44,883 bases of DNA, from the IMG/VR virus record IMGVR_UViG_3300007538_000049, positions 1 through 44,883 of that record; one strand, 5' to 3'. A model generated the notes under the pieces. It did not search any database, was not told the origin of the DNA, and saw only the letters and a list, made by a program, of their open reading frames with translations. The position numbers and the translations under genes are program-made. Within the stretch, counting starts at the first letter, position 1, and each line of letters starts with the position of its first letter. This DNA comes from a virus. This document shows, one piece after another, positions 1 to 44,883 of this stretch.

Positions 1-312
1 CCTAAGATAGAGGGTATCTCCCACACTGCTTTTATGAATGTTGATGAGCCCGTTTATGCTGACTATTTTGCAAGGTTTGATTCGCTCTTTTCTTTTAACT
101 ATAAATATGAATTAATACCACCGTACTGTGATAGGGTTTCTAAACATTTTCAGCAACTTCTTTGCCCTAAGGCTTGTGTATTATTGGTTAATCCTGGAAC
201 TTGGTCTTATTGTTTTGATGACTACTTTGAAAGACAGTTAGATAAGGAAAGAGAAGTTAAGAAGTTTTCTTTCTTTAAAGACGAGAAAGTTTTTGTATAT
301 GAAAATATATGA
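1..312 (+). CDS. C-terminal part of an unknown protein (cut by window edge)
   Basis: The frame is open from the first base and ends with a TGA at 310-312, so only the last 103 residues are visible. An internal ATG at 34 exists, but the open frame upstream suggests the gene begins outside the window. The visible part is aromatic-rich (Tyr, Phe), with motifs such as LLVNPGTWSYCFDDYF, and has no membrane segment. I do not recognise a family. The stop overlaps the start of the following glycosyltransferase gene by about 14 bases, so the two are probably co-translated. Confidence 0.6.
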   Translation, partial: PKIEGISHTAFMNVDEPVYADYFARFDSLFSFNYKYELIPPYCDRVSKHFQQLLCPKACVLLVNPGTWSYCFDDYFERQLDKEREVKKFSFFKDEKVFVYENI

Positions 313-1054
313 TTGTTTTACATTCTACAACGAAGAGGAAATGTTAAAGATAAGATTAAATGAACTGAGTGATGTAGTTGATTACTTCTTTATAGTTGAA
401 GCTGATAGGACTTTTACTGGCAAGCCAAAAGAATTCTACTTGGACAAATACGATTGGTTACAAGAGTTTAAACCTAAGATAATTAGGGCATACATTTCGC
501 TTCATGATTGTATTAATGATCCGTGGAAAGCTGAGCATAAGCAAAGAGATTCTATTGCTGAGGTAATGAATTATGCAGATGATATGGACCTTTGTGTTAT
601 TTCTGATGTAGACGAAATACCTAAGCCAGATGTTTTGATATCTGCTAAAATTGCTTTTGAAGTTGATACGCCGGTTCAGTTGGATGTAGATCAATACTTT
701 TGGAATTTTAATTGGCTAACACCAGGTCACTGCAATAATGGTGGCAGACCCGTTGTGTGCCGAGTTGCAGATCTTGAAAATTTTTCTCCTCAGGCTATGA
801 GATCACTCTCCTCCATGAGAAGAATACCTAACGCCGGGTGGCATTTCTCATTCATTATGGATTATAATAGTATTATAAACAAAATAGAGTCTTTTGCCCA
901 TACTGAGTATAACCTAGATGAGTATAAAGACGCTGAGGCAATTAAATATAGAATAGAAAATGGAATAGATCCTTTTGATAGATTCCCGTTGAAATGGAAT
1001 TCAATTGGGAAAAATCATCCAAAATATATACAGGAGAATTATAAAGATGGGTAA
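299..1054 (+). CDS. Glycosyltransferase family 17-like protein
   Basis: This 251-residue protein resembles GT17, the beta-1,4-N-acetylglucosaminyltransferase family. What I see: an N-terminal MKIYDCFTFYNEEEML, then DVVDYFFIVEADRTFTGKPK around residues 27-46, and an acidic ISDVDEIP near residue 103 that fits the metal/nucleotide-sugar DxD region. The family transfers a sugar from a nucleotide donor, and phage copies often modify surface glycans or virion proteins. A TTG at 293 is in frame, but the ATG at 299 gives the canonical N-terminus and is preferred. It overlaps the previous gene by 14 bases and the next by 8. The family call is fairly firm; the acceptor is unknown. Confidence 0.8.
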   Translation: MKIYDCFTFYNEEEMLKIRLNELSDVVDYFFIVEADRTFTGKPKEFYLDKYDWLQEFKPKIIRAYISLHDCINDPWKAEHKQRDSIAEVMNYADDMDLCVISDVDEIPKPDVLISAKIAFEVDTPVQLDVDQYFWNFNWLTPGHCNNGGRPVVCRVADLENFSPQAMRSLSSMRRIPNAGWHFSFIMDYNSIINKIESFAHTEYNLDEYKDAEAIKYRIENGIDPFDRFPLKWNSIGKNHPKYIQENYKDG

Positions 1055-1262
1055 GCCAAGTAAGAATCAAAGAGTATCAGCTGAAAAAGTTGTTAAAAAA
1101 GATCTTCCCGGTAAAGCGGTTTTGTATGTAGGTTCCTATGGAACGTCAGCGGAGTGCCCCACATGCAAAGTGAGAATTACAAGAGCAATAATGTGGGAAG
1201 ATGGGTCATCTATGTATTGTTCACGCAGCTGCATTCCAAAGAAGGAAGAAGTCCAGGCTTAG
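1047..1262 (+). CDS. Small zinc-ribbon-like protein
   Basis: This protein has 71 residues. The frame extends upstream to 1005, but the ATG at 1047 follows a good AGGAGA site at 1033-1038 and overlaps the end of the glycosyltransferase gene by 8 bases, so it is the likely start. Two cysteine pairs, CPTC in mid-protein and YCSRSC near the C-terminus, are separated by about 17 residues. This suggests one structural zinc site of the FCS/treble-clef kind. The N-terminus is Lys-rich. No enzymatic motif is visible; it may bind nucleic acid or act as an adaptor. Confidence 0.7.
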   Translation: MGKPSKNQRVSAEKVVKKDLPGKAVLYVGSYGTSAECPTCKVRITRAIMWEDGSSMYCSRSCIPKKEEVQA

Positions 1263-1263
1263 T

Positions 1264-1272
1264 GTTACTATA
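1264..1272 (+). promoter_or_regulatory. Recurrent GTTACTATA promoter-like motif
   Basis: GTTACTATA lies in the 34-base gap before the gene at 1297. It is one member of a recurrent intergenic motif (TTAC followed by a TATAAT-like -10 box) found before many genes of this window. An AAAGGAG ribosome site follows at 1284-1290. Confidence 0.5.
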
Positions 1273-1296
1273 TCTTAAGTATTAAAGGAGATATTT

Positions 1297-1656
1297 ATGA
1301 GCCAAAAACATTTTTTATTTGACCTAGCAGAATTCCTAGTAGAGATGGAAGATGAAGAGATGAAAAAGCTTCATCCCGCTGAGAAACAATTTGCTGACGC
1401 ACTTCTTTCTATAGCTGCTAAATATGGTAAGTTAGCTGATAGAGATGAAAAAGGTATATGGGTAGGCTATGAGGGTCCAGAGGAAAACGAAGACGCCTCC
1501 ATAGGGGTAAAGTGCTCTAATTGCTACTTGCATGAATCAGAAAAAGTTTGTAAAATAGCTTCTGTAGAAATACATCCAGACGGGAAATGTAGATTGGCTG
1601 TTATCCCTCCTGGAATGGTTAGTATGGGTGATAAAGATGAGGACAGCGAATCCTGA
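1297..1656 (+). CDS. Four-cysteine acidic small protein, unknown function
   Basis: This 119-residue protein has a strong AAAGGAG site 7 bases before the ATG. The N-terminal half is helical and acidic (LAEFLVEMEDEEMKKLHP). The C-terminal half holds four cysteines in the order C-x2-C, C, C (KCSNCY, then KVCKI, then GKCRL) and ends in an RLAVIPPG motif. The pattern could bind zinc or an iron-sulfur cluster; similar C-x2-C...C...C proteins are common hypotheticals in marine phages. Its end overlaps the following oxygenase gene by about 20 bases. Confidence 0.7.
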   Translation: MSQKHFLFDLAEFLVEMEDEEMKKLHPAEKQFADALLSIAAKYGKLADRDEKGIWVGYEGPEENEDASIGVKCSNCYLHESEKVCKIASVEIHPDGKCRLAVIPPGMVSMGDKDEDSES

Positions 1657-2359
1657 TAATATTTGCAGAGTAAAAAACTTTTTGCCTCCTGATAAATTTC
1701 TTAAATTCAAACATTTCTTTGACACTCAGGACATGTACTGTGACCAGGGAATAAAAGAAAGGGCCATGATTACTGTAACAAAGGGTTGCGATTATGGCAT
1801 ATATGAGGTTGTTGAAGAGTATCTCAGTGATGTTTGTGGTGTTGTAAGCCAGAGGTTTGGACTAGGGGTAACCGACTTTTCTGGCACATGTTTTAGAAAA
1901 TGGTATCCAGGTGAACATCAGCCTCCGCATTCTGATTGTGAAGCTATTATTTATGAGCAGGATGACTTAATGAAATGTGATCCATTTTATAATTTTTCAT
2001 CCATATTTTTAGAATACGCCGCTATATGTTATCTAAATGATGATTACGAAGGCGGAGAAATATATTTTCCCGATTACGATCTAAGCATTAAACCAGAACC
2101 TAATGAGCTATTGTTTTTTCCTGGCACCAGGTTCTACATGCACGGAGTTAAAGAGGTTACCAGTGGAAATAGGATGGTTGTTCAAAATTTTTTGACTACT
2201 AATAAGTTAAGATACTTATGGGAAAAATTTATACAAGGAGAAGAATCTCTTAATTTTATAAATTATTCTCAGGAGGAAATGTTTACAAATAAGGTTGATT
2301 TTAATAGGTCTAACTTACCTTACACCTCCCCCTATAGATTAGCTATATATGATAGTTAG
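1637..2359 (+). CDS. 2OG-Fe(II) oxygenase, prolyl 4-hydroxylase type (copy 1)
   Basis: This 240-residue enzyme has the double-stranded beta-helix signature. Iron ligands are H98-x-D100 (PPHSD) and H169 (MHGVKEVTSGNR), and R179 should bind 2-oxoglutarate. The hallmark NDDYEGGEIYFPDYD lies near residues 134-148. The family uses O2 and 2-oxoglutarate to hydroxylate a substrate, often a protein side chain, giving succinate and CO2. The substrate is not deducible. An in-frame GTG at 1628 is an alternative start; the ATG at 1637 is preferred. The gene is followed at once by a second oxygenase gene. Confidence 0.88.
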   Translation: MRTANPDNICRVKNFLPPDKFLKFKHFFDTQDMYCDQGIKERAMITVTKGCDYGIYEVVEEYLSDVCGVVSQRFGLGVTDFSGTCFRKWYPGEHQPPHSDCEAIIYEQDDLMKCDPFYNFSSIFLEYAAICYLNDDYEGGEIYFPDYDLSIKPEPNELLFFPGTRFYMHGVKEVTSGNRMVVQNFLTTNKLRYLWEKFIQGEESLNFINYSQEEMFTNKVDFNRSNLPYTSPYRLAIYDS

Positions 2360-2369
2360 GAGTTATATA

Positions 2370-3212
2370 ATGAGTACTGATTCAATAGAAGATATGATAA
2401 ATAAATCTCGCAATAATTTAGCTAGTGAAAATAATGTGGTTGTTATTGATGGTTTTATGGAAATGGATCATGTAAAAGAGATACACGCATTGTGTGTAGA
2501 GTCTTTAGAAAATCCTGATCCAAGTAATGAATGGTGGTATCATAAGTTTCCGGGTCCCGAGTATGCAAGTTATGCCAAAGGTAAGTACGCCGAAGAGTGC
2601 CAAAATCGCATAATCGATGAGGACTCTTATCATAGAAAAAAGAACCCTCTGCTAAAGTATTATATGGATAAGATGTCTGTGGTTATATCATATATGGTTG
2701 GAAGAAAGGTTGTTCCAATATTTCATTTTAACAGACATCAGTCAATAGAGGGCGTAACTTGTCCAGGCCATACTGACTCAGAAGGTGCAGCACCTGAAGG
2801 TATAAACTATCTACCGGATTACTCTCCTAATCACTTGTATGAGCCAGCGATTATTGAATACTCTGCCAATATTTATATTAATGATGATTACGATGAGGGA
2901 GAGTTGTATTTTCCAGATTATGACCTCAAAATTACTCATACTCCTGGGCAGCTAGTGTTTTTTCCAGGTACTGTTGAGTATACTCACGCAGTTCATACAG
3001 TTAGAAATGGCACTAGGTGGAATTTAATAACACACTTAGCAAGACCTAAGCTTATAGAAATGCACAGCATAATTCATAACATGTGGAGTGTTATGACCGA
3101 TGAGCAAAAATCACTATTTCCAGAAGAATGGAATGATGGCTGGCAACCAAGAGGTGTCAGAGAAGGTAATCTAGAGAAAGGATTGTATGATGAGTTTGCA
3201 CTACTTAGCTAA
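2370..3212 (+). CDS. 2OG-Fe(II) oxygenase, prolyl 4-hydroxylase type (copy 2)
   Basis: This protein has 280 residues from the ATG at 2370, which follows AGGAG at 2359-2363; an upstream ATG at 2349 lies inside the previous gene and lacks such a site. Iron ligands are H134-x-D136 (PGHTD) and H206 (THAVHTVRNGTR), with R216 as the 2-oxoglutarate ligand. The YINDDYDEGELYFPDYD block closely matches the preceding gene, so the two look like tandem paralogues that have diverged mainly at their ends. A C-terminal tail of about 60 residues follows the catalytic core. Confidence 0.88.
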   Translation: MSTDSIEDMINKSRNNLASENNVVVIDGFMEMDHVKEIHALCVESLENPDPSNEWWYHKFPGPEYASYAKGKYAEECQNRIIDEDSYHRKKNPLLKYYMDKMSVVISYMVGRKVVPIFHFNRHQSIEGVTCPGHTDSEGAAPEGINYLPDYSPNHLYEPAIIEYSANIYINDDYDEGELYFPDYDLKITHTPGQLVFFPGTVEYTHAVHTVRNGTRWNLITHLARPKLIEMHSIIHNMWSVMTDEQKSLFPEEWNDGWQPRGVREGNLEKGLYDEFALLS

Positions 3213-3237
3213 GAAGGATGAGTGGGAGGTCGCTGGC

Positions 3238-3867
3238 ATGGGTGAAAACCCGCAAAGAAAAAGTATATACGAAATAAAGCTTAACGGATCAAGAGGTGAG
3301 GAAGATATACTTTCAAAGTATAAGGGTAAAGTAACCTTATTGACAAATACTACAGGTCATTGTGGTAATGCACCTCAATTTGGAATCTTGGAAGACCTAT
3401 ATCAAAAGTATAAAGATAGAGGTTTTGAAGTTTTGGCTGTCCCAACTAATGATTTTTGTGGCCCTGGAGTTACCTATGGAATGTATGAGCAGGGCATAAC
3501 TCATGCCATGATGTCTGAAGACTATGCTAGGGAAGAGTGGGATGTGACCTATGGTTTTAGTGACATAGTCGTATCGGTACCATTTAGGGATGAAGAAAAA
3601 GACGATCCAAATAAAACTCCACATGAGTTGTATATGAATTTAAATCCAGACATGGAAGCATCTCCTATGTATGGAAATTTTGAAAAGTTTTTAATTGACA
3701 GAAGTGGTAAGGTTGTTTGGCGCTTACCTAATTTTGTTCTTTTAAACTTTGGATACGAAGGTGGATACTGTGACTCTCCAGAGGTAGAGCTTTCAAGACT
3801 TATGGAAAAAATTGAAGAGCTTTTAGATGAGCCTTGGGATGGTGAAAGTTATACATATGAACCCTAA
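3238..3867 (+). CDS. Glutathione peroxidase-like thioredoxin-fold protein with retained cysteine
   Basis: This protein has 209 residues from the ATG at 3238, which has GGGAGG upstream; an ATG at 3187 inside the previous gene is less likely. The N-terminal third matches glutathione peroxidases: KGKVTLLTNTTGHCGNAPQF, then LEDLYQKYKDRGFEVLAVPTNDF. C42 sits at the peroxidatic position of the usual SKCGFTPQ motif. The NQF Gln is replaced by Asp (TNDF), and an acidic insert of about 60 residues precedes the last strand (FLIDRSGKVVWRLP). The family reduces hydroperoxides with thiols; activity here is plausible but uncertain. It could protect Fe(II) enzymes or be a virion component. Confidence 0.75.
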   Translation: MGENPQRKSIYEIKLNGSRGEEDILSKYKGKVTLLTNTTGHCGNAPQFGILEDLYQKYKDRGFEVLAVPTNDFCGPGVTYGMYEQGITHAMMSEDYAREEWDVTYGFSDIVVSVPFRDEEKDDPNKTPHELYMNLNPDMEASPMYGNFEKFLIDRSGKVVWRLPNFVLLNFGYEGGYCDSPEVELSRLMEKIEELLDEPWDGESYTYEP

Positions 3868-3908
3868 GGAATCCTTATATGAGGTTGGAATGTATTTTAT
3901 AAATCCTT

Positions 3909-3917
3909 AGTTACTAT
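3909..3917 (+). promoter_or_regulatory. AGTTACTAT promoter-like motif before the holin-like gene
   Basis: AGTTACTAT matches the recurrent intergenic motif of this window and lies 37 bases before the holin-like start. Its -10 part (TATTTC) is weaker than in other copies. Confidence 0.45.
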
Positions 3918-3944
3918 TTCCCTCGGAGATTAAACTGGAGGGAA
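3918..3944 (+). promoter_or_regulatory. Possible hairpin masking the holin ribosome site
   Basis: TTCCCTC at 3918-3924 is the exact reverse complement of GAGGGAA at 3938-3944, with a 13-base loop. The right arm contains most of the ribosome-binding site of the gene starting at 3946. In the folded state the site would be hidden, which would delay or tune translation. This is a sequence-based inference. Confidence 0.4.
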
Positions 3945-3945
3945 T

Positions 3946-4185
3946 ATGCAAAATATAAAATCACTTTCTTTTAGAATACTTGCAGCGTTCGCTGCTTCAG
4001 GCTTAAGCGTTATAGGTGCTGGTGCAATAGCCGGTGTAGAGCTTTGGAAAGCTGTGCTAATGGCTGGAATAGGCGGCGTTGCAATGGTGGTTGAGGGTTT
4101 AGCTAGAGCCTATATGGATGACGGTGTCTTAAGCAAGGAAGAAATAGACGCAGTATTTAACAAGGTAGATAAAAAAGCTAAGTAA
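3946..4185 (+). CDS. Holin-like small membrane protein
   Basis: This 79-residue protein has two likely membrane segments, residues about 8-28 (LSFRILAAFAASGLSVIGAG) and 32-50 (LWKAVLMAGIGGVAMVVEGL), and a charged C-terminal tail that ends in lysines. Size, topology and the Ala/Gly-rich helices resemble r1t-type holins, which form membrane lesions that release or activate the endolysin. No endolysin gene is in the window, so this rests on topology alone. The gene converges with the hidden membrane gene on the other strand; the two stop codons touch. Confidence 0.65.
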   Translation: MQNIKSLSFRILAAFAASGLSVIGAGAIAGVELWKAVLMAGIGGVAMVVEGLARAYMDDGVLSKEEIDAVFNKVDKKAK

Positions 4186-4353
4186 TTATTCTTCTTCTTC
4201 TGAGAAAATTGTTGCGATTAAATGAATAGCAATCGCGCCTCCACTAATCCATAAACCGTATCTGAGTACGTCACCACTCAGGGTGATTAGCACAAGCGCT
4301 GTTCCCGCTACGGTCCAGTTTAGTTCTTTAATTTCAGAGAATATTTTCCTCAC
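4186..4353 (-). CDS. Hidden 55-aa two-helix membrane protein
   Basis: A GTG start at 4353-4351 overlaps the TGA stop of the upstream secreted-protein gene as GTGA, a classic translational-coupling arrangement, and a purine-rich GGAGGGAGAAG site precedes it. The 55-residue product starts MRKIFSEIKELNW, has two hydrophobic stretches (about residues 14-25 and 31-49, including YGLWISGGAIAIHLIATIF) and ends SEEEE. It could be a second holin, an antiholin or an anchor partner of the secreted protein. The function is inferred only from topology and coupling. Confidence 0.6.
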   Translation of the reverse strand: MRKIFSEIKELNWTVAGTALVLITLSGDVLRYGLWISGGAIAIHLIATIFSEEEE

Positions 4354-6107
4354 TGTTTTCTTCTCCCTCCGCCAGCAGCCGGCGCAGCTGCTGCCATAAT
4401 AGTAGCGCCAGCAGCAACGATTACTCGCCTCTGCTCAACGTTAATATTTGATCCTAGTGGTACGTATTCTCCAAAGTCTTTGTCAGAGAATATATTTACT
4501 TCCTTCTGGAAAGTATCTTTTACTTCATCGTCAGCTTCATTGACAGCTGCGACAAGAATTTGTTGAGCATCGTCGGAAATTTCTTCAAACTTATCATCTG
4601 TTATAAGTTTTTCAACTTCCTCTACGGTTACATCACCGTCGACAACATCAAGGAAATCTTCTGCTAGCTCTTCATCTAATTTGTCTAGTTCTTCTACTAT
4701 TTTTACTTCAGCTTCATCAACCTCTACAAGGTTAACGCCTTCTGTGTCGATACCAAGGTTTTCAAATTCAGCTTTAGTTTCTTCAGCTCTTTCTTCTGCG
4801 AGTGTTAGGGGAATGCTAGTTGTTGGAGTTGGAGATGGCAAGGATGTGGTGGACTCCGCAGGAGGGGCAGGAGCGACTGATGACACAGGGGCGACCGTTG
4901 TTGTCGTTGACGGCAATACCGTCGTTGACGTCGTCGTAGGCAGCACAGTCGTCGTCGTTGACGATGTGGTGGTTGTCGTGGTAGTGCTTGTAGTTGGGGG
5001 CACTGTAGTCGTCGTAGAAGTTGTTGTTGTTGTTGTTGTTGATGGCGGCACCTCCGTAGTAGTAGTTGTTGGCGCTACCGTAGTAGTAGTTATTGTAGGC
5101 GCCAACGTCGTTGTTGTACTAGTACTGGTTGTTGTGGTGGGTGCCACAGTTGTTGTGGTGGTTGTGGTGGTTGGTGGTACTGTTGTGGTTGTTGTTGTAG
5201 TAGAAGTTGTCGTCGTCGTTGTCGTCGTCGTTGTTGGAGGAGTCGGCTCCTCAACGGTTAACGTAACTTGGGTTGACCAGCCGGAATACACGCCGAGCGT
5301 GTCATTGTCAGCACGTACGTCAAAAACGTATTCTTCGCCAAACCCGCCAGTGCTTGCGAAGATGTTGAATGGAAGTGTGTATTCGGTATTGAGGGCGTTT
5401 GCGTCACCGGGATTTCCTGTGGCTACACCCCAGCCTGCGTCAGGTGGGATTCTGAAAGAAATCGCATAACGCTCAGGGTCAACGTTCCCTGTATTCGGTG
5501 GGTCCCAATCCAGATAGACCCCACCACTTACTTGTTCTCCAACCCAAACCTCAACGATTGAACCGGTCAGGTTCATTGGTGGACCGATTGTCTGCGGAAT
5601 TGTTGTTGTAGTTGTTGTAGTTGTTGTGGAAGTGGTAGTGCTGGTAGTCGTCGTGCTCGTCGTAGTGGTAGTCGGCGTATTTGGCGAAACGCCGTCAAAC
5701 GTCAAATCTGTGACAATTTCGTAGTCGTAACCTGACGGATTAGAGCCTAACCCACGCAAACTGCAGCAATACCCAGCCCTAAGTCTGTAGTCCCCGGCAT
5801 CAAGTGTCGTATATATCTTTGACGACACACACTGCCCTTGCCCGTGGTTGCCGTCATCATTTGCGACAATCAGTGCACCGCTTGATTCAACACCATCTTC
5901 ATACACCCATAGGTATGGGTCTGCTCCGGGCTGATTACATTCACGGTTACTGTTGCCGTAGATAACAACAAGGGTGTTGTCGTTGTCAATGGTGAAGTAC
6001 AGGTCAGATTCTTCGCTGACTGTATAAGAGTATGCAAAAGCTGTCCCCGGGAACAAAAGAGCCATAAAGGCAATAATCATTGGTAGTACTCTAATAAAAT
6101 TGCGCAA
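4350..6107 (-). CDS. Secreted Thr/Pro-rich protein with an FN3 domain
   Basis: This protein has 585 residues. A signal peptide (FIRVLPMIIAFMALLFPGTAFA) opens it. A Cys-containing beta domain follows (about residues 27-140), then a Thr/Ser linker (about 145-172) and an FN3-like domain (about 175-290). A long linker of Thr runs broken by VPP or VAP spans about 293-425. A helical acidic domain (about 435-560) and an Ala-rich RRKQ tail close it. Long poly-Thr linkers of this form are common in Actinobacteria, notably Acidimicrobiia. It may be an adhesin, an anchored lysis-related factor or a host-surface protein. G+C is about 53% in part of the FN3 region (5281-5340), well above the neighbours, which suggests transfer. 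Confidence 0.75.
   Translation of the reverse strand: MRNFIRVLPMIIAFMALLFPGTAFAYSYTVSEESDLYFTIDNDNTLVVIYGNSNRECNQPGADPYLWVYEDGVESSGALIVANDDGNHGQGQCVSSKIYTTLDAGDYRLRAGYCCSLRGLGSNPSGYDYEIVTDLTFDGVSPNTPTTTTTSTTTTSTTTSTTTTTTTTTIPQTIGPPMNLTGSIVEVWVGEQVSGGVYLDWDPPNTGNVDPERYAISFRIPPDAGWGVATGNPGDANALNTEYTLPFNIFASTGGFGEEYVFDVRADNDTLGVYSGWSTQVTLTVEEPTPPTTTTTTTTTTSTTTTTTTVPPTTTTTTTTVAPTTTTSTSTTTTLAPTITTTTVAPTTTTTEVPPSTTTTTTTSTTTTVPPTTSTTTTTTTSSTTTTVLPTTTSTTVLPSTTTTVAPVSSVAPAPPAESTTSLPSPTPTTSIPLTLAEERAEETKAEFENLGIDTEGVNLVEVDEAEVKIVEELDKLDEELAEDFLDVVDGDVTVEEVEKLITDDKFEEISDDAQQILVAAVNEADDEVKDTFQKEVNIFSDKDFGEYVPLGSNINVEQRRVIVAAGATIMAAAAPAAGGGRRKQ
4960..5245. repeat. Thr-codon repeat tract in the secreted protein
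   Basis: A long low-complexity tract reads as poly-Thr with Val-Pro-Pro or Ala-Pro breaks on the minus strand; on the plus strand it appears as GTTGTTGTC runs. Codons for Thr vary, so selection appears to keep the peptide rather than the DNA repeat. The tract is prone to length change by slippage. Confidence 0.8.
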
Positions 6108-6130
6108 ATGGTCCTCCCTCCCCTTTGTTT

Positions 6131-6139
6131 TATAGTAAC
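6131..6139 (-). promoter_or_regulatory. GTTACTATA promoter-like motif for the secreted-protein gene
   Basis: Read on the minus strand this is GTTACTATAAAAC, 24 bases before the minus-strand start at 6107. It is one half of a divergent promoter pair with the plus-strand copy at 6179-6187. The motif on the opposite strand, correctly oriented to its gene, supports a real promoter function. Confidence 0.55.
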
Positions 6140-6178
6140 TAAAAGTATTTCATTAAGATGTGTTGAGGCAATAAAATC

Positions 6179-6187
6179 ATTACTATA
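6179..6187 (+). promoter_or_regulatory. ATTACTATA promoter-like motif for the first fibre gene
   Basis: ATTACTATATTTG lies about 43 bases before the fibre ATG at 6230, in the divergent intergenic region. Confidence 0.5.
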
Positions 6188-6229
6188 TTTGAGAGATCTC
6201 GTAACAAGGTACCTTTGCTTGGGGCTTTT

Positions 6230-7933
6230 ATGGCTAATACTATTAAAATTAAAAACTCTGGAGTTTCTTCTGCCACCCCTAACTCTTTAGAGTACGGTGA
6301 ACTCGCATTAAATTATAATGCGGGTAATTTATTTTATAAAGATTCTTTAGACGATATTGTTTCTACAAAATTAATTAAATCTATATCAGGAACCTCCGGA
6401 GAAATCTCTATTTCAGAATCTTCTGGTGAGTTCACTTTTTCATTACCAAGTTCAGTTTATATTTCATCTCTTTTTGTCGACAATGTTGAGCTAGATACTA
6501 CAGGTGCAACTCCAGATTATGTATTAACTTTTAATGGTACAAAATTTGCTCCAGCTCCAGCACCTACTGGTCCAACAGGACCAACTGGTCCTGACAGATT
6601 ATCTGTCTCAGATTCAGCACCTTCGTCACCTGACGCTGGTGATCTTTGGTTTAATTCTAATCAGGGCAGGCTTTTTTCCTATTATGATTCAACTTGGGTA
6701 GAAATAGCCGGTGCACAGGGGCCCACCGGACCAATAGGTCCAACTGGTCCTGATAGGTTGTCCGTTTCAGATACTGCCCCTTCTTCTGTTATATCTGGCG
6801 ACCTGTGGTTTGACTCTACTAATGCTAGACTTTACTCCTACTATGATTCAACCTGGGTGGAGATATCTGGTGCACAGGGACCAACTGGCCCAACAGGTCC
6901 AACTGGCCCAGACAGATTGCAGGTTTCAGATACTGCTCCTTCTTCTGTGGTATCTGGTGACCTGTGGTTTGATTCCACCAACGCCAGGCTTTTTTCCTAT
7001 TATGATTCAACTTGGGTAGAAATATCTGGTGCACAGGGACCAACTGGCCCAACAGGTCCAACTGGATTAACTGGATTAACTGGATTAACTGGTGCTACCG
7101 GACCTACTGGCCCAACTGGAGCTAGCGGTGTTGCTGGTGCAATAGATGATTTATCTGATGTAAATATAAACACTGCTACAAGTGGTGATCTTCTTAAATA
7201 CAATGGAAGTCAATGGATAAACGACGTTGCCGACCATGGTTCAATGACAGGGCTTACAGATGATGATCACACTCAGTACCTTTTAGCAGATGGTTCAAGG
7301 GCTGTAGGTGGATCTTTAATTCCTGATGCAAATGAGCAGTATGACTTAGGGTCATCAACCTATAGATTTAGAGACCTTTTTCTTAGCGGAACAAGTATCA
7401 ACTTAGGTGGAGTAATTATTTCTTCAGATGGATCTAGTCTCTCAATGCCGCCTATCTCTGAGATTAGTGGAGACTTCACGGTAGATACTAGCACTTTTCA
7501 CGTTGATGCAGACAACAACAGGGTTGGAGTGGGTACAGTATCCCCCAGTTATGACCTACATGTAGAAGGTGATGCCTTCATAAGCGATTCAATCCATACT
7601 ACAAATTCACTAATTGAATCTATTTCAATTAACATTAGCAGTAATAACCAAACTCTTGTTGACTCTTTTATCATGGGTAATTATCCAAGTGTTGAATATT
7701 TTATTCAAATAAAACAAGGATCTAAAATACGCTGTTCAAAGGTTCATGTTATCACCGATGGTACCAGCATAGATAAAACTGAGTATGGCGTTTTAGAGTT
7801 AAATGGTTCTATATCTGGTATTTCTGTTGAAGTATCTACAAGTGGAATCAATGGTTTGCTGTATGTAACGGTAACTGATGGGGCAACAACGTCCGCAAAA
7901 GTATCAGTTAACAAGACTGCTATAAAGGTATAG
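6230..7933 (+). CDS. Collagen-like tail fibre protein
   Basis: This protein has 567 residues from the ATG at 6230; a TTG at 6215 is in frame, but MANTIKIKNSG is the usual fibre start. After an N-terminal attachment-like region (residues 1-105) come near-identical modules of about 50 residues: GPTGPTGP, then DRLSVSD, SGDLWF, and FSYYDSTWVEI. A longer G-x-y run with GLTGLTGLTGATGPTGPTG follows. Then come fibre-shaft motifs (DDDHTQYLLADGSRAVGG, the DLGSS...FRDLFLSG type) and a C-terminal domain shared with the next gene. G-P-T triplets form collagen-like triple helices in phage fibres. Role: host binding. Pro and Thr in the repeats are potential targets for modification by the oxygenases and glycosyltransferases nearby (inference). 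Confidence 0.88.
   Translation: MANTIKIKNSGVSSATPNSLEYGELALNYNAGNLFYKDSLDDIVSTKLIKSISGTSGEISISESSGEFTFSLPSSVYISSLFVDNVELDTTGATPDYVLTFNGTKFAPAPAPTGPTGPTGPDRLSVSDSAPSSPDAGDLWFNSNQGRLFSYYDSTWVEIAGAQGPTGPIGPTGPDRLSVSDTAPSSVISGDLWFDSTNARLYSYYDSTWVEISGAQGPTGPTGPTGPDRLQVSDTAPSSVVSGDLWFDSTNARLFSYYDSTWVEISGAQGPTGPTGPTGLTGLTGLTGATGPTGPTGASGVAGAIDDLSDVNINTATSGDLLKYNGSQWINDVADHGSMTGLTDDDHTQYLLADGSRAVGGSLIPDANEQYDLGSSTYRFRDLFLSGTSINLGGVIISSDGSSLSMPPISEISGDFTVDTSTFHVDADNNRVGVGTVSPSYDLHVEGDAFISDSIHTTNSLIESISINISSNNQTLVDSFIMGNYPSVEYFIQIKQGSKIRCSKVHVITDGTSIDKTEYGVLELNGSISGISVEVSTSGINGLLYVTVTDGATTSAKVSVNKTAIKV
6563..7125 (+). repeat. Collagen-like module repeats
   Basis: Three copies of a roughly 160-base module (GPTGPTGP-DRL-SGDLWF-YYDSTWVEI), plus a terminal GLTGLTG/GPTGPTG stretch, lie within the fibre gene. 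Similar modules recur at about 10405-10770 in another fibre gene, suggesting module exchange between the two. Confidence 0.8.
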
Positions 7934-7939
7934 CAAACA

Positions 7940-7950
7940 TTACTATATAT
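7940..7950 (+). promoter_or_regulatory. TTACTATATAT promoter-like motif
   Basis: Recurrent motif copy in the 48-base gap before the fibre gene at 7982. A CAGGAG ribosome site follows before the ATG. Confidence 0.5.
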
Positions 7951-7981
7951 ATCATGGCTTATTTAACAAACAGGAGTAAAA

Positions 7982-10108
7982 ATGGCTGAGAAAGATTTCA
8001 AAGTTAAAAAGGGTCTAATCATTGGAGACCTTACCAATACTGGTTATGTAAAGGTTTCGACAGCTGGTTCAGCTGTAACAACTTCGTCTACTGTCCCAGC
8101 TTCTGACATCGCTGGAACCTTGACTGCAGCTAAAGGTGGTACTGGTGTTAACAACGGTGCTTCTACAATAACTGTTGGAGGCAACCTTAGCACGTCTGGT
8201 GCCACCACAATTGGTTCAAGTAGCCATACTGTAGCATTTGCTACCAGCGGTAATACTTCTGTTACTTTACCAACCTCTGGAACTCTTGCCACATTAGATG
8301 GAGCTGAGTCATTAACTAATAAGAAACTTGGTAGTCTTACTTCGAATGGTATCGTTACAACATCTGGTGGTGATGGTACTCTTAGTGTTACATCAACTAC
8401 AGGATCTGGTGATGTTGTTTTGGCGACAAGTCCAACACTCACTAGTCCAACACTCGGCGCAGCATCTGCCACATCAATTAATGGACTCACAATCACAAGT
8501 AGTACAGGTACTTTGACTATTGCTAATAGCAAGACCGCAACCATCAGTAATACTTTGACCTTTACTGGTACCGATTCATCTTCAGTTGCTTTCGGCACAG
8601 GTGGTACAGTAGCTTACACTAGCAATACCCTGGGCGACTTTGGTGCAACAACCTCAGCTGAATTAGCTGGTGTTATCTCAGATGAAACTGGATCTGGTTC
8701 TTTAGTTTTCGGTACTGCACCAACTTTTACAACTAGTGTAGACGGTGGGGCATCATTTTCCGCATTCGCTAGTTCAGACAGTTTGACAGTTGGATACAGT
8801 GGCACTGACGCTTCGACAACAAATATTTCAACAGGTGCAGCAGGTAGTGGTAATACTAAGACTGTAAATGTTGGTACTGGAGGCGCAACTGGTTCTACTA
8901 CTAACGTTAACCTTGGTTCATCTGAAGGTGGAACTGTTACTGTAAATAATGATCTAACAGTCCAGGGTGACTTGGTCGTTAATGGTACCACGACATCAAT
9001 CAACTCAACTACTCTATCAGTAGACGATAAAAACATTGAGCTCGCCTCAACAGCAAGTCCTTCTGACGTTGCAGCAGATGGTGCAGGTATAACAGTAAAA
9101 GGTACAACTGATAAGACGTTTAATTGGGTTGATGCAACTGATGCGTGGACAGCATCTGAGCACATGGATATCGCTTCCGGTAAAGAGTATCACGTTAATG
9201 GAACTAGTGTTCTTAATGCAACAACTCTTGGCTCTGGTGTTACAACATCAAGCTTGACAGCGGTAGGCACAATCGCTACTGGTACATGGGAGGCAACAGA
9301 TATTGGAATTTCCCATGGTGGCACCGGTGCTAGTACGGCTTCGGGTGCAAGGACCAACCTTGGTCTTGCAATAGGTTCAGATGTTCAGGCTTATAGCTCC
9401 GTTTTAGATGACGTTGCTGCTGAAACATACACTGGTAGCACATCAACAACTACCCTTGGAACAATTTCAACTGGCACATGGAATGGCACAACAATAGCCA
9501 TTGCAAATGGTGGCACAGGTGCCACAACTGCAAACGGTGCCTTAAACAACCTGCTTCCATCACAGACAAGTGCTAATGGATACTACTTAAAGTCTGATGG
9601 TACAAATGCCGCATGGGCTGCCGTTCCAACTGGTGCAGCAGGCGATTTAACTGGTGATACTTTAGCTTCAAATGTTGTTAATTCAAGCCTAACAAGTTTG
9701 GGCACACTGACTGGCGCTACCGTTAATGGGGTAATAACACTTCAGGATAGCGCCACTAACGCAGCTAAGGTTGAAGCAATCGCATATGACCTAACAGCAG
9801 CTACAGCAACTGCTGTAGATACCGTTACTGCTTCTGGTGTACAAACCATAGAGTATACAGTCTCACTCATGCAGGGCACATCAACTGGCATGAAGATGAG
9901 AACATCAAAGGTTTTGGCTCACTACAATTCTGGAACTGGTGTAGTGGACTACTCAGAGTACGGAATCATAGAAACTGGATCCGCAGATATGGCTGGTGTA
10001 GCTGTAGAAGCTGCTCTTAATAGCAGTAATATAGAGCTTCAAGTTACGGTTACAGATGCAAATACATCTACAGTTACGTGTAGGGTTTTGAGAACAATTC
10101 TGTTATAA
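7982..10108 (+). CDS. Large tail fibre protein
   Basis: This 708-residue protein is rich in Ser, Thr and Gly, with fibre-shaft phrases typical of T4-like and marine phages: AAKGGTGVNNGAST, TLATLDGAESLTNKKLG, GTISTGTWNGTTIAIANGGT, NLGLAIGSDVQAYSSVLDDV. The N-terminus (MAEKDFKVKKGLIIGDL) resembles those of the flanking fibres and probably attaches to the same baseplate site. The last 100 residues match in layout the C-terminus of the gene at 6230 (a KMRTSKVLAHY...YSEYGIIETGS-type beta domain). No catalytic motif is visible; it probably forms a trimeric beta-structured fibre. Confidence 0.88.
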   Translation: MAEKDFKVKKGLIIGDLTNTGYVKVSTAGSAVTTSSTVPASDIAGTLTAAKGGTGVNNGASTITVGGNLSTSGATTIGSSSHTVAFATSGNTSVTLPTSGTLATLDGAESLTNKKLGSLTSNGIVTTSGGDGTLSVTSTTGSGDVVLATSPTLTSPTLGAASATSINGLTITSSTGTLTIANSKTATISNTLTFTGTDSSSVAFGTGGTVAYTSNTLGDFGATTSAELAGVISDETGSGSLVFGTAPTFTTSVDGGASFSAFASSDSLTVGYSGTDASTTNISTGAAGSGNTKTVNVGTGGATGSTTNVNLGSSEGGTVTVNNDLTVQGDLVVNGTTTSINSTTLSVDDKNIELASTASPSDVAADGAGITVKGTTDKTFNWVDATDAWTASEHMDIASGKEYHVNGTSVLNATTLGSGVTTSSLTAVGTIATGTWEATDIGISHGGTGASTASGARTNLGLAIGSDVQAYSSVLDDVAAETYTGSTSTTTLGTISTGTWNGTTIAIANGGTGATTANGALNNLLPSQTSANGYYLKSDGTNAAWAAVPTGAAGDLTGDTLASNVVNSSLTSLGTLTGATVNGVITLQDSATNAAKVEAIAYDLTAATATAVDTVTASGVQTIEYTVSLMQGTSTGMKMRTSKVLAHYNSGTGVVDYSEYGIIETGSADMAGVAVEAALNSSNIELQVTVTDANTSTVTCRVLRTILL

Positions 10109-10112
10109 TATA
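10102..10112 (+). promoter_or_regulatory. GTTATAATATA -10-like element
   Basis: A strong TATAAT-type sequence overlaps the stop of the fibre gene, 44 bases before the ATG at 10156. It lacks the TTAC part of the recurrent motif, so it is a weaker match to that family. Confidence 0.35.
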
Positions 10113-10155
10113 TAACATAAAAAGTAAAGAGAAAGCCTAAAGGGACAGTGAACTG

Positions 10156-10884
10156 ATGGCGGATAATAGTTTCAAGGTTAAAAATTCTATTGTTATACAA
10201 GGGGTTGAATTAGAATTATCTAATGCGACACCAAACTATGTCTTAGCCTTCGATGGTACAAAGTTTTCTCCTACTGCGTTTGTTTCTGGTGCACCAGAAG
10301 TATCGGATTCTGCACCTTCTGACCCTCTTGATGGTAGTTTGTGGTTTAATTCTAGTCAAGGTAGACTCTATTCTTACTATGATTCGTCTTGGGTGGAGCT
10401 ATCTGGTCCCATTGGTGCAACTGGTCCAGTTGGCCCCACTGGACCAGATAGAATGTCCGTGTCGGCATCTGAGCCTTCTAGTCCTAATTCTGGTGATCTA
10501 TGGTTCAACTCTAATCAGGGCAGGCTTTACTCTTACTACGATTCAACTTGGGTAGAAATATCTGGTGCGATTGGCCCGACTGGTCCGACAGGACCTACGG
10601 GTCCAGATAGATTATCCGTATCAGATGATGCACCGTCGTCACCTAATTCTGGGGATTTATGGTTTGATTCTTCAAGTGCAAGCTTGTTTTCTTACTATGA
10701 CTCAGCTTGGATAGAGATCACCGGAAGAAGGGGCACCGAAGGGCCGACTGGTCCAACTGGTCCAGCTCAACTTGCCGACGTTTCTGAGTCTCAACCTTCT
10801 AATCCACAAACAGGTCAGCTATGGTATAATACTTCTAGTGGAACTTTGAATGTTTACGATGGGAGTTCTTGGAATTCTGTTTAA
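10156..10884 (+). CDS. Short collagen-like fibre protein
   Basis: This 242-residue protein starts MADNSFKVKNSIVIQGVELE and shares the ATPNYVLAFDGTKFSP phrase with the fibre at 6230. It contains four copies of a DLWFNS...YSYYDS-type module joined by GPTGPTGP triplets, ending in LNVYDGSSWNSV. It lacks the C-terminal receptor-like domain of the longer fibre, so it may be a spacer, a decoy or a co-assembling subunit. The stop lies 3 bases before the glycosyltransferase start, so the two genes are probably one operon, which links the collagen-like protein with a sugar transferase. Confidence 0.85.
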   Translation: MADNSFKVKNSIVIQGVELELSNATPNYVLAFDGTKFSPTAFVSGAPEVSDSAPSDPLDGSLWFNSSQGRLYSYYDSSWVELSGPIGATGPVGPTGPDRMSVSASEPSSPNSGDLWFNSNQGRLYSYYDSTWVEISGAIGPTGPTGPTGPDRLSVSDDAPSSPNSGDLWFDSSSASLFSYYDSAWIEITGRRGTEGPTGPTGPAQLADVSESQPSNPQTGQLWYNTSSGTLNVYDGSSWNSV

Positions 10885-10887
10885 GAT

Positions 10888-11946
10888 ATGAAGATAGCTG
10901 TATATACAATTGTAAAAGATGAAGAAAAGTTTATTGAGCGTTGGGCTAAATCGTGTGCAGAGGCAGACTATCGGCTAGTTGTCGACACTGGCTCTACTGA
11001 TAACACGGTTGATAAAGCCATGGCTAGCGGCTGCGAAGTTGTATCTATCACTATAGATCCTTGGAGATTTGATGATGCAAGAAATGCGGCACTTGCCCTA
11101 GTTCCATTTGACGTAGATTATTGTATTGCCCTAGATGCTGATGAGGTTTTATCTAAGGGGTGGCGTGATCATTTTGAAGATCTTGATCCATTAGTTACTA
11201 GGCCTAGGTATAGGTATGTTTGGTCTTGGGGTGATGAGGGGTCTGAAGGCCTAGTGTATTCTGGTGACAAGATTCATGCTAGACATGGCTACCGTTGGAA
11301 GCATCCTGTTCATGAGGTTCTTAAGCCAGTTGCCGTAGAAAAGCAGGGGTGGATAGGTCTTGAGATATATCACCATCCAGACAATGCTAAGTCTAGATCA
11401 CAATATCTACCTTTGTTGGAGTTAGCAGTTAAAGAAGATCCCAATGATGATCGTAATAGGTTCTATCTGGGTAGAGAATATATGTTCAATGGAATTAAGG
11501 AAAAAGCTGAGGAACATCTTCTTAAGCATCTTGAGTTATCAAGTTGGAAGCCAGAAAGATCTACAGCTATGAGATATCTTTCAAGGATAACAAACGATAC
11601 TTTTTCTTGGCTTTTAAAAGCGTGCGCAGAGTCACCAGATAGAAGAGAACCGTGGATTGAGTTAGCAGAGTTTTACTACAGGCATGAAAAGTGGCACGGA
11701 TGCTTTTCGGCTGTAATGAATGCTTTTGAAATAAAGGAAAAACCTTTAGAGTATCTATGTGAAGATCAAGCTTGGAACTCTCACCCTTACGACTTAGCTT
11801 CTTTTTCTGCGTGGAAGTTGGGATTATTAGACAAGGCTTTAGAGTATGCCCAAAAAGCTTGTTTGATTTCTCCTAATGATGAAAGATTAATTTCGAATTT
11901 GAAGTTCTTTGCCGACGTTAAAATAAATCAAACCATAATCAATTAA
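10888..11946 (+). CDS. Family 2 glycosyltransferase with helical repeat C-terminus
   Basis: This protein has 352 residues. The GT-A domain occupies about residues 1-165: MKIAVYTIVKDEEKFIERW, then VVDTGSTDNTVD, the FDDARNAAL stretch, and the DxD metal motif in LDADEVL near residue 83. TPR-like helices follow (AEEHLLKHLELSSWKPERST and later ALEYAQKACLISPNDERL). GT2 enzymes transfer sugars from nucleotide donors; GT2-TPR proteins often glycosylate proteins. Position just after a collagen-like fibre gene suggests fibre glycosylation (inference). No membrane segment is seen, so it should act in the cytoplasm. Confidence 0.87.
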   Translation: MKIAVYTIVKDEEKFIERWAKSCAEADYRLVVDTGSTDNTVDKAMASGCEVVSITIDPWRFDDARNAALALVPFDVDYCIALDADEVLSKGWRDHFEDLDPLVTRPRYRYVWSWGDEGSEGLVYSGDKIHARHGYRWKHPVHEVLKPVAVEKQGWIGLEIYHHPDNAKSRSQYLPLLELAVKEDPNDDRNRFYLGREYMFNGIKEKAEEHLLKHLELSSWKPERSTAMRYLSRITNDTFSWLLKACAESPDRREPWIELAEFYYRHEKWHGCFSAVMNAFEIKEKPLEYLCEDQAWNSHPYDLASFSAWKLGLLDKALEYAQKACLISPNDERLISNLKFFADVKINQTIIN

Positions 11947-11967
11947 ACGTAATTTGCGATAACTTGT

Positions 11968-11978
11968 GTTACTATAAT
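11968..11978 (+). promoter_or_regulatory. GTTACTATAAT promoter-like motif (best-match copy)
   Basis: A full GTTACTATAATGG, with a perfect TATAAT box, lies 43 bases before the giant fibre gene and after the glycosyltransferase stop. No clear TTGACA is seen 17 bases upstream. Confidence 0.6.
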
Positions 11979-12021
11979 GGGGACGCATGACTAAGCTCTA
12001 TAATCTTGTTAAGAGGTAAAA

Positions 12022-15000
12022 ATGGCACTTAATTTTCCTGATAGCCCATCAGTAAATGATACATATACAGTGGGGGACGCCAGCTGGATATGGGACGGAA
12101 CTGCCTGGATCAGACAGGTAGTTATAACGAGTGAACTATCTAATATTGGTGATGTAACAATCACAGATGTTTCTTCAGGAGACTTTCTTAGACACAATGG
12201 TTCTAATTGGATAAATGATCCTGTAGATTTAGCTACGGACACGGTCGGCAACTATGTTAAGTCATTAGTTGCTGGAACTGGTGTTACACTTACCGATAAT
12301 TCTGGCGAGTCCGCTACGCCAACAATTGCAATCGGTCAGCCAGTAGGTACAACTGACAATGTCACATTCAACAATGTAACTTCAGATCTTACAGGTGACG
12401 TTACGGGTAACGTTACTGGTAATGTAACAGGTAACCTTACAGGTGACGTAACAGGTGATGTAACAGGAGATGTCACTGGTAACCTTACTGGTAATGTTAC
12501 TGGAAATGTAACAGGTAACCTAACCGGTGACGTTAGTGGGGATGTTACTGGTAACCTTACTGGCAATGTAACAGGTGATGTAACGGGTAATGTTACTGGA
12601 AATGTAACAGGTAACCTAACCGGTGACGTTAGTGGGGATGTTACGGGTAACCTTACTGGCAATGTAACAGGTGATCTTACAGGTGATGTAACGGGTAATG
12701 TTACTGGCAACCTTACAGGCAATGTAACCGGTGATGTAACTGGGAACGCAGATACTGCAACGACACTTGCTACGCCCAGGACAATTCAGATTTCTGGAGA
12801 TGTAGCAGGCTCAGCATCTTTTAATGGTTCTAGTGATATAAATATTAGTGCAACCATACAAGCTGACAGTGTTGCCCTTGGTTCAGACACAACTGGAAAC
12901 TATGTCAATTCTCTGGTTGCTGGAACTGGAATTAGTCTTACGAACAACTCGGGAGAGGGAGCTACGCCGACTATAGCTGTTAATACTGATGCTATAGCGA
13001 CTAAAACTTATGTTGATTCTATAGCTTCAGGTATACATTGGCACGAAGCTGTTGACCTAGCAACAGCTGCTGCCCTAGGAAATACTCCATCTTACGATAA
13101 TGGCACTAGTGGAGTTGGCTCAACTTTATCTGCCACTACCAATGGCAGGCTAAATATAGATGGCGCAAATGCAACTAATGGCGATAGAATATTGGTTAAG
13201 GATCAGTCATCAGCAGTTCAGAATGGTATATATACAGTTACTGATCAGGGTTCTTCAACAACTACTTGGGAGTTGACAAGAGCCACAGATGCAGACGGAA
13301 ATATTGATTCTGTTAATGCCGGCGATGCTGTATTTGTATTGTCTGGTACAAATAATAATAATCAAGGTTTTGTTGTAACATCACAAGGTTCTGGAACTAA
13401 TGAAGTTCATACTATAGGTACAGATTCTATAACATATACCCAATTTACAGGAACCAATACAATAACTCCAGGTACAAATCTTGAAAGAAATGGTAATACT
13501 CTAGATGTAGCTGGTGAATTAACGGGTTTAACTTCTGTTACTGCAACTCATTTATATGGTGATTTAACCGGTGATGTTACTGGTGATGTTTACTCGTCAA
13601 ACGGAACATCAAAAGTTTTAGAGTCTGGTACGGATGGAACAGATGCAAGCTTTACTGGAAGTGTTACCGGAAATGTAACAGGTAACGTTTATGGCGATCT
13701 CACTGGTGATGTAACAGGTGATGTTACTGGTGATCTCACTGGAAATGTAACTGGAAATTTAACTGGTTTAGTTTACAGTAATGAAGCCACACCATCTGTT
13801 GTTGTTGATAATATAAATAAAAGTTTTAATGGTGATTTAACAGGTAATGTAACTGGGGATGTTACGGGTAACCTTACTGGAAATGTAACAGGTGATGTTA
13901 CAGGCAATGTAACTGGTGATGTTACTGGTGATCTTACTGGAAATGTAACAGGTAATGTAACGGGCGATTTGACTGGTGACGTTACCGGTAATGTAACGGG
14001 TAACGTGACAGGTGATGTTACGGGTAATGTTACTGGAAATGTTACCGGCAATGTCACGGGTAATCTTACAGGCGATGTAACCGGTGATTTAACAGGGGGT
14101 GTCACGGGTAATGTAACTGGAAATGTCACTGGTGATGTTACAGGTAATGTCACTGGTAATCTTACTGGTAACGTTACTGGTGACTTAACCGGTGATGTCA
14201 CCGGCGACGTTACGGGTAACATTTATAGCCAAGACGCCACACCAGTTCTATTAGTCGATTCCCTAAATAGGACTTTTACCGGAGATTTAACTGGCGATGT
14301 TGATGGCGACTTATTGGGCAATGTTACTGGTAATGTAACGGGTGATCTTACGGGTGATGTAACAGGAAATGTTACGGGTAATGTTACGGGCAATGTCACA
14401 GGTAATGTCACAGGTAATGCAAGCACAGCTTCAGCCTGGCAAACTTCAAGAACAATATCATTATCTGGTGATGTTACTGGTAGTGTTTCTGTTGATGGAT
14501 CTGAAAATGTTTCAATAACTACTACTATTCAGCCAAATTCAGTCGCACTAGGTACAGATACTACTGGAAATTATGTGTCTGGTGCAGCAGCCGGTACCGG
14601 TGTGTCGCTGTCATTTACTGCTGGTGAAGGCGCAACTCCGACTTATTCAATTGGTCAGGCTGTAGAAACAACTTCTGACGTAACCTTTAACACCGTTACT
14701 GCTGATGTCACAGGTGACCTTACTGGTAACGTAACTGGTAATGTGACAGGTAACGTAACTGGATCAGCAGATTCCTGGACTACTTCCAGGACAATAACCT
14801 TAGGTGGAGATTTAAACGGTTCTGTTTCGATAGATGGTTCAGCAGATGTGACCCTAACCGCTACAGTCGCAGCTGATTCAGTTACTCTTGGTACGGATAC
14901 TACTGGAAATTATGTTGAGTCAATTACAGCTGGCACTGGCGTAACCGTTACTTCCGGCACTGGCGAAGGTGCATCAACTACAGTAGCTATTGGGCAATCA

Positions 15001-16455
15001 GTAGAAACTTCTGCTACACCAAACTTTAATGGTGCGACCCTAGGTAATATGCAGTTTGGCATAACTGGGGCAAATGAAATAGACACAACATCAGATGGTT
15101 TAATTCTGGATTCTTCCTCTGGAGAAACTACAGTAGATGATAATCTTACAGTAACAGGCACCCTTGACGTAACTGGTGCTGCAGTGTTCAGCAGCACTAT
15201 TCAAGCTGGTGGCGACATCAATGCTAACAGCTACAAGGTTACAGGTTTGGGTGCACCTACGCAGGCATCTGATGCAGCCACAAAGGGGTATGTTGATGCT
15301 GTGTCCGAAGGTCTGCATGTTCACGAACAGGTTCATGCTATAGCAACGTCTTCTTTGGCGACAATAACTGGTGATACAGTAACTTATGACAATGGTACAA
15401 GTGGAGTAGGTGCAACTTTAACTTTGAGCACTGCTCTTGATCTTGCCGGTGGAGATATTGATGGCGATACTGATATTACTACTGGAGACAGAATCATTGT
15501 TGCTGGCGAATCAACATCTGCTCATAACGGTATTTATGTTGTAACTTCTACAACAGTTTTAACTAGAGCTGATGACTTTGATACTCCAACAGAGATGGCT
15601 GGTGGTGACTTTATATTCGTCACACACGGTACTCAGTATGCTGACACTGGCTGGGTTCTTTCTGAGCCTGTAAGCACTGTTGGCTCAGATGCCGTAACGT
15701 TCATTCAGTTCTCTGGTGCCGGTACGTACACTGCGGGGACTGGTCTTACTTTAACTGGTGGAGAGTTCTCTGTCAATGCCTCACAAACTCAGATTACAGC
15801 TGTTGGTACAGTTGCAACAGGTACGTGGCAGGGGTCGGTTATAGACTCAACTTATGGCGGTACTGGTGTAAACAACGGTGGTAGAACTATAACTGTTAAT
15901 ACCGGTGACCTAACTATAGAGGCAGCTACTCCAAATTCTTCAGTCACTTTCCCTGCTACGGGTACTATGGCAACACTTGCTGGAGTAGAAACTCTGACAA
16001 ATAAAACTCTTACTTCACCTACTGTTGATACTCCTGCTCTCACATTGTCTACCACAACATCCTCAACAGATGGACGTGTCGCATGGGATTCAACGAACGA
16101 CAAGATTGTTGTTGGTAATGGTACTGATGAGATTGAGTTTAGTTCCTCATTAGTTGGACTAAGTCAGCAGACAGCATCTTATACTTTAGCAATTGGTGAT
16201 AAGGATAAGATGGTAGAGGTGTCGAATGCTTCGGCAAATACTGTTACTGTTCCGCCTGAATCAAGTGTTGATTTCCCAGTTGGTTCACAGATTATGGTTC
16301 TTCAAACCGGTGCTGGTCAAACTACGATAGCTGCAGGGTCGGGTGTTACGGTTAATGCGACTCCAGGTCTTAAGTTGAGAGACCAGTGGTCAATGGTAAC
16401 TTTAATAAAGAGGGGTTCAGATTCTTGGGTTGCAACTGGAGACTTGTCAGCCTAA
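12022..16455 (+). CDS. Giant tail fibre with TG[N/D][V/L] repeats
   Basis: This protein has 1477 residues. The N-terminus (MALNFPDSPSVNDTYTVGD...WIWDGTAWI) is a common phage-fibre attachment domain. Blocks of a four-residue repeat T-G-[N/D]-[V/L] alternate with three short YS-x-DATP-type inserts of about 27 residues. Two copies of a larger knob-like domain follow the phrases TKTYVDSIASGIHWHEAVD and TKGYVDAVSEGLHVHEQVH, each with GDRI...NGIY motifs. The C-terminus (AIGDKDKMVEVSNASANTVTVP) resembles known fibre tips. It probably forms a long trimeric beta-solenoid or beta-prism rod that binds the host. Confidence 0.88.
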   Translation: MALNFPDSPSVNDTYTVGDASWIWDGTAWIRQVVITSELSNIGDVTITDVSSGDFLRHNGSNWINDPVDLATDTVGNYVKSLVAGTGVTLTDNSGESATPTIAIGQPVGTTDNVTFNNVTSDLTGDVTGNVTGNVTGNLTGDVTGDVTGDVTGNLTGNVTGNVTGNLTGDVSGDVTGNLTGNVTGDVTGNVTGNVTGNLTGDVSGDVTGNLTGNVTGDLTGDVTGNVTGNLTGNVTGDVTGNADTATTLATPRTIQISGDVAGSASFNGSSDINISATIQADSVALGSDTTGNYVNSLVAGTGISLTNNSGEGATPTIAVNTDAIATKTYVDSIASGIHWHEAVDLATAAALGNTPSYDNGTSGVGSTLSATTNGRLNIDGANATNGDRILVKDQSSAVQNGIYTVTDQGSSTTTWELTRATDADGNIDSVNAGDAVFVLSGTNNNNQGFVVTSQGSGTNEVHTIGTDSITYTQFTGTNTITPGTNLERNGNTLDVAGELTGLTSVTATHLYGDLTGDVTGDVYSSNGTSKVLESGTDGTDASFTGSVTGNVTGNVYGDLTGDVTGDVTGDLTGNVTGNLTGLVYSNEATPSVVVDNINKSFNGDLTGNVTGDVTGNLTGNVTGDVTGNVTGDVTGDLTGNVTGNVTGDLTGDVTGNVTGNVTGDVTGNVTGNVTGNVTGNLTGDVTGDLTGGVTGNVTGNVTGDVTGNVTGNLTGNVTGDLTGDVTGDVTGNIYSQDATPVLLVDSLNRTFTGDLTGDVDGDLLGNVTGNVTGDLTGDVTGNVTGNVTGNVTGNVTGNASTASAWQTSRTISLSGDVTGSVSVDGSENVSITTTIQPNSVALGTDTTGNYVSGAAAGTGVSLSFTAGEGATPTYSIGQAVETTSDVTFNTVTADVTGDLTGNVTGNVTGNVTGSADSWTTSRTITLGGDLNGSVSIDGSADVTLTATVAADSVTLGTDTTGNYVESITAGTGVTVTSGTGEGASTTVAIGQSVETSATPNFNGATLGNMQFGITGANEIDTTSDGLILDSSSGETTVDDNLTVTGTLDVTGAAVFSSTIQAGGDINANSYKVTGLGAPTQASDAATKGYVDAVSEGLHVHEQVHAIATSSLATITGDTVTYDNGTSGVGATLTLSTALDLAGGDIDGDTDITTGDRIIVAGESTSAHNGIYVVTSTTVLTRADDFDTPTEMAGGDFIFVTHGTQYADTGWVLSEPVSTVGSDAVTFIQFSGAGTYTAGTGLTLTGGEFSVNASQTQITAVGTVATGTWQGSVIDSTYGGTGVNNGGRTITVNTGDLTIEAATPNSSVTFPATGTMATLAGVETLTNKTLTSPTVDTPALTLSTTTSSTDGRVAWDSTNDKIVVGNGTDEIEFSSSLVGLSQQTASYTLAIGDKDKMVEVSNASANTVTVPPESSVDFPVGSQIMVLQTGAGQTTIAAGSGVTVNATPGLKLRDQWSMVTLIKRGSDSWVATGDLSA
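12388..12750 (+). repeat. 12-base tandem repeats coding TG[N/D][V/L], block 1
   Basis: About thirty consecutive four-residue units. Some 40-60-base stretches recur almost exactly (for example from about 12517 and again from about 12613), indicating recent expansion by unequal exchange. Confidence 0.85.
13832..14223 (+). repeat. 12-base tandem repeats coding TG[N/D][V/L], block 2
   Basis: A second long block of the same tetrapeptide, with shorter blocks at about 13669-13770, 14281-14420 and 14707-14763. Synonymous codons vary between units more than the residues do, so the peptide period is under selection. Confidence 0.85.
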
Positions 16456-16480
16456 TGAATTTATGTTAAAATGAAAAAAG

Positions 16481-16490
16481 TTTTATAGTA
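16481..16490 (+). promoter_or_regulatory. TTTTATAGTA -10-like element
   Basis: A TATAGT box lies about 20 bases before the ATG at 16506, in the short gap after the giant fibre gene. It lacks the TTAC part of the recurrent motif. Confidence 0.3.
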
Positions 16491-16505
16491 TGGTAGGTAC
16501 AAAAT

Positions 16506-18683
16506 ATGGCAGTTAAAGACTATGGTGGTAAAAAGCCAGTAATAAATGGTGTTACAAGATCCCTTGATTATGATAATAGTATATTCTTTGCCTTTGATGT
16601 GGAATATGCAGGTAGAGATGGTTCTACCGACTTGGTTTACACAACTGAGGCGTATGTTGACGGGGTATTGGATCACACAGAAACTGGAACTTCTGCACTT
16701 GCCACAAATACTTGGGTTGCTACCGAAGGAACTACCTACACTTTCAAATGCTACGTCACGTCAGCTGGTGTTGACAGTGATATTTATGAGTTTTCTACCC
16801 CATATAAGGTTATTGGTGCACCAGGATCTGTGGGAACAATAACCACTTCGGTAAGCAGTTCAACTGCCTTAACACTATCTTGGTCTGAAGCAACTGATCT
16901 TGGATCTGATGATACAGCTAATGTTAGTTATCAGATTTATTACAGGGTTAATGGTACCTTACCTTATACTTTATTTGGTGGAGTTAGTTACGGTACAACT
17001 TCAGAGACTGTTACTGGACTTGATTCAAATAATACTTATGATTTTAAGGTTGTTACAAAGAATAGTTTGTTTACCTCCGATGATACTACCTCTTCATCCA
17101 CTGTCGCTAATATCCCACTTTTAGTTCCTCCTTCAGATGTAACTGGTCTTACAGCAACTCCAGGCACAACAACGGATCCTGGTACATTCAGTATATCTTG
17201 GACTGGGGTTGGTGCGGGCGGAACGGGAAATGACGCTATAGGTAATATAACTTATACTGTATATTATGGTACAACTTCTAGTCCATCAACGTCTTTAACT
17301 ACGACTTCTTCAACTTCGGCATCATTTGATTCCGCTACTTTGGGTCAAAACTATTGGTTTAAAGTTGTAACAAACAACTCCGCTCAGTCAAGTACTGGTT
17401 TAACAGTTGCCGGTGGATATGCAACTGGTGTTCCTGGTACTGTGACTTCTGAGAGTTTTTCTAGAACTGGTTCTGGACAAGTTTTTGTAGATTGGACAGA
17501 TGCTTCAACGACAGCCGGTGAAACCGCTGCTAATATCAGCTACGAATTGTCTTATGGGGTAGGGAACTATGACACCGTTGCCTCTCTAACTACCGGAACT
17601 AGCTTAACGCTTACTGGGTTAACTGGTGGTTCGACTTACCAATTCAGGGTAAGAGTTAAGAATACTAGAACAAATGTTTTTGGGTCATATTCAGATTTAG
17701 GAACTTTCTTAGTTTTTGGTACTCCAGATACACCAACTGGGTTAACTAGCACCCATGAGGCTACTGGAGAGAACGGAATTGATACTGTAGGAGAAAGCTT
17801 CGTTGCTTCGTCTGATCATACTGTAGAGGTTGGTCAGGGTTATGGTAATAAAATTACTGTTACATGGAGTGCAGCTAGTGGTTCTGGTGATTCAAGTGTA
17901 ACCTATGATCTTGAAGTGGCTACAACGACAAACAGTGCTGATTCCGAAGCTTCGGCGTCTTTCAGTAATCTTGTTACTGGAACTGCATCTACTTCTTATA
18001 GTCATACAGGATTAACATCTGGTACATTCTATTCGTATAGGGTTAGAACTAATAACGATGTAGCTAGTTCTTCTTACAGTTCTCCTACGAGCTGGCAAAT
18101 TGCCGCAAATATTCCTGATGATCCAAGTAGTATTTCTGTCTCTTCAACTGGAACAACTGGTGAAATTACCATTACGTGGTCCCATACAGATTGGGGTTCC
18201 TCCACTAGTACCGGAACACCTGCAAGAAACTATAAGATATATAAGGCTTTAACACCTTTGGATTCAACTACAACTTATACTCTTGTTGGTATTGTAGCTG
18301 ATTCTCTCAATTCTCAAACCTTTACTGTTACAGGTTTAGATAATGACGAGTATTTTATTAGTGTAAATCCTTATAACGGATATTATGAAAGAAACGGTGC
18401 AGGACAAGCAACTTCACCGTTCTTCCCGCCATATTTCCCACCGTTCTTCCCGCCGTTCTTCCCGCCATACTTCCCACCATATTTCCCGCCATTCTTCCCG
18501 CCATACTTCCCACCTTATTCCCCACCGTTCTTCCCGCCATTCTTCCCGCCATTCTTCCCGCCATTCTTCCCGCCGTTCTTCCCGCCATACTTCCCACCGT
18601 GGTTCCCACCATTCTTCCCGCCATACTTCCCGCCATACTTCCCACCATACTTCCCGCCATCCTTCCCTGCAGGTAGGCAGTAG
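16506..18683 (+). CDS. FN3-repeat virion protein with an F/Y-F-P-P repeat tail
   Basis: This protein has 725 residues. A beta domain (about residues 1-95) is followed by about five FN3-like domains (about 100-635), recognisable from phrases such as LTLSWSEATDLG, NTYDFKVVTKNS, GSTYQFRVRVKN and TFYSYRVRTNND. The last 85 residues are almost only F/Y-F-P-P tetrapeptides, ending SFPAGRQ. FN3 domains are common decorations of tail proteins that bind carbohydrates at the cell surface. The aromatic/proline tail has no family I recognise; it may be an adhesive or structural segment, and Pro and Tyr in it could be modified. The ATG at 16506 follows a GGTAGG site weakly. Confidence 0.8.
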   Translation: MAVKDYGGKKPVINGVTRSLDYDNSIFFAFDVEYAGRDGSTDLVYTTEAYVDGVLDHTETGTSALATNTWVATEGTTYTFKCYVTSAGVDSDIYEFSTPYKVIGAPGSVGTITTSVSSSTALTLSWSEATDLGSDDTANVSYQIYYRVNGTLPYTLFGGVSYGTTSETVTGLDSNNTYDFKVVTKNSLFTSDDTTSSSTVANIPLLVPPSDVTGLTATPGTTTDPGTFSISWTGVGAGGTGNDAIGNITYTVYYGTTSSPSTSLTTTSSTSASFDSATLGQNYWFKVVTNNSAQSSTGLTVAGGYATGVPGTVTSESFSRTGSGQVFVDWTDASTTAGETAANISYELSYGVGNYDTVASLTTGTSLTLTGLTGGSTYQFRVRVKNTRTNVFGSYSDLGTFLVFGTPDTPTGLTSTHEATGENGIDTVGESFVASSDHTVEVGQGYGNKITVTWSAASGSGDSSVTYDLEVATTTNSADSEASASFSNLVTGTASTSYSHTGLTSGTFYSYRVRTNNDVASSSYSSPTSWQIAANIPDDPSSISVSSTGTTGEITITWSHTDWGSSTSTGTPARNYKIYKALTPLDSTTTYTLVGIVADSLNSQTFTVTGLDNDEYFISVNPYNGYYERNGAGQATSPFFPPYFPPFFPPFFPPYFPPYFPPFFPPYFPPYSPPFFPPFFPPFFPPFFPPFFPPYFPPWFPPFFPPYFPPYFPPYFPPSFPAGRQ
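18421..18671 (+). repeat. 12-base tandem repeat encoding FFPP/YFPP
   Basis: Twenty tandem units of the form TTCTTCCC[G/A]CC, coding FFPP, YFPP, one YSPP and one WFPP, plus a degenerate last unit. Units are nearly identical in DNA, which suggests recent expansion. The antisense frames are open only because of this repeat. Confidence 0.9.
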
Positions 18684-18701
18684 GACCAAAAGTAATGGTT
18701 G

Positions 18702-18731
18702 CCCCCCTCTGGCTTGATTGTCAGAGGGGGG
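18702..18731 (+). terminator. Strong GC stem-loop after the FN3-FFPP gene
   Basis: CCCCCCTCTG at 18702-18711 pairs perfectly with CAGAGGGGGG at 18722-18731, with a 10-base loop. It lies just past the stop at 18683, where a terminator is expected. No T-run follows on the plus strand, so it could instead be an mRNA-stabilising or processing structure. Confidence 0.6.
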
Positions 18732-18735
18732 TAGT

Positions 18736-18743
18736 GGTATAAT
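18736..18743 (+). promoter_or_regulatory. TATAAT -10 element directly before an ATG
   Basis: GGTATAAT ends only 6 bases before the ATG at 18750, after the stem-loop. Transcription would begin at or very near the start codon, giving a leaderless message. No ribosome site lies before that ATG. Confidence 0.45.
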
Positions 18744-18749
18744 ATATGG

Positions 18750-19385
18750 ATGAGTGAAATTATGGAAGAAAAATCATTAATTAATCCAGGCCACTTTGGT
18801 GATTCTGTAGATAATATAGTCATTGAGAAAAACTTTGTTGAACTCAATGACTTAAAGGTCCTTCAGGATTTTTTCCCCACAATAGATAGATGGGAAAATC
18901 CTATGGAAGATGAGTTCAATGAAGATGGTACATGTACCTATGACGCTGCGTATTGGTGGGATAGGATGTGTTCGGGTAGAATAATAGGTGAAATAAATCC
19001 CGATATATATAATCTGATAGATAAATATGTTAAGAAAATGCAGTACTTACTGGAAGATAAGTTTAATGTAAAACTTTATCAGAGACCACCTGTTTTAATT
19101 AGATGGCTTCCGGGTAACGAGCAGCAACCCCATGCCGATAAACAGTTAAACGATGGCTCACCCAACCCTTTTCCAACTTATGACATTAATTCTATTGTAT
19201 ATTGGAATGGTAATTTTGAAGGAGGAGAGTTTTATTATCCAGAGTTTGATATAGAGTTAAAGATTGAACCTGGTTTAGCTGTTGCCCATCCGGGCGACAT
19301 ACACTATCTGCATGGTGTAAAAAGAATGATATCAGGAGAGAGATGGACTACACCATCATTTTATACGATAACTGAGGTTATGTAG
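18750..19385 (+). CDS. 2OG-Fe(II) oxygenase, prolyl 4-hydroxylase type (copy 3)
   Basis: This 211-residue protein has iron ligands H128-x-D130 (QQPHAD) and H188 (YLHGVKRMISGER), and R198 as the 2-oxoglutarate ligand. The core strand reads GNFEGGEFYYPEFD. It begins the dense oxygenase cluster that runs to 21466. The ATG at 18750 lies directly after a -10-like box and may be read leaderless; a second ATG at 18762 is possible. The substrate is unknown, but the gene follows the proline-rich FN3-FFPP protein. Confidence 0.86.
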   Translation: MSEIMEEKSLINPGHFGDSVDNIVIEKNFVELNDLKVLQDFFPTIDRWENPMEDEFNEDGTCTYDAAYWWDRMCSGRIIGEINPDIYNLIDKYVKKMQYLLEDKFNVKLYQRPPVLIRWLPGNEQQPHADKQLNDGSPNPFPTYDINSIVYWNGNFEGGEFYYPEFDIELKIEPGLAVAHPGDIHYLHGVKRMISGERWTTPSFYTITEVM

Positions 19386-19973
19386 TTGAGAACAATTAAA
19401 ATTAATGATATTTATATCGTAATAAATTTTTTTTCTCAAGATGAAATTAATTTCTTTTCTAAATTTTTTGAGATAGCTGAATATATAGATGGTGACTCAG
19501 TAGGTGGTTTGGAAGAAGCTTTAGATTGGTCAATGTCTTCAAAAAGTGAAGATAATTTAGCCTTAGTAAATAAAGCTCAATCTATAATGGTTCAAAAGTA
19601 TACTCTATCAAAGCAACTGATTGAGAAAAGCTTTAACTGTGCCCTTAGTAGCGAAACAATTGGTACGATATCTCGATGCAGGGAGGGATGGGGACTGCAT
19701 CGCCATATTGATAATTATGATGGTACAGGGCTAGATATACCAACACCTGCTGGACATCCCAGTAGGGACATAAGCACCATTATTTATTATGGTACCGAAT
19801 TTACTGGTGGAGAACTAGAGTTTCCAGATTTGTCAATAGAGATTAATCCTCTTCCAGGATCATTGATATATTTTCCTTCAGATAAAAATCATCAACATCT
19901 TGTAAACCCTGTGTTATCTGGCTATAGGTTTACTTCCACTGGTTTTTGGAATATATTGGAAAAATATGAATAA
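19386..19973 (+). CDS. 2OG-Fe(II) oxygenase (copy 4), TTG start
   Basis: This 195-residue protein uses a TTG start directly after the previous stop, with GAGG just upstream; the first internal ATG (residue 50) would remove part of the fold. Ligands: H107-x-D109 (HRHIDN), H171 (HQHLVNPVLSGYR) and R181. The core strand is GTEFTGGELEFPDL. It is a clear paralogue of the next gene: both start with a KIKINDI-type segment, share a GHPSRD/GHPRRD loop and end in SAGFW or STGFW. The genes overlap by 8 bases. Confidence 0.85.
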   Translation: MRTIKINDIYIVINFFSQDEINFFSKFFEIAEYIDGDSVGGLEEALDWSMSSKSEDNLALVNKAQSIMVQKYTLSKQLIEKSFNCALSSETIGTISRCREGWGLHRHIDNYDGTGLDIPTPAGHPSRDISTIIYYGTEFTGGELEFPDLSIEINPLPGSLIYFPSDKNHQHLVNPVLSGYRFTSTGFWNILEKYE

Positions 19974-20571
19974 AAAGATAAAAATAAAAGATATACATAT
20001 TATGTATAATTTATTTAGTGAAGAAGAGATGTCTATTTTTTCTGAAGCGTTTTCTTCTTTTACCTTTAAGGCAAGCTCTTGGGGTATTCCGGAGAAACCT
20101 AGAGATAACCATTCGTCCATTGACTGGTCTCATGCAAGTAAGGATCAACACTTAGCCAGTTTAGCTTCTGAAGTTGATAGTATTTTAAAGATTAAAAACA
20201 ACTTCTTAAGAAAAGAAATGGAAAAAGATTTTGACTGCTTGTTAGACCATGAGGAAAACTCTTCAATAATTAAGTCTGGACCTGGTTTTTCTATTGATTT
20301 GCATTGGGATCAAATTGGTTCTAGCGGTGATTTACTGCCAACGTTTGGTGGGCATCCTAGAAGGGACTATAGTACTGTAATATATTTTAATGATAATTTT
20401 ACTGGTGGAAATTTAATATTTCCGTATTTAGGAATAGAAATTGAACCGGTAGCAGCTTCTGTGGTATACTTTCCGTCAACTGACAAATACGAGCACGCCG
20501 TGACTGAGATTCTATCTGGACATAGAATAACATCAGCTGGTTTCTGGCATGCCGCCGAGAAAGGTAATTGA
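19966..20571 (+). CDS. 2OG-Fe(II) oxygenase (copy 5)
   Basis: This 201-residue protein has ligands H113-x-D115 (LHWDQ), H177 (YEHAVTEILSGHR) and R187. It is a tandem duplicate of the preceding gene, much diverged; the GGHPRRDYSTVIYFNDNFTG stretch shows the relationship best. The start overlaps the previous stop. The whole group 18750-21466 reads like one translationally coupled operon. Confidence 0.85.
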   Translation: MNKKIKIKDIHIMYNLFSEEEMSIFSEAFSSFTFKASSWGIPEKPRDNHSSIDWSHASKDQHLASLASEVDSILKIKNNFLRKEMEKDFDCLLDHEENSSIIKSGPGFSIDLHWDQIGSSGDLLPTFGGHPRRDYSTVIYFNDNFTGGNLIFPYLGIEIEPVAASVVYFPSTDKYEHAVTEILSGHRITSAGFWHAAEKGN

Positions 20572-20578
20572 TTTTAAT

Positions 20579-21466
20579 ATGCGCAAAGAACACTTAGGTG
20601 ATCCATCATTAGGAATTGTGGTATATAAAGATACGATATCCCAAGAAGATAATATACCACTTAGGTTGGAGACATCTTTGAGAGATAGTAGTCATGAGTA
20701 TTTTAAGTGGCACGATTCCCTCGTGGGAGAAGGTGTTAAGATGCCAGACTATAGAGACTGTGTAGACTTTAAGATGGATGAAAAATTTATTACCGGAACA
20801 CCTTCTGAATTTTCAGATCTTGTAGATGTCTACACTACAGTTGCATCTATGCAGAAAGACTGCCTTAAGGATTATTGTTCTACATATGGTATATCGATGA
20901 ACTATATGGAGGCAATTAACTTTGTTAGATATGGAGTTAAAGAGCACTTCAGTGTCCATTCCGATCACGGATTCTCTTATATTTGCACAGTGTCTTGCGT
21001 ATCTTATATAAATGATGATTACGAGGGTGGGGAGCTATATTTCCCTCACCTTGATATAACATGGAAGCCAGAAGCTGGTGACAGTGTATTCTTCCCTTCA
21101 ACATATATCTTTGCACATGCGTCTAAGCCGGTTACGTCAGGTATAAAATATAGTGCAGTAACGATGTTTGATTACAATGACGATGCGCATCAACATGCTG
21201 GCTTCTCAAGAGATTTTGGACAAAAGTATGTTCAACCAGAGAAGCCTTCAATTGATCCTGACACTGCTCCAGTTGTTAAGAGCGGTGGAACTGCCCCAGC
21301 TAAGAAGTCTGATACCGCTGTTGGTATGGATGAATCAAAGTTAAGGCAGATAATTCAAGAGGAAATCCAAAGCTATGCCATGGAAAGCTATAAGCAGTGG
21401 CAGGCAAATGGTGGCGATATGACTAACATGGGTCAATATCAGCAATATGTAGCAGGAGGAAAGTAG
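20579..21466 (+). CDS. 2OG-Fe(II) oxygenase (copy 6) with C-terminal extension
   Basis: This protein has 295 residues from the ATG at 20579; an ATG at 20549 inside the previous gene is possible. Ligands: H127-x-D129 (VHSDHG) and H180 (FAHASKPVTSG). K190 stands where most copies have Arg. The NDDYEGGELYFPHLD strand is typical. After the core comes a flexible Pro/Lys/Ala linker (about 210-250) and a helical, Gln-rich tail (SKLRQIIQEEIQSYAMESY). Such a tail is unusual among its neighbours and may bind a partner or a virion part. Confidence 0.86.
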   Translation: MRKEHLGDPSLGIVVYKDTISQEDNIPLRLETSLRDSSHEYFKWHDSLVGEGVKMPDYRDCVDFKMDEKFITGTPSEFSDLVDVYTTVASMQKDCLKDYCSTYGISMNYMEAINFVRYGVKEHFSVHSDHGFSYICTVSCVSYINDDYEGGELYFPHLDITWKPEAGDSVFFPSTYIFAHASKPVTSGIKYSAVTMFDYNDDAHQHAGFSRDFGQKYVQPEKPSIDPDTAPVVKSGGTAPAKKSDTAVGMDESKLRQIIQEEIQSYAMESYKQWQANGGDMTNMGQYQQYVAGGK

Positions 21467-22191
21467 TGTCCAAGCTTACGTTAATAAGAACACATCAGAT
21501 CTCGCCTGAGGTTAAACAGTCAAGACTGAGAAGAGACTGGATGGATGATACCTATAACAAACATGCCTATAGATGTCTTCCACTCAGTGCTGCAAATGTA
21601 AATGGTTGGGAAGCCATTTTGCAGCAGGACGTTGTTGTCACTTGGGAAGGTGGCAACAACGTCCCACAAATCATTGAGGGTGATGTTTATCGTGGAAGAA
21701 CTATCGCTGACTGCAGTAAAATAGGTATGATTGATTTTCATATAGGATGGACGTTTAAAACAGAGCCTGGATTCCATACATGGATAAGCGGTTCACCTAA
21801 CTACTTTGTTGATGGTGCAGTTCCTTTGACAGCTAGCGTACCTTCAGACTGGTGGCCAGATGAGGTTCATGAAGGCTGGAAAATCACCAAGGTAAACGAA
21901 CCTGTAGTATTCCCTGCAGGCATGCCTTTTGTATTTTTCATGGTTTATCCTTCAACACTTATGCCGGAGATGGATGTTGAAGTAGAGTATCTTTGGGATA
22001 AACCGGATCTAATGAATGAAAGAACGTCATATAATCAGGCTAAAATGAAGAAATCACGAGATGAGCCTTGGACATGGATGAACGGCATAAGAACAGGTTT
22101 AAATGAAAAAGGTGATAGAATAGGCCCTAGACATGAGGGCTTGCCTACCCTAAAAGAACCAGAGATCAAGGAGGTCCCCTACAATGAATGA
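21466..22191 (+). CDS. DUF6065 family protein (copy 1)
   Basis: This 241-residue protein has a GTG start that overlaps the previous stop (TAGTG), with AGGAGGAAAG upstream. Family features as I recall them: RRDWMDDTYNKHAYRCLP near residue 22, then NVNGWEAI, FKTEPGFHTWISGSPNYF in the middle, and VVFPAGMPFVFFMVYP towards the end. The biochemical function of DUF6065 is unknown to me. It follows an oxygenase gene here and again at 40179, so it may act with 2OG-Fe enzymes. Confidence 0.8.
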   Translation: MSKLTLIRTHQISPEVKQSRLRRDWMDDTYNKHAYRCLPLSAANVNGWEAILQQDVVVTWEGGNNVPQIIEGDVYRGRTIADCSKIGMIDFHIGWTFKTEPGFHTWISGSPNYFVDGAVPLTASVPSDWWPDEVHEGWKITKVNEPVVFPAGMPFVFFMVYPSTLMPEMDVEVEYLWDKPDLMNERTSYNQAKMKKSRDEPWTWMNGIRTGLNEKGDRIGPRHEGLPTLKEPEIKEVPYNE

Positions 22192-22465
22192 TGTTCCTAG
22201 TAAAATGAAAGTTATAACTCCCTTAGGTAGTGAAGAGTTTACGTTAGAAAAGGGTGAAGATAAGTTGACCCTGTCAATATTCAAGGGTTCTGCGGATTTA
22301 AATATTGTTATAGATGATGAAGACTTACTTTTGGCAGAAGGTGAATTAGATGTTCCTTTTGATTGTAGGTTAATTTTTTCACTAGACAGTGATAAATGTG
22401 TGGTTAAATTAGAAGATCCTACTTTAGATGAAGTTTATCTTGAATCAATATGCGAGGTTGTGTAA
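22184..22465 (+). CDS. Small acidic beta-rich protein, unknown
   Basis: This 93-residue protein starts with ATG 8 bases inside the end of the DUF6065 gene, after an AAGGAGG site. It is strongly acidic, with alternating hydrophobic and charged residues (ADLNIVIDDEDLLLAEGELD) that suggest a small beta-sandwich. No family recognised. Its TAA overlaps the ATG of the next gene (TAATG), so it is translationally coupled to the GPx-like protein and may form a complex with it. Confidence 0.7.
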   Translation: MNDVPSKMKVITPLGSEEFTLEKGEDKLTLSIFKGSADLNIVIDDEDLLLAEGELDVPFDCRLIFSLDSDKCVVKLEDPTLDEVYLESICEVV

Positions 22466-23085
22466 TGTCTATATATGATGTACAGGTTAAGTCTATAGAT
22501 GACGAAGATAATTTTATGGAACAGTTTAAGGGTAAGGTAACTCTTATTGTTAATACTGTATCTAAATATAATTATACACCGCAGTGTTCCACTTTCTGGT
22601 CGTATGCAAGATCTGTTAGGCATTTCTGGCAGCTTCAAAAGCTTCAAGACGAATTCGGGGATAGAGGATTCAGCGTCGTTGCTTTCCCCTGTAATCAGTT
22701 TGTTCAGGGCCTTATGGAGACTGGTACAAATGAAGAAATAAGCTCCTTCATGAAAGAAACATATCCATTTATTACTTTTCCTATAGCTGAAAAGGTTGAC
22801 GTTAATGGACCGAATGAATGTGAAGTTTATTCCTTATTAAAGGGTAAAGCTTTAAGAAATAAGTCCGACAACATGGCTGATAACTCTCAGGCAGCACAGG
22901 ATGGATGGAATCAAGAGGGCGCAGCCTTGGCTAGAATACCCCACGTATGGGAGATGTTTGTTGTTGGTAGAACTGGGACAATGATAGGAAGATTCAATTG
23001 GCAGGCAATGCCACTAGACGATGTTCCTTTGACCACAGGAGAAAGTTGGACAATTAGAGAATGTATAGATGAGGTTCTGGGTTAG
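22465..23085 (+). CDS. Glutathione peroxidase-like protein with displaced catalytic cysteine
   Basis: This protein has 206 residues from the ATG at 22465. It matches GPx at KGKVTLIVNTVSK, DEFGDRGFSVVAFPCNQF, GTNEEI and FPIAEKVDVNGPNECEVY. The usual SKCGFTPQ reads SKYNYTPQC: the peroxidatic Cys is Tyr 35, and a Cys stands at 41. An insert rich in aromatic residues follows (FWSYARSVRHFWQLQKLQ), and the last third has an extra segment before WEMFVVGRTGTMIGRF. It may be inactive, use C41 or C76, or serve a structural role. It is a distant paralogue of the gene at 3238. Confidence 0.75.
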   Translation: MSIYDVQVKSIDDEDNFMEQFKGKVTLIVNTVSKYNYTPQCSTFWSYARSVRHFWQLQKLQDEFGDRGFSVVAFPCNQFVQGLMETGTNEEISSFMKETYPFITFPIAEKVDVNGPNECEVYSLLKGKALRNKSDNMADNSQAAQDGWNQEGAALARIPHVWEMFVVGRTGTMIGRFNWQAMPLDDVPLTTGESWTIRECIDEVLG

Positions 23086-23090
23086 AACCT

Positions 23091-23101
23091 ATTACTATAA
23101 T
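23091..23101 (+). promoter_or_regulatory. ATTACTATAAT promoter-like motif
   Basis: A near-perfect copy of the recurrent motif, 30 bases before the ATG at 23131 and just after the GPx-like gene. Confidence 0.55.
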
Positions 23102-23130
23102 GTTTGTTCGAAATCATTAAGGAGTTTATT

Positions 23131-23343
23131 ATGGCCCTTTCAGAAGAAGCTGTTAATAGAGCTAAGCAAAAGTCAATAGAGTTTTTAGAGTTTGGCGTAG
23201 CCTCTATGGCAACATCTCTAGGAGTTGCACTAGATGATCTTACTGTTGATTATATTATTCCAGTATCAGAAGATGATCATAGTTATGAGTCTTATAAATC
23301 TATGAAAGAGATGTACATCAACCTTTCAAAGTTAAAGGTGTGA
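23131..23343 (+). CDS. Small unknown protein
   Basis: This 70-residue protein starts at 23131, supported by AAGGAG at 23119-23124. It is predicted mostly helical at the N-terminus (EEAVNRAKQKSIEFLEFG) and has a DLTVDYIIPVSEDDHSY segment. No family recognised. It opens a run of four closely packed genes (23131-24655) of unknown role. Confidence 0.65.
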   Translation: MALSEEAVNRAKQKSIEFLEFGVASMATSLGVALDDLTVDYIIPVSEDDHSYESYKSMKEMYINLSKLKV

Positions 23344-23344
23344 T

Positions 23345-23599
23345 ATGAAGAAGTTTACGCTTTCAAAAAAAGACTTAGATACTATGGCTTCAGAGGTGGG
23401 GGCTAGAGAGGCATCTGTTTATCCGGATCTTTCATGTGAACCTTTTGATTCTGGAGATTTTCAACAAAGAACTGTATCCTTTAACAAAGATAAGCTAGCA
23501 TGGATTGCTTCTAATAGGGAATACCTTAATTCTATAATATTAGGACATAGCGGTTTTGCTAATATAAGAGATGAGTTAGACGATAGTAGGTCGTTATGA
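23345..23599 (+). CDS. Small unknown protein
   Basis: This 84-residue protein starts one base after the previous stop. It is hydrophilic, with a FTLSKKDLDTMASEVGAREA helix and a single Cys. No recognised family. Its end overlaps the next ATG. Confidence 0.65.
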   Translation: MKKFTLSKKDLDTMASEVGAREASVYPDLSCEPFDSGDFQQRTVSFNKDKLAWIASNREYLNSIILGHSGFANIRDELDDSRSL

Positions 23600-23922
23600 G
23601 TTTAAGAAATTACGATCCCGCCAACCCTATCAACACTTTTTCTGCAACTAGTGAGGTAGATTATTGTGAGGAAAAATTAACTGAGATACTATTGCTATTG
23701 GGTTATTCTGCTGATCAGTTAAACGTTCTAACTATTGATGAAGTGGTAGAAAAAATTAGGGAAATATTTCCATACCAAAGAATTAAAAGTGAGCTACGTG
23801 AATTTGGTCAAGTTTTAACATCTGCTCAGATTAATGTAAATATAAGATGCATAGCTTTAACATCTTCAGTTAGAAGATTATGGTATAGGTATAACATAGC
23901 AAAGGCGGCAGCAAATGCATAG
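23596..23922 (+). CDS. Small helical protein, unknown
   Basis: This 108-residue protein overlaps the previous gene (ATGAG) and the next by 8 bases. It looks mostly helical (KLTEILLLLGYSADQLN, then VEKIREIFPYQRIKSELREF). It may be a small virion or chaperone protein; no family recognised. Confidence 0.65.
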   Translation: MSLRNYDPANPINTFSATSEVDYCEEKLTEILLLLGYSADQLNVLTIDEVVEKIREIFPYQRIKSELREFGQVLTSAQINVNIRCIALTSSVRRLWYRYNIAKAAANA

Positions 23923-24655
23923 TATTGTAGACAATAGATTTCTTGTGACAAGTACAGTAACTAGAGAGGTTAGCAACTACGCTGGAAGATCTCTTGAATA
24001 TGACTGGGATGAAGTTGTCGGTGATATATCAAGGGCAGTGGGTGAATATAATAACTCTATAAACTTGGACAGAAGAGTTGTTGCCGTAGGGGTTGTAAAT
24101 AAAATTCATCTATGGGATATCGTAGGTTCTAATCAAGAAGGTTGGAAGGATCACATTTTCTTAAGTGTTGGCTTCTATTGCCAGATGGTAATGGATATGA
24201 TTAAGCCCACCAATGCACTTATTGTTGAGCCTGATACTCACTTTGAATTATTGGCACTATTAGCTAATTCAGGATGTAATTTAACATTTGTTAACAATGA
24301 GTCTTTGTTTATATTTGAAAACTTTGTTAGAGACTTGCCATCTTACCCCTTTTCATTTCCCTATAGAACTGTAGATATGCAAGACTTATCTTCGTTGACA
24401 GGAGAATTTGATTTCGTAAGTGCGCCTGTTTACGACTTTGTTGTGGACAACAACTTTATGGAAGATATTGTATCTTCAGTTGCTTCTGGCGGAGTTATAC
24501 TTGGTGAGTATGGTAATGAGTCTGGTAGGCTCTATACGGAAGATTATTATATGGAACCTGTTGTTGACGTTTACGAGCAGCTATTGGATAGGGATGATGT
24601 AACTTCTTATCACCTCTCTCACGGTATTGGCTATCAAGTAATAATTAAGAAGTAG
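23915..24655 (+). CDS. Unknown protein with a possible Rossmann (methyltransferase-like) core
   Basis: This 246-residue protein has a central alternating pattern: TNALIVEPDTHFELLALLANSGCNLTFVNN, with EFDFVSAPVYDF and IVSSVASGGVILGEYGNE later. It recalls a SAM-dependent methyltransferase fold, with the acidic end of strand 1 in VEPD. The glycine-rich SAM loop is not clear, so this is only a suggestion. It is the last gene of the small-gene run; a promoter-like box follows. Confidence 0.55.
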   Translation: MHSIVDNRFLVTSTVTREVSNYAGRSLEYDWDEVVGDISRAVGEYNNSINLDRRVVAVGVVNKIHLWDIVGSNQEGWKDHIFLSVGFYCQMVMDMIKPTNALIVEPDTHFELLALLANSGCNLTFVNNESLFIFENFVRDLPSYPFSFPYRTVDMQDLSSLTGEFDFVSAPVYDFVVDNNFMEDIVSSVASGGVILGEYGNESGRLYTEDYYMEPVVDVYEQLLDRDDVTSYHLSHGIGYQVIIKK

Positions 24656-24694
24656 TGAACTAAAGTCTTTATTTGTCATTGAATTTTGTTTATT

Positions 24695-24707
24695 GTTATA
24701 GTATAAT
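24695..24707 (+). promoter_or_regulatory. GTTATAGTATAAT -10-like element
   Basis: A TATAAT box (24702-24707) within GTTATAGTATAAT, 29 bases before the ATG at 24736; it begins an operon of oxygenase genes. A looser variant of the recurrent motif. Confidence 0.45.
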
Positions 24708-24735
24708 TATGTATTATGTTTAGGAAGGGTTTCAT

Positions 24736-25848
24736 ATGAGCGATACAATGAGTGCGCAGCAGCAAGAACAGCAGGATTATGATTTACCCCCGGGTGCTTT
24801 TCTCTCTAATATAATATTTCCAGATACACCTATTATTGGTGATGATGAATTAAAAGAAATATCAGAGTTCAAAGTTGAAAACCTTGGCGGTGGAATTCTA
24901 ATATTTAAAAACGTACTTAAGTTTGATGAAGAACCGGTATACCAGTATCTAGATGACAGAGCTGCGAAGTCTCATCAAAATAGGTGGGAATATATTGAAG
25001 CTGAAGATGGTGAGACTTACGGTATAAATGAAGATGGGTTCAGATATAGACCAGAAGACATTCCCGCTACGCCTGTTAGAATTCTTCATCCGATAGATCC
25101 AGATACACCTGATAATATTCGTGACTTTTTCTATAATATGGAAGATACTATTTATAAGTGTCTGATTAAGTATGTTGATCATTTTCCTCTTATCGTAGGG
25201 TGTTTGTGGTGGAAAAATAGGGGCCACATTCTTAGGTATCAAGACCAAGGTGTGCTGGGTGCCCATTGTGATAATGATACAAACTATAAAGTTACAGAAG
25301 GTGTTAGATATATGCCTAGGGGTCAGATGGCAGCCAGACAAACGTGTGGAGCATTAGTGTATCTAAATGATTCTGTTGATTCTGAGGATGATTTAGACGG
25401 TAGAAATTTTGTTGGTGGTCATTTGAGATTCTTCCACTTAAATATTGACTATAAGCCAGAAAAAGGCGATATAGTTTTCTTTCCTACAAATTATATGGCC
25501 TCACATGATGTTGACAGAATGGAAGCAGGCGTTAGGTATAGTTATCTTTCTTTCTTTGGTCAGGGATCTCCTCATAGAGAGGCAAATATAGAAATAGCTG
25601 AAACAGATGCCTCTACCCAATGGTGTCCTGCTGTGTGGATGAACAATATATACGATGACTATGAGCGCTACTGTAAGTCTGAGTACTCAAGATTTACGAC
25701 TGGTGAAGAGACCTATATTGGTATAAACCCAGTCTATCAGGGTAGATGTGTTGCTCAGTATGGTACAACTCATGAGGCGGAGGAGATTCCTGGAACGGAC
25801 GCTGCGAACTGCGGCACTGATCCGGTTATCATAGGTCAGGAGCAGTAA
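24736..25848 (+). CDS. 2OG-Fe(II) oxygenase, long WWK-GH subfamily (copy 7)
   Basis: This 370-residue protein is the longest oxygenase here. An N-terminal extension of about 45 residues precedes a domain shared by the next three genes. Its mark is CLWWKNRGHILRYQDQG, followed by H177-x-D179 (GAHCDND), a long loop with a VYLNDSVDSE strand, H257 (ASHDV) and R267 (GVRYSY). The C-terminal 90 residues include several Cys. AGGAAGGG precedes the ATG. The four tandem copies suggest duplication followed by substrate specialisation. Confidence 0.86.
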   Translation: MSDTMSAQQQEQQDYDLPPGAFLSNIIFPDTPIIGDDELKEISEFKVENLGGGILIFKNVLKFDEEPVYQYLDDRAAKSHQNRWEYIEAEDGETYGINEDGFRYRPEDIPATPVRILHPIDPDTPDNIRDFFYNMEDTIYKCLIKYVDHFPLIVGCLWWKNRGHILRYQDQGVLGAHCDNDTNYKVTEGVRYMPRGQMAARQTCGALVYLNDSVDSEDDLDGRNFVGGHLRFFHLNIDYKPEKGDIVFFPTNYMASHDVDRMEAGVRYSYLSFFGQGSPHREANIEIAETDASTQWCPAVWMNNIYDDYERYCKSEYSRFTTGEETYIGINPVYQGRCVAQYGTTHEAEEIPGTDAANCGTDPVIIGQEQ

Positions 25849-26736
25849 ATGTTACCCAATAACTGTGAGTTGTTGGGTAATGGAATAGTTTTATTTAGGA
25901 ATAAAATTAATGTACCTGATGGCATAACTGATTATCTTTTAAAACTAAAAAACGATGCTAGGGAAAAGCATTATTCATATGTTTATGATGAAGATGGGAA
26001 TGCTCTTTATGCTACTAACAAAAGTGGACATCGTTTTAAGATAGAGGATATTGATAAAAGCTGCAGTAGAATAACTGATTTTTATGATCACTTTGAATCA
26101 GACTGGCAGAAAGAATTCTTTTCTCACTGTGAAGAGATGCTGTACCGATCTATGATTGAGTATGCATCAATATATCCTATGATCTTACCTTGTTTATGGT
26201 GGAAAACTCAGGGGCATGTACTAGCATATGGGGCTGGGGCAGATCTAGGTCTGCATTGTGATAACGACATAAATTTTTCTCCTGGATTTGAGCCAGACTA
26301 TCAACTAGGGATACGTCATGTACTAGCTGCAATAACGTATTTCAATTCTTCTACAGAAGAATATGAGGATGGGAATTTTACTGGTGGAGAGATTTACTTT
26401 CCTTACGCAGAATTAGTTTATAAACCACAGCGTGGTGATGTGTTAATGTTTCCAGCTAACTTTATGTGTGCGCATGAAGTTAAGGGTGTAAAAGAGGGCA
26501 ACAGATTTGCTTATCTTGAATATTTTGGTCAGGGTTCTTCCGATCCGACTAGGGGTGTTCAGGTTTCTGATCCAGTAGATGGAATATTTGGTGGTCAGGT
26601 GTGGATGCCAGATCTATTTGTTGATTATCAAAATTATGTGATAGAATTTTATGGAGAAACTTATGATGATCATAAGTTAATGCCGGTTAGTAGAGATTTT
26701 CATAGTTCTAATACAAAGCAAGAGGTTGAGAAATGA
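25849..26736 (+). CDS. 2OG-Fe(II) oxygenase, WWK-GH subfamily (copy 8)
   Basis: This 295-residue protein starts directly after the previous stop. Shared marks: CLWWKTQGHVLAYGAG, H136-x-D138 (LHCDND), GNFTGGEIYFPYAEL, H209 (CAHEVKG) and R219 (NRFAYLEYFGQGS). It lacks the long N-terminal extension of the previous gene. The pattern YxGYxF with DIxxxxxR around residues 58-75 recurs in all four copies and may shape the active-site lid. Confidence 0.86.
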   Translation: MLPNNCELLGNGIVLFRNKINVPDGITDYLLKLKNDAREKHYSYVYDEDGNALYATNKSGHRFKIEDIDKSCSRITDFYDHFESDWQKEFFSHCEEMLYRSMIEYASIYPMILPCLWWKTQGHVLAYGAGADLGLHCDNDINFSPGFEPDYQLGIRHVLAAITYFNSSTEEYEDGNFTGGEIYFPYAELVYKPQRGDVLMFPANFMCAHEVKGVKEGNRFAYLEYFGQGSSDPTRGVQVSDPVDGIFGGQVWMPDLFVDYQNYVIEFYGETYDDHKLMPVSRDFHSSNTKQEVEK

Positions 26737-27614
26737 TTTATAATGATGTTGAGGCCGAGCATTTAGGTGGCGGCGTTGTGCTTTTTCGAAATGCTGTAGA
26801 CTACGATTTTGATTGGACTTATGAGATTTTTTGTAGAGCCTTAGACGAAGAGCAGGCTGCTATGTATGATATAACTTCTGATCCAGAAACTGGTGAGGAA
26901 ACTTACATGAATAAGAGTGGATATCTTTTTAGTAAAGACTCTATATATTCCATGCCCAGAAGGGCCTCAATGATGCATCAAGACCCTAGGGATGAGGTTC
27001 ACAAGTTATTCAATTTTTTAGAGGAGTCTAAAGATAAATATTTATTAAAATACTTTGAGATGTTTCCTTTAGCTTACAATTGTGTATGGTGGAAGGTAAA
27101 GGGGCATGTAGTATCTTATAGGGATGGCGTGTACCTTGGTAGTCATTCTGACACAAGCGCAGAGTATATATATGGAGTACATTCTACTAGAGATGAACTA
27201 GCTCTTAGGAGTATAATTTCTTGTCTAGTTTATGTTAATTCTTCCGTTGATTCTGAGGAGGAGTTGACAGGTAACAATTTTACTGAAGGTCATCACTATT
27301 TTAATTACTTAGATATTGATTACCAACCTAAAGCAGGAGATATACTTATGTTTCCTTCTAATTTCATGGCTGCGCATGAAGTTAAGCCTGTTGGAAAGGG
27401 GCATAGGGTTTCATATCTCGGATGGTATAGTCAGGGAACTCCTAATCCTTCAGTGTATGAAGACGTATGTGACCCAGTTAAAGAGCCGGAAAAAGCAAGA
27501 ATTAGTACTAACGTCTACATGCCCACACTCAGAGAAGATTATAGAGAATATTTATTAGCCAAAGGTTATGATAAGAGCTCTGAGCAGTACAAGGTAACAA
27601 ATCTTAACACGTAG
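26733..27614 (+). CDS. 2OG-Fe(II) oxygenase, WWK-GH subfamily (copy 9)
   Basis: This 293-residue protein overlaps the previous gene as ATGA. Marks: CVWWKVKGHVVSYRDG, H138-x-D140 (SHSDTS), H215 (AAHEVKPVGKGHR) and R225. The usual TGGE core strand reads TEGHHYFNYLDI, so this copy has changed near the active site. The rest of the fold appears complete, so it is probably active with altered specificity. Confidence 0.85.
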   Translation: MIYNDVEAEHLGGGVVLFRNAVDYDFDWTYEIFCRALDEEQAAMYDITSDPETGEETYMNKSGYLFSKDSIYSMPRRASMMHQDPRDEVHKLFNFLEESKDKYLLKYFEMFPLAYNCVWWKVKGHVVSYRDGVYLGSHSDTSAEYIYGVHSTRDELALRSIISCLVYVNSSVDSEEELTGNNFTEGHHYFNYLDIDYQPKAGDILMFPSNFMAAHEVKPVGKGHRVSYLGWYSQGTPNPSVYEDVCDPVKEPEKARISTNVYMPTLREDYREYLLAKGYDKSSEQYKVTNLNT

Positions 27615-27657
27615 GAAAGTATATGGGCTTTGATAAAATGAAATGAAAGAGGTTATT

Positions 27658-28440
27658 ATGGAATCAGTTCACTTAGGTATGGGTATAGTCGCATGTGAAA
27701 ATGTTTTAGACATTGATAATGATTTAGTTACAGAGTACACATCTTGGCTTAAGAAGAATGAAGAAGATTCTTTTACATATTACGAGGAAGATGGCGTAAA
27801 GTATGCTAGAAATAAGACAGGATTTAAATTTAGATTAGATGATATTAATTTAGCTCCACAAAGATTTCTGGATCTTAAAGGGGAGCAAATAGGCAGAGCG
27901 CCAAAGCCTGAATGGGTAGAATTTATACAAAAGTGTGAGGATGCAATCTACGATGCGTTGGTTGAGTACTGCGCCTACTTTCCAGATGCTGCCACTACAG
28001 CTTGGTGGAGACCAAAAGGCCATATCGCTGGTTATGAAGATGGTCAGCATATAGGTGCTCACTGTGATGATCAGATTCCTTGGGAATGGGGATCTAGACC
28101 TCAAAATCAAGTCTCTATGCACAACAGCACAAGTGTAAATTTATATTTAAATGAATGCGGAAAAGACTATGAGGGTGGGCAAATGCATTTTCCAAATATA
28201 AATGTTGAGTATAGTCCTAAGCCTGGGACTGTATTAATATATCCTTCTAATTACATAGGTAGACATGAGGTGTACCCAGTTACTAGTGGAGCTAGGTACG
28301 CATTTTTGACAATGGCTTGTTATGGTGTAGACTTTGAAAGAGATGAAGTTATAGGTCAAGAAAATCCATATAGAATATGGATGCCAGATCTTATAGAGGA
28401 TTCTAAAGCTAGAATGATGTCAGGAAATTATAAGTTATAA
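27658..28440 (+). CDS. 2OG-Fe(II) oxygenase, WWK-GH subfamily (copy 10)
   Basis: This protein has 260 residues from the ATG at 27658, which has AGAGG upstream; an ATG at 27643 lacks such a site. Marks: TAWWRPKGHIAGYEDG, H135-x-D137 (AHCDDQ), a DYEGGQMHFPNINVEY strand, H203 (GRHEVYPVTSGAR) and R213. It is the most divergent of the four tandem copies. The stop overlaps the start of the TauD-like gene (TAATG). Confidence 0.85.
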   Translation: MESVHLGMGIVACENVLDIDNDLVTEYTSWLKKNEEDSFTYYEEDGVKYARNKTGFKFRLDDINLAPQRFLDLKGEQIGRAPKPEWVEFIQKCEDAIYDALVEYCAYFPDAATTAWWRPKGHIAGYEDGQHIGAHCDDQIPWEWGSRPQNQVSMHNSTSVNLYLNECGKDYEGGQMHFPNINVEYSPKPGTVLIYPSNYIGRHEVYPVTSGARYAFLTMACYGVDFERDEVIGQENPYRIWMPDLIEDSKARMMSGNYKL

Positions 28441-29318
28441 TGAAAATTTATAAGTTGTTAGCCAACTCATATGAGGACTTACTATTTAGCGCCGAGTCAA
28501 TTCATTCTGCTTTAATTAATGGTAAAGCCGTTGTTGTTCCTTCTATGGACTTAAAACCTGATGAGCAGATGGAGATAATGAAGTCGGTTTACTCTTGTGA
28601 ACCAATTGATCCAGAGCAGGTGGGAGGGGCAAACTTTAAGCAAGGTCACTTCCATGAGGGTCAGGTCAAGTATGGTCCTGACAGCACTCCTGATGAACTT
28701 CTAAGGTATGTGCATAGCAACTGGCATTCAGATGAAAGTCCCATATCTGATCCTGAAACTTCGATTCCAACATTTATAAGTATGAACATGAAAGTTTTTA
28801 CTTGCTCTCCCGATTGCGGTAAAACTGTTTTTGTAGATAAAGAAGAAATGTTTGAAGATCTGCCGCCTAGGCTGAAGAAAATTTTAGGTAAATACAATAT
28901 GATCTCACTTTCTGGGGGTCCTTCTAGGGATGAAGAGATAGCTACAAGCAGCCTGCTGGATTTTGATACAACGTTACCAGGAATAGACCATGACAATGTT
29001 ATGTGGTCTATTAGAAATTATCCAGCACTATGCAACCATCCTGTTACAGGAAATGTATCTCTTAACATTATGAGTGCTTTTTCAAACAGGTTACTATCCT
29101 CTAATGCAGATCTATGTCTGGAGTACTGTACTTACATTGAAGATTATTTAAAAGATTCCAATAATTGGGTTACGTGGTCGTGGTCTGAAGGAGATTTTTT
29201 ATTGTGGGATAATAGAAATGTTATTCATAGCTACTCTGGAGGATGGATTGAAGGTCAAAGAATCTTCAATAGATCTGACATAGGTAAAAGTAAACTTTAT
29301 TACGATAGTAATTTATGA
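28440..29318 (+). CDS. TauD/TfdA-family 2OG-Fe(II) dioxygenase (copy 11)
   Basis: This 292-residue protein belongs to a different branch from its neighbours. Marks: SNWHSDESP with H96-x-D98, HPVTGNVSLNI near residue 200, then SEGDFLLWDNRNVIHSYSGG with H263, and an Arg-containing RIFNRSDI end. These match the TauD/TfdA family, whose members hydroxylate small molecules such as taurine or aryloxyalkanoates, and also peptidyl carriers or amino acids. The substrate cannot be told. It is coupled by overlaps on both sides to an oxygenase and to the WhiB-SGNH fusion. Confidence 0.88.
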   Translation: MKIYKLLANSYEDLLFSAESIHSALINGKAVVVPSMDLKPDEQMEIMKSVYSCEPIDPEQVGGANFKQGHFHEGQVKYGPDSTPDELLRYVHSNWHSDESPISDPETSIPTFISMNMKVFTCSPDCGKTVFVDKEEMFEDLPPRLKKILGKYNMISLSGGPSRDEEIATSSLLDFDTTLPGIDHDNVMWSIRNYPALCNHPVTGNVSLNIMSAFSNRLLSSNADLCLEYCTYIEDYLKDSNNWVTWSWSEGDFLLWDNRNVIHSYSGGWIEGQRIFNRSDIGKSKLYYDSNL

Positions 29319-30532
29319 TTGATATTTATGGAACAGTAAATAATATGGATAAGATTAAGCTTCCAGATACTGATGCGTTTAGTGGTGCTTCCTGTGCAGG
29401 TATGTCTATTAGTGAACTGGAAGCAGATCCACCCTGCTTATCAGATTGCCCAGCAGTGGTAGATTGCCTTCATTATGCTGTTAATAGCAACATTGATCAC
29501 TATATTGCTGGGATGAATTATGAAGAAAAGTGTGAGTGGATAGACAAAGCTCTTTTGTCTGGGGAATCCAAAAATGATATTACATATAGAAGGTGCTATC
29601 AGCATATTTTGTTTATGAAAAATCATAGATTAGCAGATTCTAAAACTTATTTATTTGAAAATGAAATAAACAACGAAAATATAGACTATAAGTCGTTAAG
29701 CTTTGATGCAGAAGTCAGAATTCAAGACCAATCTGAACCAAGAATTGATGATGTTAAAGACTTACCAAAAATTTATCAAGACTTAGGCTGGCATGATGCG
29801 GAAGAGTCTATATCTTACAGGGTAAACGAGCATAAGTATGTTGGTTCAAGTTTTGTTCAAGATCCTGATCTCTTAGTGCTCGGAGGACAAGAGAGTATTC
29901 CCGTTGGCCTTCCTCAGTCGTATGCCTGGACAGGGTTGTTATCAGATATGAGAAATATTAAAATAAATAATATGTCTTTGGTAGACGGCAGCTTACATAA
30001 GTTGTCTAAAAACTTTTTTTATCATCTAAATAATTTTGGTGTTCCTAAAAAAGTTATAATTCTAGTTTCAAAATTAAATAACTATAATTATCCTTTAGAG
30101 GTAGATTCTAAAGTTGGTAGAAGAATTTTTTATAATCATTCTATAAATTGGAATAATGGATATGGGCACCCTGAAAAGATAATGGATTGTTCAGTAAAGA
30201 ATGTTGAATTTAGAAAAGACGAAGAGCACAAAGCTATTTTAGAGTCTTTTTCTATACTATACAATATGCAAGCCGTTTGTAAAGTTTTGGGTTGTAAGTT
30301 TATTGTTCTATCCTTGCAGGGTGATGTGTATAATATAATTAAAGAGTGTAATCACATAGATTCTTTAATGATTTTCGATTTGCAAAGTCAATTAGATTTA
30401 AATAAATGCAGCGACCTATGTGATGTTGACGGGCTGAAATTTTATGAGTATAATTCAGGTGGAACTAGGCCTGGGGTTCATGACTCTATACATTTGGCAA
30501 ATTTGGTAGATAGGAGTTTAGATTGGAATTAG
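29315..30532 (+). CDS. WhiB-like domain fused to an SGNH-hydrolase-like domain
   Basis: This protein has 405 residues. Residues 20-80 resemble WhiB, an iron-sulfur regulator found in Actinobacteria and their phages. Cysteines C27, C41, C45 and C51 carry a CPAVVDCLHYAV stretch like the WhiB C-x5-C block, and DHYIAGM lies at the GxWGG turn. The spacing C41-x3-C45 is one longer than usual. Residues 180-405 resemble SGNH/GDSL hydrolases: LLVLGGQESIPVG at block I and PGVHDSIHLANLV with D390 and H393 at block V. The expected nucleophile Ser appears to be Gln 192. ATG overlaps the previous stop. Both domain calls are mine by eye; the WhiB part is the firmer. Confidence 0.62.
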   Translation: MIDIYGTVNNMDKIKLPDTDAFSGASCAGMSISELEADPPCLSDCPAVVDCLHYAVNSNIDHYIAGMNYEEKCEWIDKALLSGESKNDITYRRCYQHILFMKNHRLADSKTYLFENEINNENIDYKSLSFDAEVRIQDQSEPRIDDVKDLPKIYQDLGWHDAEESISYRVNEHKYVGSSFVQDPDLLVLGGQESIPVGLPQSYAWTGLLSDMRNIKINNMSLVDGSLHKLSKNFFYHLNNFGVPKKVIILVSKLNNYNYPLEVDSKVGRRIFYNHSINWNNGYGHPEKIMDCSVKNVEFRKDEEHKAILESFSILYNMQAVCKVLGCKFIVLSLQGDVYNIIKECNHIDSLMIFDLQSQLDLNKCSDLCDVDGLKFYEYNSGGTRPGVHDSIHLANLVDRSLDWN

Positions 30533-30698
30533 TCGGTTTTGATCATGACATATGTGTCATTGATGATTTTTTGACGGGATAGATCTCCTGCTTGAAAAGG
30601 TAAATGCAGGCAAGCTAGACTACCATAAGGTAGAAGGTGACTGTATTGATGGGTATACCTTTATGCTGGATCAGGAAGAAGAAGAGCATGCTTTATGA
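30523..30698 (+). pseudogene. Small gene interrupted by a frameshift in a T6 run
   Basis: A TTG at 30523, six bases after AGGAG, opens a frame reading MELVGFDHDICVIDDF that stops at 30580-30582. If the T6 run at 30567-30572 had one more T, the frame would continue as VIDDFFDGIDLLLEKVNAGK and end in EEEEHAL at 30696-30698. That stop overlaps the next start as ATGA. The 58-residue product resembles the N-terminus of the 2OG-Fe oxygenases. It may be a sequencing slip, a decayed gene or programmed slippage. Confidence 0.6.
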
Positions 30699-31693
30699 AT
30701 TTTGAAGAAGTTTACCCTAGAATTTTTGTATACAAAAATGTTTATGATGAAATTGATAAACTGTTTGAATGTGTAAAGTTTATTGAAAGTAATTCTACAG
30801 GCGAATATATATTTGAGAAGTGGAAAGATTGGTTTGTATTTGGGACTTACTGTTCTGCTATTCCGAATTTTGATGAAGACCCGAATTTTGATGAAGACGA
30901 AATTGCAGACGACAGTGAACTGTTTGAGATAGAGAAGTATGTTTACCACACTCTAAACGATGTAACAAAAAAAGTTGTTGGTCATTATATGGACTATAAT
31001 CAAATTGATTGGCCAGATAATTCCTTTGTCACATCTCCAAATATTGCTAAGTATTTTGATATAAAAGAATTATCTTCTGAACACAATCCTTTGGACAATC
31101 TCAGGATGCAGTTTCATACCGATTATCCTATAGCTGAATGGTTCTGGCCTAAGAGAAAATTTTTAATAACTGCTAACACTTATATTAATGACGATTACGA
31201 TGGTGGTGAGGTTATTTTTCTTCATAATGAAAACATTATTCCAGTAAAACCAAAGGCTGGAGAAATTATCGTTTTCCCTTCTGGCTCACCTTTGTATCCA
31301 AAGGCTCCGGAAAGAGAGCCTTACTTTCATGCTGTTAACGGTATATCTAACGGAGAAAAATATTTCACAAGATCATATATTCAATATGAAACTACTGACA
31401 CAACAGTTTGGGATCAGAAAAGATCTGAGTTTAACTCGGAAGAAGAGTGGGATTTATATATACAAACTTTAGTTAGAGGTGGTCATAATACTGCATCTGT
31501 CTATATGGGTGATCCCCCTGAGGATGGGGATGTACTTTATGATCTGCATAAGAAAATGTTTGTATTGGATAGGTATAAAGAAGGTGAGAAGTTTTGGATT
31601 TCTATGACACCTTTAGCAACAGAACTCTATGATATAGATGATAAGCATCACTATATACCTAGGTCTGAGCACTGTGTTCCTGAACCGGAATGA
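30695..31693 (+). CDS. 2OG-Fe(II) oxygenase, large (copy 12)
   Basis: This 332-residue protein has ligands H141-x-D143 (MQFHTDYP) and H212 (YFHAVNGISNGEKYFTR), with K222 or R226 for 2-oxoglutarate. The YINDDYDGGEVIF strand is typical. It carries long inserts: residues 55-75 include a tandem PNFDED-PNFDED duplication, and a C-terminal 110-residue extension follows the core. The start overlaps the stop of the frameshifted frame before it, so the two may once have been a pair. Confidence 0.86.
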   Translation: MNFEEVYPRIFVYKNVYDEIDKLFECVKFIESNSTGEYIFEKWKDWFVFGTYCSAIPNFDEDPNFDEDEIADDSELFEIEKYVYHTLNDVTKKVVGHYMDYNQIDWPDNSFVTSPNIAKYFDIKELSSEHNPLDNLRMQFHTDYPIAEWFWPKRKFLITANTYINDDYDGGEVIFLHNENIIPVKPKAGEIIVFPSGSPLYPKAPEREPYFHAVNGISNGEKYFTRSYIQYETTDTTVWDQKRSEFNSEEEWDLYIQTLVRGGHNTASVYMGDPPEDGDVLYDLHKKMFVLDRYKEGEKFWISMTPLATELYDIDDKHHYIPRSEHCVPEPE

Positions 31694-31891
31694 AAACTCA
31701 AAAATGAAAAAAAGTTAAAAATCAAAAACCCCTTATAAAATTTTTTTCAGTTTTTACCCTATATAGGCTTTTACTTGATTGGTATATTCCACCATGCTTT
31801 AGTTTTTGCGATTAAAACTGTGTCGGGTTACTATAATTGAAGATTAGTCGAATGTGTAGTAAAATTAATCACAAACCTTTAGGGAGTTTGC
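31694..31891 (+). other. A/T-rich intergenic region
   Basis: 198 bases without a convincing gene. It holds a run of A- and T-rich tracts (from about 31694 to 31760), no clear hairpin, and a promoter-like motif at 31828-31837 before the next operon. Confidence 0.5.
31828..31837 (+). promoter_or_regulatory. TTACTATAAT promoter-like motif (best-match copy)
   Basis: GGGTTACTATAATTG with a perfect TATAAT box, 54 bases before the ATG at 31892, in front of the adhesin operon. Confidence 0.6.
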
Positions 31892-32251
31892 ATGCCTCTG
31901 TATCAAAAACGTTTAGTTGGACCTTCTACCTTAACAACCTCTAGTGCCGATTATTATACCGTTCCGCAGGGAACTGTGACCATAGTTAAGGAAATAATAC
32001 TTTGCAACTATTCTTCAGCCACAACAACAGTAACTATTTACTGTAAGCCAGCTGGAGAAACTTTAGCGGATTCTCATATATTCTTTAACGACATATCGCT
32101 TTCCGCTGATGAAACATTGTCCTTATCAACATCTCTAGTCCTTAATAATAACGGTTCAACAGCGGGTGCTTCTAATTCTGATCAGATAGTAGCTATATGT
32201 GGCGCAGGGTCGTCAGTGAACATTATTGTTAACGGTATAGAGGAAACTTAA
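31892..32251 (+). CDS. Small beta-sandwich virion-type protein
   Basis: This 119-residue protein starts MPLYQKRLVGPSTLTTSSADYY and has the alternating pattern of an all-beta domain (TVTIVKEIILCNYSS, TVTIYCKPAGETLAD). Similar small proteins sit next to phage tail-fibre or adhesin genes and are thought to be virion structural. An AGGGAG site precedes the ATG. The TAA overlaps the next start (TAATG), so it is coupled to the adhesin genes. Confidence 0.7.
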   Translation: MPLYQKRLVGPSTLTTSSADYYTVPQGTVTIVKEIILCNYSSATTTVTIYCKPAGETLADSHIFFNDISLSADETLSLSTSLVLNNNGSTAGASNSDQIVAICGAGSSVNIIVNGIEET

Positions 32252-33027
32252 TGGCTGGTTTTAGAAGGAATAATAGATTTGGTGTAGGAAAAAGCTATTT
32301 TGACTCGTCCTCTTCTTTAGAGGATGAAACTTTGGCTTTGATTAACAACCTTGATGTAGCTAATGCACTGTTCGGCTCTGCAGATGATGGTAGTGCTACT
32401 TTGGATGGAAATTCTACTGTCTTAGGAATGATTCCTACAGGTAGCACCTATACTATGGAAAGAGATTTATTTTTTTATAATTTGACTATAAGTTCTGGAA
32501 TACATTTAAAAACAGCTGGTTTTAGAGTTTTTGTAAGAAATACTTTAACTCTAAACAATAATTCTAGAATTGGTTTCACTTCCGGTTTCACTACTGCTGG
32601 GTCTATAGCTCAGGGTGGCACTGCTGCAGAAGCCGTTACGCATAGTTTGGGAGGCTCTACATCGTACAGGACAGCTACCGCTCCTTCACCTGAAGAGGGC
32701 GGAACAAATTACTATAAACAGCCTTTAAATGCTACTAGGGGATACTCAATTACCGCTGGTGTTGGTTACCCTGTTTTCTTGAGGGGTGGAGCAGGGGGTC
32801 AAGTTGGATCTGGTGGTGGTGTAGTGATAGTTGCCGCAAGGTACATAGTCGTCAACTCCGGCACCGCTTACTTTAGTGCTCCAGGGGATTCTGGTGCTAG
32901 TGGTGGCGGTGGTGGTGTTATAGTTGTAGTTTCTTCAAATGATGTTTTAAATAGCAGTGTAACTACGGATGTTTCAGGTGGGACAGGTGGCTCAAGCGGT
33001 AGTGTAGTTTATTGTCAGGTGGCGTAG
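32251..33027 (+). CDS. Gly-rich tail adhesin, short form
   Basis: This 258-residue protein has three parts. An N-terminal region reads MAGFRRNNRFGVGKSYF. A beta-helix-like segment is shared with the next gene (DLFFYNLTISSGIHLKTAGFRVFVRNTLTLN). The C-terminus is Gly-rich (GGAGGQVGSGGGVVIVAA, then GASGGGGGVIVVV). Glycine-rich phage adhesins of this layout often fold into polyglycine sandwiches that bind outer-surface receptors. It is a compact paralogue of the gene at 33029 and lacks that gene's His-rich insertion. Confidence 0.75.
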   Translation: MAGFRRNNRFGVGKSYFDSSSSLEDETLALINNLDVANALFGSADDGSATLDGNSTVLGMIPTGSTYTMERDLFFYNLTISSGIHLKTAGFRVFVRNTLTLNNNSRIGFTSGFTTAGSIAQGGTAAEAVTHSLGGSTSYRTATAPSPEEGGTNYYKQPLNATRGYSITAGVGYPVFLRGGAGGQVGSGGGVVIVAARYIVVNSGTAYFSAPGDSGASGGGGGVIVVVSSNDVLNSSVTTDVSGGTGGSSGSVVYCQVA

Positions 33028-33028
33028 C

Positions 33029-36000
33029 ATGGCAGGTCCGATAAGAAAAGTAAACAATAAATTTAGTTTAACTAAAGCTGAAAAAACATTAACTTCTGGA
33101 ATAGATGAGCTTTTTGGTGATGGATCAGATGGAGATTTAACTGTTTCCTCTGGACAAACTATATATCTATCAAGTGATATGTACTACAAGAATTTAACCG
33201 TAGAATCAGGTGGAATTCTTTTTACGAATGGTTTTAGAATATTTGTAAATGACACTTTGATCAACAATGGTACCATAGGGTTGCCGTCTAACATTTCGGA
33301 AACAGCTAATTCTTCAACTGTTTCCAGAAGATCAGATATCGTAAAGAGTTATGCGTGGGGAGAAGGTGACCAATCTCAATCTTTGGCTGACTACGAGATG
33401 TCAGATTTAGATAAGGCAATAAATGGTTATTTGATAGCAGCAGACGGCTCTATACATGCCGTATCTGGTGGGCAGCCGGGTGAATTTGTTGATACTCAGT
33501 TGACTGAAGCTGAGCAAGGGTCGCCAGGCAATCCGGGAAATCCAGGTAGCAAATTCGGTATTGCTCCAGGTGAGCCTGGTGGCCCTGGTAATCCGGGCAA
33601 TCCTGGGTCTGATGGAAATGAAGCTACAGTGGGCACTACAGTAACTAGGGGTAAAGGCGGCGGCGTTGTGCTTTTGATCGCTAAAAATGTTTCTGGCTCT
33701 GGATCACTAGTCAGTTCTGGCACTGCTGGCTCTGTTTCTGGCTCCAATACAGATGGATTGGATGGCAATCCTGGCAATCCTGGCAATCCTGCTCCAGATA
33801 TAGATGCATTTGCGAATACTGGTTCTCCTTATGAGGCTGGAATAAACGCCGGTGTTTTTTATGTTCCTGCAGGTCAACATCAACATCCTGCTGGAACTGG
33901 TCCTATATATTTGGCAACGGGGGGAAAATTTAGCCACACTGCTACTGTTTCCGGCGGAAATTACAATACCTCTCGTCATTATCATGGCGACCTTTATGCT
34001 GAAGATGATCTTTATGATGAATTAAATGCTTCTAATTTTCCAACAACTGCAAATTACTTTAATTTATCTTTAAATGCAGGTTATCACAGCCATCCTGGTT
34101 TTAATCCTTCGCCAATAACGGATCCAGTTTTTCAGGATCATCCGCCTGCTAACAGGCCTCAGGTGCAGAATCATACAGCGATATATACACCGGCAGGTGT
34201 AAATGCAGGGGAGCACAGGCATGGTGACGGTGGTCATTTAGCAAATACCCATAATGCTAACATTAATGATGGAACAGGTGTGCCTCATAATCAGCACACT
34301 GGACCGATTACTGGACATTTACCTGTTCCTCAAAATTATCCTGTGCTAGCTCAAAATGCAGGTTTTATTAACCACGATGCTGTTTACGTTCAGGGTGGAA
34401 TAAATGCAGGCTATCACACACATCCAAGCAGTGGTCATTTAGCTCCAACACATAATGCGCCGGTGAATGCAACCCATGCTCCTCATAATCAGCACACAGG
34501 GCCTATAACTGGTCATTTACCTGTTCCGCATAATTATCCTGCTCCAGCTATGAATGCTGGTTTTATTAACCATAATGCTAATTATGTGCAACCGGGTTTT
34601 AATGCCGGATATCATCATCATGGCGCTGGGTTAGTTCCTCCTTCTACGGTATTAAATGATCCCAATGCGGGTAATCCTTATCATACTCATAATTCTGGCC
34701 ACCATGCTGCTCAAACACATCATTATCACACTCCCCATAGCTATAATCATGCTTCTGGAAGTCATGCGCCGAATCCTACTTCAAATCACAACCATAATGC
34801 TAATGTTAATGCCGGCGGAACACACGGTCAATCTGGTTATCATACGCATCCATCTAGAACATTTACCCATACCAGCGCCAATCCTGGTCATTTTTATCCT
34901 TCGGATCCGCTGTATCCTTCTACTAGGCATTACCATTCTGGTCACAGGTATAATTCAAACCCATTTCATGCTGACGGCACAAGATTTTATAGACACGTTA
35001 TAAATTCTGGAAATACCCCGCATAATGCGGAGCCATACAATCCTTACGTTGTTGGACCACCAACACCTAGCGGTATCAAGGACCCGGTTCCTAGTCCTCA
35101 CAATGCGGCGGTCAGTGTTCACGTTAGCTCTCACCACAATGCCGGTAGTGGCGAAATACATGTTCCAGCTAGTCATCATTCCGCATCTGGTAATCATCCT
35201 GGTGGATCTCATGCTCCAGATCCAACACCTACAAGAACATACCCTCATACTGGAACCACTTATCAAACTCATAATTCAGGAAACTATGATCATGGTGCCG
35301 GTGTTGCCGATAATCATTTTGCTAATGTTTTACCAGATCCAATAGTTGCAAGAGGGCATCATAATACCGGCTATGGTCACACAGGGTCACCTTATACTGG
35401 ATACTATCCAGCTGGTCATGGTCAGATAAATAGTCACGTTAATCAAGGAAACTATGACCATGGCGCAGGTCAAGCTGATACCCATTTTGCTAATGTTTTA
35501 CCGGATCCTATAGTTGCAAGGGGTCATACGCCAAGCAGTGAGCCTTTGGCAAATTTTGGACATACTGGGTCTCCTTATCCTGGCTATTATCCAGCTGGTA
35601 CAGGAAACATAAATACACACCATAACACGGGAACTCATCCGCATGGGGGCGGTAATGTTGATGAGCATTTTGGCCCTTATTTGCCAAATACTATACAGAC
35701 TAGAGGTTACACCCCTCATGTTGGTACACCTACAGCAAATTCTGGTCACGATGGGTCACCTTATGACGGTTACTGGCCCGCTGGTCAACACAATCATGCT
35801 ACAGGTCCTGTTTCTCCACTTAATGATCCTACGGCAATTTCTGCATCTGATTTATCTGGTCCAGACTTTTATGGACCAACAGGAACAGGTCCATTTGGAA
35901 GTGGTAGTCATACCGGTACAGTTTTTGGTCCAGGTCACAATCCGGGGTATCACGAGGGCACTAGGGGGGTGGCTCATTTTGTGGGCACCTCTAATGGAAC

Positions 36001-36400
36001 AAACTTCGCTGCTCATGTATTAGATCCTTCCATAACCTTAGTTGGTCAAAGCCTTGTCCAGAGTACTGGTGGTTCACAAAATCCAGTTTCTTTTACATCA
36101 GGAATACATTATCATCCAGCTTATGATATAAGTCATGCAACTGGTGAGCCAGCCCCAGGTAATCAACATACAGGAAGTCCGTATCCAGCAGGTGTGAATC
36201 AATCCTATTTTAATTTATTTTACCAAGGTGGAGATGGGGGCACGGGTGGAGATGGGGGAGCGGGATCTGTAGTTAATGCTCCAGCGTCTTCGGATCCTGG
36301 GTATGACGGTGGAATAGTGGTTGTATCCATGTCTGCCGGAAATGTTGCAAATCAGTTTGCTCACTCTAATTTTGCTAAATCTATAATTTTAGACAGTTAA
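33029..36400 (+). CDS. Giant His-rich adhesin
   Basis: This protein has 1123 residues. The N-terminal 90 residues and the C-terminal 80 (GGDGGTGGDGGAGSVV, GIVVVSMS) match the short adhesin before it. A collagen-like G-N-P-G-N-P-G patch lies near 160-185 and 245-257. Between about 280 and 1050 lies an insertion of very unusual make-up. By my hand count the whole protein has about 95 His, with many H-x-H motifs (HQH, HYH, HTH, HRH, HNH), and repeated modules such as GHLPVPHNYP and HFANVLPDPIVARGH. H-x-H motifs in T4 gp37 and phage spikes bind iron, so metal binding is likely but inferred. Probably the receptor-binding tip. Confidence 0.8.
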   Translation: MAGPIRKVNNKFSLTKAEKTLTSGIDELFGDGSDGDLTVSSGQTIYLSSDMYYKNLTVESGGILFTNGFRIFVNDTLINNGTIGLPSNISETANSSTVSRRSDIVKSYAWGEGDQSQSLADYEMSDLDKAINGYLIAADGSIHAVSGGQPGEFVDTQLTEAEQGSPGNPGNPGSKFGIAPGEPGGPGNPGNPGSDGNEATVGTTVTRGKGGGVVLLIAKNVSGSGSLVSSGTAGSVSGSNTDGLDGNPGNPGNPAPDIDAFANTGSPYEAGINAGVFYVPAGQHQHPAGTGPIYLATGGKFSHTATVSGGNYNTSRHYHGDLYAEDDLYDELNASNFPTTANYFNLSLNAGYHSHPGFNPSPITDPVFQDHPPANRPQVQNHTAIYTPAGVNAGEHRHGDGGHLANTHNANINDGTGVPHNQHTGPITGHLPVPQNYPVLAQNAGFINHDAVYVQGGINAGYHTHPSSGHLAPTHNAPVNATHAPHNQHTGPITGHLPVPHNYPAPAMNAGFINHNANYVQPGFNAGYHHHGAGLVPPSTVLNDPNAGNPYHTHNSGHHAAQTHHYHTPHSYNHASGSHAPNPTSNHNHNANVNAGGTHGQSGYHTHPSRTFTHTSANPGHFYPSDPLYPSTRHYHSGHRYNSNPFHADGTRFYRHVINSGNTPHNAEPYNPYVVGPPTPSGIKDPVPSPHNAAVSVHVSSHHNAGSGEIHVPASHHSASGNHPGGSHAPDPTPTRTYPHTGTTYQTHNSGNYDHGAGVADNHFANVLPDPIVARGHHNTGYGHTGSPYTGYYPAGHGQINSHVNQGNYDHGAGQADTHFANVLPDPIVARGHTPSSEPLANFGHTGSPYPGYYPAGTGNINTHHNTGTHPHGGGNVDEHFGPYLPNTIQTRGYTPHVGTPTANSGHDGSPYDGYWPAGQHNHATGPVSPLNDPTAISASDLSGPDFYGPTGTGPFGSGSHTGTVFGPGHNPGYHEGTRGVAHFVGTSNGTNFAAHVLDPSITLVGQSLVQSTGGSQNPVSFTSGIHYHPAYDISHATGEPAPGNQHTGSPYPAGVNQSYFNLFYQGGDGGTGGDGGAGSVVNAPASSDPGYDGGIVVVSMSAGNVANQFAHSNFAKSIILDS
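34300..34630 (+). repeat. Repeated His-rich module (GHLPVP-NYP-AGFINH-NAGYH)
   Basis: Two nearly parallel copies read HNQHTGPITGHLPVP, NYP, NAGFINH and NAGYH in the same order within the His-rich insertion. Confidence 0.75.
35280..35790 (+). repeat. Repeated His-rich module (NYDHGAG-HFANVLPDP-GHTGSPY)
   Basis: Three copies, the first two very alike: NYDHGAG, HFANVLPDPIVARGH, GHTGSPY-GYYPAG. The third (THPHGGG, EHFGPYLPNTI, GHDGSPYDGYWPAG) is diverged. Confidence 0.75.
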
Positions 36401-36402
36401 TT

Positions 36403-36412
36403 GGTACTATAT
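36403..36412 (+). promoter_or_regulatory. GGTACTATAT promoter-like motif
   Basis: A looser copy of the recurrent motif, 35 bases before the ATG at 36448; a second fragment (ATGTTACTT) lies nearer the ribosome site. Confidence 0.4.
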
Positions 36413-36447
36413 TATCGATTCTACAATGTTACTTTTTAGGAGTTAAA

Positions 36448-36711
36448 ATGGCCTTTTTTGATAATCTCCCGTTGGAGACAAAATCTAATATAATTGAAAC
36501 ACAAAGACTTTCAAGTCTTCAGCAGATGTATGTTATACTAATACGACTAGGAATAAATCCTGAATCTTTTGACCCTTCTTCTTTTGAGGAGCAAAACTAT
36601 GAAGATCAGGGAGATGTTACCAATCAAGAAATGTTGGTTGATTTAATTAATCAAATAAATTTATTAACAAATATATCAACAGGCTTAGATTCAGCTACTC
36701 CATCTTCATAG
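36448..36711 (+). CDS. Small acidic helical protein, unknown
   Basis: This 87-residue protein starts MAFFDNLPLETKSNIIETQ, with AGGAG ten bases before the ATG. It contains a helical LQQMYVILIRLGINPESFDP and an acidic second half (EEQNYEDQGD). The LGINPESF phrase recalls NFNPENF in the minus-strand protein at 40989, a weak similarity. Function unknown. Confidence 0.65.
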   Translation: MAFFDNLPLETKSNIIETQRLSSLQQMYVILIRLGINPESFDPSSFEEQNYEDQGDVTNQEMLVDLINQINLLTNISTGLDSATPSS

Positions 36712-36715
36712 TTTG

Positions 36716-36724
36716 TGATATAAT
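36716..36724 (+). promoter_or_regulatory. Extended -10 TGATATAAT
   Basis: TGATATAAT is a perfect extended -10 element, 35 bases before the ATG at 36760. It differs from the TTAC-type motif used elsewhere, so another sigma factor context is possible. Confidence 0.45.
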
Positions 36725-36759
36725 TGAGGCGTTAAGTACGCTTCACTTTGGAGATGTGA

Positions 36760-37470
36760 ATGAACAATGTAGAATTAGAGTTCATAGGTGGTAAGTCTTC
36801 TTACATTTTAGAGGCTAAAAATGCTATAGATAGAACTGTTTGTCAAGAATTAATATCAGAATGTGTTAAGTATTACGATAAAATCTTTAACCCAGGCCCT
36901 ACTTTGGGAGGCTTAAATCCCTTTATAAAATCTAGTATGGATTTTAATTTTAGCGGTGTACAAGCCAGAGAATTAGGTGTTCCTTTTGATAATTTTTACA
37001 AGTATGAGAAAATCATAGAAGAAGCTCTTTTTGGTTGTTTAGCTTTTTATCAAAAAACTTATAACGAGTTATGGAATTGGCCAGGTATATGTGATACTGG
37101 TTTTCGTCTTCAGCATTATGTAAAAAATTTTGGTCACTATAGGCAGCATTCCGATGGGTCCCCTTGGGGTGGACCAAATGCTGTTAGTAGGGTATTGGCA
37201 GGCATCGTTTACCTTAATGATGTAGAGGTTGGTGGAGACACGTATTTTCCTTATCATGACGTAAGCGTTGCCGCAAAATCTGGCACTATTGCACTTTTCC
37301 CAACGTCTTGGACTCATCCACATCAAGGAAATCCAGCAATATCTAATGATAAATGGATAATAAGTACTTTTTATCTATGCAGTACAAACTCTTCATATCA
37401 AACCGAAGAAACTATTGAGGTTAAAGAGGAGGACTTAAAGCTTAAAAATGGAAAAGTTGAAGATGAATGA
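36760..37470 (+). CDS. 2OG-Fe(II) oxygenase (copy 13)
   Basis: This 236-residue protein has H130-x-D132 (RQHSDG), the VYLNDVEVGGDTYFPYHD strand, then THPHQGNP with H186 or H188, and K198 in NDKWIISTF. This is closer to the canonical prolyl 4-hydroxylase C-terminus (H-x-G-x-P...K) than the other copies are. The last 25 residues are highly charged and overlap the start of the next gene by about 20 bases. It starts the oxygenase-halogenase operon running to 41027. Confidence 0.86.
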   Translation: MNNVELEFIGGKSSYILEAKNAIDRTVCQELISECVKYYDKIFNPGPTLGGLNPFIKSSMDFNFSGVQARELGVPFDNFYKYEKIIEEALFGCLAFYQKTYNELWNWPGICDTGFRLQHYVKNFGHYRQHSDGSPWGGPNAVSRVLAGIVYLNDVEVGGDTYFPYHDVSVAAKSGTIALFPTSWTHPHQGNPAISNDKWIISTFYLCSTNSSYQTEETIEVKEEDLKLKNGKVEDE

Positions 37471-38107
37471 AAAGTATTTTGATGAAATAACTGGTGACTA
37501 TTTACTGGTAAGGCCGGATCCATTTTCTATTAAAGATGTTTTTGAAAAAGATTACTTTGATAAACTGAAGAAATATTTGTATGAAAAAAAAGAGGATAGA
37601 GAAGGATTTGTCTACGATGCAAACTTTGGTAGAACAACATACCATTCATCTCGTGCAAATCAAAATGAGATTTTTATAGAGTCCGCACGAAAACTTGTTC
37701 CTAAAGCAAGAGAGATATTTAATTCTGAAAAACTAGATTTTTCATATTGCCTCTTCTCTGTATATAGGGGAAATAGAGCTAATTTATACTATCATGTTGA
37801 TGATAACGCATGCACATATACCATAGATTTATGTGTTCATCAAAACACTCCTTGGCCCCTACATGTGGTTGACCAACAGTTCATACTTGACGAAAATGAA
37901 GCTGTATGTTATTATGGGGAGGATCAATATCATTGGAGGGAAAAATTTCCCGACCCAAAAAATAACGAAGTAGCTATGATATTTTATCATTTTGTTGATT
38001 CTGATCACTGGTTTTTTTCTGGTGAACAAGATGCACACTCAACTATAGTGGAGAGAAGAAGAAGTAGTATGGAAAAATATTATAACAACAGGGATGTATT
38101 TAAGTAG
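37448..38107 (+). CDS. 2OG-Fe(II) oxygenase-like protein, divergent (copy 14)
   Basis: This 219-residue protein has H116-x-D118 (YYHVDDN) and H162 in YHWREKFPDP; YTIDLCVHQNTPWPLHV and ENEAVCYYGEDQ form the strands between. The arrangement (HVDDN, TIDLC, WPL, HWR, FHFV) fits a bacterial family of iron/2OG-type enzymes, but it differs from the GGE/YFP type of its neighbours. The TWPL/HWR layout has no clear Arg/Lys ligand by eye. An in-frame ATG at 37463 is an alternative start. It overlaps the previous gene. Confidence 0.7.
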   Translation: MEKLKMNEKYFDEITGDYLLVRPDPFSIKDVFEKDYFDKLKKYLYEKKEDREGFVYDANFGRTTYHSSRANQNEIFIESARKLVPKAREIFNSEKLDFSYCLFSVYRGNRANLYYHVDDNACTYTIDLCVHQNTPWPLHVVDQQFILDENEAVCYYGEDQYHWREKFPDPKNNEVAMIFYHFVDSDHWFFSGEQDAHSTIVERRRSSMEKYYNNRDVFK

Positions 38108-38120
38108 AAGAAGGAATTAT

Positions 38121-38714
38121 ATGCAATACGAAGAGATAGCACCGTGTATTTTTTATTATAAAAATGTTTTTACAGAAGGTAAAAGACTTATTGATTTAGT
38201 TGAAAAAGAGTGCTCAAATGAATGGGGTTACCTTAATTGGGTAAGGGCTCAGGTTGGTGATGGATATATTTCTGATGTAAGAACATCTATGGCATGTGAA
38301 CTTGCCCCTATCTCTTCCCAGGAAATAGGTGATGAATCAGTTGTCCCACTTGTAGAAACTTGGTTAAATATTTTTAAATCTATAGACAAAGTCGTGTGGC
38401 ATTATAGGGAGGAAAATGAGCTTCAGTTAGAATCCGATGAAGGTTTTAGGGTTCTTAGGTATGGGAGAGGCGCAGAATATCGTGCACATCATGATCACGG
38501 ACCTGGAAACAGAAGAGTTCTTAGTCTTGTATCGTTTCTGAATGATGATTTTACTGGAGGTCAATTAGAATTTCCTAAGTTTGACGTTACAGTTCAGCCA
38601 GAAAAAGGGGCATGTGTTCTTTTCCCATCAAATTTCCCATATTTACACATAGCTCATCCTGCCGGTGTGGAAGATGGAACTGTTAAGTACTCTTTAGTTA
38701 CATGGTATAGGTGA
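38121..38714 (+). CDS. 2OG-Fe(II) oxygenase (copy 15)
   Basis: This protein has 197 residues from the ATG at 38121, which follows AAGGAA; an upstream ATG at 38094 lies inside the previous gene. Marks: H123-H-D125 (RAHHDHG), FLNDDFTGGQLEFPKFD, then LHIAHP with H176 or H179, and K189 near VKYSLVTWY. The stop overlaps the halogenase region by a few bases, so this oxygenase and the halogenase are probably co-expressed and may act on one molecule in turn. Confidence 0.85.
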   Translation: MQYEEIAPCIFYYKNVFTEGKRLIDLVEKECSNEWGYLNWVRAQVGDGYISDVRTSMACELAPISSQEIGDESVVPLVETWLNIFKSIDKVVWHYREENELQLESDEGFRVLRYGRGAEYRAHHDHGPGNRRVLSLVSFLNDDFTGGQLEFPKFDVTVQPEKGACVLFPSNFPYLHIAHPAGVEDGTVKYSLVTWYR

Positions 38715-38719
38715 TCCCT

Positions 38720-40225
38720 ATGCCGAACCAAAAACATATAGTTATAGCTGGAGCTGGTACCGCTGGTTTGACTTCAGCTTTAATTTTTAGAAGAACTTTT
38801 CCGTCTTATAATATAACTGTAGTTCATTCTGAAAAAAACCCTATCATAGGTGTTGGAGAAGGTTCTACTGAGCACTGGAGATGGTTTCAAGACTATGTTG
38901 GGATTGATGTTCATGAAATGATTTGTTACGCAGATGTAACTCATAAATATGGTATTAAGTTTGAAGATTGGACTTCTCATACTCCTAGCTATTTTCATTC
39001 AGTTTCTGGTTCCGGATTAACTGCAAACAATTTCTACGGCACTTACGCATTCTGCTTAGAAAACGACCTGTTGTTGACCAACACTTTTTCCTGGAAAGGA
39101 ATAATTAAAGATAGGGTAATTCTTAATGTTGACGAAGAAGGTGTTGACAGAACTCACTATGGTACAAATCAATATCATTTTGATACACATAAATTAAATC
39201 TTTATTTAAGAAATTTTTGCTCATCAAACGGTATAAATTTCGTTAATGGTGAAATAGAAAAAGTTATCAAAGATGACAAAGGATATATAAGTGCATTAAA
39301 AATTTCTTCGCTAAAGTCACCCTTGCCCGGAGATTTTTTTATAGATTCAACAGGTTTTCAAAGAGTATTGATGAAAACTATGCAAAATCAAGAGTACACT
39401 TCTTACAGTAAGTATTTACCTTGTGATTCCGCTTTAGTTTTTCAAACTCCATTAGATGAATATGGAAAAATACATCCCTACACAATAGCAAAAAGAATGA
39501 ATGCAGGATGGATGTGGGAAATACCAACTCAATCAAGAAGAGGGAATGGATATGTATTTTCCTCTAAACACATATCGAAAGAGGAGGCTTTAAAGGAAGC
39601 TTCAGATAAAATTGGTACAGAAATAGATGATTATAGGTTTATAGATTTTAAAACAGGTTATTGGAATAAAACTTGGCAAAAAAACTGTGTGGCGATAGGA
39701 TTATCTTCCGGTTTTATTGAGCCTTTAGAGGCAACTTCTATATCAATTTCAATACAACAGGCAAAGCTTTTGTGTTCCTATATTCCAACTTTTGATGACG
39801 GTTCAGATATTATGGTTGAAGAATATCATAGGATAATGGATTCAATTATGGAGAATTGTGTCTCTATGATAGCACTTCATTATGTTTGTGACAAAGAAGA
39901 TACGTCAATGTGGGCGGAGCAAAAAGATAAAGAAAAGCCAGAACTGTTAAAGCGTTTATTGCATTTATGGAAAAACAAAACTCCAGAAAATCACGACATA
40001 AAAACAACAGGATTTGAACTTTTTCATGCCCCTCACTTTTGGCATGTTGCGCAAGGGCAGGGAGTTCTAAGTAGAGATATCGCATCAATACAACTTGATG
40101 CGTATGGATCTAGGCCAAGTTCAATAGATCATATAAATAAACTAACTTCTCACCAGATATCTTTGAAGGAGGCGGATCATGCCGAAGAGCTCAAAAAAAC
40201 CAGAGATTCAATTAGTCAGTCCTAA
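38720..40225 (+). CDS. Flavin-dependent tryptophan-halogenase-like protein
   Basis: This protein has 501 residues from the ATG at 38720; a GTG at 38711 is in frame. FAD-binding IVIAGAGTAGL is near residue 10, then IIGVGEGSTEHW. The catalytic Lys is K76 in HKYGIKFEDW, the WxWxIP hallmark is WMWEIP at 264-269, and EPLEATS has E337. These match the flavin-dependent halogenases, including cyanophage VirX1. They use FADH2, O2 and a halide to halogenate aromatic rings. The substrate is unknown: a small molecule, or an aromatic residue of a peptide. A flavin reductase is not in the window, so it must come from the host. Confidence 0.88.
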   Translation: MPNQKHIVIAGAGTAGLTSALIFRRTFPSYNITVVHSEKNPIIGVGEGSTEHWRWFQDYVGIDVHEMICYADVTHKYGIKFEDWTSHTPSYFHSVSGSGLTANNFYGTYAFCLENDLLLTNTFSWKGIIKDRVILNVDEEGVDRTHYGTNQYHFDTHKLNLYLRNFCSSNGINFVNGEIEKVIKDDKGYISALKISSLKSPLPGDFFIDSTGFQRVLMKTMQNQEYTSYSKYLPCDSALVFQTPLDEYGKIHPYTIAKRMNAGWMWEIPTQSRRGNGYVFSSKHISKEEALKEASDKIGTEIDDYRFIDFKTGYWNKTWQKNCVAIGLSSGFIEPLEATSISISIQQAKLLCSYIPTFDDGSDIMVEEYHRIMDSIMENCVSMIALHYVCDKEDTSMWAEQKDKEKPELLKRLLHLWKNKTPENHDIKTTGFELFHAPHFWHVAQGQGVLSRDIASIQLDAYGSRPSSIDHINKLTSHQISLKEADHAEELKKTRDSISQS

Positions 40226-41027
40226 AACTTTTAAAGATATTCCAGAAGTAAAGCCGGGTCAAATATTTATTACTCCATGCACGGATCTTTTACTTGATCC
40301 ATCTATTATGCCTTTAGATAACTATAAAAATTGGCCTCAATGGTGGAAAGACATGGGAGCACAAGAAGGCTCGTTAAGAAGATGTGCTGGTACTTCAGAT
40401 TATATATCTCTAGGTTTTACTGTAAGATCATGGGCAAAAATGGATTTTAGGCCTTCTGCAGATAGGTCCCACTGGGAATCTAAGGTAGATATATCCCATC
40501 CTCATCCGTTTCAAATACAAGGATTTAATTATTCTCAAACAGGATCTTGTCCCGTAACAGAAGTTAGAGATTTGAAGGAAGCTAATTATATAAAGATAGT
40601 TAGCCCTTGGCTTTATAAAACTGCTCCAGGATGGTCGTGTTTATTTTTACCACCTTTGTGGGAGCCCAATTCTAATTATACCTTGCTTCCATCGATAGTT
40701 AATACCGACTACTATCATCACGCCAATGTTGTTCTAAATGTTATTGGTAAAGAAGGTTTTTCTATAATGGAAGGAGATCCGCTCCAGCATGTTATACCAA
40801 TACCGAGAGGTGAGGGGTTGGAGTATTTTTGGGGTGACAGTAGGGCTTTTGAATTTTTAGATCAAAAAGGCTTTGGTACGGTATTTCACCCTCATAATAT
40901 GAAGGGTAAATATAAGAAAACTCAAAGAATTTATGACTACGAATCGCCTGATATTTCTACATTAGGTAAAACTAACTGGAAAGTTAGACTAAGAAATTTT
41001 TTCAGAAATATATTTAAGATCTTCTAA
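40179..41027 (+). CDS. DUF6065-like protein (copy 2)
   Basis: This 282-residue protein starts inside the halogenase end, after AAGGAGG seven bases from the ATG. It shares layout with the DUF6065 gene at 21466: a WWKDMGAQEGSLRRCAG start, then IVSPWLYKTAPGWSCLFLPP, a SIVNTDYYHHANVVLNVIG strand, and MEGDPLQHVIPIPRG. The N-terminus is Lys/Pro-rich. Its function is unknown; the repeated pairing with oxygenases suggests a shared pathway. It overlaps the convergent gene at 40989 by 39 bases. Confidence 0.72.
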   Translation: MPKSSKKPEIQLVSPKTFKDIPEVKPGQIFITPCTDLLLDPSIMPLDNYKNWPQWWKDMGAQEGSLRRCAGTSDYISLGFTVRSWAKMDFRPSADRSHWESKVDISHPHPFQIQGFNYSQTGSCPVTEVRDLKEANYIKIVSPWLYKTAPGWSCLFLPPLWEPNSNYTLLPSIVNTDYYHHANVVLNVIGKEGFSIMEGDPLQHVIPIPRGEGLEYFWGDSRAFEFLDQKGFGTVFHPHNMKGKYKKTQRIYDYESPDISTLGKTNWKVRLRNFFRNIFKIF

Positions 41028-41237
41028 ATCTTTTAATATTATTCTTCTGCATTTGTGATCAGATTCTGGTACTTCTTCAGCCAATCCGAGAAAATTTTCA
41101 GGATTAAAGTTTAGTTTCAATAAATTGGCATATATATAAGATTTTATTGATATTATTAAACTGTTTATCTGATCAACACTTAATTCATTGATCATATCAT
41201 CAATTATTTGTGGTGTTAAAAAATCCTGCTCATCCAT
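40989..41237 (-). CDS. Small helical acidic protein, unknown
   Basis: This 82-residue, mostly helical protein (DEQDFLTPQIIDDMINELS, DLEDLKYISEKIS) is on the minus strand, and its end overlaps the DUF6065-like gene by 39 bases. Its start overlaps the stop of the upstream gene by 8 bases. A NFNPENF phrase recalls the small gene at 36448. Function unknown. Confidence 0.65.
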   Translation of the reverse strand: MDEQDFLTPQIIDDMINELSVDQINSLIISIKSYIYANLLKLNFNPENFLGLAEEVPESDHKCRRIILKDLEDLKYISEKIS

Positions 41238-41586
41238 TCTTTATCGCCCTAATGCACTCTCCACCAATTTCTATCAGTTTTCCATCAGAAAATTTAGCGT
41301 GATATTCAATAAAGTATCCACCTCCACTGGGATGAGGTACTACAGTGCAAAAACTAATATTTCCAGTGTGATGAGTTTCAATATTTGCAAGACCTTCTCT
41401 GATAAAGAGTACTCCGTGAGATGTTATCAGGTATTGATCAAGAACTTTATTGAAATCTTTTGTTTGGAATTCTGTTTCATATCCAAAATGTTTAGTGTTC
41501 CCAGCGTTAAAAACTAGGGTTAAATCTTCGCTTACCTCTATATTTGGCAATCTGTAATTTGTTCGGATATAATCAAACATTCCCAT
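41230..41586 (-). CDS. Phage hypothetical of the MFDY/FQTKDF type
   Basis: This protein has 118 residues from the ATG at 41586, with GGAG just upstream; MGMFDY could also start at the second ATG. It carries the phrases MFDYIRTNYRLP and FQTKDFNKVLDQYLITSHG, found in small conserved phage proteins of unknown role. It sits between the 543-aa gene and a small helical protein and is probably read with both. Confidence 0.7.
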   Translation of the reverse strand: MGMFDYIRTNYRLPNIEVSEDLTLVFNAGNTKHFGYETEFQTKDFNKVLDQYLITSHGVLFIREGLANIETHHTGNISFCTVVPHPSGGGYFIEYHAKFSDGKLIEIGGECIRAIKNG

Positions 41587-41614
41587 TTTTCTCCAATTTT
41601 TGTTCACTATCAAA

Positions 41615-43243
41615 TTATCGTCTATAGTGCCTTTGCATTTCTAGCATTCTAGCGTATTCTACGTCGTCTTTGCCCATTGATCTTAATTTGTTCATTGCGT
41701 ATGCCCCAACTCCTATTGCTGCTCCTGCTGCAGCTACTCTAAGGTTGTTGGATCCTCTTATGCCTGATGCTACTGCGCTAGACATTCTTGCTCCGTCTTG
41801 TACACCACTTCTAGTGGCTCTAGAAGCTGCAGCTTTTTTTGCGGCGGCTTGAGCTGCGGCTGGTGTTGGTTTTGGCCTAGGAGCCCTTTGTGTGGCATCT
41901 ACAATGGCATCTTTGCCAGCTTGAGTTACTCTGGCTGCAGGGGTATCTACTGGTTTAGCTTTTGTTTTTCTTTCTGGCCCTGATAGTTCTACTGTTTCTC
42001 CAATTTTAATGACAGGCTCTTTTTTATAAGGAGTGCCACTTCGTCTCCTTCCTTCTTGATCAAACCTTTCCCTTGCTCGTTCGGTAAGTTCAGGAGTATC
42101 CATATTTTTAACAGACTCTACGAAATCTTCGTCTGTGCCAGCAAATCTTGCAAAGTCATCATCTGTTGGCATAGGAGGAATATCTTCTGGTCCTATCTTT
42201 TGTCCGGTTACTCTTGCAGAGATTTCGTCATCTGATGGCTTTGCTGGTGCACTGGTTTGCCTAGGCTTAGGTTTAGGTTTAGGCTCTGGTGCAGGAGCTG
42301 GTGCAGGAGCTGGTGCAGGAGGGACTGGAGTACGAGTTTGTGGAACACCTGACTGTTCAATCACGTCATCAATAGTGTTATACGGGCTTACATAGCCCTC
42401 TTTACCGCGCAGCGCCTCACCTAGTTCTGGATACTCTTGAGTCATCCTTTGTAGTTCTTCTGCAGTTTCTGGAAATATTTCTCCTGTTTGAGCCATATGT
42501 AATTTGTCTGGACCCAAGGTTCCTCTTTTGCGAGCGTCAACCATTGAGTCTGCATCCCATCCCCCATCAGCTATTTTAGTTAGGTCGTCAAAATCTTCTG
42601 GAAGATAATCAGTGGTAAATCTACCAATTGTCTTTTGAGATATCTTACTATTTTTAGCGGCTTTATCTTGTGGCATTCCAGGTATAATGTCGTCAGCATC
42701 TTGCAAAATATCACCAAACTGAGACTCTAAAATTTTTATAGTTTTATCTCTACGCTCTATTTGACCAGCATAAAAGGTTAGCTCTCTACCAGAACCATAT
42801 TGAGTTACATCACCTTTAAATAAAAGACCTTGAGCATTAGCTTGCTCGTAAAAATCTAACTGTCGAAAAATGTCAGTGGCACCAGATGAGCCATCCATCA
42901 TTTGTCTAAGATCAGTAAATTTTCCCATAAATTGCTTTAGCTGAGCGTCATCTAACTGGGTTATATCAGTCCCCATTACATCACTAATTCTTTTTGCAAA
43001 AGTGTTAAATTTATCTTGATTTGAAACTCTCATAGCCGGAGTGGTGTAACCCGATGCAGTTTGCCTACCGTAAACCTCTATTCCAACGTCATCAAGTACT
43101 TTTTGCATTGTAGAATCTCTTACAAATCCAGCATGCAATTTCCATCCATGATTTATATTTATTTGGTTAGGTTTTGCCCCGTAAACCATGTTTCCGTAAA
43201 CATTAGCCACACCTTGGCTTGAGCTTCTGAGTTCCAACGGCAT
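41615..43243 (-). CDS. Large Pro/Ala-rich protein, probable virion component
   Basis: This protein has 542 residues; the ATG at 43243 follows AAGGTGAT, and an in-frame GTG at 43249 is possible. The N-terminal domain (about 1-225) has GWKLHAGFVRDSTMQKVL near residue 33. A linker of A-P repeats and K-P repeats covers about 305-330. A Lys/Ala-rich region follows, then a glycine-rich hydrophobic AAAGAAIGVGAYAM segment before the basic end. It could be an internal virion or injected protein. No enzyme motif is certain. It begins the minus-strand operon at a motif copy near 43273. Confidence 0.6.
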   Translation of the reverse strand: MPLELRSSSQGVANVYGNMVYGAKPNQININHGWKLHAGFVRDSTMQKVLDDVGIEVYGRQTASGYTTPAMRVSNQDKFNTFAKRISDVMGTDITQLDDAQLKQFMGKFTDLRQMMDGSSGATDIFRQLDFYEQANAQGLLFKGDVTQYGSGRELTFYAGQIERRDKTIKILESQFGDILQDADDIIPGMPQDKAAKNSKISQKTIGRFTTDYLPEDFDDLTKIADGGWDADSMVDARKRGTLGPDKLHMAQTGEIFPETAEELQRMTQEYPELGEALRGKEGYVSPYNTIDDVIEQSGVPQTRTPVPPAPAPAPAPAPEPKPKPKPRQTSAPAKPSDDEISARVTGQKIGPEDIPPMPTDDDFARFAGTDEDFVESVKNMDTPELTERARERFDQEGRRRSGTPYKKEPVIKIGETVELSGPERKTKAKPVDTPAARVTQAGKDAIVDATQRAPRPKPTPAAAQAAAKKAAASRATRSGVQDGARMSSAVASGIRGSNNLRVAAAGAAIGVGAYAMNKLRSMGKDDVEYARMLEMQRHYRR

Positions 43244-43272
43244 AATCACCTTCTATTGTTAGAGATATAGAG

Positions 43273-43282
43273 TAATAGTAAC
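43273..43282 (-). promoter_or_regulatory. GTTACTATTA promoter-like motif for the minus-strand operon
   Basis: Read on the minus strand as GTTACTATTACTC, 30 bases before the ATG at 43243. Together with the plus-strand copy at 43340 it forms a divergent pair, as at 6131/6179. Confidence 0.5.
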
Positions 43283-43300
43283 TCTGTTATTGATAGATTC

Positions 43301-43327
43301 CGTAATCTAGGGCTCTAGCTAAAAAAA
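43301..43327 (+). repeat. 27-base direct repeat, left copy
   Basis: CGTAATCTAGGGCTCTAGCT followed by A7 lies before the gene at 43380. It matches the right copy at 43780-43806 at 23 of 27 positions. The two flank a single small gene. Confidence 0.65.
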
Positions 43328-43339
43328 TATAGAAACATA

Positions 43340-43348
43340 GTTACTATC
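43340..43348 (+). promoter_or_regulatory. GTTACTATC promoter-like motif
   Basis: GTTACTATCTTAAC, 32 bases before the ATG at 43380; AAGGAGG follows. Confidence 0.5.
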
Positions 43349-43379
43349 TTAACAGGATATATATAAGGAGGTTGCCATC

Positions 43380-43784
43380 ATGGCATTAATAAATGCGTCA
43401 AATAGCACTGCGCGACCTGCGTCGCAAAAACCAGCACCTGCACAAAGTGGCACTACTACACCTAAGCTTTATGATCATGACCGTCCAAGAGGTCATTTTA
43501 CAGAAGCTACTAGGATATTTACATTAAGTGGTTCCAGTGAGCAAGCAGTGTCTGGTGCAGCTATTTTCATGGGCCTGGATGTTAATGATGATGATTCAGG
43601 TAACGTTCATATCCATATCTATAATGGAACAGATGCTACTGGTGATTTGATTGCCGGAGCTGTACCAGCTAATGGTGACCATGACAGTCACTGGTTTGGG
43701 CCTAATGGCATTTACTGCCCAGATGGAATATATATAGAGGTAGATTCTGGTACACCTAGTGGCTCTATTTTCTATAGAACGTAA
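43380..43784 (+). CDS. Small virion-type beta protein
   Basis: This 134-residue protein starts with a flexible Pro/Ala/Ser arm (MALINASNSTARPASQKPAP) followed by a beta domain (FTLSGSSEQAVSGAAIFMGL, then GNVHIHIYNG, and GIYIEVDSGTPSGSIFYRT). It resembles small head or tail decoration proteins of phages. AAGGAGG is near-ideal. The gene stands alone on the plus strand between minus-strand operons and between two direct repeats, so it may be a mobile cassette. Confidence 0.65.
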   Translation: MALINASNSTARPASQKPAPAQSGTTTPKLYDHDRPRGHFTEATRIFTLSGSSEQAVSGAAIFMGLDVNDDDSGNVHIHIYNGTDATGDLIAGAVPANGDHDSHWFGPNGIYCPDGIYIEVDSGTPSGSIFYRT

Positions 43785-43806
43785 TCTAAGGCTCTACTGA
43801 AAAAAA
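43780..43806 (+). repeat. 27-base direct repeat, right copy
   Basis: CGTAATCTAAGGCTCTACTG followed by A7 includes the stop codon region of the gene at 43380. Partner of the copy at 43301-43327. Confidence 0.65.
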
Positions 43807-43810
43807 GTTT

Positions 43811-43891
43811 TTAAGCACCAGCCCAAATTAAAACAGGTATAGATAATATTAAGGCAAAAAACAATACCGTATAAGGAAATAATTTTTTCAT
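43811..43891 (-). CDS. Possible 26-aa single-helix membrane peptide
   Basis: A minus-strand ATG at 43891 with GAGAG a few bases upstream opens a 26-residue frame, MKKLFPYTVLFFALILSIPV plus six residues, which is one basic end and one hydrophobic helix. Short one-helix peptides are common in phages (for example as lysis or membrane factors). The short length makes this uncertain. Confidence 0.35.
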   Translation of the reverse strand: MKKLFPYTVLFFALILSIPVLIWAGA

Positions 43892-43933
43892 ATTATTAAT
43901 TCTCTCTGAACCTGATTTGCCTTGCTGATCATG

Positions 43934-44137
43934 TCAGTTGTCCCCCTCGTCAATGAGTTCGACGGTCCAGTCCGACAGGTAGAACTTGTTTTCGCCGTAC
44001 CACGGCTTTCCGAGGGTGCACACTTTGATGCCTTTAGGGGTGCGGGCGAGAACGTCCTCAACGGTCAACGGGTTGTCTGGATCATTGGGCTGAACGCACG
44101 GGATGGTGATTGTGAGTTTGATGCTTTTCGTTGCCAT
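43934..44137 (-). CDS. Small unknown protein in a GC-rich patch
   Basis: This 67-residue protein starts MATKSIKLTITIPCVQPNDP and has a VEDVLARTPKGIKVCTLGKP middle. Its DNA is about 53% G+C in the line from 43981 by hand count, while the following line at 44161 has about 33%, so it appears recently acquired. No family recognised; it resembles small actinophage accessory proteins in size and tone only. Confidence 0.6.
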   Translation of the reverse strand: MATKSIKLTITIPCVQPNDPDNPLTVEDVLARTPKGIKVCTLGKPWYGENKFYLSDWTVELIDEGDN

Positions 44138-44148
44138 GTCAGTCGCCC

Positions 44149-44286
44149 TTATTTATCTTCTTTTCTTGCAATTTGTCCTTTATTGTGACATATCCAACAT
44201 ATGTCACTGAAGCTATAGTCCCAAGCTACTTCACATTTTTTACAATACATATTAGGAGCCCAAAGGGGCCATCCGTTGTATTTCAT
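44149..44286 (-). CDS. Hidden 45-aa zinc-ribbon protein
   Basis: A minus-strand ATG at 44286 overlaps the stop of the upstream gene as ATGA. The 45-residue product reads MKYNGWPLWAPNMYCKKCEV, then a second CWIC pair, and ends KEDK. Two C-x2-C pairs 12 residues apart make one clear zinc site. Probable role: small nucleic-acid or protein-binding factor. Confidence 0.65.
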   Translation of the reverse strand: MKYNGWPLWAPNMYCKKCEVAWDYSFSDICWICHNKGQIARKEDK

Positions 44287-44480
44287 AATAAATTAGAAAT
44301 CCAGTCTATTTGAGGAAGGGGCGAGCCCCACATAAGGTCTTCTAAGGCCTCTAATTCGCCGCAGGGTGAGCATATCTCGGTGTTATTATCGGTTCTACTG
44401 AGAGCTCCTATATAGGCTCCTGGAGAGTCGTTATTGGGAACTGCACCATGACACCTTGGGCAAATTAAATTTCTTATCAT
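44283..44480 (-). CDS. Small zinc-finger phage protein
   Basis: This protein has 65 residues from the ATG at 44480, which overlaps the upstream stop (TAATG). It starts MIRNLICPRCHGAVPN, then GAYIGALSRTDNNTEICSPC and GELEALEDL. This CPRC...EICSPCGELEAL pattern is common in small proteins of actinophages. It probably holds one zinc ion; function unknown. Confidence 0.75.
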   Translation of the reverse strand: MIRNLICPRCHGAVPNNDSPGAYIGALSRTDNNTEICSPCGELEALEDLMWGSPLPQIDWISNLL

Positions 44481-44686
44481 TATAAAACTATCCATTCATC
44501 ATAGTTAGGAACAAGACCTAATGTAGAGCCTTCGTCCCAGTTTATATGTACAGTGCCGTAATCATCTATAAAGTTTACGGTACCTTTGTCACCAGATTTT
44601 AAAGTAGTGTACTGATCATCTGTAAATGTTAACTGAATTCTGTCACCAGGCTTTTCTCCAAAAGGACCAATGTTATTTTTAAACAC
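44480..44686 (-). CDS. DUF4314-type small protein
   Basis: This 68-residue protein has a GTG start that overlaps the upstream stop (TAGTG). EKPGDRIQLTFTDDQYTTLK, then GDKGTVNFIDDYGTVHINWD and GSTLGLVPNYDEW, match DUF4314, a small beta-barrel-like domain common in phages and plasmids of Gram-positive bacteria. Function unknown. It supports an actinobacterial or Gram-positive setting. Confidence 0.8.
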   Translation of the reverse strand: MFKNNIGPFGEKPGDRIQLTFTDDQYTTLKSGDKGTVNFIDDYGTVHINWDEGSTLGLVPNYDEWIVL

Positions 44687-44883
44687 TAACTTTCTCCTTC
44701 ATCTAAATATTTAGTAGGATGCTTGTCTCTGTGCTGCTCGCAACCAACAAATTGCCAACCATTGATATCAACTCTGTCGCCGTAATCGCCACAAGTCTCG
44801 CAGATCATTTGTGAAGTTCTTTCAGAAGAAAATATAAGCTTATTAAATATATAATAAGCAGTGTTTTCGTCTGTATCGTCAGG
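44686..44883 (-). CDS. Small Cys-containing protein, partial
   Basis: The frame is open to the window edge on the minus strand, so the N-terminus is missing. The visible part has QMICETCGDYGDRVDINGWQ, then FVGCEQHRDKHPTKY. One C-x2-C pair followed by C and H residues suggests a zinc site. Its TAG overlaps the next GTG, and GAAGGAGAAAG near its end is the next gene's ribosome site. Confidence 0.6.
   Translation of the reverse strand, partial: PDDTDENTAYYIFNKLIFSSERTSQMICETCGDYGDRVDINGWQFVGCEQHRDKHPTKYLDEGES

Follow-up and report, generated by a model that had tools for sequence, protein, structure and literature searches.

The window, i.e. the whole stretch of 44,883 nucleotides analysed here (viral record IMGVR_UViG_3300007538_000049), contains a gene for an fn3 protein that ends in an array of aromatic-proline units and is followed by a cluster of 2OG-Fe(II) oxygenase genes, one of which, named OG1, encodes a prolyl-4-hydroxylase (P4H)-like enzyme. 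The features to which the text refers are the following, by position in the window:

1628..3212, + strand, two 2OG-Fe(II) oxygenases, upstream of tail genes
6215..7933, + strand, collagen-like (Gly-Pro-Thr) tail-fibre protein (PF01391 4.3e-7; phrog tail fibre)
12022..16455, + strand, 1477-aa tail-fibre-like protein with GNVT repeats (PHROGs), directly upstream of the array gene
16506..18683, + strand, fn3 protein with C-terminal aromatic-proline array (ATG start, 725 aa; PF00041 3.7e-21)
18420..18659, + strand, array of 20 units [F/Y/W]FPP (one YSPP), a 12-bp tandem repeat, codons 639-718
18660..18683, + strand, C-terminus SFPAGRQ-stop (..PPxFK instead in many relatives)
18698..18733, + strand, strong hairpin, terminator-like, with no T run (81-nt segment, MFE -32.3 kcal/mol, z -4.3)
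18714..18743, + strand, sigma-70-like promoter match with extended -10, TGGTATAAT (10/12 matches, consensus only), 6 bp 5' of the first oxygenase
18750..19385, + strand, 2OG-Fe(II) oxygenase 1 of the cluster (phrog_2297; local oxygenase HMM 7.8e-18)
19386..19973, + strand, 2OG-Fe(II) oxygenase 2 (PF13640 1.1e-11)
19966..20571, + strand, 2OG-Fe(II) oxygenase 3 (PF13640 2.1e-9)
20549..21466, + strand, OG1, prolyl-4-hydroxylase-like enzyme (H137xD139, H190, K200)
21466..22191, + strand, DUF6065 protein (PF19541 2.2e-40)
22450..23085, + strand, glutathione peroxidase-like protein (PF00255 1.5e-23), present in 22/29 OG1 loci
24736..28440, + strand, four more 2OG-Fe(II) oxygenases (24736, 25849, 26733, 27643)
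28440..29318, + strand, TauD-family 2OG dioxygenase (PF02668 3.1e-15)

The array protein and its surroundings

The earlier note on this DNA had described an fn3 protein with a C-terminal tail of twenty units coded by a 12-base repeat and with an oxygenase gene less than 70 bases downstream. All of this is borne out by the translation and by TRF, which places the 12-bp array at 18420-18667 (20.7 copies, 83% matches, score 298), and the ATG at 18750 lies 66 bp past the stop of the array gene. In the translated ORF 16506-18683 the tail reads SPFFPPYFPP...YFPPSFPAGRQ, with 19 of the 20 units in the form [F/Y/W]FPP and one YSPP. Position 1 of the unit alternates between F, Y and W, position 2 is TTC (Phe) in 19/20 units and positions 3-4 are Pro in 20/20, with Pro codons that differ at the wobble base (CCG/CCA 13:7; CCA/CCG/CCT 14:5:1). 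Since unit positions 2-4 are nearly constant while the wobble base of Pro varies freely, the array is under selection as a protein; an origin by chance or as a reading-frame artefact is ruled out by the codon pattern together with the recurrence of the array. A near-identical contig (L012) has YFPP at the place of the YSPP unit of the window, the two being separated by a single T-to-C change and the gene being otherwise codon-identical, and a further relative of the window (L428) has one extra unit and the C-terminus YFK. The window protein gave no match in PHROGs; its fn3 domain is that expected of FN3-containing phage structural proteins, and it is probably a virion or fibre protein.

Plant extensins and mussel foot proteins, with which the tail had been compared, are built of hydroxylated repeats, and they resemble the array in being low-complexity and rich in Pro and Tyr. 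The comparison is compositional only: Phe is dominant in the array, which contains no Ser-(Pro)4 (SPPPP) that could correspond to the Ser-Hyp4 of extensins, and no Lys, hence none of the Lys-rich (Lys/Tyr or Lys/Ser-rich) decapeptides of mussel proteins. Gly is absent from the window array and rare across arrays, so that the Gly at every third residue typical of collagen is also missing. Hydroxylation of Tyr to DOPA, also raised in the earlier note, is unsupported, as no tyrosinase-like gene was identified, and no 2OG P4H-type enzyme is known to make DOPA.

The window encodes about 14 2OG-Fe(II) oxygenases (12 PF13640 matches, the homologue at 18750, which has orthologues in 14 genomes including the window, and the TauD enzyme at 28440), nearly all of which keep the HxD...H...K/R pattern. 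A flavin-dependent tryptophan-halogenase-like gene (38711-40225; phrog_2928, 3.7e-99) adjoins the oxygenases at 36760 and 38094; aromatic residues or small molecules are conceivable targets of halogenation by its product. Two genes for glutathione-peroxidase-like proteins (3187-3867 and 22450-23085) lie beside oxygenase clusters, where these proteins perhaps shield the Fe(II) enzymes from peroxide. Strong hairpins and TATAAT-like boxes comparable to those of the window also lie in the gap that separates array gene and oxygenases at many other loci. A single operon is weakened by the intervening hairpin and promoter and, because these separate the genes, none can be called demonstrated; the array gene and the oxygenases are conserved neighbours, not clearly one operon.

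Distribution of arrays and linkage to OG1

The earlier note had suggested a database search for the repeat and a comparison of its copy number in related phages. A pattern scan of IMG/VR with three [F/Y]FPP units returned at least 120 matches, and (F/Y)FPP-type arrays are present in more than 120 IMG/VR contigs; the two-unit pattern had no match in 120 random loci (1.0 Mb). In a set of 148 distinct array proteins, position 1 of the unit is F, Y, H or W, position 2 is F, position 3 is P and position 4 is P or missing (FFP units), with 4-34 units per array (median 12), and the C-terminus is FK or FR in 62/145. Relatives whose N-terminal parts share at least 95% identity differ in their number of units in several cases (23/28, 19/16, 11/16 and 21/24), a variation that, as expected, fits a slippage-prone tail tolerant of length change. 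The regions preceding the arrays fall into at least seven N-terminal families (BLAST clustering, OG1 loci), and fn3 and PASTA are among the Pfam names found in array proteins. In two contigs, L049 (3.6e-11) and L448, the array leads into an S74 chaperone domain that starts with S-D-V-R-D-K straight after PPAFK. S74 domains self-cleave, and autocleavage after PPAFK would give the same FK end as in the stop-terminated arrays, which points to array proteins being fibre or spike proteins with an exposed tail. Weak intein/Hint-like domains, below Pfam cut-offs, lie C-terminal to the array in four other contigs (L088, L044, L062 and L033), where they possibly split off and activate the C-terminus of the tail.

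That the repeat belongs to no recognised family, as the earlier note had stated, agrees with every search made. Named phages gave no match by tblastn with the window protein and two other array proteins (effectively with their N-terminal parts only, owing to low-complexity masking) nor by megablast with the window region; a PDB sequence search with the array gave none, and the literature search returned no paper with FFPPFFPP, the matches for FFPP and phage being unrelated. No known Pfam or PHROG family, named phage or paper was thus found to describe the array. T4 gp23 (PF07068) had no match in 25 large array records, and no control matched either.

Oxygenases of the PF13640 family are found in 47/50 array-bearing records, typically with 5-9 genes each, as compared with 1/40 random IMG/VR records (Fisher p 9e-21) and 3/30 control records with GNVT tail-fibre repeats, 0/30 of which have an array (Fisher p 9e-15). 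Over 48 loci they lie mostly downstream of the array gene (203 vs 17 upstream), and the first same-strand oxygenase is at most 1 kb downstream in 29/48 loci and at most 100 bp in 14. A single-copy OG1 orthologue is present in 41/50 array records; the other nine are without OG1, and 3/50 lack any PF13640 match. In the reciprocal scan anchored on OG1, which covered IMG/VR and four MAG contigs, a same-strand array gene lies upstream in 44/44 of the loci whose upstream sequence reaches 4 kb or more (by contig name 8 are from the first array scan and 36 are new), the 14 array-less loci all having less than 4 kb upstream. Anchoring on DUF6065 gave an array in 42/46 loci that extend 5 kb or more upstream, and OG1 in 70/71. 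Other oxygenases used as anchors behaved differently: an array was found in 0/60 loci with an oxygenase of S-SCSM1 and in 0/9 with the window oxygenase at 36760, two whole records of the latter set having an array elsewhere. The genetic link between enzyme and array is strong. The scan of genome contigs with OG1 returned only four MAG contigs, likely binned phage DNA, three of them with an array. Array and OG1 stand together on contigs L502, L503 and L504, which were assigned to MAGs of Verrucomicrobiales, Chitinophagaceae and Gammaproteobacteria and are either mis-binned phage DNA or hints of hosts.

The only neighbours found in at least 28 of 29 non-redundant OG1 loci are OG1 itself, DUF6065 and two oxygenase clusters, and upstream gene families reach 14/29 at most. 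Since the N-termini of array proteins and the upstream genes vary around OG1, its constant partner is the array and not the domain that carries it. Part of the linkage may reflect common ancestry within a single phage group. In one genotype (L557 5781-8696; also L553, L558 and L559) intact OG1 and DUF6065 occur with no array in the 104.7 kb of one record, and a collagen-like GPTGATGPT protein is encoded directly upstream; this genotype is a natural test of substrate choice.

OG1, DUF6065 and related enzymes

In 48 OG1 sequences the Fe(II) facial triad H137, D139 and H190 is invariant, as is the 2OG-binding K200, 10 residues past the distal His. The OG1 profile compared with the PDB has the P4H of Bacillus anthracis as its best match (8.6e-8), followed by lysyl and prolyl-3 hydroxylases. 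The AlphaFold model, with 162 residues at pLDDT of at least 90, is predicted to have the double-stranded beta-helix of P4H type with prolyl hydroxylases as closest relatives (Z up to 19.7, rmsd 3.3 over 199 residues), and the best Foldseek matches are an algal P4H with (Ser-Pro)5, the human C-P4H (collagen) and the P4H of PBCV-1. By profile, fold and active site OG1 is P4H-like, a shared fold alone being no proof of reaction. No OG1 match covering 80% of the protein was found in named phages. DUF6065 follows OG1 directly in 29/29 non-redundant loci; it had no match in named phages, no literature on it was found, and its model (pLDDT 77.5) has a dUTPase-like beta fold (Z 11.2, rmsd 4.0 over 125 residues, 8% identity), with no sequence match to a dUTPase.

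Among the known enzymes, the bacterial P4Hs of B. anthracis and Pseudomonas putida are close to OG1 (Z 19.6) and are likewise cytoplasmic and protein-acting, but their substrate is EF-Tu (PDB titles), they are not phage-borne and no repeat protein adjoins them. The P4H of the chlorovirus PBCV-1 (fold match 5c5t, Foldseek 2.0e-9, Z 17.1) is, like OG1, encoded by a virus, which in that case infects eukaryotic algae and in which no aromatic-Pro array, oxygenase cluster or DUF6065 is known; its substrates are other proline repeats. Cyanophages such as S-SCSM1 share with the window many PF13640 genes, some beside tail-fibre genes, but no (F/Y)FPP array is present in seven such named oxygenase-bearing phage records, S-SCSM1 included.

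A candidate tail-modifying system and its alternatives

In aquatic viruses, 2OG-Fe(II) oxygenases and P4Hs rank with the commonest auxiliary genes, and their role is mostly sought in host metabolism. The Baltic Sea is rich in viral P4H genes, the use of which "remains cryptic" (PMC9301287), and metabolic or iron-related roles have been favoured for viral oxygenases (PMC13184970). S-SCSM1 has 24 2OG oxygenases, and viral genes of this kind are described as ones whose functions "have not been specifically investigated" (PMC9602691). As a precedent for the modification of viral proteins by a virus-encoded P4H, only PBCV-1 was found cited, in whose proteins 4-hydroxyproline was reported according to PMC9301287 (citing Eriksson 1999).

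In the reading that we prefer, the array would form an extended tail at the C-terminus of what is probably a phage fibre or spike protein and would be the substrate of the co-encoded OG1, which would hydroxylate the array prolines in the cytoplasm of the host during infection or assembly, perhaps helped by the neighbouring oxygenase paralogues; an array-type peptide (SPFFPPYFPPFFPP) is a candidate OG1 substrate. Proline hydroxylation favours trans, extended chains, and the hydroxylated aromatic-proline rod would be shown on the particle at the fibre end, as a length-variable adhesive or receptor-contacting tip that touches host surfaces. Hydroxylation, the location in the virion and adhesion are what we infer here. 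The proposal of the earlier note, that a nearby oxygenase hydroxylates the array prolines, gains strong genetic support from the two-way linkage with the P4H-like OG1, and we regard the hydroxylation of the array by OG1 as fairly probable. The account as a whole, from array tail through hydroxylation to display and adhesion, is only marginally favoured, if that, and for the more general form of it, a phage group with a cassette (OG1 P4H, paralogues, DUF6065) that modifies a modular, length-variable (F/Y)FPP tail on varied fibre proteins to give a hydroxyproline-rich aromatic tip, the chances appear evenly balanced.

A broader action of OG1 and its paralogues on virion proteins, in which the array is one substrate among several or a secondary one, is rather unlikely; in its favour are the 5-14 oxygenase paralogues per record and the two collagen-like proteins, one encoded directly upstream in the array-less genotype and the other a fibre protein of the window itself (6215..7933) and a possible further hydroxylase substrate; against this stands the array gene upstream in all 44 OG1 loci of the reciprocal scan that reach 4 kb upstream, and many phages that lack OG1 have collagen-like fibres. 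It is unlikely that gene order alone accounts for the linkage, with the array gene as the last structural gene, the oxygenase block opening the next module and no interaction between the two. Such a layout is consistent with the strong hairpin and the promoter that separate the genes, in the window as in many relatives, with the genotype that has OG1 and no array, with the array-less S-SCSM1, where oxygenases lie beside tail fibres, and with the origin of all contigs from uncultured viruses of maybe one broad group. What argues against it is that the linkage holds at about 40-65% OG1 identity while the N-terminal domain of the array protein switches family, that only OG1, its paralogues and DUF6065, and none of the upstream families, are near-constant in the 29 neighbourhoods, and that the enzyme is specifically P4H-like. 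A service of the oxygenases to host metabolism (2OG/nitrogen balance, iron uptake or DNA repair) with an incidental neighbourhood, for which published proposals (PMC9602691; PMC13184970) and weak PiuC-like matches may be adduced, is improbable, since protein prolyl hydroxylases head both the profile and the fold matches of OG1 and the linkage to one structural repeat would be hard to explain.

The linkage of array and OG1 suggests that these uncultured aquatic phages modify a portion of their own virions chemically, a role not previously assigned to such viral enzymes, and the function of a viral P4H becomes testable through a proline-rich, probably particle-borne partner with which it is almost always genetically linked. 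If true, phages would perform collagen-type protein hydroxylation on their own particles, in the first phage virion protein-hydroxylation system, and the array would be a new aromatic-proline material and a new class of adhesive or structural repeat; virus-encoded prolyl hydroxylation being already known, it is the array as a substrate class and the phage setting that would be new. As a minor observation, a glycosyltransferase-2-like protein is encoded at 10888-11946 of the window; it matches PF23558, the peptide-binding TPR domain of P4H, weakly (19.9 bits, less than the cut-off), and it might glycosylate hydroxyproline.

Follow-up and report, generated by a model that had tools for sequence, protein, structure and literature searches.

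A histidine-rich block in a glycine-rich viral adhesin and the putative oxidative tailoring cassette encoded behind it

The DNA analyzed here (the window; 44,883 nucleotides, positions 1 to 44,883 of the IMG/VR virus record IMGVR_UViG_3300007538_000049) encodes a Gly-rich adhesin with an extraordinary accumulation of His residues in one block, and this raises the question of what such a block is for. The first-pass annotation had proposed a metal-rich receptor tip related to iron piracy, and our analysis favors a different reading, in which the block would be modified by enzymes encoded by the genes that follow it. The features of the cluster in the window are:

31892-32251, plus strand: structural protein (f4) that opens the conserved cluster; 119 aa, phrog_20100, with homologues in 20 of 24 loci, most often immediately ahead of the short paralogue
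32251-33027, plus strand: short His-poor adhesin paralogue; 258 aa, BLASTP E 8e-10 to the adhesin N-terminus
33029-36400, plus strand: Gly-rich adhesin containing the His-rich block; 1123 aa, a real and intact open reading frame
33863-36214, plus strand: His-rich block, residues 279-1062, defined by composition; 93 His in 784 aa
34269-34614, plus strand: pair of 148-nt repeat modules within the His block, 76% identical
35272-35710, plus strand: three 88-nt repeat modules within the His block
36448-36711, plus strand: protein directly behind the adhesin (f5); 87 aa, with family members in 17 of 24 loci, without a Pfam or PHROG match
36760-37470, plus strand: first 2OG-Fe(II) oxygenase of the cassette; PF13640 1.2e-8, HxD...H kept
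37448-38107, plus strand: HxD...H protein (f9), probably a third Fe(II) oxygenase-like enzyme; motif conserved by eye in 7 loci, without a Pfam match
38094-38714, plus strand: second 2OG-Fe(II) oxygenase, prolyl-4-hydroxylase-like; PF13640 3.1e-14
38711-40225, plus strand: flavin-dependent (tryptophan-type) halogenase; 504 aa, PF04820 7.8e-102, GAGTAG, W-M-W-E-I-P and H-K-Y-G-I motifs
40179-41027, plus strand: dUTPase-fold protein related to DUF6065 (f2); homologue in 23 of 24 loci, almost always right behind the halogenase

The adhesin contains 95 His, exactly the number previously estimated by hand, and all except two of them lie in a block of 784 residues between the Gly-rich parts of the protein, in agreement with the earlier description of an insertion of about 800 residues. 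The density of His peaks at 15 per 60 residues, and the rest of the block is mainly G, P, N, T, A, S and Y; charged residues are scarce. The repeated modules that had been noticed are present as direct repeats, 148 nt and 88 nt long, whose copies diverge mainly at third codon positions and synonymous sites. For instance, the two closest copies of the 88-nt module differ by 8 synonymous and 3 nonsynonymous codon changes, and the three closest repeat pairs gave dN of ~0.03-0.15 and dS of ~0.8-1.2 (dN/dS ~0.04-0.12, NG86). The block is therefore under purifying selection at the protein level, and a wrong-frame artefact is ruled out for it. By contrast, the His-rich frames at 18367-18714 of the window and in S-H38 seem to be frame artefacts of other genes. 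The short paralogue had been thought to match the adhesin at both ends. This was confirmed for the N-terminal domain (35% identity over 113 aa, E 8e-10), and at the C-terminus BLAST gave no match, a generic Gly/Val pattern being common to the two proteins by eye.

The family to which the adhesin belongs is known from metagenomic contigs. In a viral contig collection, 441 loci with the N-terminal domain of the adhesin were confirmed, and the best 80 of the 441 were read. At least 46 distinct adhesins, including that of the window, have a His block at the equivalent position, and the blocks of different adhesins are mostly unalignable. Among the best 80 of 441, most long members carry a His block flanked by two Gly-rich regions, and the closest relatives of the window are L002, whose adhesin is identical over the 774 residues covered, L010, and L033. 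Across the family, a short His-poor paralogue of ~230-265 aa adjoins the long adhesin. When the window was compared with its orthologue in L033, 56 of the 93 block His (60%) were kept, against a block mean of ~36%, making His the best-kept common residue of the block. A cyanophage origin was rejected, as no PF00124 (psbA/psbD) was found in 34 records. A search for T4 gp23 was uninformative, with no match even in the controls, and one MAG link of L201 and L203 to a Gammaproteobacterium may be a binning accident.

An AlphaFold model of a 386-aa relative, built from 31 sequences, showed confident strands and packed Gly-rich flanks, with the His block predicted to be unfolded (pLDDT ~37). In this model and in the family alignment, Gly-rich motifs flank hypervariable segments that come after an N-terminal beta domain. 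Searches with the whole adhesin returned no useful match in Pfam, PHROGs, and the PDB and no match in INPHARED, and gp38 was not among the matches of the PDB sequence search. Foldseek of the PDB with the model of the relative, which is only partly confident, gave one meaningless match and no gp38, a fold search of BFVD with the adhesin model gave collagen-like proteins with poor superposition, and a gp37-like needle was recognised neither by sequence nor by fold search. The earlier prediction of a Gly-rich receptor-binding adhesin, here with an extraordinary His block, is most likely right, and the adhesin is probably of the polyglycine-II type. The tail-gene context and the relation to hafunaviruses are suggestive of a position at the fibre tip, where the protein would set the host range; fold class, exposure, and receptor role are what we infer for it.

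The many H-x-H motifs to which the first-pass annotation had attached importance can be accounted for by composition alone. In the window block, 14 were counted versus 10.9 +/- 3 in composition shuffles, and over 46 family blocks 398 were observed versus 390 expected, which is the chance level; HxxH and HxxxH were depleted over the same 46 blocks. H-x-H was therefore rejected as the signature of the block, since it shows no excess over composition in the window or in its relatives. A longer motif, [AS]-G-x-H-x-H, is enriched in the window block (8 versus 0.2 expected), and the motif found family-wide is H-[NP]-A-G (103 observed versus 5.9 expected). In a Tyr-rich sister group, Y-x-A-G (26 versus 3.4 expected) and F-x-A-G (11 versus 0.7) are enriched, and S/N/T-x-A-G is rare.

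The genes of the window follow one another in the order f4, short paralogue, adhesin, f5, oxygenase, f9, oxygenase, halogenase, and f2, with the enzyme genes overlapping by 4-47 nt. The typical order in 24 loci is f4, short paralogue, adhesin, f5, f6, oxygenase, in some cases a methyltransferase-like gene (f8), halogenase, and f2, and the flanks beyond the cluster are mostly singletons or unshared among these loci. A profile of the cassette oxygenases matched best to bacterial collagen prolyl 4-hydroxylases (1.8e-16), and the HxD...H facial triad was invariant in five aligned cassette oxygenases. The window halogenase and almost every one of 20 relatives keep the GxGxxG and W-x-[WF]-x-I-P motifs and the catalytic Lys region, three of the relatives having WxFxIP, and the nearest PDB entry to the window halogenase is a Trp 5-halogenase (3e-60), ahead of VirX1 (1e-35). 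As judged from the sequences, the catalytic motifs of the cassette enzymes are intact. The f2 protein gave a confident model in which Foldseek found a dUTPase/dCTP-deaminase fold, and some of its family members match PF19541 or PF00692. Elsewhere in the window, as well as in the cassette, Fe(II) enzymes are abundant, and the earlier count of fifteen was about right: there are 12 PF13640 matches (11 above the Pfam cut-off), one TauD protein, and the HxD...H protein at 37448-38107.

The presence of the enzyme genes was found to follow the type of block in the adhesin. Of 34 records, 33 contain a PF13640 oxygenase and L004 does not; in the loci measured, the oxygenase gene lies on the adhesin strand, 355-1072 nt downstream of the adhesin stop. 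A PF04820 halogenase was found in 41 of 45 records; three of the misses (G001, G004, and G051) are records that break off shortly after the adhesin or oxygenase gene, and the fourth (G035) is a control without His. As a further control, plain Gly-rich relatives were sought in a second search, from which 50 records were tested. All 6 of its His-rich records had both enzymes, and among the others a halogenase was found in 0 of 44 and an oxygenase in 12 of 44; those of the oxygenase-only records that were read contain Tyr-rich long adhesins, or short paralogues beside one. After dereplication, a halogenase accompanied 41 of 41 His-type adhesins with a checkable downstream region (42 of 42 counting L166), and 40 of the 41 also had an oxygenase, L004 again being without one of the PF13640 type. 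Tyr-type adhesins mostly had an oxygenase without a halogenase, and 46 of 49 plain Gly-rich adhesins had neither. A few of the negative records stop soon after the adhesin, with the downstream genes outside the record. Three halogenase-positive adhesins (L039, L201, and L203) fall below the His-rich cut-off. When residue frequencies were used to predict the halogenase, the AUC was 0.998 for His and 0.90 for Pro; Trp and Tyr, with AUCs of 0.54 and 0.58, were rejected as the residue coupled to the halogenase. Plain adhesins are likewise hardly ever followed by f2, f5, or f6. The linkage is conserved and tracks the type of the putative substrate, as looked for in a tailoring operon, with few independent events. 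The connection that had been drawn between the block and the Fe(II) enzymes is borne out as a genetic one, with a P4H-like oxygenase and a halogenase encoded behind nearly every His-rich adhesin of the family; iron piracy receives no support from these results.

Independent evolutionary events behind this association are few. When 97 adhesins were placed on a tree with the block left out, those with aromatic blocks fell into a single group of 55 and the plain ones into a second of 42. The halogenase label changes 3 times on this tree, and only 2 independent pairs lie on well-supported branches, too few for a sign test. The Fisher p-value of 1.7e-25 is, because of the few changes on the tree, not independent evidence. 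Co-inheritance of one ancestral cassette could yield the same association, given so few independent changes, and the halogenase and the oxygenase might then act on a small molecule, a host glycan, or a nucleotide, as members of a host-interaction cluster inherited as a whole. Such an explanation would agree with the dUTPase-fold protein that comes after the halogenase, with the similar enzymes that cyanophages carry away from any His-rich gene, and with earlier proposals for phage 'tryptophan halogenases', which differ between antibiotic protection (PMC2984593) and the decoration of capsules or metabolites (PMC7824862). We consider it fairly unlikely, as the flanks outside the cluster are mostly unshared between records, the enzymes track the block type (both with His, the oxygenase with Tyr, neither in plain adhesins), and the oxygenase belongs to the P4H type, which modifies proteins. 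The weight of the evidence lies in the persistence of the cassette while flanks and block sequence turn over, with its content following the type of block.

Since the content and the order of the cassette follow the His-type adhesins, modification of the adhesin is favored over iron piracy. A cassette for the oxidative tailoring of the receptor-binding loop of a gp38-like adhesin is, by a modest margin of probability, the best explanation overall, and that the cassette enzymes modify the adhesin is itself somewhat probable. The adhesin would work like the gp38 of T-even phages, with an N-terminal beta domain, packed Gly-rich strands, and a large exposed hypervariable segment, which here would be a flexible His-rich block of aromatic-x-A-G units (H-[N/P]-A-G, or with Tyr/Phe in the sister group). 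The genes behind it would supply at least one P4H-like Fe(II) oxygenase and a flavin halogenase, and the adhesin would be modified before virion assembly. The oxygenase may hydroxylate Pro (or Asn/His) both within the block and in the GNPG repeats, and the halogenase may act on aromatic residues of the loop, so that the receptor-binding loops would be chemically finished. His would be the most likely of these residues, and its identification as the halogenated one is tentative; to our knowledge, no flavin halogenase acting on peptidyl-His is known. Chemical precedents exist in a flavin brominase that acts on ribosomal peptides (RiPPs) guided by disordered regions (PMC10858898), in natural 5-bromohistidine in sponge skeletons (PMC8659048), and in the His/Gly-rich proteins of worm jaws, which occur together with Zn and halogens (PMC13120676).

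The block could also bind metal alongside such tailoring, and halogenation could tune this binding. As an explanation in its own right, metal binding holds that the block loads Fe (or Zn, Ni, Cu) and thereby stiffens the tip or engages metal or siderophore receptors in the manner of a 'Trojan horse'. With 93 His in one block this is chemically plausible, and the [AS]-G-x-H-x-H units of the window recall gp37-type tips. Additional points in its favor are the additional Cys pairs of L004, the fibre of a marine Alteromonas phage with six H-x-H, which was proposed from prediction to bind iron (PMC11705849), and the Zn bound by His/Gly-rich worm-jaw proteins (PMC13120676). However, H-x-H is at chance over 46 blocks, the block of the relative is predicted to be unfolded and no needle was found, and metal binding accounts for neither the halogenase nor the sister group whose blocks have Tyr instead of His, which makes it unlikely; for iron piracy through metal receptors in particular, none of our results is supportive. 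It is quite improbable that the block is a plain low-complexity spacer, an uncharged flexible or pH-responsive loop built of His, Asn, Pro, and Gly, with a composition that drifts under selection for receptor binding. Such a spacer would agree with the few charged residues (D+E 2.7%, K+R 2.3%, with G, A, N, P, T, and S abundant), the predicted disorder of the block in the relative, and the ability of Tyr to replace His, but would explain neither the accompanying halogenase and oxygenase nor why His is better conserved than other block residues.

Phage 'tryptophan halogenases' have been known since the early cyanophage genomes, and their near-strict genomic coupling to a His-rich adhesin in this family offers a concrete, testable substrate. 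It is a possibility, which we put forward with reserve, that these tailed phages halogenate and hydroxylate the His loop of their own adhesin with enzymes from adjacent genes, and that this loop is what one group of phage flavin halogenases naturally acts on. If so, it would be a case of protein halogenation of a virion part, covalent chemistry on receptor-binding loops would add a further layer to phage host recognition, and natural enzymes would be available to halogenate protein segments rich in His. In the parts scanned of the cultured halogenase phages HTVC008M, syn9, P-SSM2, Syn1, DSL-LC01, and S-H38, no credible His-rich structural protein was found, so that the coupling holds within this adhesin family and not for all phage halogenases. 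A description of a coupling between a His-rich adhesin and a halogenase was not found in searches of the open-licence literature.

Among known systems, the T-even gp38 adhesins of S16 and PP01, with a beta-helix and a polyglycine-II sandwich, have the same order of parts as the adhesin family, and their hypervariable segments are the receptor loops of the sandwich (PMC12892980). In contrast to the short loops of gp38, the segment of the adhesin family is up to ~780 aa long and His-rich, its companions are an oxygenase and a halogenase, and there is no sequence or fold match; as gp38 was not found by Foldseek, we infer the likeness in function. The Gly-rich adhesins of hafunaviruses, which are haloarchaeal tailed viruses, match the N-terminus (~50% over 54 residues, E 1e-3) and are host-range determinants with hypervariable segments (PMC8651126), whereas those segments are not His-rich and the PF13640 oxygenase was absent in two records tested. 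The H-x-H iron fibres, such as the tip of T4 gp37 and the fibre of Alteromonas phage R22Y (PMC11705849), resemble the GxHxH-like units of the window block, whereas the adhesin family has neither H-x-H enrichment nor a recognised needle, and the iron of R22Y is itself predicted. Both kinds of enzyme have precedents on ribosomal peptides or proteins, namely the SrpI flavin brominase of proteusin RiPPs and collagen P4H (PMC10858898, PMC10286304), although the RiPP brominase modifies Trp, and neither His nor a phage structural protein is a known substrate. The phage flavin halogenases (PrnA-like; VirX1 of cyanophage Syn10) share their family and catalytic motifs with the window halogenase. VirX1 has an open active site and a broad range of aromatic substrates, with no biosynthetic cluster listed (PMC8407142), whereas the window halogenase is closer to the Trp 5-halogenases than to VirX1 and is encoded behind a His-rich adhesin.

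On its upstream side, the adhesin cluster directly adjoins a gene array that encodes 2OG-Fe(II) oxygenases.

Window 18750-31693, 2OG-Fe(II) oxygenase gene array (PF13640 members and one TauD)

The longest His blocks were those of the window and of the related viral locus L033, the two lineages that combine an oxygenase array with a complete adhesin, while the records outside these lineages carried one to three oxygenases and shorter His blocks. Another His-rich open frame, with 17 His in 60 residues, was seen at 18367-18714; it overlaps a long ORF (16506-18683) in a different reading frame and is probably a frame artefact from a repetitive gene. The same phage also carries a glutathione-peroxidase-like gene (22450-23085, PF00255) and a beta-1,4-glycosyltransferase gene (10888-11946, phrog_13126).

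The block and its neighboring genes vary among relatives.

L004:6653-7942, adhesin with added Cys-Cys pairs in the His block
L121:1949-4186, L117:4908-7139, L131:804-2714, L159:3220-4905, L160:3581-4924 and L154:3248-4924, sister adhesins with a Tyr-rich block
Window 40179-41027 and 21466-22191, DUF6065-related proteins

In the L004 block the pairs are CCTSGHHHACCSYHTHDACC, and this locus has kept the halogenase and a methyltransferase-like gene and is without a PF13640 oxygenase. The Tyr-rich blocks are built of repeat units such as NYSY and YTAG, and all six of these loci have 2OG oxygenases and lack the halogenase. The long adhesin gene precedes the short one in L160, L154, L148, L127 and L159, which is the opposite of the His-type order. 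The family encoded 3' of the halogenase, represented in the window by 40179-41027, has a modeled fold resembling dUTPase or dCTP deaminase and also accompanies Tyr-type adhesins.

Two adhesins (L003:6670-8817 and L068:2768-5893) have an additional domain, containing DWFLPS and VRPVRMFSA stretches, ahead of the N-terminal domain shared by the family. This N-terminal domain is common to adhesins of haloarchaeal viruses (L089:2992-4209 and L090:2992-4161) and of bacterial-type environmental phages, a case in which a probable tip domain is shared across domains of life.
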